Source of the DNA: Chloroflexota bacterium
GTDB lineage: Bacteria > Chloroflexota > Dehalococcoidia > Lucifugimonadales > UBA826
Length of the DNA: 34,414 nucleotides
Assembly: GCA_002722155.1 (NCBI GenBank)
Contig: PBKS01000010.1
Location: 1 to 34,414 of the forward strand
Direction: 5' to 3'
The translations under genes and the position numbers were made by a program. Positions 1-34,414 of the stretch are shown here, one piece after another; the stretch's first letter is position 1, and the number at the start of each line of letters is the position of its first letter. The notes under the pieces are model-generated. The model was not told the DNA's origin and did not search any database. It saw nothing but the letters and a program-made list of their open reading frames with translations.

Positions 1-120
1 ATACTACCTCCCATTCCGCCCATCATACTACCTCCCATTCCGCCCATCATACTACCTCCCATTCCGCCCATCATACTACCTCCCATTCCACCCATCATAC
101 TATCTCCCATCATTCCTCCC
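1..120 (-). repeat. 24-bp in-frame tandem repeat encoding MMGGMGGS units
   Basis: Three perfect 24-bp copies (1-24, 25-48, 49-72), a fourth with one change (73-96, A for G at 90) and a degenerate fifth (97-120) lie at the left edge. On the minus strand each copy encodes the octapeptide MMGGMGGS in the kinase frame. The array continues beyond the window, so its full copy number is unknown. The unit is a multiple of three, so gain or loss of copies by slippage would change protein length without breaking the frame. Confidence 0.95.
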
Positions 121-3100
121 CCCATCATCGTAGATCCAGATTCCATCATGTTTTTCATCATTTCACAAGCTTGTTTGTTCTCTCCAAACACTTCTATATA
201 AACCGGTTCGGATTCTTCACTTTGTATAGTTCCTTGAGCATATGCATATGCGGTGATCTTATGCCTTCCTGGAGGCAAACATGATTCAGGTGAAGGTCCA
301 GTTTCCCAGTCACCTCCGTCAGGTCCAGTTCCACTATAAGCAATCACTTCCCCGTTTGCCAAAACTTCAATCATTGACTCTGGACCAGCAGTTCCACCGA
401 ACATGATCGCACCAGCTATACTTGCATCAGCTTCTAGGCTGAAGTCACCCCACATGTCCCTAGCCCCATACACCACAGGTCTTTCCGCCCCTGTAATTTC
501 TACCCAGTACGGTTCTGATTCGTCACTTTCATTACCCGTGTTCCAATCTTTTGCAACAGCAGTCAACGCGTAGTCTCCTTCCTTCATCATGTGGCTTGAC
601 CATCCTGTCCAGCGGCCATCACTCTCAACATCAACATGGGCCACTTCTTTCCCATTGGCATAGACGTGCACTTCTGTTCCTGGTTGCGTACGTCCGCGGA
701 ATCCCACAAAGCCAGTAACGGCCGTATCAGTTATCTTCTGATTACCATACTGATCTTCAACTATCATTCCTTCTATATAGGGAGGCTTTATATCACCCCC
801 GCCTGCCACGCCAATCTGTAAGAATACGGTCCTTGAATCTTCACTGTAGTAAGCATCATCTTGAGATCCTGGTGGTGTATTAGGGTTATACGCATACGCC
901 CACACATCATAATCCCCAGGTTGAAATTCCTCTTCCGGGAATACCGTCCATCTACCAGTATCGTCTGAATAGCCTTCACCAATTTCATATCCGTTAGCTA
1001 CCACCCTTACATAGACTTCTGGGTCTGCATTCCCTTCAAAATAGGGGTTTGTTGAATTTGTCTGTGTACCACTGATGTCTCTACCTGAATTTTGATCATA
1101 CCAAATCATTACAGGCGGACTAGGAGCACTTACATCAGATGCTCCCCCTGCCATTTTCTGCCCCTGGGAATGGATGTATATCCCCAATGAATCTGAAGAG
1201 GGTCCAAAACTGCCACTTGCCGGATCAACGAGCTCCGCTGTAATTTCATAGTTACCTTCCTGCATACCTCGCTCGGGATAAATAGTCCATTCCCCTCCAG
1301 CATTAACAACTGATTCTCCCAAAAACTGTCCATTTGCCCTTAGTACAACATCCATATAAGGCTGTCCAAATCCTCTAAATTCAGGATATGGATCATCCGT
1401 ATTATTGGTCTCCTGCCACATTTCAGACTGTGGATCGTTACCATACATAGAATCTACAATTGGTGGGGGTACGTTGAACCAATCAAACCCTCCACCTGGA
1501 CCTGATGGGTCGCCGCCATTTTTGTCGTGCCTAGTCTCCACCGATAGTTGTCCTTCATTACCTGCTGCATCAGTTGCTGCAACAGACAAATAGCTTTCCC
1601 CTCGAGGTAAATCATTATCTGAAAACACCCAGTCGCCATTTGATTCAGTCATTATCGAATAAACTTCTTCTCCATCGTTGTACAAAGTTATCCTGGTATA
1701 AGGGTCTGATCTACCACTAAACTCACCATTTTGGTTTGCTTTTGGAGCACTCATACGGGTAGGAGCCTCGGTATCGATTGTGATCTCCAGAGAATCAGAA
1801 AGCTCACTTTCATTTCCAGCATCGTCAATTAGCTGTGCGTAAATCACGTGAGTGCCATCGGCTAGTTCGTCTTCATCTGCTGTTACCGTCCAAAGGCCTG
1901 TTGAAGAAACCGTAGCACTTCCCAACTGTGTAGCAGCATTATCAATTATTTTTACAGTGGCGTATGGTTCCCCTGAACCAGAAAAAGTCGGCTCGTTATC
2001 TGAAGTAAGGTCATCATCCGTTTCTTCTCCTGTGTCTGACCCTACCGTCAAATCTGGTTCCGAAGGAGGTTCGATATCCATATCAATGGTAATTGACAAA
2101 GAATCTGATCTAGGCCCAGAAATACCCATTTCATTAACGGCTGTAGCGTATATTATGTGTTCACCCTCACTAAGCCCATTGACTTCAATTGTGCAAGTTC
2201 CCTCATAGTCATCAGGTTCGCAGGATCCTATTTCTATGTCATTACCCCTCCACAATCGTATAGAAGGCTTATTACCAAGATTGGATGTCCTCTCTATGTC
2301 AAAATTAAGTTCATAATCTTTATTCGTGACACCATCATCATTATATTTCCCAGTGTCGTCAGCCGCCTGAAGCATAGGAGTCGCGGGCGCCTCTGGCACA
2401 TTACTGTCTGAAGACAAAACTAGCAAATTATAGTCACCAGTGCCAGCTCCTTTTGACAATATCTTGTATTGTCCGTCAAAGCGCAGCTCATATGAGGTAA
2501 TCTCTGAATCTAAAGCATTAGCGGGTGGCATTAGGGCCTCTGTAGAGTCGTCATCAGATTTAACTATTTTGTCGTTGGGGCTCACCAAATCAATCGCAGC
2601 ATCCAAAGCAGATCCCGACCCTGCCTTCATCTGGATAGTAACCATATCCCCCTGCCTACCAGCGAAAACCCAAGAATCTATATCCCCCGCACAGTCGATC
2701 TTTGATGAAATTTCATCCCCATAATCAATGCTGTTGTCTGATATGTCTGTTTCAGAAGGACATACCGCACCAAGTGAAGCCAAGTCACTTCCAGAAACAT
2801 CACCACCAGAACCCGCTACTCGCAAATTCTCATAGAAAGTTACATAATTGCCTAAGGCTATGTCTCTCATACCAGCTTCCATATATAACTCAGCCGAAAC
2901 CTGGACAACACTCTGTGACTCCACTGTAACTGTAGTGGAATATTCTGGGGTACCATCAACGATTAATGATAGGTCCCGTATGACAGCATTAGGACTTCTG
3001 TTAGTAACAGTTGCGGTAACTTCCAGCTCCCCATCACCTAGTGGAGAAACATCTATCTGATCGATAGACAGTTGAGATCCACTAATACCTGTCACACTTG

Positions 3101-5528
3101 TAGATACCGACCATAAAGAAGTGCCATATTGAGAAAAACCAGAAATAGGGACTATGAAACTGACATTTTCTTCGTCCTCTGATAATGTATTTGCCACTAC
3201 TGGTGCCCAAGTCTGGGAACCATCATCAAATCGACTAAACTCAACCGACCAGACATGGCCCGCCCAAGTACCATCTTCTCTAGCAGCGAAATGTGACTTT
3301 GGAATATTAAAAGATATTAAACTAGTCAATCCTTTTTCTGTGAATCCTTCGGAGTCCACCTGAACATATGTAAGGATGTCCCGATCTGACCGAGAATCGA
3401 GAACTGGTGGAGTAACATCAGTCAAGGTTATTGTCCCTGCAGCTACTTCAGATGAGTTCAAAGATTTTATCGTCACAGAGGTAAAATCTATAACAGAAGT
3501 CGCGTCCACCTCTGGCCTGGACCAAATTCCACTTCCTTCCTCTCCATCGCCCGCCATCGGTAAGTACATTTGAGCCCAGATTTGAGGATGAACATATTCA
3601 GAAAAGTTTGCTACAAAAGAATCATCCTGTGCGAGCATATCTTCAATGGATTGATAATCCCAAACGGCACCTTGGACAATGGCATTCTTAGCCTTTCCGT
3701 CTGTTAAATCCCCGTTTCCTACTATTCCTGCATAAATATTGGCAGTCATCTGACTATCTGCTTTGGCCATATGGGATACCAGCAAACCTGAATTGTATTC
3801 ATCCGCTTCTAGCAAAGCGATAATCTTGGCCTTAATTTCCTGTCCAAACCCACTAGTATTCGCATCAACAAATATTGCTCCGGCGGTCGTAGGGTCTGTT
3901 GCAATAAATTGCTGCCATATTGAAATGCTGTCAACAGAAGTTGTTCCGAGTATTTCGGACGCAAGTGCCTGATCTTCATAAGCTACTGAGAGTAGCGCTT
4001 TTGCTATGGAGCCTTCACCACCAGGGTTCGACACTGCCTCATTTACTAATTGGGCAATTGCCAAATCATCATTTAAAGCAGCCTCAACAAACATCACTTT
4101 TAAGGATTCACTGTTTGAACCTTCAACGGCATCTTCGAGAAAAGTTGAAACCTGAGATACATTCTCATTAATTAAGGATGTAAAGATAATGCCAGCATCT
4201 GCTGGATCTGAAACCGTAATTGCACTAAGCAATCCTTCCAAACGCAATGGGTCTGCAGCACCTACAGATAACAGAAACTGAGATCCCAGAGTTTGATTTT
4301 CACTATGAATATCAGACATCACTGCGCCGGCAAAGGCCGGATCGAGGTCATTTATCTGGTTCATACCTGTAACTGCACCAACCGGGTTTTCAGTGAAAGT
4401 TATTGATAAATCGTTTGAAGCTTTCTGGATTCCTTCTGGATCTGCGACAACACCTGTGGCCCAGCTAGGATCTGTGATATCGGCTGCTATACCTGTCGCC
4501 AGTCCAACAGCTCCTGAACCTTGGCTCATAAAGAAAAATCCTCCACCCCCAATTATCACCAACAAAGCCACGATAGCTCCTGCCGGCATCAGCCACTTAG
4601 GCATACCTCCACCACCAGTAGCACCACCACCTGTGGTGTTTGGTTTATCAAGGACCTGCGTCGCAAGGACTTTAGGCATAACCCTAGTACGTGCCACATC
4701 TTGGGGACCTTCAGCCAATATAGTTGCTATTACTTGCAAATCATTGATCATTTCATCAGCGGTCTGATATCGCTGTTCCCTATCTTTGGTCAGTGATTTG
4801 ACTAATAAATCTTCAAGTTGCTCTGGAAATTCATCCATGTGAGTTGCAATTGGTTCATGAGCCTCATTTATATGCCCATTAAAAATCTCGAAAGTGCTCT
4901 TACCTAGAAATGGTGTTGATCCTGTAAGAACTTCGTATAAAAGACACCCAAGAGAATATAAGTCTGATCTACCGTCTATAGCATCGGAACCTTGTATCTG
5001 TTCCGGGGACATGTACAAAGGGGTACCAACAGTCGTGTTCTCACTGGTCATTGAATCTAAAGTTTCAGCAGAAGCGATACCAAAGTCAGTTAACTTCACT
5101 TCCCCTGCGTCATTTAACAGGACATTAGCCGGCTTTATATCACGGTGTGTTATTCCAGCATTGTGTGACACTTGGAGCGCCGAGGCGATCTGTTGAACAA
5201 CTGTAATGGCTCTTTGTAGAGGGAGAGTTCCTCCTCTTTCCAGTATCCTTTCCAAGTTTTCAGTCACAAACTCGGTCACAATGTAATGCTGACCAGCCTC
5301 CTCGCCATGGTCATACACTTCGACCACATTGGGGTGTTGAATAGTGGCCATGATGGATGCTTCTCTCTGGAATCTGTCTAAAAACTCCCCGTCCGACGCC
5401 GACCGAGCCAAAACTTTAATTGCAACTATCTGACCTGAGGAGGGATCTTGGGCCCTGTAGACGGCACCCTGACCTCCTTCTCCAACCATTTCAATTACTT
5501 GGTATCCACCTATTTCTTTTAAATTCAT
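1..5528 (-). CDS. Giant transmembrane Ser/Thr protein kinase with Ig-like ectodomain and Met-Gly repeat tail (C-terminus beyond left edge)
   Basis: The reading frame from the ATG at 5528 stays open to the left edge (about 1842 codons), so the gene is partial. Residues ~9-275 form a eukaryotic-like (Hanks-type) kinase: glycine loop GEGGQG at ~16-21, catalytic HRDIKPAN from H128 with D130, DFG at D148, then the GTPLYMSPEQ activation segment. A Gly/Pro linker and one hydrophobic helix (~313-335) follow. The outer part has a helical region (~345-650), a segment resembling a bacterial pre-peptidase C-terminal domain (~936-1037), several Ig-like/big-domain modules (~1040-1760), and a Met/Gly-rich tail from ~1788. 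It should phosphorylate cytoplasmic Ser/Thr targets in response to something bound outside. The divergent response regulator and nearby PP2C phosphatase fit a signalling locus. No clear Shine-Dalgarno precedes the start. Kinase identity is firm; the ectodomain labels are by eye. Confidence 0.93.
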   Translation of the reverse strand, partial: MNLKEIGGYQVIEMVGEGGQGAVYRAQDPSSGQIVAIKVLARSASDGEFLDRFQREASIMATIQHPNVVEVYDHGEEAGQHYIVTEFVTENLERILERGGTLPLQRAITVVQQIASALQVSHNAGITHRDIKPANVLLNDAGEVKLTDFGIASAETLDSMTSENTTVGTPLYMSPEQIQGSDAIDGRSDLYSLGCLLYEVLTGSTPFLGKSTFEIFNGHINEAHEPIATHMDEFPEQLEDLLVKSLTKDREQRYQTADEMINDLQVIATILAEGPQDVARTRVMPKVLATQVLDKPNTTGGGATGGGGMPKWLMPAGAIVALLVIIGGGGFFFMSQGSGAVGLATGIAADITDPSWATGVVADPEGIQKASNDLSITFTENPVGAVTGMNQINDLDPAFAGAVMSDIHSENQTLGSQFLLSVGAADPLRLEGLLSAITVSDPADAGIIFTSLINENVSQVSTFLEDAVEGSNSESLKVMFVEAALNDDLAIAQLVNEAVSNPGGEGSIAKALLSVAYEDQALASEILGTTSVDSISIWQQFIATDPTTAGAIFVDANTSGFGQEIKAKIIALLEADEYNSGLLVSHMAKADSQMTANIYAGIVGNGDLTDGKAKNAIVQGAVWDYQSIEDMLAQDDSFVANFSEYVHPQIWAQMYLPMAGDGEEGSGIWSRPEVDATSVIDFTSVTIKSLNSSEVAAGTITLTDVTPPVLDSRSDRDILTYVQVDSEGFTEKGLTSLISFNIPKSHFAAREDGTWAGHVWSVEFSRFDDGSQTWAPVVANTLSEDEENVSFIVPISGFSQYGTSLWSVSTSVTGISGSQLSIDQIDVSPLGDGELEVTATVTNRSPNAVIRDLSLIVDGTPEYSTTVTVESQSVVQVSAELYMEAGMRDIALGNYVTFYENLRVAGSGGDVSGSDLASLGAVCPSETDISDNSIDYGDEISSKIDCAGDIDSWVFAGRQGDMVTIQMKAGSGSALDAAIDLVSPNDKIVKSDDDSTEALMPPANALDSEITSYELRFDGQYKILSKGAGTGDYNLLVLSSDSNVPEAPATPMLQAADDTGKYNDDGVTNKDYELNFDIERTSNLGNKPSIRLWRGNDIEIGSCEPDDYEGTCTIEVNGLSEGEHIIYATAVNEMGISGPRSDSLSITIDMDIEPPSEPDLTVGSDTGEETDDDLTSDNEPTFSGSGEPYATVKIIDNAATQLGSATVSSTGLWTVTADEDELADGTHVIYAQLIDDAGNESELSDSLEITIDTEAPTRMSAPKANQNGEFSGRSDPYTRITLYNDGEEVYSIMTESNGDWVFSDNDLPRGESYLSVAATDAAGNEGQLSVETRHDKNGGDPSGPGGGFDWFNVPPPIVDSMYGNDPQSEMWQETNNTDDPYPEFRGFGQPYMDVVLRANGQFLGESVVNAGGEWTIYPERGMQEGNYEITAELVDPASGSFGPSSDSLGIYIHSQGQKMAGGASDVSAPSPPVMIWYDQNSGRDISGTQTNSTNPYFEGNADPEVYVRVVANGYEIGEGYSDDTGRWTVFPEEEFQPGDYDVWAYAYNPNTPPGSQDDAYYSEDSRTVFLQIGVAGGGDIKPPYIEGMIVEDQYGNQKITDTAVTGFVGFRGRTQPGTEVHVYANGKEVAHVDVESDGRWTGWSSHMMKEGDYALTAVAKDWNTGNESDESEPYWVEITGAERPVVYGARDMWGDFSLEADASIAGAIMFGGTAGPESMIEVLANGEVIAYSGTGPDGGDWETGPSPESCLPPGRHKITAYAYAQGTIQSEESEPVYIEVFGENKQACEMMKNMMESGSTMMGGGMMGDSMMGGMGGSMMGGMGGSMMGGMGGSMMGGMGGS

Positions 5529-5604
5529 TTTCTTATTGTCAAACTCTTACAATTGAACTGTAGATTTGTATAACATATAAGGAACTATAGTAACTAGCTT
5601 TCCT

Positions 5605-5619
5605 ATACTTAGTAAGTAT
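5605..5619. promoter_or_regulatory. Palindrome in the divergent kinase/response-regulator intergenic region
   Basis: ATACTTA and TAAGTAT flank a single central base, giving a perfect 7-bp inverted repeat. It sits in the AT-rich gap between the divergently transcribed kinase (start 5528) and response regulator (start 5812), about 80 bp upstream of the kinase ATG. It could be an operator for either gene. No regulator can be named from sequence. Confidence 0.4.
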
Positions 5620-5700
5620 GATGTAAAGTACAACATATTAACAACTACATTTCACGGGTATGCTCACCTAATATGTACAAGTATTTACACCTAATTATCG

Positions 5701-5729
5701 CTGACATTGCTAACGTATACAAATATATT
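5701..5729 (+). promoter_or_regulatory. Sigma70-like promoter for the NarL-type response regulator
   Basis: CTGACA at 5701-5706 (5 of 6 match to TTGACA) is followed after exactly 17 bp by TATATT at 5724-5729 (5 of 6 match to TATAAT). Transcription would begin near 5736, leaving a leader of about 75 nt that contains the ribosome-site hairpin at 5791-5805. The rest of the 5529-5811 gap is AT-rich with no gene that I can see. Confidence 0.6.
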
Positions 5730-5790
5730 ACAACCTAATTAATAGGATAATTGAGAAAATTTAGAGGATTCTATAGCGGTTTAAATATAA

Positions 5791-5805
5791 ACTCCTGCTA
5801 GGAGT
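5791..5805 (+). promoter_or_regulatory. Hairpin enclosing the Shine-Dalgarno of the response regulator
   Basis: ACTCCT (5791-5796) and AGGAGT (5800-5805) form a perfect 6-bp stem around a 3-nt loop. The right arm carries the AGGAG ribosome site, about 7 nt before the ATG at 5812. When folded, the stem would hide the ribosome site, which could tune translation. With only 6 bp and a tight loop, its stability is uncertain. Confidence 0.45.
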
Positions 5806-5811
5806 AGGACG

Positions 5812-6465
5812 ATGACCCAAGACTCAACAATAAAGGTAATAGTAGCGGATGACCATGCTGTGGTCAGGCAAGGAATTATCAAAATTCTAGCAACTTCGAA
5901 CCGAATCGAACTGTTGGGAGAGGCGGAAAGCGGCGATCAGGCTTGGCTATTAATCAAGGATCTCAATCCTGATGTAGCTTTGCTGGATATAAGAATGCCG
6001 GAGATGACAGGAATAGAAATTATAACCGAGATAAATTCGGCAAAGCTTGGAACAAAATCCCTCATCCTGACCAACTACGACAACCCCGACTATATTCTAG
6101 AGGCTATATCGGAGGGAGCCCACGGATATATCCTAAAAGCCATAGATCCAAGTTCACTCATAAAATCAGTTATAGCGGTTTATGAAGGAGAAGTAGTACT
6201 CGATCCTGAAGTGGCAAGCCTAGTAGCCAAAACTTGGCGGGAACGAAATTCAAGAACTTCTCCCACGATTGGCATCTCATCCCTTACAACCAGAGAAAAA
6301 GAAACACTTAAACTAGCTTGCGACGGGTTAAGAAACAGAGAAATATCCGAGGAAATGGGAATAAGTGTAAGGACAGTGGAAGGTCACTTCAACAGAATAT
6401 TTTCAAAATTAGGAGTGTCATCTAGAACAGAGGCTGTCCTTCAAGCAGTATCAGAGCCGATGTAA
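5812..6465 (+). CDS. NarL/FixJ-family response regulator (REC plus LuxR-type HTH)
   Basis: This is a 217-residue protein with the standard two-domain layout. The receiver (about 7-125) has the acidic pair D13-D14, the phospho-acceptor D59 in LLDIRMPEMTG and a lysine in GYILK. The C-terminal LuxR/GerE helix-turn-helix (~152-212) begins LTTREKETLKLACDG and includes NREISEEMGISVRTVEGH. It should bind DNA as a dimer after phosphorylation by a HisKA_3-type kinase; the only such kinase in the window is at 8951-10087. It is divergent from the giant Ser/Thr kinase and convergent with the PP2C gene. AGGAG lies 7 nt before the ATG. Its target genes are unknown; the archaellum cluster is a reasonable guess. 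Confidence 0.93.
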   Translation: MTQDSTIKVIVADDHAVVRQGIIKILATSNRIELLGEAESGDQAWLLIKDLNPDVALLDIRMPEMTGIEIITEINSAKLGTKSLILTNYDNPDYILEAISEGAHGYILKAIDPSSLIKSVIAVYEGEVVLDPEVASLVAKTWRERNSRTSPTIGISSLTTREKETLKLACDGLRNREISEEMGISVRTVEGHFNRIFSKLGVSSRTEAVLQAVSEPM

Positions 6466-6495
6466 CTGTCTTCAATGATTGTTCTACCAAGCTAA

Positions 6496-7350
6496 TCAAT
6501 CAGAAAACAAGCTCTTTATATTGCCGAACATGGATTTGACTCCTTGTACTTGCGTTTTACCAACTCCATAATTCTCACCTTTTAATATCTTAGCTATTAT
6601 CACCGTGATATTGTCATGCCCACCTCTAGAATTAGCCATACCGATAAGTTGTTGAAACGCGTTTTCTGGCGATTCTTCTTCACATACATTCAACATCTCC
6701 TGGGCATTCACCAACCCGTGAAGACCATCCGAGCACAGTAGTATTCGATCTTCCAGCTCTAAATCTATAACTCCAGAATCTACTTCAACATCTGAATCTA
6801 AACCCATAGCTCTTGTAATTATATTTCGCCTAGGGTGGTTTTCAGCCTGTTCTTCGGTGAGGATCCCGAGTGCCACCTGCTCAGCCACCCAGCTATGGTC
6901 CTTGGTGAATTGCTCGATTGATTTTCCTCGAAAAATATACCCTCTACTGTCACCTACATGAGCATAAAAAAATCTACCCTCAACTAACATACCCGCCGTC
7001 AAGGTAGTTCCCATACCTTTTGTATCTTCTTCCTTTGATTTTTCAAAAATATCGAAATTAGTTTTCTTTACAGATTCACTTAAAACACTCTCGATATCTT
7101 TGTCACCATCATCTGAAGACAATGACTCTACTAGATGTTTGGGTAAGTTGGTAACAGCCATTTCACTAGCTACTTCCCCAGCAGCATGTCCTCCCATTCC
7201 ATCCGCAACAATTAACAAAGCATCAAACAATTCACCTGGAGAACCAGTACCCAGCAGCGTATGATACGCATCTTCATTTTGTTCTCTGACAGACCCTACG
7301 TCAGTTCCTGCACCTAACTCCGCAAAATAATATCCGAGGATTCTTTTCAT
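6496..7350 (-). CDS. PP2C-type Ser/Thr protein phosphatase (PPM family)
   Basis: This 284-residue soluble protein spans one PP2C domain. Visible PPM motifs are the R-x-x-N-E-D motif at residues 22-27, VADGMGGHAAGE with metal ligand D50, a HVGDSRGY segment near 131-138, CSDGLHGLV near 206, and GGHDNITVI near 242-251. It should dephosphorylate phospho-Ser/Thr proteins using Mn or Mg and so oppose the large kinase at 1-5528. Such kinase/phosphatase pairing is common in bacteria. It is convergent with the response regulator (30 bp apart) and divergent from the TPR gene. Confidence 0.95.
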   Translation of the reverse strand: MKRILGYYFAELGAGTDVGSVREQNEDAYHTLLGTGSPGELFDALLIVADGMGGHAAGEVASEMAVTNLPKHLVESLSSDDGDKDIESVLSESVKKTNFDIFEKSKEEDTKGMGTTLTAGMLVEGRFFYAHVGDSRGYIFRGKSIEQFTKDHSWVAEQVALGILTEEQAENHPRRNIITRAMGLDSDVEVDSGVIDLELEDRILLCSDGLHGLVNAQEMLNVCEEESPENAFQQLIGMANSRGGHDNITVIIAKILKGENYGVGKTQVQGVKSMFGNIKSLFSD

Positions 7351-7408
7351 ACTTTATCTCTGTAACCTAAACTCATTTGCGATAAAATGACTATGTTGAC
7401 ATGTAGAT

Positions 7409-7417
7409 TGTTATAAT
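7409..7417 (+). promoter_or_regulatory. Extended -10 promoter for the TPR/peptidase gene pair
   Basis: TGTTATAAT is an exact extended -10 element (TG, one base, TATAAT). It lies about 50 bp before the ATG at 7469. No good -35 hexamer lies at the usual distance, which fits an extended -10 promoter. It would drive the TPR gene and the overlapping prepilin peptidase gene. Confidence 0.5.
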
Positions 7418-7468
7418 TCAAAAAGTAGATTTGCACTAGACGGTTATTCATATAGGTCCATCTGGTTA

Positions 7469-8398
7469 ATGTTTTCTAGTATATCGACCATATTAGACAT
7501 AATTATATTCGTTTTATCAGGCTTTATTGTCTCCAGTACAGTTGCAGCCGTCGTATTTGTAGTTTGGACGTTTGGAAAAATGAATGAACGTTCAAACACA
7601 AAAGAGCTATTAGATACAATAAATAGTACTTCAAAAAAAACCAATACATCTTTGGCATCAAATACGCTAGATAAAAATGAGGAGGTAATTAGGGCTGCTA
7701 TAGCTATTGTAGAAAGTTATGGGTTGTCGGTCTCTGGAAATAAAACTGTTAATTATGCTCCTGACGCTTCAGCAAGAGATGACTTTAACAAAACCCGAAC
7801 ACAATCTAGTTCTAGGGATCATTCTTTCATCCCAGTAAACAGCAATGAAAAGATGTTATTGCAGACTGGTCATATTCATATGAAACATGGTGATTTTTCC
7901 TCTGCGATCCAGGATTACACTAACGCCATCATTGCCAACCCAAACTCCGCCGGTGCCTATAACGCCCGAGGTATGGCTAATAGGAAGAAGAGAGATTTTC
8001 ACGCCGCGTTACAAGATTACAATATTGCCTTAAGTCTTCATAATAACCTAGCAGCCACCTACAACAACCGAGGGGTTATATATATGGAAATAAGGCAAAT
8101 AGAAGCTGCCTTGAATGATTTCGATAAAGCTCTTAGCATAGAACCGAATAATTCCTATGGTTACTGCAATAGGGCAGTTGCTTACAATTACATGAGAGAC
8201 TTCAACAAAAGTATAAGTGAAAGTACCCTAGCTGTAGAAATAAATCCTCAACTCCCTGAAGCGTATGTAGTAAGGGGGATAGCAAAGGTGCAAATGGGAG
8301 CTGTTTCAGCCGCAGACCTCGATTTTGAGGTCGCAGAATCTTTGGGATATAAGCGAATAGACATAGAAGAACGTCTCGTAGCACTTAAGAAAGTTTGA
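7469..8398 (+). CDS. Membrane-anchored TPR-repeat protein
   Basis: The 309-residue protein starts with one hydrophobic helix (~8-36), then a polar linker (~37-125) and at least four tetratricopeptide repeats (~128-300). Typical TPR residues are visible: AIQDYTNAIIANPNSAGAYN, ALQDYNIALSL, ALNDFDKALSIEPNN and SISESTLAVEINPQ. TPRs bind partner proteins, so this is probably a membrane-tethered scaffold. The stop codon overlaps the TTG start of the prepilin peptidase, so the two are probably cotranscribed and translationally coupled, hinting at a role in assembling or maturing the surface filament. Only a weak ribosome site precedes the start. The partner is unknown. Confidence 0.85.
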   Translation: MFSSISTILDIIIFVLSGFIVSSTVAAVVFVVWTFGKMNERSNTKELLDTINSTSKKTNTSLASNTLDKNEEVIRAAIAIVESYGLSVSGNKTVNYAPDASARDDFNKTRTQSSSRDHSFIPVNSNEKMLLQTGHIHMKHGDFSSAIQDYTNAIIANPNSAGAYNARGMANRKKRDFHAALQDYNIALSLHNNLAATYNNRGVIYMEIRQIEAALNDFDKALSIEPNNSYGYCNRAVAYNYMRDFNKSISESTLAVEINPQLPEAYVVRGIAKVQMGAVSAADLDFEVAESLGYKRIDIEERLVALKKV

Positions 8399-8949
8399 TC
8401 CATACTACTTTTGCTTTACGGAATCCTGTATGGGGAATATTCGCCTTTGTATCGATATTGGGAGCGAACAGTTTCTGCGTAGGTAAGGATCTATTTCAAA
8501 TCGCCATTCTTTGCGGATATTGCATCATCCTTTACCTGATAGCAATTTTAGATCATTCAAAAAATACAATCCCTAACAAACTCACCCTGATTCCCCTTCC
8601 AATTGTTTTCGTTCTTAGTTACTTCTCGCCGGATTTGTACGAACTTTCAAACACAGAACATTGGTGGATATCGCCTCTGGCAGGAGGAATAATATCTGGT
8701 GCAATATTTGGTCTATGCTACTACATACCAAAAGCCGAACTTGGTGGCGGGGACGTAAAGCTTGCTGTGCTGATAGGATGCATTTGTGGATTTCCTGTAT
8801 GTTTGGCCAGCTTACTTCTCGGAATGATAATTTTTGCTACAAAGCAGTCAATTAGTCGACGCACTATGAAAGTTCCTACCATATCTCCTCTAGCACCGTA
8901 CCTTTTTGCCGGAACTTGGATTTCTTTAATAGCCGCCCAGCAAATATAA
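8395..8949 (+). CDS. Type III signal (prepilin/pre-archaellin) peptidase, A24 family
   Basis: This is a 184-residue polytopic membrane protein. A24 aspartyl peptidases use two aspartates at the membrane face. Here D53 in AILDHSKNTIPN and D120 in ELGGGDVKL occupy these places; the second matches the GxGD signature. The size is that of a stand-alone peptidase lacking the methylase domain of bacterial PilD. It would cleave class III signal peptides such as DRKG/ITGLE of the archaellin at 17725-18369, the role played by ArlK/PibD in archaea or TadV in Tad systems. The TTG start at 8395 overlaps the preceding TGA. It ends 1 bp from the convergent histidine kinase. Family assignment is strong; the substrate is inferred. 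Confidence 0.85.
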   Translation: MIHTTFALRNPVWGIFAFVSILGANSFCVGKDLFQIAILCGYCIILYLIAILDHSKNTIPNKLTLIPLPIVFVLSYFSPDLYELSNTEHWWISPLAGGIISGAIFGLCYYIPKAELGGGDVKLAVLIGCICGFPVCLASLLLGMIIFATKQSISRRTMKVPTISPLAPYLFAGTWISLIAAQQI

Positions 8950-8950
8950 A

Positions 8951-10087
8951 TTAGGCGTCCAGAAAGTACCTATTAGTACGAAGTTTTATATTTTCTGAAG
9001 TTTCTCTGCTTATCGGAATAGTGCCGACAACCTTAGTGCCTTTTCCTTCTTCCGAATTGATATCAACGTATCCCCCCACTCTCTCTGCTCTCAATTTCAA
9101 ATTTAGCAGCCCAAAATGACCGGCTTCAGGGACATTTTTTATGTTCGAGCGGCTGAAACCAATTCCATTGTCTTCGACAGAAAATGATATCCCTTCTTCA
9201 ACCCAAATAATTTCCGCACTGATGAGGTTTGCGTTAGCATGCTCCACAGAATTTAACACTGACTGTCTTATAATCTGATACAGGTCCATAGCTACAGGTC
9301 CTGGTAATCCCCCCTTATTTAACTCATTGGAGATATAGACTATTTCTATTGGGGATGACACAGGTTCTTTTTCAAGATCTTTAAAAAACACTTGAAGAGA
9401 CTCCTCTATCCCCACTACCGCAATTTGATCGTGCCCTTTTTCTCTTACTAGTTGTCTGAGGTTAACATCCGCGTTTTTGACCATTGATACCAGATTATCA
9501 ATGTCCTTAACAGTTTCTTGATCTTCAATTACCAATTTTAATAAGCCAAGATGCATCAAAATGGCACTCAATTCACTCATAGTTTGATCGTGCAAATCCG
9601 CAGCTAATTCCTTTCGCATATCATCTCTTCCTTGCTCAACCGCATCAAACTGCTCAATCCTTCGTAATCTATAAGCCATTATCTGAGATATTCGGGATAT
9701 AAACTCGAGAGCCGCGATTGGCCTCTTTTGAGACACCTCTGAAAATGAATCTCTGCTTATTCGAAATAATTTACATGCGGTTCTGGCTATGACACGAGCC
9801 GTTCTCGGTTGAGAATCTAAAAACGCGATCTCACCAATGACTGAACCCGACTTGATCCAGGCTACAGGTATCCATTTCTCATTCACCGGTACTTCTACTA
9901 ATGCCTCACCAGTGAGAAGCAAATCAATACTTGTGGACACATCACCGTAGCCAACAATGACTGTTCCTTGTGAAAAAAGTATTTCCTCTCCGTACTCCGA
10001 AAAATATTTTTTATATTTTTCTATTTCTGCATCAGTCAATATAGGTTCATCCAGAGAACCTGAACTATCGAAATAATTATCAGACAT
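8951..10087 (-). CDS. Soluble histidine kinase: cyclic-nucleotide-binding domain + HisKA_3 + HATPase
   Basis: This 378-residue protein has no membrane helix. Residues ~27-140 form a CRP-like cNMP-binding fold with the phosphate-binding cassette GEIAFLDSQPRTARV, which keeps the Glu and Arg-Thr expected to hold a cyclic nucleotide. The HisKA_3 dimerisation box follows, AADLHDQTMSEL, with phospho-acceptor H166. A HATPase domain ends the protein (N box around VEHAN, G box EDNGIGF). It would phosphorylate NarL-type regulators; one is encoded immediately upstream (21 bp gap) and another at 5812. GAAGG lies 7 nt before the ATG. It is the last gene of the minus-strand archaellum run, so it probably couples a second messenger to filament control. 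This last point is inference. Confidence 0.9.
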   Translation of the reverse strand: MSDNYFDSSGSLDEPILTDAEIEKYKKYFSEYGEEILFSQGTVIVGYGDVSTSIDLLLTGEALVEVPVNEKWIPVAWIKSGSVIGEIAFLDSQPRTARVIARTACKLFRISRDSFSEVSQKRPIAALEFISRISQIMAYRLRRIEQFDAVEQGRDDMRKELAADLHDQTMSELSAILMHLGLLKLVIEDQETVKDIDNLVSMVKNADVNLRQLVREKGHDQIAVVGIEESLQVFFKDLEKEPVSSPIEIVYISNELNKGGLPGPVAMDLYQIIRQSVLNSVEHANANLISAEIIWVEEGISFSVEDNGIGFSRSNIKNVPEAGHFGLLNLKLRAERVGGYVDINSEEGKGTKVVGTIPISRETSENIKLRTNRYFLDA

Positions 10088-10108
10088 GCGAGTACCTTCG
10101 AACTGATT

Positions 10109-10774
10109 TTAGTCTGTTGATAGGGAAACGCATAAGTTCAGAAATGCTATCGTAGAATTGGCCTGAGTAATCAAATAATCATCCCCTGAAACATTTAATT
10201 TTTCCTCGAGCAATCTTTGGATAACTTCCACGTCCTCCGGTGAAGATTGCAAGTCAGTCGCAATCTCTTGAACAGTCATACCTTTGCATCCCCTGTAAAT
10301 CACCTCCAATTCTCTAGAAGACAAATGTCCTGAATCGGAAGCATGCCGCTCGTAATATCCGATTAATTTTTCTATCAGGACATTATCAAGTATCAGATGT
10401 CCTTGCATGACTTTTCTCACGACTCTAATTAATTCTCCTATGTCATCCAGAGAATTCTTTAAAACATATGCTTTTGATTTCGAGTCCGTTTCGATCAAGT
10501 CCTTTACGTAGGACCAATCATCGTAGGCTGACACAACTACAATCGAAGTGTCCGGATTATTCTCTCTAATAGTTTTACTAGCAGAAATGCCATCAAGTCT
10601 CGGCATACGTATATCTAGTACAGCGACATCCACATCTAGTTCAGCGCATTTATTTACAGCTTCTAGGCCATCTTCACAGACGGCTGCAACTGCAAAATCA
10701 GCTTGGGTTTCAAGTACACGCTTATAAGCCGTACGGATGAAAGGAGAATCATCTGCTATGAGAATATTTGCCAT
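10109..10774 (-). CDS. NarL-like response regulator with degenerate HTH
   Basis: The 221-residue protein begins with a receiver: acidic pair in LIADDSPF, phospho-acceptor Asp in AVLDIRMPRLDG, and lysine in AYVLKNS. The C-terminal region (from ~150) starts like a LuxR helix-turn-helix (LSSRELEVIYRGCKGMTVQEIATDL), but the recognition helix is poor, with acidic residues where DNA-contacting ones are expected (SSPEDVEVIQRLLEEKL). It may bind DNA weakly or act through protein contacts. It lies between the acidic gene and the cNMP-domain histidine kinase, forming an evident kinase-regulator pair within the archaellum operon. Confidence 0.88.
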   Translation of the reverse strand: MANILIADDSPFIRTAYKRVLETQADFAVAAVCEDGLEAVNKCAELDVDVAVLDIRMPRLDGISASKTIRENNPDTSIVVVSAYDDWSYVKDLIETDSKSKAYVLKNSLDDIGELIRVVRKVMQGHLILDNVLIEKLIGYYERHASDSGHLSSRELEVIYRGCKGMTVQEIATDLQSSPEDVEVIQRLLEEKLNVSGDDYLITQANSTIAFLNLCVSLSTD

Positions 10775-10786
10775 TTTATTTAATCG

Positions 10787-11434
10787 TTAATTCCTTGTTA
10801 ATAAGCCAGAAACTTCTTTTATTTCATTTCGCAGTTGCTCTATAGAAACTGTCCCATATTTATCAAGCAACTGGCGAACTTGAGGCCGCACCTCTATCTT
10901 CTCTGCAAACAAGTCTCCCATGTCAGATTCCTCGGGAATTACACTCTCAACACTTTTTGCAGTCACTAAAGATTCTTCTTCTGCAGGATCCTCTTCCACA
11001 TTATCTGGTATATCCTCCATGTTCTGATCTTCGCTATCATCTAGGTCATCCAAGGAGACGGTCTGGAAATTAACTGGTTTTTCAAGTGGCTTAGATTCTA
11101 TGACGACATCCTGAATATCCTCTATATCATCGTTTAGCGCATCTGAAGCAACGACAGTATTTTGCAGTAGTGGAGGTGTACCCGCTTCGAGGGTAGGCTC
11201 AAATACATCTTCATAGATTTCCGGGTCCAATTCGCTTAGATCCCATAAAGCATCAGGGACTGGATCAGCACTTTCGTTGGTTGTTTCAATTGGTTCTGAC
11301 CCTATATCAATGGGACTCTGGTCAATTGTCTCACTCCTACCTCTACTATCAAGGTCGAGTTTGAACGATTTCATGACATTCCCAAATTTGTCATAAATTG
11401 TTCTACGAATCGAATCCATGCCATCCATCATCAT
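10787..11434 (-). CDS. Acidic low-complexity protein following arlJ (unknown)
   Basis: I do not recognise this 215-residue protein. It has a short basic N-terminal helix (~6-25), a long acidic Asp/Glu/Ser/Pro-rich middle that looks disordered (~30-175), and a helical C-terminal segment (~178-212). It has no signal peptide or membrane helix. The ATG overlaps the arlJ stop as ATGA, so the two are translationally coupled, which argues it belongs to the archaellum machine. By position and character it could be a cytoplasmic adaptor comparable in role to ArlC/D/E in Euryarchaeota, but I see no sequence similarity strong enough to say so. Confidence 0.7.
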   Translation of the reverse strand: MMMDGMDSIRRTIYDKFGNVMKSFKLDLDSRGRSETIDQSPIDIGSEPIETTNESADPVPDALWDLSELDPEIYEDVFEPTLEAGTPPLLQNTVVASDALNDDIEDIQDVVIESKPLEKPVNFQTVSLDDLDDSEDQNMEDIPDNVEEDPAEEESLVTAKSVESVIPEESDMGDLFAEKIEVRPQVRQLLDKYGTVSIEQLRNEIKEVSGLLTRN

Positions 11435-13065
11435 ATAACTCCTGCAGATATTACCTTGTACATTCCCATTACTAATCCAGACGAACCATTTTCTGGAGTC
11501 GACAGTAAAGCCGCCGTGACTTTAGGCACCACAAACATAACAACGGCTGATGTCAAACATGTTACAGCAAAAAAGCTGATGATTTTGAGATTATTACCAC
11601 CTTCTGAAAACTTTGGGGCTAAGGCGTTGGCAATGGTCAGTATCGCAACCGCCAATATTATGGTTGTTTGAAGTGTCGAGACGTTCCCCATCTGGAAAAC
11701 ATCAACAGATGCACACAACTCCTCAGGACTCGGCAATTTGATTCCGGCAGTATCTACCCCCGGTGGCACAACAACTTGGTTCATACAGTTTTCTCTATCA
11801 GAGACACCTACTATGGATCCTAATTTACTGTTAAAGCTAATAATTATCTCTAAAACAAAAACCAGTATCAGTGCCATTACCGAATGCATCGTTATTGTCA
11901 AAAAAGTGAAAGTAGAGGAAGTCAATTTGCGTTTAGCCCTAAGTTCAGAAATGTTTTGGGCGTAATCTGAACAAATTTCCCCAATCTGACCTGGGTTACA
12001 TCCCACTTCTACTCCATCGACAAACATACTTGAAGTCCGAGAAACCAACTCACTACCAGTTTCTCTGCTAAAAGTCTCCCAACATTCCGCAGAAGGCAGG
12101 CCAGATTCTAATCTAGTTCTCAGGCGTTCCAAAGGATCTTTTAAATATTGATAAGAATTAGTGTCTATTCGCTTGAGAGCTTCAGTCAAAGTCACTCCGC
12201 CTGAGCCAGCGATACTTCCAATAGCCCTTAGGAAAACCGGCAATTCTTGGTCAATATTAGCGACACGAGAAGCATCTCGCATTGCTAGAAAAGCGGAAGG
12301 TATTAGGCTTATACCGGTGAAAGCAAACACTGAACCAGATGCTGTAACAGGGCTAACACCTCTCTCCAATAACATTAAAAATCCCAAGATACCCAATGCC
12401 AGACCTGCTGGGCCACATGATATGAATAGAAACTTTGCCAGCTTCCGGTCCGGTGTTGTTCCAGAAACCGGGTCATAGGTAATCGTTTCAAACGGAGCTA
12501 CCTTGTAAATTAAAAAAACTCCGACAGATGTAACCCCGGCCAAGGTAAAAAGCATTAAATATATAAAGGATGCACTTGTAGATCCCAATAGACTTGAAAC
12601 TTGTGATACGACCATAATGAGTGTAACTGCAACTAAAACGGCTGCATACGCGTCAGTCCATTTCCGTAAATTTTCAACGTTTCGTTCGTAATCATTCCCG
12701 TAATGTTCAGCCTCAGCCCGGGCCTCTTGAAGAACGAAATCTGATTCTGAACTACCGGATGATATAGATGCTGAAAACCTGAGTAAAAGACTTTTTATCC
12801 GAGGCGCTTTGGCCCTTTGAGCAACTGCCTGAAAAGCTCTTGTATACTCAACACCCATGGACCGCGCCATTAGGTTTATATATTCAAAAAATACTGAAGT
12901 GAGATACCTTTGCCGTCCACAATATTCGAGCAATCGATCTCTAGTGACACCACCTCGAGATAGTATCGCCATGTAGGTTAATTGAGAAAATAGGTCAAAT
13001 CCAATTACTTGGTTATCAGAAGAGACCTTCTCTATTTGCTTGCGCGAGGACGTTGTGGAGTTCAT
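11431..13065 (-). CDS. arlJ: Archaellum/type IV filament membrane platform protein ArlJ (FlaJ)
   Basis: This 544-residue polytopic protein has about seven to nine hydrophobic segments (for example near 140-190, 210-265, 385-415, 465-485 and 500-525) and two T2SSF-like cytoplasmic helical domains. The second domain carries IAGSGGVTLTEALKRI, which resembles the G-x-x-L-x-x-A-L motif of this family. Size and layout fit archaeal ArlJ better than the shorter ~300-residue TadB or TadC. ArlJ anchors the ATPase ArlI and the filament base in the membrane. The ATG lies inside the 3' end of arlI (50-bp overlap), and the stop overlaps the next gene as ATGA. Family call is strong; choice of ArlJ over a pilus homologue rests on the neighbours. 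Confidence 0.88.
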   Translation of the reverse strand: MNSTTSSRKQIEKVSSDNQVIGFDLFSQLTYMAILSRGGVTRDRLLEYCGRQRYLTSVFFEYINLMARSMGVEYTRAFQAVAQRAKAPRIKSLLLRFSASISSGSSESDFVLQEARAEAEHYGNDYERNVENLRKWTDAYAAVLVAVTLIMVVSQVSSLLGSTSASFIYLMLFTLAGVTSVGVFLIYKVAPFETITYDPVSGTTPDRKLAKFLFISCGPAGLALGILGFLMLLERGVSPVTASGSVFAFTGISLIPSAFLAMRDASRVANIDQELPVFLRAIGSIAGSGGVTLTEALKRIDTNSYQYLKDPLERLRTRLESGLPSAECWETFSRETGSELVSRTSSMFVDGVEVGCNPGQIGEICSDYAQNISELRAKRKLTSSTFTFLTITMHSVMALILVFVLEIIISFNSKLGSIVGVSDRENCMNQVVVPPGVDTAGIKLPSPEELCASVDVFQMGNVSTLQTTIILAVAILTIANALAPKFSEGGNNLKIISFFAVTCLTSAVVMFVVPKVTAALLSTPENGSSGLVMGMYKVISAGVI

Positions 13066-14806
13066 AAAAATTCGTAGTGTCCCGATCCGATAAACGTTTT
13101 AAAACTTCGGCCCTTCTTTCTAGCTCACCATATATATTTCTATATTCGTCCGGAGGGAGTCCTCGTTTGGAGGCTACCACCTGTTCCAATAGATACGTAT
13201 TCATATAGCCTGGAAATTCAAATTCATCTGTAGCCGGATTCCATTTGAAAACTTCTATAAATCCAAAGGAATTACTCTCAGGGTCATATTCAATAATCTC
13301 GCTAATGCTAAGACATCTTCTACCAGGGCTACCGTCGGGAAGCCTGACAGCGCTCATAATCACCACCATATTTAAATTATCCACGTAGGTTTTGGGAACA
13401 TTGATTGGGTTTCCAGTTAAACGTTGAATCAATTTCTCCACTGAGGCAGCATGGAACGTTGCCATACAAGCATGACCAGTTTGCATAGCTTGAAATGCTA
13501 TAGCTCCTTCCGCACCTCTTATTTCTCCTATTACTATTTCTTCGGGCCTTTGTCGCAAAGCAGCGACCAATAGATCAAACATAGTCACAGAAGCACTATT
13601 CTCTCCCCCTCCTCTCACAACTTCTCTGATCCAATTTTGATGAGGTACCTGTAACTCTGGGGTATCTTCAATACTTACTATCTTCGCATTAGGAGGTATG
13701 AACGTACTTATGGCGTTCAAAATCGTTGTTTTTCCTGAAGCCGTCTCCCCAGACACAAAGGTATTCATCCCTTCACTTAACATCAAAGAAATATAGGCAG
13801 CCATTTCATACGTCAAGGTTCCAAACTTAATCAAATCTAAAATGCTAAGGGGAGTTGCACTAAATTTTCTTATGGTGAAATTGCTTCCCCGTCGCGAAAC
13901 ATCTCCGCCATAAACAATGTTAATCCTAGAGCCGTCCGGCAAGGTAGAATCCACAATGGGCTCACGAATGGTCACAGGTCTTCCTATCTTTTCTGACAAC
14001 TGTATTACATATTGATCCAATTCTTCCGAGTCAGAAAATTCGATGCTGGCCTTCAGCCCTCCAAATATTTTATGCTCAATATACAGTGGGCCTACTCCAC
14101 TGCAGCTTATATCCTCTATGTAAGGATCCTCTACAAGTGGATCCATAACTCCCATGCCAGCCTTTTCTCTCCGCATCAAATATTTAATTGCTTGAAACTG
14201 ATCGTCTGTTAAATCGACCGACTTAGACACTTTCTTAGAAGAAGAATCTGCACGGCCGCAAATTTCATCCACAGCATTCAAAATTACTTCAAGTCGCTCT
14301 TCAGATCCATCAGCCGCACGAAGCTCATCAATGTAGTCCATCAACTGAACATCAATGTCATTAACTATTTCCTCAACCCCCGGGGCCAGTGATGGCTCAA
14401 CGGCCAGATAATAATCTCTTGTATCTTCGGGATCGTGAACCACATGTATGAATACCCCTCCACCGACCGGATATACCAAATTACGTTTCTGCTGAGTGTC
14501 AGAACCCCTACTCACAAACCCAAGATATTCTGGTATGCCAATCTCCTCAACAGGCAGTTTGGAAACATAAGCTCCTAAATGTCTAAATTGTTCGGCCTGT
14601 TCTCTAAAATCGGATGGCAATTTGGCCATCACTTTCTCGTCCAAAACGAATTTACTTGAATTACCAACCCCGGCATTTTGTAAAAACCCTTGAATCCCCT
14701 CTTTTAATGAGACTGCATGGCCGTTTGTGGAGCCATTCGCACTCTGGTCACCACGAGATTTACCCATTTGGACTATAACTTTAAAGTTTTTGAGATTGAA
14801 AGCCAT
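13016..14806 (-). CDS. arlI: Archaellum motor/assembly ATPase ArlI (FlaI), GspE superfamily
   Basis: The 596-residue secretion-type ATPase has an N-terminal domain of ~230 residues and a C-terminal RecA-like motor. Walker A SGETASGKTT lies near residue 352, followed by an Asp box SIEDTPEL, Walker B EEIVIGEIRG and His box GHACMATFHAAS. In archaea ArlI both builds and turns the filament, working with ArlH and ArlJ. The KFGTLTYEMAAYISLMLSEGMN region and N-terminal organisation are typical of archaeal-type FlaI/TadA ATPases. It is flanked by arlH (13 bp gap) and arlJ (50-bp overlap). TadA or a pilus ATPase is the alternative, made unlikely by the archaellin and arlH neighbours. Confidence 0.93.
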   Translation of the reverse strand: MAFNLKNFKVIVQMGKSRGDQSANGSTNGHAVSLKEGIQGFLQNAGVGNSSKFVLDEKVMAKLPSDFREQAEQFRHLGAYVSKLPVEEIGIPEYLGFVSRGSDTQQKRNLVYPVGGGVFIHVVHDPEDTRDYYLAVEPSLAPGVEEIVNDIDVQLMDYIDELRAADGSEERLEVILNAVDEICGRADSSSKKVSKSVDLTDDQFQAIKYLMRREKAGMGVMDPLVEDPYIEDISCSGVGPLYIEHKIFGGLKASIEFSDSEELDQYVIQLSEKIGRPVTIREPIVDSTLPDGSRINIVYGGDVSRRGSNFTIRKFSATPLSILDLIKFGTLTYEMAAYISLMLSEGMNTFVSGETASGKTTILNAISTFIPPNAKIVSIEDTPELQVPHQNWIREVVRGGGENSASVTMFDLLVAALRQRPEEIVIGEIRGAEGAIAFQAMQTGHACMATFHAASVEKLIQRLTGNPINVPKTYVDNLNMVVIMSAVRLPDGSPGRRCLSISEIIEYDPESNSFGFIEVFKWNPATDEFEFPGYMNTYLLEQVVASKRGLPPDEYRNIYGELERRAEVLKRLSDRDTTNFYELHNVLAQANREGLF

Positions 14807-14819
14807 TTAACCCCTCTGT

Positions 14820-15524
14820 TTAGGCCTTAGCCCGAGAAACCGGAACTATACGAATCCCCATTCCTGGTTCCACTTCAAAACCTAAAATGTTACCTGTCCG
14901 CATGTCAGCTCCACGTATTTTCGCGACTTCCATAGTTTTAACCAGGTTGGTTCCTGATGCCGTCACCTGTAATCTCAAATAGGCGTCACATATAGACCTG
15001 ACTCTAAGAAGGAAATCTTCATCGAAAGCATTTTCATGAACAGTACACGCAATAACTTGACCCCTTTCGCAAACATTTTTCATTTCATTGAAAAAATCTT
15101 GTATTTGTTCTCCTCCAGCTCTTGAAACAAATGTAGTAAGAGAGTCAATAACTATCATTTGCGACGAATCTTGTTTCCATATGTGTTCTGATAGTAATTT
15201 AAAAAACAAATCGGGATCTTCATTTTCAGCCGATGAGCTTAAAGGAAAAATTTGCAAGTCGTTGAGCAGGAAATAATCCGTAGCATCCTGCCCTAAACTT
15301 TCCATCTGTCTAAGCAATGCATGTACATTTTGTTCTGTGGTGTAAATGCTCGCTCTATGACCCGCATTTAGAGTTCCCCATAGCAGTTGTTGGGCAAAGG
15401 TACTCTTACCCGAAGCGTCTTGACCTTCAATGAGCATGACCGTGTTATATGGAATTCCTCCACCAAGTCTTCTGTCAATTTCCGTACTGCCAGTTGTTAT
15501 CACTGATACTTCTTCAGTAGTCAT
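14820..15524 (-). CDS. arlH: ArlH (FlaH), KaiC/RecA-superfamily archaellum ATP-binding protein
   Basis: This is a 234-residue single RecA/KaiC-type domain, the usual ArlH length. Walker A GQDASGKST lies at residues 34-42 and Walker B QMIVIDSLTTF near 120. The N-terminus STEIDRRLGGGIPYNTVMLIEG is typical of KaiC-like proteins. ArlH binds ATP, forms a ring at the base of the archaellum and regulates ArlI; it is a marker that distinguishes archaella from other type IV filament systems. GAGGA precedes the ATG by ~8 nt. It directly precedes arlI. A stand-alone KaiC paralogue is the alternative, unlikely given position and size. Confidence 0.92.
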   Translation of the reverse strand: MTTEEVSVITTGSTEIDRRLGGGIPYNTVMLIEGQDASGKSTFAQQLLWGTLNAGHRASIYTTEQNVHALLRQMESLGQDATDYFLLNDLQIFPLSSSAENEDPDLFFKLLSEHIWKQDSSQMIVIDSLTTFVSRAGGEQIQDFFNEMKNVCERGQVIACTVHENAFDEDFLLRVRSICDAYLRLQVTASGTNLVKTMEVAKIRGADMRTGNILGFEVEPGMGIRIVPVSRAKA

Positions 15525-15601
15525 TTGACTGTCCTCGAATACTTATGCTTGCCGTATACAATCTTTTTAATCTTCTCACAATACTACAGGGTTTAACATC
15601 A

Positions 15602-16594
15602 CTATTGCATCGGACATATCGAAGGAAAGGAATATGAATTGTCTACGCCATTAGGTAAACCTATTATAAGTGTTCCAGAAACCTGAGGTTCTCCATTAAG
15701 GTTGGCAATTAATGTCATGGTTTCTCCTGGATTGAATGTACCAGTCTGATAATTATCATCTGCAATTGAATATGTCCATTGATTAGGTTGTAGTGGCGGA
15801 GTCCCTTTGACCGGGATTTTCATGGCCGTATTATTAGCATCTGTATTGAGAATCACAAAAATATCCAACTGTTCCTCAATTTCAGCAGTATCAAATGCGG
15901 TGCCACCCGTGTTTTTTATTTTGAAGTCAGTGACACACGCCACCTCGGACAAATCTTGTGTTTCAACCCCATCGATAGTTAACAGAACTTTATATCCTCC
16001 TTCATTACGAGGAGTGGTCTGGGTAGCTGACCATATTTTTAACCTATACGGATCTATTTCTGTGGCAGTTCCGGTCAAAATAAAATCTGGCGACACCCAA
16101 GAATATACATCTCCTGTCAAATCATGCCATGGATCCCCCCAGGAGTCTGTTTCATTACTTATGACATCTCCCATTCCATAGTAATCGACCGATACTTGGG
16201 TGCTACCTCCATTATCCCTATTACCAGGTTCCAAAGGCGAAGTCATAATCTTGTTCAACTTCAACCTGGCTGTAGCATCAGCCGGTCCTAGAAACCAATA
16301 ACAGTCGATTTCATTGGTAACAGTTAAATCCCCAGTCCTTGCTAGCCCAGGATATATACGTTTACATCCCTCTACATCATTTGGGTTATGCTCCGTCACT
16401 TCTTCGTAACTAGCCTTGAAATCCTGGGAGCTAGAAATCTCAATCTTTGTACTCACTTTATCTGCGATTGTCTCTGCAGCATTTTTGTTAGCGACCGCCA
16501 GGAGTTCCGCTCCTATTTGGTTGGCTTTGAACATAACCACAACTGCTGTTAGAAGTACCGAAATTATGAGTAGTGCAGAGATACTTGTTCCCAT
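15602..16594 (-). CDS. arlF: ArlF-like archaellum stator/filament-base protein, unusually long
   Basis: The 330-residue protein begins MGTSISALLIISVLLTAVVVMF, a short N-terminal hydrophobic helix typical of ArlF/pilin-like proteins, followed by an amphipathic stretch and a beta-rich outer domain. Archaeal ArlF is usually about 130-170 residues, so about half of this protein is extra. The C-terminal part (NTGGTAFDTAEIEEQLDIF and GTPPLQPNQWTY) looks like the beta-sandwich segment of ArlF/ArlG. It lies between arlG-like and arlH, the crenarchaeal gene order. No clear Shine-Dalgarno is seen. The assignment rests on N-terminus, fold impression and position; it could instead be a minor archaellin. 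Confidence 0.65.
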   Translation of the reverse strand: MGTSISALLIISVLLTAVVVMFKANQIGAELLAVANKNAAETIADKVSTKIEISSSQDFKASYEEVTEHNPNDVEGCKRIYPGLARTGDLTVTNEIDCYWFLGPADATARLKLNKIMTSPLEPGNRDNGGSTQVSVDYYGMGDVISNETDSWGDPWHDLTGDVYSWVSPDFILTGTATEIDPYRLKIWSATQTTPRNEGGYKVLLTIDGVETQDLSEVACVTDFKIKNTGGTAFDTAEIEEQLDIFVILNTDANNTAMKIPVKGTPPLQPNQWTYSIADDNYQTGTFNPGETMTLIANLNGEPQVSGTLIIGLPNGVDNSYSFPSICPMQ

Positions 16595-16624
16595 ATCAAA
16601 TTAGCAGCCCGTGTTGGTAAATCT

Positions 16625-17134
16625 CTATTGGCCGTACTGGAACTGATATACAGATTTAATTCCGTTAGCAGTGTTGAATTCAAAATTATAAGTTTTTACA
16701 GCCGATTCCAGTTGATTTGCATCACTAAGAGTCACAGCAATCTCGATGGTTTCACCTTCGATCCAGTACCCAGTTTTATCTGTCCCATCTTTTTTCTTAG
16801 CAACCCAGCTGCCAGGACAGGTTGCATTGTTGTGACACAGAACCACAAATTTAGATTTATCGATTGAGGAGATATAAATATCAGCTTGGTCCAAAAAACT
16901 GACCTCTGTGCTGCCAACATTTTTTATCCATGCTCGAACCAAAGTAGGGGTATTGGGTGGAGCGTGAACCGCGGTTATTTCTACGTCGGTCTCTATTTGT
17001 TGAGCTAAGTCTCTCTGTGATTCAACAACAGACTGGCTACTACTACCAACTATCGGAGTTAGGGTTGTCATTACCAACCCAGCCGCGGTAACTCCTGCTA
17101 TAACCAGTAGAGCAGTGACAATAACCTTATCCAA
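16625..17134 (-). CDS. arlG: ArlG-like archaellum stator protein
   Basis: The 169-residue protein has one N-terminal hydrophobic helix (~4-25) and a beta-sandwich domain outside. ETDVEITAVHAPPNTP followed by VRAWIKNVGSTEVSFLDQADIYI matches the ArlG pattern (I-T-D-I-x-I, then Y-x-K-N-x-G-S). ArlG and ArlF form the stator contact between motor and S-layer or envelope in archaea. It starts at TTG (17134) with GAGGT about 7 nt upstream, which decides the start. It lies 35 bp downstream of the coiled-coil gene and 30 bp before arlF-like. Two cysteines (CHNNATC) may form a disulfide. Confidence 0.78.
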   Translation of the reverse strand: MDKVIVTALLVIAGVTAAGLVMTTLTPIVGSSSQSVVESQRDLAQQIETDVEITAVHAPPNTPTLVRAWIKNVGSTEVSFLDQADIYISSIDKSKFVVLCHNNATCPGSWVAKKKDGTDKTGYWIEGETIEIAVTLSDANQLESAVKTYNFEFNTANGIKSVYQFQYGQ

Positions 17135-17169
17135 CTTATTTACCTCAACCGATCAGGAACTATAGAAGT

Positions 17170-17700
17170 TCAGGAAGCCTCTATAGAGATACAAACTAAT
17201 TTGTGTAAATCGGAAATCACTTGTGAATAAACTGATGGTGACATAGGATCGTCACCAGAATACATTTCATCCAACATTGACATATTCTTTAATATAAATT
17301 TCGACATCAATGGGCTAATCATCGCTGAATTTTCGTATGCCTCCAAAATAGGAAACAGTCTCGCTGCAGTTAGACCTTTTTCTTTGGCTCCCCCCATCCA
17401 GGCAAGAAGATCATTAAGAGTACCTTTGTTATTTTGTTCTGTTGACAGGTCTAAACCTGCTTCAGAACCAAAATAAGTCCTAGGAACTCCGTTAGCTACT
17501 GAAGGAGACGCGGCTGGTGAAGCTGCGACCGGTGATGCTGCTGGCTGAACCAGCTGCTGAGACGTAGCTAGAACATCAGACTTTCGCAGCCAGGTGTCCC
17601 GCATATCTATCAGAATCTGCCTAATCTCAGTCTTAAGGATATTTACCTCATCCTCAAGGACTTGGATTCTCTGTTCTAATTGCGAATTAGAAGTTGTCAT
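17170..17700 (-). CDS. Coiled-coil protein in the arlX / arlC-D-E position (ArlD/E-like C-terminus)
   Basis: The 176-residue protein has no membrane helix. Residues 1-40 form a heptad-rich coiled coil (LEQRIQVLEDEVNILKTEI), then an Ala/Pro/Ser linker (~50-75) and a helical C-terminal domain (~85-176). The LLAWMGGAKEKG and ARLFPILEAYENSAMISPLM segments resemble the short domain of euryarchaeal FlaD/E (a tryptophan segment followed by a Y-x-x-x-x-x-I-S motif). Those proteins connect the archaellum switch to chemotaxis; crenarchaea have the ring protein ArlX here instead, which carries a membrane helix that this protein lacks. The gene lies 24 bp after arlB. The similarity is by eye and needs a profile search. 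Confidence 0.6.
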   Translation of the reverse strand: MTTSNSQLEQRIQVLEDEVNILKTEIRQILIDMRDTWLRKSDVLATSQQLVQPAASPVAASPAASPSVANGVPRTYFGSEAGLDLSTEQNNKGTLNDLLAWMGGAKEKGLTAARLFPILEAYENSAMISPLMSKFILKNMSMLDEMYSGDDPMSPSVYSQVISDLHKLVCISIEAS

Positions 17701-17724
17701 ATATCACCATCTTTATGAAAGCGA

Positions 17725-18369
17725 CTACTGTAGATTCATAACGTCAACTAATTCCGGGGGTGTCTTCCTGTTTATAATAAGAGAACCACCGGTGGATGGA
17801 ATGATCTCAATAGTAAAAGTCGTGTTAGACCCGAGGTTAGTTATTACCACGGGATTTGCTTGTGGATTTGGTTCAGGGCGCAATGTGAACTGTATCTCAG
17901 CTACTTCCCCTTCCTGAAGGAGATTCGGCAGGGCGCGATCACCGACTATTTTAGTTATGTTTATATCTTCGATTATGCCCTCTGTTCCTGTCGTCATTCC
18001 CCCATCAGTGGCATACCTTTGATTTTGATCAACATAAATAAAGGCTAAATCCGCTGCATTTATCGAGGAACCTGTGGCTCCGGTCGCTGGTTGTAACTGA
18101 ACAAAAATATTTTGAACTCTAGCAGGGGCAGCAGGGTCTCTCGTAGCGACTATCGCTCCTTTAGGTGCAAAGGTTGAACTGGCTTCTGCGATACCGGCCT
18201 GAGCTGTAGTTTTGGCTTTCTCAGTGCTAAACAATCCAGTTGTCATAACGGTGAAAGCAAAAACCGCGGCAACAACAATGAAGGCAATCAGTATGATTGC
18301 TGTCTCAAGACCTGTGATTCCCTTCCTATCGGAATAGAGATTCTGCATCTGAACAAACAAACTCTTCAT
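17725..18369 (-). CDS. arlB: Archaellin (archaeal-type flagellin), ArlB family
   Basis: This 214-residue preprotein has a class III signal peptide: a polar leader with R15-K16-G17, then mature ITGLETAIILIAFIVVAAVF, giving cleavage after G17 and a conserved Glu at +5 (E22). The downstream segment TGLFSTEKAKTTAQAGIAEASS and the C-terminal FTIEIIPSTGGSLIINRKTPP are characteristic of archaellins, which polymerise through the N-terminal helix. It is the only archaellin in the window. GGAG lies 8 nt before the ATG. It is first in the close-packed arl run. An ordinary bacterial type IV pilin would not share the C-terminal motif or the neighbours. Confidence 0.93.
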   Translation of the reverse strand: MKSLFVQMQNLYSDRKGITGLETAIILIAFIVVAAVFAFTVMTTGLFSTEKAKTTAQAGIAEASSTFAPKGAIVATRDPAAPARVQNIFVQLQPATGATGSSINAADLAFIYVDQNQRYATDGGMTTGTEGIIEDINITKIVGDRALPNLLQEGEVAEIQFTLRPEPNPQANPVVITNLGSNTTFTIEIIPSTGGSLIINRKTPPELVDVMNLQ

Positions 18370-18428
18370 AAGAATATCTCCGAGACTAACTTATATGTAA
18401 GGCCACTACCTTTGCAGAGGCATTACGG

Positions 18429-18465
18429 CCTATTCTAACAGCACCAACACCAATTTATGAATAGG
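18429..18465. promoter_or_regulatory. Inverted repeat upstream of archaellin
   Basis: CCTATTC (18429-18435) and GAATAGG (18459-18465) form a 7-bp inverted repeat with a 23-bp spacer. It lies between the SpoIIM-like gene and arlB, 60-96 bp before the arlB ATG, where a promoter or operator for the highly expressed filament gene is expected. I could not find a convincing -35/-10 pair. Confidence 0.3.
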
Positions 18466-18485
18466 TTAATAAATATTACTTATGT

Positions 18486-19355
18486 TTATAGAAACCCTAA
18501 CATGAATGGGGCCCAGAAATGTTCAACTACTGCAGCTACCACAACCATTCCAAAAGACACTACTGCGAGTACAACTACGGCATTTAAAACCTTAAAAAAT
18601 CTCGAATCAGTCGGCTTATATAAAGTAACTCCTCGGGAGAAGAAGATAGCTGCGAGAGAGCCACTTAGGTAAGCAAGACCTTCCAGAAGGACATGAGGAC
18701 TCAACGCGACGGTTGCGATAATTGCCAACATTACCGGACTGGCGGCAGCTGCCATATTCACTTTCACAGCGGTTACTAGGGTTATAGCCCAAACGCCTGC
18801 GTTCCAACCAAGGGCCATGCTAGTTCCTAGGCCTCTATAAATAAAAGCAAAAATAAAAAAGACAATCAGTACATAGGAATTTATCTTCAAGAAAGTCATT
18901 CCATGTGCAAACCTTTCGGGGGAAAGATCGGTGCTGGTGTAGGCCGTACCTCTATCCATTATAAAAGTGTACTGTTCCTGCAAAGTCGCCTGCGGCAGAA
19001 CAAGTCCCACAACAGCATAGGCAGAAACCATCCCGACAAATAATATTGTTACAGAAATTATGCTCTTGCGGTTGGCCTCCCATCCACTCATCCCCAAGTC
19101 CCAAATACGGTCTCGATTTATCCTCTGTATCTGATTAACACGTGGAACGATAGCCGCACATGCCAGGGCGATCGAAGCCAAACCAGCCTGAGGAATAGCA
19201 AAAGACATAGCTATGATAGAGCTAATCAAAACTGCTAAAAAAGCCTCAAACCCGATTAATATATTCCACCTACCATCAGAAGCGGCAGGGAAATGGTTAA
19301 AAATTGCCCCTAAAATAGATCCTGGCTCGTCCGAAGCCTGTATTTTCAATAACAT
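18486..19355 (-). CDS. SpoIIM/DUF95-like integral membrane protein upstream of archaellin
   Basis: The protein (~289 residues) has about six to seven hydrophobic segments. A C-terminal region (~155-240) with FLKINSYVLIVFFIFAFIYRGLG, then LGWNAGVW and SPHVLLEGLAYLSGS, fits the stage II sporulation M/DUF95 pattern (N-x-x-V, N-G-like turn, P-H-x-x-x-E). Such proteins occur widely in bacteria and archaea that do not sporulate; function is mostly unknown. It is the gene immediately before arlB on the same strand. The ATG at 19355 is preferred because GGGGTG lies 7 nt before it; the in-frame TTG at 19361 is too close. Link to the archaellum is by position only. Confidence 0.75.
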   Translation of the reverse strand: MLLKIQASDEPGSILGAIFNHFPAASDGRWNILIGFEAFLAVLISSIIAMSFAIPQAGLASIALACAAIVPRVNQIQRINRDRIWDLGMSGWEANRKSIISVTILFVGMVSAYAVVGLVLPQATLQEQYTFIMDRGTAYTSTDLSPERFAHGMTFLKINSYVLIVFFIFAFIYRGLGTSMALGWNAGVWAITLVTAVKVNMAAAASPVMLAIIATVALSPHVLLEGLAYLSGSLAAIFFSRGVTLYKPTDSRFFKVLNAVVVLAVVSFGMVVVAAVVEHFWAPFMLGFL

Positions 19356-19402
19356 ATCCAATCACCCCAATTAAAAGGCTGCTTACATAAAATCACTTAA
19401 CT

Positions 19403-19416
19403 CGTATTAAAATACG
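19403..19416. promoter_or_regulatory. Palindrome in the divergent SpoIIM-like/receiver-like intergenic region
   Basis: CGTATT and AATACG flank two central A bases, a perfect 14-bp palindrome in the 90-bp gap between two divergent genes. It is positioned to act as an operator for the start of the archaellum-side operon and for the small receiver-like gene. No regulator is known. Confidence 0.35.
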
Positions 19417-19445
19417 CTTAATTCGATCAATACTAAAGGTAAAAA

Positions 19446-19808
19446 ATGACAACATTACTACTGTTATCAAACAATTTAATGTTTCTTCCTAGAATCCAAC
19501 AAGCTGCCGGTTCAAAAGTTACCGTGATTAGGGTTTCTGATTTGGATAGATTGCATCAATTAATAGAAGAAGGTGGAATTGATATCGTGGTGGCAGATTT
19601 GGAATATGATCAAGATTTTTGGTCCGAAGCTTTAAAAATTTTTCATGAATCAGAACATCTAAACCCAAAGGTAATGGCATACGGCCCACATGAAAACACA
19701 GAGGCTATGGAGAATGCCCGTTCTCTAGGTTGCGATCCCGTTCTGGCAAAGGGAGCGTTTGTAAACAATTTAAAATCAATTCTTACCAATCAAACCATAG
19801 AATCCTAA
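19446..19808 (+). CDS. Stand-alone receiver-like (pseudo-receiver) protein
   Basis: This 120-residue alpha/beta protein has the length and strand pattern of a CheY-like receiver. The usual acidic pair after strand 1 is replaced by S8-N9-N10 (LLLLSNNLM), while an Asp remains at the end of strand 3 (IVVADLEYD, D51) and a Lys near 101 (DPVLAKGAF). Loss of the metal-binding pair suggests it is not phosphorylated in the usual way. AAAGG precedes the ATG by 6 nt. It diverges from the SpoIIM-like/archaellin genes. It could be a signalling adaptor, but that is a guess. Confidence 0.65.
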   Translation: MTTLLLLSNNLMFLPRIQQAAGSKVTVIRVSDLDRLHQLIEEGGIDIVVADLEYDQDFWSEALKIFHESEHLNPKVMAYGPHENTEAMENARSLGCDPVLAKGAFVNNLKSILTNQTIES

Positions 19809-19813
19809 GTACT

Positions 19814-20899
19814 CTAAGTAAGTCTATCGATAGACTTATTCACCCAAGAACTCATTTCATGAGGCATAGTCACTAAATCTGCAGGACAAACATAGTTGGG
19901 ATTAAGCTGATCCATTGTCGTAACCCCCATCAGACCCATAGCAATTTTAATTTCTTCTTCAAGTATTTCAAGTACTCTTACCAAGCCTGGCACACCGCCG
20001 GCGGCCAAACCCCATCCTTGCATTTTGCCTATCCCTACAGCGGAAGCGCCCATGGCTACTGCTTTCACAACATCAGAACCTCTTTGAACCCCACCATCCA
20101 AAACAATCTCTGCTTTTCCATCCACAGCCTCAACTATCTCGGGGAGCATTTCCATAGTCCCCTGGCCATGATCAAGTTGTCTTCCTCCGTGATTAGAAAT
20201 CCAAATCACATCCACCCCATGTTCAATAGCTATTTTGGCATCCTCTGCAGTAGCAATACCTTTCAACATGAATGGTAGATCCGCCTCTGATTTAATTTTA
20301 TCGATACTTCCCCAAGTTACCGAAGCCTGCCATTTAGGATCTACTGGGTTTCTTCTAGAAACAGGAGTCCATCTGCTTAGCATGGGCCTTTCTCGCCGAC
20401 TATAACTAGCTGTATCCACGGTTATACAAAACCCTTTGTAATTAGCTGCTTTTGCCCTAGAGATCATCTCCTTTGTCCATTCCCAATCACCATGAATATA
20501 AAGCTGATATGACTTTCCAAAGTCCGTTGTCGCACTGATTTCTTCAAGTGAAGGCTGGGTGACAGAACTGACGACATGCATAGTTCCAAATTCTCCCGCA
20601 GCTGCTGTAGCAGCTGCCCCACCTTCTGGGATGAATACTTGAAGAGACCCTATCGGGGCCAAAAGGACTGGAATACGTATTTCATGCCCAATAAAAGTAG
20701 TAGAGGCACTGACATTGGAAACATCCATCAAGACCCTTGGCCTAAAGGCAACTTTGTCAAAGGCAAGTCTGTTCCTTCTCATAGTAGTTTCAGATTCGGA
20801 AGCACCGGCAAGATAATCCCATGGCCCTTGAGACAAGTTCTGTCTGGCTCTCTGGATAATTTGTTCAGCAGTCACGTATTTAGAAAAATCTTCAGACAA
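19814..20899 (-). CDS. FMN-dependent alpha-hydroxyacid oxidase/dehydrogenase
   Basis: The protein is a ~361-residue TIM-barrel flavoenzyme of the glycolate oxidase / L-lactate dehydrogenase family, which oxidises 2-hydroxyacids to 2-oxoacids. Visible motifs include PVLLAPIG near the N-terminus, YQLYIHGD, CITVDTASYSRRERPM, the catalytic-His signature WISNHGGRQLDHGQ, and the phosphate-binding segment EIVLDGGVQRGSDVVKAVAMGA. The start is set at TTG 20899 because a strong GGAGG lies 6 nt upstream; an in-frame ATG at 20944 has no ribosome site. The exact substrate (glycolate, lactate or other) cannot be read. It is convergent with the receiver-like gene. Confidence 0.92.
   Translation of the reverse strand: MSEDFSKYVTAEQIIQRARQNLSQGPWDYLAGASESETTMRRNRLAFDKVAFRPRVLMDVSNVSASTTFIGHEIRIPVLLAPIGSLQVFIPEGGAAATAAAGEFGTMHVVSSVTQPSLEEISATTDFGKSYQLYIHGDWEWTKEMISRAKAANYKGFCITVDTASYSRRERPMLSRWTPVSRRNPVDPKWQASVTWGSIDKIKSEADLPFMLKGIATAEDAKIAIEHGVDVIWISNHGGRQLDHGQGTMEMLPEIVEAVDGKAEIVLDGGVQRGSDVVKAVAMGASAVGIGKMQGWGLAAGGVPGLVRVLEILEEEIKIAMGLMGVTTMDQLNPNYVCPADLVTMPHEMSSWVNKSIDRLT
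19819..19838. terminator. 20-bp perfect palindrome at the convergent gene junction
   Basis: A perfect 20-bp palindrome centred on ATCGAT covers the last codons of the FMN oxidase gene, just past the stop of the convergent receiver-like gene. It could act as a two-way transcription stop, but it has no loop and no U-tract, so a protein-binding site or chance are also possible. Confidence 0.3.
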
Positions 20900-20995
20900 G
20901 GAATACCTCCACCAATTTAACTCTTTCGAGTAATGTGAAAACATGTATTAATAGTAGTGTTAGTATATCCAAGCTGGAGAAAAAGGTAAGCCCTG

Positions 20996-21940
20996 TTGCT
21001 GCCTTACCTTAAAAGTGAGGTTCAAGTGTTGAACGACATCAGAATTTGTTCGCTCCTTCCAAGTACGACAGAAATTGTTTGTGCACTTGGGTTAAAGAAT
21101 AATTTGGTAGGTATAACTCACGAATGTGATTATCCTCCTGGAATGGACGGAATCCCAACCGTCACCAAAAGTCTTTTAGACCATAGTGAAAGCACTTCAG
21201 AACAGATAAATAGGCACATATCCGAGGCTATGCATTATGGTTCCGGTATTTATGCCATAGACAATGATGCTCTAGAAACAGCCGGTCCGGACCTAATACT
21301 GACCCAAGAGCTTTGTGAAGTCTGCGCGGTTTCATATAGTACGGTTCAGAAAAGTGTCAGCACCCTCACAGGCCACCAAACTGTGCTTTCATTTGAACCG
21401 TCCAATATTGAAGAAATTTTGAGTTCTATTATTGAGGTAGGTAAACAAACTGAGACAGAATCAAAGGCTAAAGCCTTGGTAGATCAAGCCCGCACAAGGA
21501 TTGATAAAGTTAAGTCTCAATCTTCGAATTCTTCATCCCAACCCAAAGTATTGGGATTGGAATGGCTAGATCCCCCATTTATCGGGGGGCACTGGGTACC
21601 AGAGATGATAGAAATTGCCGGCGGCAAACCCGCCCTTGGCCTACCAAAAGAGCCATCTAGGCAGGTCACATGGAACGAAATAATAGAATCTGACCCTGAT
21701 GTAATAGTTATGATGGTTTGTGGCTTTGATTTACACAAAACGGTTAGTGAGTTTAATCTACTTAAAAATTCGGAATTCTGGAAGAAATACTCGGGTAAAT
21801 TGTTCGCGGTAGATGGCTCGGCATACTTTAGTAGACCAGGTCCGAGAATAGTAGACGGAGTTGAAATCCTTGGTGAGATCATACATCCTGAAATTTTTGA
21901 TAAGAAAACGGCTGAAGGGGCATGGCAAAGAATAAATTAA
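20996..21940 (+). CDS. Cobalamin-binding-protein-like substrate-binding domain protein (BtuF/COG0614) without signal peptide
   Basis: The ~314-residue protein matches the type III substrate-binding fold: RICSLLPSTTEIVCALGL at the N-terminus, THECDYPP, DLILTQELCEVCAV, a long linker helix, then VLGLEWLDPPFIGGHWVPEMIEIAGG and a C-terminal lobe ending GPRIVDGVEILGEIIHP. Family members bind cobalamin or iron complexes. This one lacks a signal or lipoprotein peptide and no permease or ATPase genes are nearby, so it probably acts in the cytoplasm or in an unknown role. Start is uncertain: TTG 20996 follows AAGG by 9 nt; GTG 21026 and TTG 21029 are alternatives. It diverges from the FMN oxidase. Confidence 0.82.
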   Translation: MLPYLKSEVQVLNDIRICSLLPSTTEIVCALGLKNNLVGITHECDYPPGMDGIPTVTKSLLDHSESTSEQINRHISEAMHYGSGIYAIDNDALETAGPDLILTQELCEVCAVSYSTVQKSVSTLTGHQTVLSFEPSNIEEILSSIIEVGKQTETESKAKALVDQARTRIDKVKSQSSNSSSQPKVLGLEWLDPPFIGGHWVPEMIEIAGGKPALGLPKEPSRQVTWNEIIESDPDVIVMMVCGFDLHKTVSEFNLLKNSEFWKKYSGKLFAVDGSAYFSRPGPRIVDGVEILGEIIHPEIFDKKTAEGAWQRIN

Positions 21941-23088
21941 CTCTTTTCGTATGCCTCTCCTAGGCGTCTCACCCCTTCAAAAATTTCATCTGATTCAAAG
22001 AGAGTGTAAGTTAGCCGTAGGTATCTGCTAAATTTACCAGACTCAGAAAAAGCATTACCAGGTCTATATGAAACCCCGCAACTCTCTGCTAGTTCTAGAA
22101 ATATATCCGAATCAAATCCTTTCGGAAATTTTAGCCAAAAATAGTACCCGCCTTTTGGAAAAGAATAGGATACAAGCCCACCAAGATGTTTCTTTAAACT
22201 TTTATCCATTTCTATGGCTCTAGAGAAGTACTCTTCCCTCAAAGTTCTTACATTTGATTTCAAGAAACCTAAATCGATCACTTCTCTGATCAAAGCAGAG
22301 GTGTAATGATTAAACCCACCGCCGCTGAAGGTCAATGCAGCATCGGAAAGTTTTTCTACTACCTCCCTGGAAGAATGTATCCAGCCAGTTCTTAATCCAG
22401 GTGCCAAAATTTTTGAAAATGATCCAAATGAGATAACTTTATTCCCTCTGTCATAGTCCATCATTGGCCTTGGTGGTTTTTGATCAAAATATATAAGTTG
22501 ATAGACCTCATCAGCGAATATTTGAAAATCATATTTATTGGCAAGTTCCACTAGGTGCAGTCTTCTTTCTTCTGTTAAAGAAAAGCCTGTGGGATTCTGG
22601 AAAGTTGGAATCGTGTACAAAAATTTCGGCCGGAGACCATTTTGTAAATACCCCTCCAAGGCATCTGTATCTAGTCCCTCTTCATCAGTCGGAATCCCAA
22701 TAACATTAAGAGAATGCTCTCTGAAAATTTTTTCTATAACAAAATACGTTGGTTCTTCAACTACGACCGTATCCCCCGAGTCGGCATACATTGTTGCGGC
22801 AAGATCTAATCCCTGTGAAGCCCCTGCGGTAAGAAATAAGTTGTAAGGATCTACTGATGGAAGATAGGCCGGTTGGCCAGATAAAAATACTGCAAGGCTT
22901 TCCAAGAAAGGACCGTACCCTCGTGTCGCACCATACTGCAACGGGGAATTGTCACCTTTAGAGAACATGGTGGAGGAAGCTTCCTTGACATGTTCAAAAG
23001 GATGTAGCCTAGGCGAAGGATGGCCCCACCCAAGGTCAATAATGCCCGGTTTGATATCAACTAATAGTGAAGGAAGGTCCGTCGGCAT
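21937..23088 (-). CDS. PLP-dependent class I/II aminotransferase (2-aminoadipate/aromatic aminotransferase type)
   Basis: The 383-residue protein is a fold-type I PLP enzyme. Visible features are GIIDLGWGHPSP near the N-terminus, QYGATRGYGPFLESLAVFL, FLTAGASQGLDLAATMY, VVVEEPTYFVIEKIF, TIPTFQNPTGFSLTEERR, FADEVYQLIYFD, and the Schiff-base lysine in ISFGSFSKILAPGLRTGWI. It should transfer amino groups between an amino acid and a 2-oxoacid; resemblance to LysN/ARO8-type enzymes is by eye. The ATG follows the methyltransferase stop by 4 bp, so they are probably coupled. The stop region overlaps the convergent SBP-like gene by 4 bp. Confidence 0.92.
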   Translation of the reverse strand: MPTDLPSLLVDIKPGIIDLGWGHPSPRLHPFEHVKEASSTMFSKGDNSPLQYGATRGYGPFLESLAVFLSGQPAYLPSVDPYNLFLTAGASQGLDLAATMYADSGDTVVVEEPTYFVIEKIFREHSLNVIGIPTDEEGLDTDALEGYLQNGLRPKFLYTIPTFQNPTGFSLTEERRLHLVELANKYDFQIFADEVYQLIYFDQKPPRPMMDYDRGNKVISFGSFSKILAPGLRTGWIHSSREVVEKLSDAALTFSGGGFNHYTSALIREVIDLGFLKSNVRTLREEYFSRAIEMDKSLKKHLGGLVSYSFPKGGYYFWLKFPKGFDSDIFLELAESCGVSYRPGNAFSESGKFSRYLRLTYTLFESDEIFEGVRRLGEAYEKS

Positions 23089-23092
23089 AAGG

Positions 23093-23770
23093 TCAACAAG
23101 TATCCTGTTTTTTTTGAAATAAATATATATTGTGGGAGGGAGATGAAGTTTCTAAGTCCCATTTTTCGCCTATAAATTCCATCGTCTCTGGTCGATAAAA
23201 ACTCACATGGGTTGGATCCAGCCTATAGTACCAGTCGCTAAATTCAATGTCTGTATAAAGAATAGATGTCATAACTCCAATCCAACCACCAGGTCGTACG
23301 AGATCATTTAGGACTTGGAAATCATGGTTTGGAGTAACAAAATGTTCCACTGTTTCAGTAGTCACGATGAAATCATATGACCTTTGCAGTGCTTCAGTAT
23401 GGTTATCGAAAATGGGGTCGAACACCTCCATTGCGAATCCTTCAGATTCTAATAATTTAGATAAGGTAGGGCCAGGACCAGAACCATAATCCAGACCACT
23501 TGCTCCACGATTCAAATGGGGAGTTATTTGATCTTTCAGTTTACTTAGAAATTCCCTATAGCCGATATCCGAGGGTGAATTGTTGTGTTCTAGGTATCTT
23601 TCCCGTTGCTCGTCCAGCGTCAAATGGTAACAACTTGGAACAAAAACCAATCCGCAGAAATCACACGTCAAATATCTGCGATTTAAATTTTTCCTTGTGC
23701 TAATGAACAGAAGTTTTACCTGATCTGACAAGCATAGAATACATTTCTTTTCAAAACCTTGAGAGATCAA
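23093..23770 (-). CDS. Zinc-ribbon class I SAM-dependent methyltransferase
   Basis: The ~225-residue protein begins with two C-x2-C pairs (CILC and CDFC, about 30 residues apart), a zinc-ribbon, followed by a class I methyltransferase core: GLDYGSGPGPTLSKLL (SAM-binding motif I), an acidic motif AMEVFDPIF, TTETVEHF and LVRPGGWIGVMTS. The substrate is unknown. The frame extends upstream to an ATG at 23800, but that start lies inside the tRNA-Glu gene. TTG 23770, with GGAAAGAGG just before it, is a better start. It lies directly downstream of the two tRNAs and ahead of the aminotransferase. Confidence 0.82.
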   Translation of the reverse strand: MISQGFEKKCILCLSDQVKLLFISTRKNLNRRYLTCDFCGLVFVPSCYHLTLDEQRERYLEHNNSPSDIGYREFLSKLKDQITPHLNRGASGLDYGSGPGPTLSKLLESEGFAMEVFDPIFDNHTEALQRSYDFIVTTETVEHFVTPNHDFQVLNDLVRPGGWIGVMTSILYTDIEFSDWYYRLDPTHVSFYRPETMEFIGEKWDLETSSPSHNIYLFQKKQDTC

Positions 23771-23789
23771 CCTCTTTCCACAAGCAAAT

Positions 23790-23866
23790 TGGTAGCGCAT
23801 ACGGGATTCGAACCCGTGATCTCCGCCTTGAGAGGGCGGTGTCCTAGGCCGCTAGACGAATGCGCC
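23790..23866 (-). tRNA. tRNA-Glu (anticodon CTC), CCA encoded
   Basis: The cloverleaf closes fully. The acceptor is GGCGCAT paired with ATGCGCT (one G-T at the first pair). The anticodon stem is CCGCC/GGCGG around loop CTCTCAA (anticodon CTC), and the T arm is ACGGG/CCCGT with TTCGAAT. CCA is encoded at 23790-23792. No intron. It lies 14 bp downstream of tRNA-Gln and is probably cotranscribed with it. Confidence 0.96.
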
Positions 23867-23880
23867 ACGGTTAACAGTTT

Positions 23881-23954
23881 TGGCTGGGGATATAGGAATC
23901 GAACCTATGCTTACAGATTCAGAGTCTGTTGTCCTACCGCTAGACGAATCCCCA
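23881..23954 (-). tRNA. tRNA-Gln (anticodon CTG), CCA encoded
   Basis: The acceptor is TGGGGAT/ATCCCCA with discriminator G, and CCA is encoded at 23881-23883. The anticodon stem ACAGA/TCTGT surrounds loop CTCTGAA (anticodon CTG, reading CAG). The T arm is ATAGG/CCTAT with TTCGATT. No intron. It is transcribed on the minus strand ahead of tRNA-Glu and diverges from the fabI operon. Confidence 0.95.
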
Positions 23955-24088
23955 ACGTGGGACAAATTTTAACAAGGGGCTATGAGTCACACAAGCAAGG
24001 TTGATAGAATCGCAGTTCTTGCCTAGCTGGTGTGCTAGACCATAAAATTCACATTGAGAACAGAAAAATATCTGATCCAGAGGTTCAA

Positions 24089-24862
24089 ATGTATACAATC
24101 GATCTGAGCGGTAAAACCGCGGTTGTTTTCGGAATAGCAAACCAAAGAAGCATAGCCTGGTCAATAGCTAAAATTCTCTCTGAGTCAGGGGCGGAAATAG
24201 TCGCTGCTTATCAGAATGAACGGGTTAAAGATCCAGTCGACAAACTAACATCGCAACTCCCCAGTGTTTACACGATTGAGTGTGATGTTAGCGATGATAA
24301 AAACGTAGAATCTGCCTTTTCTCAAGTTGAATCAAATTCAGGTAAGGTAGACATCGTTGTTCACTCAATAGCCTTTGCCCAAAAAGAAGATTTAGGCGGC
24401 CGATTCGTAGATACTGATCGAGAAGGTTTTAGAATAGCTTTGGACATTAGTGCCTATTCTCTCGTTTCATTAGCGAGACACGCATCTCCGCTAATGAAGG
24501 ACGGCGGCAACATAATTACTATGTCGTTTATGGCTGCAGAAAAAGTTTTTCCTGGTTACAACGTTATGAGCACTGCTAAAGCAGCATTGGAAAATGAAGT
24601 GAGGCAATTAGCTAACGATTTAGGTCCGGATTCTATTAGAGTAAATGCGATTTCTGCTGGCCCGCTTGATACCTTGTCATCGAGAGTTATAAGCGGATAT
24701 AGAGATATGAAAAAAGCACATTTAGAACGAGCTCCGCTTCAGAGAAACATAACCCATGATGAAGTTGCTTCGACAGCTCTTTATCTTTGCAGCAACATGT
24801 CCAGTGGTGTCACTGGAGAAGTGGTACATGTCGACACGGGTTACCACGTCATGGGAATATAG
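24089..24862 (+). CDS. fabI: Enoyl-[acyl-carrier-protein] reductase, FabI type (SDR)
   Basis: The 257-residue protein reduces the enoyl-ACP double bond with NAD(P)H in fatty acid synthesis. The FabI-specific nucleotide motif GIANQRSIAWSIAK lies at 15-28, VHSIAFA follows strand 4, and Tyr157-x6-Lys164 lies in GYNVMSTAKAALE. The residue matching E. coli Tyr146 is Phe147, as in InhA. The C-terminal GPLDTLSSRVISG and HVDTGYHVMG are typical. ATG 24089 follows AGAGG by 5-6 nt; an upstream in-frame start at 24032 adds an unconserved extension. The TAG lies 1 bp before comD, so the three genes form a tight operon; that context is odd for a fatty acid gene. Confidence 0.9.
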   Translation: MYTIDLSGKTAVVFGIANQRSIAWSIAKILSESGAEIVAAYQNERVKDPVDKLTSQLPSVYTIECDVSDDKNVESAFSQVESNSGKVDIVVHSIAFAQKEDLGGRFVDTDREGFRIALDISAYSLVSLARHASPLMKDGGNIITMSFMAAEKVFPGYNVMSTAKAALENEVRQLANDLGPDSIRVNAISAGPLDTLSSRVISGYRDMKKAHLERAPLQRNITHDEVASTALYLCSNMSSGVTGEVVHVDTGYHVMGI

Positions 24863-24863
24863 A

Positions 24864-25370
24864 ATGACCTGGGCACAAATAATAGTAGACGCACTCAAAG
24901 GGCATGAGATAAGCCTAATAGCGTACGTACCCGATTCAAGTATTCATCAAGTTACCAAAATTGTAGATCAAGATGATTACTTTCACCTGGTTTCTGCGGC
25001 TCGAGAAGAGGAAGCTTTAGGAATTGCGGCAGGGGCTTATGCGACAGGCAGAAATGCTGCTGTATTTATGCAATCGAGCGGATTTGGTAATTCAGTAAAT
25101 GCTGTCGCAGGCTTGGCAATACCCAGTAGAATTCCTATCCCTATTTTCATCAACCTCCGGGGCGAGCACGGAGAGTTTAATATCGCCCAAGTGACTATGG
25201 GAAGATCAACCAGGCCTATTTTGGACATACTTGGAGTGCCTCATTACACAATTGACAGTAACGATAGATTGGAAGAGAAAGTAAATGGAGCACTGAAGTT
25301 ATGTTACGCTTCCAGAGAACCTTTGGCATTATGCATGACACCTCTACTTCATGGTGGAAAAAATGTTTAG
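24864..25370 (+). CDS. Thiamine-diphosphate decarboxylase alpha subunit (sulfopyruvate/phosphonopyruvate decarboxylase type, ComD-like)
   Basis: The 168-residue protein is a stand-alone ThDP PYR domain. YVPDSSIHQV near the start, the Glu in SAAREEEALGIAAGAY (~E50) that would activate ThDP, and MQSSGFGNSVNAVAGLA are typical of the split sulfopyruvate decarboxylase alpha chain. The enzyme removes CO2 from a 3-carbon oxoacid bearing a sulfonate or phosphonate group. It works with the beta chain encoded next (8-bp overlap). The substrate cannot be told from sequence. The ATG follows the fabI stop by 1 bp. Confidence 0.85.
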   Translation: MTWAQIIVDALKGHEISLIAYVPDSSIHQVTKIVDQDDYFHLVSAAREEEALGIAAGAYATGRNAAVFMQSSGFGNSVNAVAGLAIPSRIPIPIFINLRGEHGEFNIAQVTMGRSTRPILDILGVPHYTIDSNDRLEEKVNGALKLCYASREPLALCMTPLLHGGKNV

Positions 25371-25935
25371 ATACTCCGCCACAAAAAGAATTTTGAGCCA
25401 CCTTAACAAGGAACCTGTCGTTTCAAATCTGGGACCGACATCTGATGAATTATGGCATGCATCAGATAGAGACAGAAACTTTTATACCTATGGCTCTATG
25501 GGCCTTTGTTCGTCGATTGCATTAGGTATGGCCTTGTCTTGCGAAGAAAAAGTCATTTCGCTAGACGGTGATGGATCTATATTAATGAACCTCGGAACCA
25601 TAGCTACCATAGGGCGCGAGTCGCCGACTAATCTAATTGTAATAGTTTGGGACAATGAAGAATGGGCCCAGACAGGTCACCAGAAAAGTCACACGGCTTA
25701 TGGAACGGACTTGGAAATGGTAGCTAAAGCTAACGGTATCGAAAAGTCCTTAACAGTTTCAGATGAAGAAAAGCTAGACCTCATACTTGGGCAAGCACTC
25801 AGTGAAGAGGGTCCATGGTTTATAGTTGCCAAAATAGAGGATGAGCCTTATCTACCGGTAGCTCCAGTCGAACCCGAGCATACTCTACACCGATTTCGTC
25901 AAACTTTTATAACCGCGCCTGACCGGGTAGGCTAA
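25363..25935 (+). CDS. Thiamine-diphosphate decarboxylase beta subunit (ComE-like)
   Basis: The 190-residue protein is the matching ThDP-binding PP domain. GSMGLCSSIALGMAL leads into LDGDGSILMN (G69-D70-G71), and N98 in VIVWDNEEW closes the GDG-x(26)-N metal and diphosphate motif. It pairs with the alpha chain to form the active site. ATG 25363 is preferred (GGTGG about 6 nt upstream); an ATG four codons earlier at 25351 is possible. It overlaps the 3' end of the alpha gene and, by 4 bp, the convergent MFS gene. Confidence 0.86.
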   Translation: MFRYSATKRILSHLNKEPVVSNLGPTSDELWHASDRDRNFYTYGSMGLCSSIALGMALSCEEKVISLDGDGSILMNLGTIATIGRESPTNLIVIVWDNEEWAQTGHQKSHTAYGTDLEMVAKANGIEKSLTVSDEEKLDLILGQALSEEGPWFIVAKIEDEPYLPVAPVEPEHTLHRFRQTFITAPDRVG

Positions 25936-27230
25936 CTCACTTTCACTACATTACTGGCTGGTAGAATTTTATCTCGTATTGACGGCATCAACAAACCTGA
26001 AATAGCCACTAAGAAAAATCCCAAGACAGAATTAATCATTAATGCACTTGGTGACCCAATCCACTCAGAAACAGCCCCAATAATTAGTGATCCTACAGGC
26101 CCAGCGCCGATTGCTATCGTGACCACCCCTAGTGCTCGACCCCTAAATTCAGGCTTTGCAACTAGAAGAACAATGGTTGATTGCATAGTTCCGAATCCGG
26201 AGGTGCCTATTCCCAAGAAAAGTAACAATGGTAAAGATAGAAGGTACCAAGCAGAATTTGAGAAAAAAAACAATGCAGCCAATGACAATAAGGACCCATA
26301 AAGAAACACCTTCCCATGGTAGAGCATCCTATTTTGTGAGGCTATCCCGATAGAACCAATTAGGGCTCCCATGCCGTCACTGGCCATCAATATTCCCATT
26401 AAAAGGGGACCTACATTAAGTACTTCCTTAGAAATCACGGTTACCATCTGCATATAAGGGAAAAGCAGTAGATTCATAAATATCGTAATCACGATAACAG
26501 CTGAAATAGTCTGACTTGTAAAAGCATATTTAAATCCATCACCGAGGTTTGCGTATAACTGGGCAATTCCTTTTTTCTCTTCAACATCCCCGGTGACATC
26601 GATTCTGTTTTTAGACTGAGAAACTTTCAAAATTAATAAACATCCGACTGTCATAAACAAGGTTAGCATTACATAGGCTCCGTCGACGCCAACGAATGCA
26701 ATCATTGCTCCAGCCAGAGCAGGACCCACCATTTTACTTACGTGCATTCCTACCGAATCTAAAGCAACCCCATTTGTAATTCCTCTTGCCCCCATCATAT
26801 CCATCACCAAGGACCTTCTGGATGGCATATCCAAAGACCAGCCTAACCCCGGGACAATTATCGCTATATATGCGTACCAATATTCCACGGAACCAAATAT
26901 GAATAATAATGTCATTACTGTTGCAGCTATCAGATTCAAAAACTGAGTTACAACAATTAGTTTTTTTCGGTCTAATTTGTCCGCGAGAAATCCACCAAAG
27001 ATACCAAGGAATAAGAAAGGAACCATACCGAAAAACCCGACCAGCCCAACAGAAAATGGTGACTCAGTTTTATCAAGAACAAACCAGGACAAGGTGGTCA
27101 TCTGCATCCACCTAGACACATACATGGAAATATTTGTTCCCCACAGAAGACGATAATTACCGTTCTTGAATGCATCAAAAGTATGCAGGCTTCTGATATT
27201 TCTCGTATTTATTCGTGAATTACTGGACAT
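25932..27230 (-). CDS. MFS transporter (MFS_3 / EntS-like exporter family)
   Basis: The 432-residue protein has about 12 hydrophobic helices. The NYRLLWGTNISMYVSRWMQ start and loop 2-3 motif GGFLADKLDRKKL (MFS motif A) place it near the MFS_3 group, which includes exporters of small molecules such as EntS. The substrate is unknown. No regulator is adjacent. It is transcribed alone on the minus strand, convergent with comE and with a 237-bp gap on its 5' side, where I see no gene. Confidence 0.88.
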   Translation of the reverse strand: MSSNSRINTRNIRSLHTFDAFKNGNYRLLWGTNISMYVSRWMQMTTLSWFVLDKTESPFSVGLVGFFGMVPFLFLGIFGGFLADKLDRKKLIVVTQFLNLIAATVMTLLFIFGSVEYWYAYIAIIVPGLGWSLDMPSRRSLVMDMMGARGITNGVALDSVGMHVSKMVGPALAGAMIAFVGVDGAYVMLTLFMTVGCLLILKVSQSKNRIDVTGDVEEKKGIAQLYANLGDGFKYAFTSQTISAVIVITIFMNLLLFPYMQMVTVISKEVLNVGPLLMGILMASDGMGALIGSIGIASQNRMLYHGKVFLYGSLLSLAALFFFSNSAWYLLSLPLLLFLGIGTSGFGTMQSTIVLLVAKPEFRGRALGVVTIAIGAGPVGSLIIGAVSEWIGSPSALMINSVLGFFLVAISGLLMPSIRDKILPASNVVKVS

Positions 27231-27467
27231 GAATTATTAATCATATATTCTACAGTCCCAACGCAACACTTCAAAATTTAATAAAACACTAATATATCGT
27301 CAAATTTTTAATCAAATGCGCCGTCTAGGAAACACACAGGAGAAGCACAGGGTCTTCATTTTTTCAAATGATTGCCGTAAATATGATAGCTGGTGAAGGT
27401 CAGATCCGATAATAGCAGATAAAAAAGCCGTTAAGCCCTATTTGAATTAATTACATTACAAGGATAT

Positions 27468-28565
27468 TTAGACATTAAATCTGAATAAAATAACGTCTCC
27501 ATCTTGAACTTCATATTCCTTACCTTCTACTCGCATTTTACCCGCCTCCTTCGCACCTTGTTCTCCATTAAACTGGATATAATCTGGAAAAGATATAACC
27601 TCAGCTCTTATGAATCCTTTTTCGAAATCGGTGTGTATTGCCCTTGACGCTCTGGGTGCCAAGGAGTGAACCGGAACAGTCCACGCCCTAGATTCTTTTG
27701 GTCCGGCAGTAAAATATGTCATCAAATCCAGCAAATCATAGCCTTCATATATCATCCTGACTAACCCAGGTTGTTCCAAACCAAGTTCTTTTAAAAATTC
27801 CTCCTGATCATTGGAATCGAGTTGGGAGAGTTCTGCCTCAATTTTAGCCGAGATTAAAACAGATCCTGCGCCTTCTTTTTTAGCCATATCAAAAACCGAT
27901 TCAGAATAATGGTTTCCTTGCGCGGCATCACTTTCATTTACGTTACACACATAGAGAATTGGTTTAGCTGTCAATAATTGCAGGCTCTTCAATAGCGTTT
28001 CTTCAGCATCTTTAATTTCTATAAGGCGAACTGGTTTGCCGTCCCGCAAAAGCTTCAAAGCTTTATTCACGATACCTATTAAGTCTTGGGATTCCTTATC
28101 TCCGCTTTTGGCTTTTTTAGACAAAACAGATTCCCGTCTTTCCAACGTCTCTAAATCTGCCAACATAAGTTCGGTCTCAACGGTTTCAAGATCAGAGAGT
28201 GGATCTATTTTACCTTCTACATGGACTATGTCAGAATCATCAAAGCACCGTAAAACATAGGCTATTGCATCCATCTCTCTAATATTGGCGAGAAATTGGT
28301 TGCCCAAACCTTCCCCCTTAGATGCTCCTTTCACCAACCCCGCAATATCTACAAACGTCATCCTGGTAGGAACAATATTTTCAGATTTTGCTATTTCAGC
28401 CAGCTTATAAAGCCTCGGATCTGGTATTGCGACTTCTCCCACGTTGGGTTCTATGGTACAAAAAGGGTAATTCTCTGCCTGAGCCATAGCCGTTTTAGTA
28501 AGCGCATTAAAAAGAGTAGATTTACCAACATTAGGCAACCCTACAATTCCACATTTAAATCCCAT
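27468..28565 (-). CDS. ychF: Redox-regulated ATPase YchF (Obg/OLA1 family)
   Basis: The 365-residue protein is a complete YchF. Walker A GLPNVGKST lies at residues 9-17, G3 DIAGLVKGAS follows, and the G4 motif is NVNE (in YVCNVNESDA) rather than NKxD, the change that gives YchF its ATP preference. A coiled-coil insert (~125-205) and a C-terminal TGS domain (~280-365) complete it. YchF binds ribosomes and is implicated in stress responses. No strong ribosome site is visible. Confidence 0.97.
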   Translation of the reverse strand: MGFKCGIVGLPNVGKSTLFNALTKTAMAQAENYPFCTIEPNVGEVAIPDPRLYKLAEIAKSENIVPTRMTFVDIAGLVKGASKGEGLGNQFLANIREMDAIAYVLRCFDDSDIVHVEGKIDPLSDLETVETELMLADLETLERRESVLSKKAKSGDKESQDLIGIVNKALKLLRDGKPVRLIEIKDAEETLLKSLQLLTAKPILYVCNVNESDAAQGNHYSESVFDMAKKEGAGSVLISAKIEAELSQLDSNDQEEFLKELGLEQPGLVRMIYEGYDLLDLMTYFTAGPKESRAWTVPVHSLAPRASRAIHTDFEKGFIRAEVISFPDYIQFNGEQGAKEAGKMRVEGKEYEVQDGDVILFRFNV

Positions 28566-28645
28566 GAGGTAAGTCCAAATTATTCATGATTATGACAACG
28601 ATTCCTCCATGGAGAATAGACAATATATGCCAAATTTAACAACAA

Positions 28646-28670
28646 TAAAAAAGCCCCGACTGCTCGGGGC
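28646..28670 (-). terminator. Rho-independent terminator downstream of the DUF5679 gene
   Basis: On the minus strand GCCCCGA and TCGGGGC form a 7-bp GC-rich stem with a 4-nt loop, followed by six T. It would end the transcript from the DUF5679 gene about 90 bp past its stop, before ychF. Confidence 0.9.
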
Positions 28671-28745
28671 TCGGACCAATCGTATAGATTGGCTGCGGGA
28701 ACAATACACAGTGGGGCAGCCTGACGTCAGTCTACCCCAGTGTGT
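28671..28745 (-). ncRNA. Structured 3' region or small RNA candidate between DUF5679 and its terminator
   Basis: Two further hairpins lie between the DUF5679 stop and the terminator. One pairs ACACAGTGGGG (28706-28716) with CCCCAGTGTGT (28735-28745), 10 of 11 bases paired, and contains the palindrome CTGACGTCAG. The other pairs CCAATC (28676-28681) with GATTGG (28687-28692) around 5 nt. Three stems in a row ending in a strong terminator could be a stable 3' UTR or an sRNA released from it. I do not recognise an RNA family. Confidence 0.4.
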
Positions 28746-28760
28746 TTTGCTACTATAGTG

Positions 28761-28907
28761 CTAGTTGGCCTTTCCTATTCTGAAAACGTTAGTTCCGCAT
28801 CCAGTTGAGCAAATGCCCTTAGTTGCGGGTCTACCATTTTTCAATGTAACCTGCTGAGGGTTATTAATTTCTACCTTGGCCCTGCACTTGACGCAGTACG
28901 CTTCCAT
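28761..28907 (-). CDS. DUF5679 small zinc-ribbon-like protein
   Basis: This is a 48-residue protein. It starts MEAYCVKCRAK, includes VTLKNGRPATKGICSTGCGTN and ends FRIGKAN, which matches the DUF5679 family as I know it from Chloroflexota and related bacteria. Four cysteines (C5, C8, C33, C37) can form a small zinc-binding knuckle. Function is unknown. A near-perfect AAGGAGGGAG ribosome site lies a few bases before the ATG, so strong translation is likely. The gene has its own terminator at 28646-28670. Confidence 0.9.
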   Translation of the reverse strand: MEAYCVKCRAKVEINNPQQVTLKNGRPATKGICSTGCGTNVFRIGKAN

Positions 28908-28986
28908 ATCTCCCTCCTTGTGAGGACTAACTATATATATTTCATATTATTCATATAATTACCAGTAACGCAACCCTTTTTATACC

Positions 28987-29035
28987 ACATATAGTACTTT
29001 CTTTCTAAATTTGACCACCAACATATAGTATTTTC
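28987..29035. promoter_or_regulatory. 15-bp direct repeat in the DUF5679/amt intergenic region
   Basis: ACATATAGTACTTTC (28987-29001) recurs as ACATATAGTATTTTC (29021-29035) with one change, 34 bp apart. It lies in the 315-bp gap between two divergent genes (DUF5679 and amt1) where I see no other gene. The spacing of about three helical turns would fit a repeated protein-binding site. A weak promoter-like pair (TTGTCA 29054-29059, AATATT 29077-29082, 17-bp spacer) follows, and a small hairpin (29172-29188) lies in the amt1 leader. Confidence 0.35.
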
Positions 29036-29222
29036 CCTTTTGAAGCCTGCAAATTGTCAACATTGATGGCTAAAGAAATATTTTTGTAACACCAGCGCAA
29101 TATCTATTTAACAGCACCGCAATACTTAAGAAACATCAGCCCACTAAAGTACCAGAAAGAGGTCGAACAGGTCTGTCGTCTTGACAGATTTGCTCATAGT
29201 TCAAGTAATTCGGAGGTTTGAT

Positions 29223-30467
29223 ATGGATTCGGGACATACCGCTTGGATGCTAATCGCCACAGCATTAGTATTTTTCATGACTCCTGGCCTGGCTTTCTTC
29301 TATGGAGGTTTGGTAAGAGCAAAAAATCTCGTCAATACGATCATGATGAGTTTCATGTCTATCGCAATAGTCAGTATAGTATGGGTCCTATGGGGATACA
29401 GCCTGGCCTTTGGGACCGGCAATGCCTTCATCGGTGATTTTAGCCATCTTGGACTATCAGGAGTTTCATTTACCTCATCAGAGGGCGATGATATCCCCCC
29501 TCTACTGTTTGTAGCATTTCAAATGATGTTTGCAGTGATAACTCCTGCTCTTATAACTGGGGCCTTCGCAGAGAGATTCAAATTTAGTACCTATTTGATT
29601 TTTCTAGTCCTCTGGAGCACTCTAGTATATTCCCCTATAACGCACTGGGTATGGGCCTCCAACACTCTTGCCAATGGAACTGAAGTTAACGGGTGGCTTT
29701 GGGATTTAGGAGCCCTTGATTTTGCAGGCGGAACTGTTATCCACATAAATGCTGGTATGGCTGCCGTGGTTGCAGCTCTTCTAGTAGGAAAACGAAGGAA
29801 TCCTGGACTGCAATCAAATAATGTTCCTTACGTTGTCTTGGGCGCAGCAATCCTATGGCTAGGATGGTTCGGATTTAACGCGGGTTCAGCCGTTGCAGCC
29901 AACGATTCAGCAGCCAATGCATTTCTTGTAACAAGTCTTGCAGCCTCAACAGCAGCATTAACCTGGGGCGTAATATCACACCTTAAAACTGGGAAAATGG
30001 GTGCCATAGGAGTGGCCACAGGAGCTGTGGCTGGATTAGTCGCCATCACACCTGCGGCAGGGGCGGTCAATGCCATGGGATCACTCGCAATCGGATTTGG
30101 CGCCGGCTTCATATGCTTTTTCGCTGTAGAGATCCTTCATAAAACCAACATGGACGACGCTCTAGATGTATTTGCAGTACATGGAGTAGGCGGCATTTGG
30201 GGAGCAATAGCCACAGGTATATTTGCGCTGGAATCAATCACAGGCGGAACAAAAGGTCTGATAGAAGGAAACGTGGAACAAGTAGGTATCCAAGCCGTTG
30301 GAGTTGTTGCGACTCTGGCATATTCAGGAATAGTTAGCCTGATTATCTTGTTTATTTTGGATAAGATACCAGGACTCGGACTAAGATCCAGTGAGTCTGA
30401 TGAAGACATAGGTCTAGATTTAGCTGAACATGGAGAGCAAGCAACTGTCCAGGACGGAGCTAACTAG
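29223..30467 (+). CDS. amt: Ammonium transporter Amt (first copy)
   Basis: The 414-residue protein has 11 predicted membrane helices. Family marks are FFMTPGLAFFYGGLVRAKN, the paired channel histidines in VIHINAG and FAVHGVGGIWG, and the cytoplasmic C-terminus GLDLAEHGEQA that contacts P-II. It conducts ammonium into the cell. ATG 29223 is chosen because GGAGG lies 7 nt upstream and the product then begins MDSGHTAW, like its paralogue; a TTG at 29181 would add 14 unconserved residues. It leads the amt-P-II-amt group and is followed by a terminator. Confidence 0.96.
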   Translation: MDSGHTAWMLIATALVFFMTPGLAFFYGGLVRAKNLVNTIMMSFMSIAIVSIVWVLWGYSLAFGTGNAFIGDFSHLGLSGVSFTSSEGDDIPPLLFVAFQMMFAVITPALITGAFAERFKFSTYLIFLVLWSTLVYSPITHWVWASNTLANGTEVNGWLWDLGALDFAGGTVIHINAGMAAVVAALLVGKRRNPGLQSNNVPYVVLGAAILWLGWFGFNAGSAVAANDSAANAFLVTSLAASTAALTWGVISHLKTGKMGAIGVATGAVAGLVAITPAAGAVNAMGSLAIGFGAGFICFFAVEILHKTNMDDALDVFAVHGVGGIWGAIATGIFALESITGGTKGLIEGNVEQVGIQAVGVVATLAYSGIVSLIILFILDKIPGLGLRSSESDEDIGLDLAEHGEQATVQDGAN

Positions 30468-30481
30468 CAGATTCTCGTATC

Positions 30482-30513
30482 GGAAAAGGGCGGTTTGGAA
30501 ACCGTCCTTTTCC
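30482..30513 (+). terminator. Strong hairpin terminator after the first amt gene
   Basis: GGAAAAGG-G-CGGTTT pairs with AAACCG-T-CCTTTTCC, 15 pairs with one G-U and a very short loop, 14 bp past the amt stop. The 3' arm is U-rich. It may stop or thin transcription between amt and the P-II gene, letting the latter use its own promoter. Confidence 0.75.
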
Positions 30514-30523
30514 TGCCTCTTGA

Positions 30524-30610
30524 TTAATGTTACATAATTGTTTCTTAAATGTTGCAACAATATTACACGCCGTGTAGTATCAGCAAGGAAATGTTTCCTA
30601 AATGTTACAA
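30524..30610. promoter_or_regulatory. Repeated AATGTTACA motifs in the P-II gene leader
   Basis: TTTCTTAAATGTTGCAA (30541-30557) and TTTCCTAAATGTTACAA (30594-30610) match at 15 of 17 positions and lie 53 bp apart, about five helical turns. A third shorter copy, TTAATGTTACA, lies near 30524-30534. The inverse, TAACATTT, occurs twice in the leader of the second amt gene (31036-31043, 31048-31055). They could be operators of a nitrogen regulator. Confidence 0.4.
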
Positions 30611-30622
30611 AGGAGATCATAA

Positions 30623-30967
30623 ATGATAAAAATAGAAGCCATTTTCAGACCTGAAAGGGTAAATGCAGTTACTGATTCACTCGTCGCTGCGGGAGTCACA
30701 GGCTTTCACTACCAAAACATTACTGGCCAGGGACAACAACAAGGGGTAGAAGTAATTACTGGTAGAGGAAGTCAAACAGCTACAAGATCAGCAGTTTCAA
30801 AAACTTTACTAGTAACAATCGTCTCAAATGATAAAAAAGATAAAGTAGTTGACGCGATAATTTCATCAACTCGCACTGGCGGGATAGGCGACGGGAAAAT
30901 TTTCATTAGTGAAGTATCTGACATCATAAGAGTTAGAACCGGTGAAACAGGCGAAGAAGCTATTTAA
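30623..30967 (+). CDS. glnK: Nitrogen regulatory P-II protein (GlnB/GlnK family)
   Basis: The 114-residue protein begins MIKIEAIFRPERVNAV and ends TGGIGDGKIFISEVSDIIRVRTGETGEEAI, the P-II signature. It binds ATP, ADP and 2-oxoglutarate and gates Amt channels, as its place between two amt genes suggests. The T-loop is unusual: position 51, the uridylylated Tyr in E. coli, is Gln, and the segment GRGSQTATRSAVSK replaces the usual RGAEY context. So regulation by uridylylation is not expected. AAAGGAG lies about 9 nt before the ATG. Symbol glnK is chosen from the amt linkage. Confidence 0.95.
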   Translation: MIKIEAIFRPERVNAVTDSLVAAGVTGFHYQNITGQGQQQGVEVITGRGSQTATRSAVSKTLLVTIVSNDKKDKVVDAIISSTRTGGIGDGKIFISEVSDIIRVRTGETGEEAI

Positions 30968-30990
30968 ATACTTCTAATTTCGTTTACAAA

Positions 30991-31015
30991 TAGGGAGCAC
31001 TTCTATTGTTCCCTA
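30991..31015 (+). terminator. Hairpin after the P-II gene
   Basis: TAGGGAGCA pairs with TGTTCCCTA (nine pairs, one G-U) around a 7-nt loop, about 24 bp past the P-II stop. No U-run follows, so it is either a weak terminator, an RNA-stability element or an attenuator ahead of the second amt gene. Confidence 0.45.
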
Positions 31016-31126
31016 ACCTAGCTGTTACATTCCTTTAACATTTTTCCTAACATTTCTTATCTTTACCGCCATAGAATCATCTGAATATTCAATACCATTA
31101 AATAATGTGCGTATTAGGAGTTAATA

Positions 31127-32380
31127 ATGGATTCTGGGCATACAGCGTGGATGCTAACAGCATCAGCATTAGTTTTTTTCATGACCCCTGGCCTAGCCTT
31201 TTTCTACGGAGGCTTAGTCCGAGTAAAAAGTTTAGTAAATACAATCATGCTGAGCTTCATGACGATTTGTGTAGTGACTATTGTCTGGACATTATGGGGC
31301 TACTCTCTAGCATACGGTCCAAATGTGACAGGTTCACCATTAATAGAAGGATTCATAGGTAATCTCAGTGTTTTAGGATTAGAAGGGATCAGATGGGAAC
31401 CATTAGATTCAGAAGGCTCATTCGGAGGCGGAGGTGTTGATGTTCTATTTCAAATGATGTTCGCTATTATCACCCCTGCATTAATCACAGGAGCATTTGT
31501 AGAACGGTTCAAATTCTCAACATATTTAATTTTCACCATTATTTGGATCACAGTAGTTTATGCCCCAGTTGCCCACTGGGTTTGGGGTGGAGGATGGATT
31601 GGGGCTGACGGCGCTGGAGCTTTAGATTTTGCTGGAGGAATAGTTATTCACATTACAGCCGGAGCCGCCGCAGTGGCCGCAGCGCTATTAGTTGGAAAAA
31701 GGACAAACCCTGGACTACAACCTAACAATGTTCCATATGTCATTTTAGGGGCAGCGATTCTTTGGTTTGGCTGGTTTGGCTTCAATGGTGGTTCAGCTTT
31801 ATTAGCTGACGGATATGCGGTCAACGCAATGTTAGTGACTCAAATTTCAGCAGCCACTGCTGCTACCACTTGGGGTTTAATAGGACTATTTACCACTGGC
31901 AAAATTAGTGGGGTAGGAGTCGCTACAGGAGCAATTGCTGGATTAGCGGCCGTCACACCGGCTGCAGGTTCAGTGAACCCATTAGGGGCATTAGCGATAG
32001 GGCTTGGCGCTGGGGCAATTTGTTATTTTGCAGTTGAGTTAATCCACAGAACTAATCTAGATGATGCCCTTGACGTTTTCGCAGTTCATGGAATTGGTGG
32101 ACTTTGGGGATGTATCGCAGCTGGAATTTTTGCAGTAGAAAGCATTGCTGGAGATGGAATCAAAGGATTAATTCAAACGGGTAGCTTTGAACAAGTTTGG
32201 ATACAAGCATACACTGCAATAACTGTATTGATTTATACATTTGTAATAACTTATGTAATTTTATTCGTGCTAGACAAAATACCGGGATTAGGCCTAAGAG
32301 TTTCCGAATCCAGTGAAAATCAAGGATTAGACTTGGTTGAACATGGAGAACAAGCAGAGGTGAATGACGGCGCCAATTAA
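31127..32380 (+). CDS. amt: Ammonium transporter Amt (second copy)
   Basis: The 417-residue Amt is closely similar to the first copy, with the same MDSGHTAWML start, FFYGGLVRVKS, channel histidines in VIHITAG and FAVHGIGGLWG, and C-terminus GLDLVEHGEQAEV. It differs mainly in the extracellular loop after helix 2, which is longer (PNVTGSPLIEGFIG). Codon use is more TTA-rich and AT-rich than in the first copy. AGGAG lies 7 nt before the ATG. The copies may differ in affinity or expression. Confidence 0.96.
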   Translation: MDSGHTAWMLTASALVFFMTPGLAFFYGGLVRVKSLVNTIMLSFMTICVVTIVWTLWGYSLAYGPNVTGSPLIEGFIGNLSVLGLEGIRWEPLDSEGSFGGGGVDVLFQMMFAIITPALITGAFVERFKFSTYLIFTIIWITVVYAPVAHWVWGGGWIGADGAGALDFAGGIVIHITAGAAAVAAALLVGKRTNPGLQPNNVPYVILGAAILWFGWFGFNGGSALLADGYAVNAMLVTQISAATAATTWGLIGLFTTGKISGVGVATGAIAGLAAVTPAAGSVNPLGALAIGLGAGAICYFAVELIHRTNLDDALDVFAVHGIGGLWGCIAAGIFAVESIAGDGIKGLIQTGSFEQVWIQAYTAITVLIYTFVITYVILFVLDKIPGLGLRVSESSENQGLDLVEHGEQAEVNDGAN

Positions 32381-32397
32381 AACCTAGCTATCATAAT

Positions 32398-32434
32398 AAA
32401 AATAGGAAGTGTTTTTATAGCACTTCCTATTTTT
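32398..32434 (+). terminator. Rho-independent terminator after the second amt gene
   Basis: AAATAGGAAGTG and CACTTCCTATTT form a 12-bp stem with a 9-nt loop, with flanking A and T runs on both sides. It can stop transcription in either direction and ends the ammonium module. Confidence 0.9.
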
Positions 32435-32469
32435 ATTTAGTTAGGTAAAATATAGAAAACGAGAACTAT

Positions 32470-33471
32470 ATGCCTACAAACGTACCTCCTCAATATAGAG
32501 ATGCAGAGCAAAGATTCAGAGATGCAGTAACTATTCAATCAAAAATTGCAGCTCTCCAAGAAATGCTTCAGATAATGCCTAAGCATAAAGGTACCGACCA
32601 TTTAAAAGCACAGCTAAGAGCTCGGTTGTCCAAACTAATGTCAGACCTAGATACATCCTCTGGGGGAAAGGGAGGACGGACAGAACCCTTCTCTCTACCT
32701 AAGGAAGGAGCTGGCAGAGCCACCTTGATTGGTCCCACCAACGTCGGAAAATCCCTGCTCCTAGCTTCGGCAACAGGAGCCAAAACCAAGGTGGGTTCGT
32801 ACGAATTAAGCACCCAAGAACCTATTCCTGGCATGTATCCTTATAACGATATATATATCCAGATGGTGGACACCCCTCCGATAGATAACGTAGCAACTCA
32901 AAGTAGACTTTACGGACTTTTGAGAACAAGCGACATATTTGTTTTCGTAGCTGATTTAACAAATAACCCTGTAGACCATACAGAAAATTCCTTTACAGAA
33001 CTCAAAGAGTGGGGATTTGATCTTCTACAGGAAGGACAATCCCCAGAAGAAGACAGTCAATTCACTTCAAAACCTACCATCATTGTTTGCAACAAAGCCG
33101 ATATTCCAGGGGCACTAGACAACTATGATGAAATGGAAAGCCGTTACGCGAAAAAATTTCCACTTATTATGTCGAGTGCCGAGGAAGAAGTGGGTTTAGA
33201 TGACCTCGCATCGGAATTATTCAAAAGTTTGAAAATAATACGGATATACACAAAATCTCCGAGAGAAAGACTGCAGGACTTCGATAAAAAAGATCCTGTG
33301 GTTTTACCAATCGGAAGTACCGTAGGAGAAGCCGCACAGCAAGTTCACAAAGAACTTAGCCACGGATTAAAGTACGCTATCTTGTGGGGAGATTCAGGTA
33401 AATTTGACGGCCAACGGGTAGGTAGAGGTCATGAATTATCCGACGGCGACGTAATAGAAATTCACGCCTAG
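32470..33471 (+). CDS. DRG/Obg-related GTPase with C-terminal TGS domain
   Basis: The 333-residue protein has an N-terminal helical region (KIAALQEMLQIMPKHKGTDHLKAQLRARLSKL) like that of DRG proteins, a G domain with P-loop GPTNVGKS (88-95), a G3 motif DTPP in place of the usual DxxG, G4 NKAD, and a C-terminal TGS domain from ~268. DRG relatives interact with ribosomes or RNA; the bacterial role is not established. The altered G3 may affect hydrolysis. It follows the amt terminator and has only a weak ribosome site. Confidence 0.88.
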   Translation: MPTNVPPQYRDAEQRFRDAVTIQSKIAALQEMLQIMPKHKGTDHLKAQLRARLSKLMSDLDTSSGGKGGRTEPFSLPKEGAGRATLIGPTNVGKSLLLASATGAKTKVGSYELSTQEPIPGMYPYNDIYIQMVDTPPIDNVATQSRLYGLLRTSDIFVFVADLTNNPVDHTENSFTELKEWGFDLLQEGQSPEEDSQFTSKPTIIVCNKADIPGALDNYDEMESRYAKKFPLIMSSAEEEVGLDDLASELFKSLKIIRIYTKSPRERLQDFDKKDPVVLPIGSTVGEAAQQVHKELSHGLKYAILWGDSGKFDGQRVGRGHELSDGDVIEIHA

Positions 33472-33478
33472 TCAGCAC

Positions 33479-34414
33479 TTACCTATTTAAGGAATCTACC
33501 ACTCGGCCCGGGGTCATCGGTAATTCAGTCATTCTAACTCCGACGGCGTCATAAATGGCGTTGGCTATAGCTGCCATTGGGGGGATCAAACAAGCTTCTC
33601 CTACCCCACGCAAACCAAATGGATGTCCTGGGTTAGCCACTTCCACTAGTACCGTATCAATCATAGGTAAATCCAAAGCGACAGGCATCCTATAATCTAG
33701 AAAGGATGAATTCATCATATTACCTTCACTATTAAAGATGTACTCCTCATTTAAAGCCCAACCTATTCCCTGAACAGCACCACCTTGTAATTGTCCTTCT
33801 ACATAGCTCGGATGAATAGCCTTCCCTACATCTTGCACAGAAGTGTACCGTAAAATATCAACCTTACCAGTTTCTTTATCTACCTCAACATCAACAATAT
33901 GAACAGCGAATGCATTACCTACTCCTCCGGGATTAACCGTAGCCCGACCAACTATAGGACCCCCAGTGCCATTAAGCAGGCTAGCTAATTCCGAGAACTC
34001 AATACTTAATTCAGGATCACTTTTGTGCCTTATAGTGGCTTTATCATATTCAACTTCTGACGAATCTACATCCCAAATACGGGCTGCTCTATCCATCATC
34101 TGCTCTTTAATATCGTAGGCAGCCTCCACACATGCTGTACCAGTCTTAAAAGTTACTCCACTCCCACCAGCTCCAGAGCTATAACCGATTGAATCAGTAT
34201 CCCCAATAGATGGTTTTACATCTTCTGCTTCCAATCCCAACACATCCGCAACTTGCATGGCCATTGCCGCTCTGCTTCCTCCAATATCTGGAGATCCTTC
34301 AACTAAAGACACCGTGCCATCTGCATTCACACTGGCTACAGCACTGGCAGGCCCACTACCGTTAAACCAAGCACCAGATGCGATACCCCGTCCCTTCCTC
34401 GACTCATTTAAATC
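33479..34414 (-). CDS. Xanthine dehydrogenase-family molybdopterin-binding subunit, C-terminal part (N-terminus beyond right edge)
   Basis: The frame is open from the right edge to the stop at 33479 (312 codons); a GTG at 34330 is internal, not a start, because conserved family sequence continues upstream (KGRGIASGAWFNGSG). VNADGTVSLVEGSPDIGGSR, SIGDTDSIGYSSGAGGSGVTF, the long KVDILRYTSVQDVGKAIHPSYVEGQLQGGAVQGIGWAL region and GLRGVGEACLIPPMAAIANAI with the catalytic-type Glu mark a molybdenum hydroxylase large subunit. It hydroxylates an N-heterocycle or aldehyde; the substrate is unknown. CoxL-type motifs would lie outside the window. Confidence 0.93.
   Translation of the reverse strand, partial: DLNESRKGRGIASGAWFNGSGPASAVASVNADGTVSLVEGSPDIGGSRAAMAMQVADVLGLEAEDVKPSIGDTDSIGYSSGAGGSGVTFKTGTACVEAAYDIKEQMMDRAARIWDVDSSEVEYDKATIRHKSDPELSIEFSELASLLNGTGGPIVGRATVNPGGVGNAFAVHIVDVEVDKETGKVDILRYTSVQDVGKAIHPSYVEGQLQGGAVQGIGWALNEEYIFNSEGNMMNSSFLDYRMPVALDLPMIDTVLVEVANPGHPFGLRGVGEACLIPPMAAIANAIYDAVGVRMTELPMTPGRVVDSLNR

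Follow-up and report, generated by a model that had tools for sequence, protein, structure and literature searches.

An arl2-type archaellum operon in a SAR202 Dehalococcoidia bacterium, with an ArlF stator protein predicted to carry a collagenase-PPC-like domain

The 34,414-nucleotide stretch of DNA analysed here (the window) very probably carries an arl2-type archaellum operon that is complete and belongs to the Chloroflexota lineage; the host is a marine SAR202 Dehalococcoidia bacterium. The operon is most likely functional, and to judge from studied archaella it would support swimming. Papers of 2023 and 2025 already describe archaella from SAR202 and other members of the Chloroflexota, so their presence here is not new, and an archaellum in this phylum is established and will not surprise a specialist. 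We further suggest, as a possibility to which we give rather less than an even chance, that after the archaellum entered the Chloroflexota, ArlF was rebuilt several times for anchoring in the bacterial envelope, either by insertion (PPC-like domains, PD40 propellers) or by C-terminal fusion (cadherin-like and other repeats), that the family of the window has its archaellum without a CheW chemotaxis system, and that the unnamed acidic protein whose gene follows that of ArlJ is an arl2 component, conserved but so far overlooked.

Gene content of the archaellum locus

The cluster forms an operon-like run on the minus strand, encoding ArlB, an ArlCDE-like protein, ArlG, ArlF, ArlH, ArlI, ArlJ, an acidic protein, a response regulator and a histidine kinase, in this order. 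All of the genes named in an initial annotation were found at the place and on the strand that it had assigned to them. The features are as follows.

17725-18369 (-): ArlB, archaellin, single copy (PF01917 1.1e-22; TIGR02537 above cut-off)
17170-17700 (-): putative ArlCDE-like switch/scaffold protein, the X of the initial annotation (N-terminal coiled coil and C-terminal DE-type domain)
16625-17134 (-): ArlG, stator filament protein (PF01917 5.5e-10; NF052591 1.1e-7, under cut-off)
15602-16594 (-): ArlF, stator cap protein, 330 aa (fold and profile match to FlaF)
15929-16441 (-): ArlF insert, about 165 residues, predicted PPC/collagen-binding-domain-like beta-sandwich (model match to ColG CBD)
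14820-15524 (-): ArlH, KaiC-like motor regulator (NF004723 253 bits, cut-off 194)
13016-14806 (-): ArlI, motor ATPase (NF058587 640 bits, cut-off 550)
11431-13065 (-): ArlJ, membrane platform, 544 aa (NF004703 3.5e-102; PF00482)
10787-11434 (-): acidic protein directly after ArlJ (same-position counterparts in other loci)
10109-10774 (-): REC-HTH response regulator (PF00072, PF00196; 12-bp gap; cotranscribed by position)
8951-10087 (-): cNMP-binding/HisKA_3 histidine kinase, end of the run (PF00027, PF07730, PF02518)
8395-8949 (+): prepilin peptidase, A24 family with GGGD motif (PF01478 7e-12; convergent with the cluster)

The reading of these genes as an archaellum cluster, distinct from Tad or type IV pili, was borne out by the motor proteins, since ArlI and ArlH pass the curated cut-offs of their families. 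ArlI, ArlJ and the pilins do share a superfamily with pilus systems, and the TadA and GspE families also match ArlI, but at lower scores (157 bits for TadA versus 640 bits for the archaellum motor), and the best PDB match of ArlI is FlaI of S. acidocaldarius (1.4e-129, versus 3e-43 for CpaF). Furthermore, ArlH, ArlF and ArlG, which are missing from pili, are all present, the sole T2SSE ATPase found in the genome (one PF00437 match) is ArlI itself, and the ArlI tree places it with archaeal ArlI. We thus rejected the Tad or type IV pilus identity on the family scores, and it is exceedingly improbable that such a locus was mistaken for an archaellum. The best NCBIfam match of ArlJ is likewise the ArlJ family, but under the strict cut-off of that model.

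At the filament end of the run, the class III motif SDRKG/ITGLE can be read directly in ArlB, with cleavage expected after SDRKG, ahead of ITGLETAIILIAF. The genome has just two PF01917 matches, and ArlB is one of them. ArlG has the start MDKVIVTALLVIAG and a position in the gene order that are common to its relatives. The prepilin peptidase that adjoins the cluster is the sole PF01478 match in the genome, and we regard it as the predicted class III signal peptidase of the archaellum.

We also investigated the gene between ArlB and ArlG. A PF04659 search of the window genome gave no match, this protein included; an iterated HMM, however, linked it with the gene at the corresponding position in Methanosarcina, and one such Methanosarcina homologue (L106) matches PF04659 above the cut-off. 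Alignment A3 supports the same identity. On these sequence comparisons the protein is assigned as ArlCDE-like, through the Methanosarcina intermediates and with no direct PF04659 match. No transmembrane segment was seen in it on inspection, unlike in the membrane protein ArlX. The gene order B-X-G-F-H-I-J of the initial annotation was confirmed, while its "X" proved not to be the crenarchaeal ArlX.

Host chromosome and ancestry

The neighbouring genes encode FabI-like and YchF proteins, ammonium transporters and sulfopyruvate decarboxylase, and the operon has these same flanks in MAGs assembled in independent studies. Since identical flanks recur in independent MAGs, the contig is not chimeric, and an archaeal or chimeric contig was ruled out. 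The host chromosome is that of a SAR202 Dehalococcoidia bacterium, as judged from the flanks and the independent MAGs; the MAG holds no rRNA for a 16S placement, and the host taxonomy was read from the ArlI relatives.

In the ArlI tree with an outgroup, the 50 Chloroflexota rows formed one clade (SH-aLRT 99) beside Halobacteriota, and the tree of ArlI plus ArlJ agreed. A split of the Chloroflexota in the midpoint-rooted ArlI plus ArlJ tree was dismissed as a rooting effect, because the archaeal branch does not divide them and they form one clade when an outgroup is used. The trees thus show a single-clade ancestry for the Chloroflexota archaella, as far as these sequences indicate.

The initial annotation had suggested that the gene order may point to a crenarchaeal donor, and crenarchaea have indeed long been told apart from euryarchaea by their arlF-arlG order (PMC4307647). 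However, the identical order is common in arl2 clusters of Halobacteriota, such as Methanosarcina, the X protein is ArlCDE-like, and ArlI lies beside Halobacteriota, with Sulfolobus remote on a long branch (a single sequence represents the crenarchaea in this tree). The Chloroflexota have also been placed beside Methanotecta (PMC12488501). An origin of the cluster in Crenarchaeota (Thermoproteota) was rejected on the gene order, the ArlCDE-like protein and the ArlI tree, and we consider it very unlikely.

Archaella of Chloroflexota, which the annotation had mentioned, are already in print, and the novelty it attached to the cluster was overstated: archaellum genes have been reported in SAR202 (PMC10444878) and in 243 Chloroflexota genomes (PMC12488501). 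Litorilinea aerophila and other Chloroflexota likewise show the arl2 order with arlG before arlF, an ArlCDE-type protein and a single origin beside Methanotecta-type archaea (PMC12488501). Their peptidase, in contrast, lies outside the cluster, whereas that of the window adjoins it; the window differs also in the ArlF insert, in the response regulator and kinase within the run, and in having no PilN/PilO-LysM match among the scanned neighbours. The cultured SAR202 'Ca. Lucifugimonas marina', of the same superorder, shares the flaGFHIJ order and an A24 peptidase with the window, but has many archaellins, six of them in tandem, compared with the single ArlB found here (PMC10444878). A genome of the same order (G190), which may be Ca. 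Lucifugimonas marina, differs in three respects: its ArlF is short, it has CheW genes, and its ArlI falls in a different branch of the tree. Among archaea, the arl2 loci of Halobacteriota (Methanosarcina, Methanophagales and others) have the nearest ArlI, and their gene order matches down to the acidic protein after ArlJ.

The enlarged ArlF

ArlF gave no Pfam match by sequence. When it was modelled, residues 42-325 matched FlaF of S. acidocaldarius (4zbh; Z 12.3, 112 aligned), and the A2 profile of ArlF and its relatives found FlaF in the PDB (1.1e-08). The insert sits between strand A and the remainder of the Ig domain, and modelled alone it matched the ColG CBD (1nqj; Z 10.5, 94/96 residues); these models are of middling confidence, with a mean pLDDT of 68 for the whole protein and 65 for the insert. 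A Pfam search of the insert gave no match, PF04151 included, and the ArlF of one relative matched PPC only at 0.022. As modelled, the ArlF of the window is thus a FlaF-type Ig fold split by a collagenase-PPC-like domain. S. acidocaldarius FlaF (4zbh/4p94) has no such insert, and it binds the S-layer in that archaeon. A PPC-like fold alone is not proof of wall binding.

Among the loci examined, enlarged ArlF was seen in Chloroflexota and in none of the archaeal versions. ArlF measures 324-330 aa in the family of the window and up to 1285 aa in relatives, whereas all measured Halobacteriota loci encode an ArlF of 153-190 aa that lacks any extra domain. The insert is missing from a 174-aa relative and from archaeal ArlF. 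Relatives carry beta-propeller inserts (PD40), and other Chloroflexota have C-terminal tails of cadherin-like or other repeats. No published description of an enlarged ArlF was found in the literature searched.

How an archaeal rotary motor is rigidly anchored in a bacterial envelope has been stated to be unknown for most archaellated Chloroflexota (PMC13319060). In archaea, ArlF/FlaF caps the stator and binds the S-layer, and the likeliest role of the PPC-like domain, to which we give a little less than an even chance, is to hold the stator to the bacterial envelope, which would here take over from the archaeal S-layer. The only component in contact with the envelope in archaea is also the one that is extended time and again, at either of two sites, and ArlG in the listed loci is not extended in a comparable way, as judged from its lengths. 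It is also a serious possibility, though we lean slightly against it, that the archaellum works and the insert is no anchor, serving instead for adhesion or glycan binding at the surface, or as a spacer that sets the height of the stator through a thicker envelope. Indeed, domains of the PPC-like, cadherin-like and beta-propeller kinds serve widely as adhesion or interaction modules, and in two of three comparisons the insert showed faster evolution than the remaining ArlF sequence; the repeated placement of the extensions in ArlF, at those two sites, argues against this reading. The extended ArlF proteins are concrete candidates for the stator anchor, and point to the part of the machine on which adaptation may have acted.

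Regulation, function and the protein after ArlJ

We searched for chemotaxis genes, and CheW was found neither in the window genome (G000), a MAG that is 86% complete and whose absences are provisional, nor in the eight genomes examined from the same genus and family, the best of them 97% complete. No earlier description of this lack of detected CheW was found in the literature searched. The response regulator is conserved at the locus in L055-L059, L061 and L062, and the histidine kinase in the first six of these. Because no CheW was found, control of filament production by the kinase/regulator pair of the run is more likely than control by a chemotaxis array. A promoter scan gave sites no more numerous than in shuffled sequence.

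By analogy with studied archaella, the adjoining peptidase would trim ArlB, ArlI-ArlJ-ArlH would assemble and rotate the ArlB filament, ArlG-ArlF would make up the stator, and the cell would swim by its archaellum. The PPC-like domain of ArlF may fasten this stator to the bacterial envelope, and the kinase/regulator pair may steer filament production. A cultivated member of the Chloroflexota does swim with an archaellum (PMC12488501), while archaella were not seen on cultured SAR202 (PMC10444878). The latter observation, together with the lack of CheW in the examined genomes of the genus and family, would suit a decaying or non-rotating remnant retained as a pilus. However, every gene of the locus is intact and under purifying selection, with low pN/pS in the motor genes (ArlI 0.06, ArlH 0.04-0.06, ArlJ 0.07-0.09). 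The stator genes are retained and elaborated, and rotation itself does not require CheW. A remnant is therefore improbable, and a functional archaellum is the preferred reading.

Finally, neither the acidic protein nor a 291-aa membrane protein gave a Pfam match. The acidic protein has counterparts at the same position in Chloroflexota and Halobacteriota loci, detected by hhalign at E 5e-7 and 5e-5 versus 0.019 for the best control, and its C-terminal motif of about 45 residues is conserved. No earlier description of its conservation in archaeal arl2 clusters was found in the literature searched, and in archaea, too, arl2 archaella may include this protein as a hitherto missing component.

Archaellum gene cluster

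We assigned the cluster genes with family profiles, in which ArlI and ArlH scored above their cut-offs (640 bits vs 550, and 253 bits vs 194), ArlB and ArlG matched PF01917 (1.1e-22 and 5.5e-10), and ArlJ found its top model at 3.5e-102, yet stayed under the strict cut-off of that model. The TadA profile gave 157 bits on ArlI, and the closest solved structure to ArlI was S. acidocaldarius FlaI (1.4e-129). The archaellum gene set proposed by the initial annotation was confirmed, and by a wide margin the most probable interpretation of the cluster is a functional archaellum of known type. The following features were located:

18369 to 8951, minus strand: ArlB, 176-aa ArlCDE-like protein (X), ArlG, ArlF, ArlH, ArlI, ArlJ, 215-aa acidic protein, response regulator, histidine kinase
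17170-17700, minus strand: X, between ArlB and ArlG
15929-16441, minus strand: insert within the Ig domain of ArlF, the stator cap protein
10787-11434, minus strand: acidic protein, directly after ArlJ
8395-8949, convergent with the cluster: prepilin peptidase
18486-19361: 291-aa membrane protein upstream of ArlB
3-5528: serine/threonine kinase of >1842 aa running off the window, with about six bacterial Ig-like domains and a Met/Gly-rich tail

Since the intergenic gaps are at most 77 bp and two neighbouring pairs overlap (ArlI-ArlJ and ArlJ-acidic protein), the run from ArlB to the kinase looks like one predicted operon. Comparison with close relatives showed that the genes are maintained, with pN/pS values, rough because synonymous sites are near saturation, of 0.06 for ArlI, 0.04-0.06 for ArlH, 0.07-0.09 for ArlJ, 0.11 for the ArlCDE-like protein, 0.2-0.36 for the ArlF core and 0.3-0.5 for the ArlF insert, which changes faster in two of three comparisons. 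The 291-aa membrane protein, also close to the cluster in loci L059 and L061, is 96% identical in relatives (pN/pS 0.03) and has no match in Pfam or NCBIfam.

Archaellum genes were already reported from cultivated SAR202 (PMC10444878) and from 243 Chloroflexota genomes, including Litorilinea aerophila, whose filament was solved and swimming shown (PMC12488501), so that the window cluster is a further case of known archaella. New here are the architecture of the stator, the conserved protein encoded downstream of ArlJ, and the consistent absence of CheW from the family to which the window belongs.

Archaeal donor

The gene order B-X-G-F-H-I-J had been read as a possible sign of a crenarchaeal donor, which our results contradict, as the same order occurs in Halobacteriota loci, those of Methanosarcina and the Methanophagales-type ones included. 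The N terminus of X is a coiled coil, and its C-terminal domain aligns with Methanosarcina proteins, one of which passes PF04659 (ArlD/E family); X itself does not. Furthermore, in the ArlI tree (one Sulfolobus sequence; support values from a quick search), the 50 Chloroflexota sequences grouped as a single clade (SH-aLRT 99) next to Halobacteriota and distant from Sulfolobus, in agreement with the published Methanotecta origin (PMC12488501). Locus L063 (1605-4331) encodes an ArlCDE-like protein enlarged to 908 aa by a long central stretch of charged, low-complexity sequence. The X-G-F-H-I-J set on contig L101, which bears the label Candidatus Fermentibacteria, is nearly identical to that of Methanosarcinales L117/L122; misbinning of the contig is more probable than a new transfer.

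Extended stator protein ArlF

Alignment of the 330-aa window ArlF with the 174-aa L033 protein and archaeal ArlF showed an addition of about 165 residues that separates the first strand from the remaining Ig domain. In an AlphaFold2 model (mean pLDDT 68), the two outer parts matched S. acidocaldarius FlaF (4zbh, Z 12.3, 112 aligned) and residues 73-208 matched the collagenase PPC/collagen-binding fold. A separate model of the insert (mean pLDDT 65) matched the ColG CBD (1nqj, Z 10.5, 94/96 residues), only slightly above other beta-sandwiches (PliG 9.8, SIDT 9.6). A PPC-like fold is therefore likely, membership of the PPC family itself less certain.

Extensions of other kinds were found in relatives. 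L061 (1461-8455) encodes three tandem ArlF proteins of 546, 1285 and 497 aa, of which the first and last carry PD40 propeller repeats recognised by Pfam and the second shows repeats of this kind by eye; the site of insertion, as in the window protein, is between strand A and the Ig core. L060 (406-4298) has a 923-aa ArlF, in which PD40 follows the initial portion of the Ig domain, and a second of 357 aa with a weak PPC match. Anaerolineae ArlF proteins are 276-397 aa, and the two scanned (L094:8244-9377 and L107:3017-4210) end in two cadherin-like repeats (PF16184, 1e-39 and 3.6e-27). Dehalococcoidales have an additional copy of 361-367 aa, and the ArlF proteins of genomes G821 and G818 (L200:1-1431; L203:2-1426) end in tandem repeats, each about 190 residues long, that match no Pfam family. 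No extended ArlF was present in either Halobacteriota set measured (160-188 aa in 23 loci; 153-190 aa in a second, partly overlapping set). In the literature searched, main-text passages on Chloroflexota ArlF do not describe these domains, and archaellum anchoring in other peptidoglycan-making Chloroflexota is stated as unknown (PMC13319060). The ArlF extensions may anchor the stator.

Genes after ArlJ, CheW and genomic distribution

The acidic protein matched no family in profile searches. Same-position counterparts are present in the majority of Chloroflexota loci and in many of those from Halobacteriota. We compared profiles of the last 75 residues, with unrelated and column-shuffled proteins as controls (best 0.019). 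The window clade matched other Dehalococcoidia (E 5e-7), these matched a group with a membrane helix (5e-12), and Dehalococcoidia matched the Methanosarcina group (5e-5); the direct window-Methanosarcina match was weak (0.003). The chained values, set against the controls, suggest that the protein is probably homologous to its archaeal counterparts through intermediates.

The response regulator and kinase also follow ArlJ in L055-L059 and L061, and the regulator in L062. No CheW was found in the window's source MAG (1.65 Mb, 25 contigs, 86% complete) or in any of the eight genomes tested from its genus and family, and among 16 order relatives only G821 and G190 had it. Since the G821 ArlH belongs to the window's broader group (60% identity), the absence is not universal there. 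The regulator/kinase pair more likely sets expression rather than direction.

The nearest ArlI proteins (91-95% identity) come from the MAGs Chloroflexi RS820, Dehalococcoidia PW3, UBA7891, UBA6495 and SAR202 OSU_TB12. Genes flanking both sides of the cluster are common to L055, L056 and L057 up to the contig ends, and partly to L059, indicating that the cluster belongs to the chromosome; further neighbours are FabI-like, YchF, ammonium transporter and sulfopyruvate decarboxylase genes. ArlH occurs in 49 of 250 genomes of the order (6/8 of the genus), and ArlJ in 56 of 393 of the class. Two same-order loci, L048 (G190) and L047 (G084), have ArlI in other tree branches, and the order thus holds several archaellum lineages. 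Longer ArlH proteins (356-494 aa) adjoin ArlI and ArlJ in L116, L119 and L124 and in the second ArlH matches of G802-G823; genes for archaellin or stator proteins were not detected around the three named loci. All of these perhaps represent a different type IV filament system.
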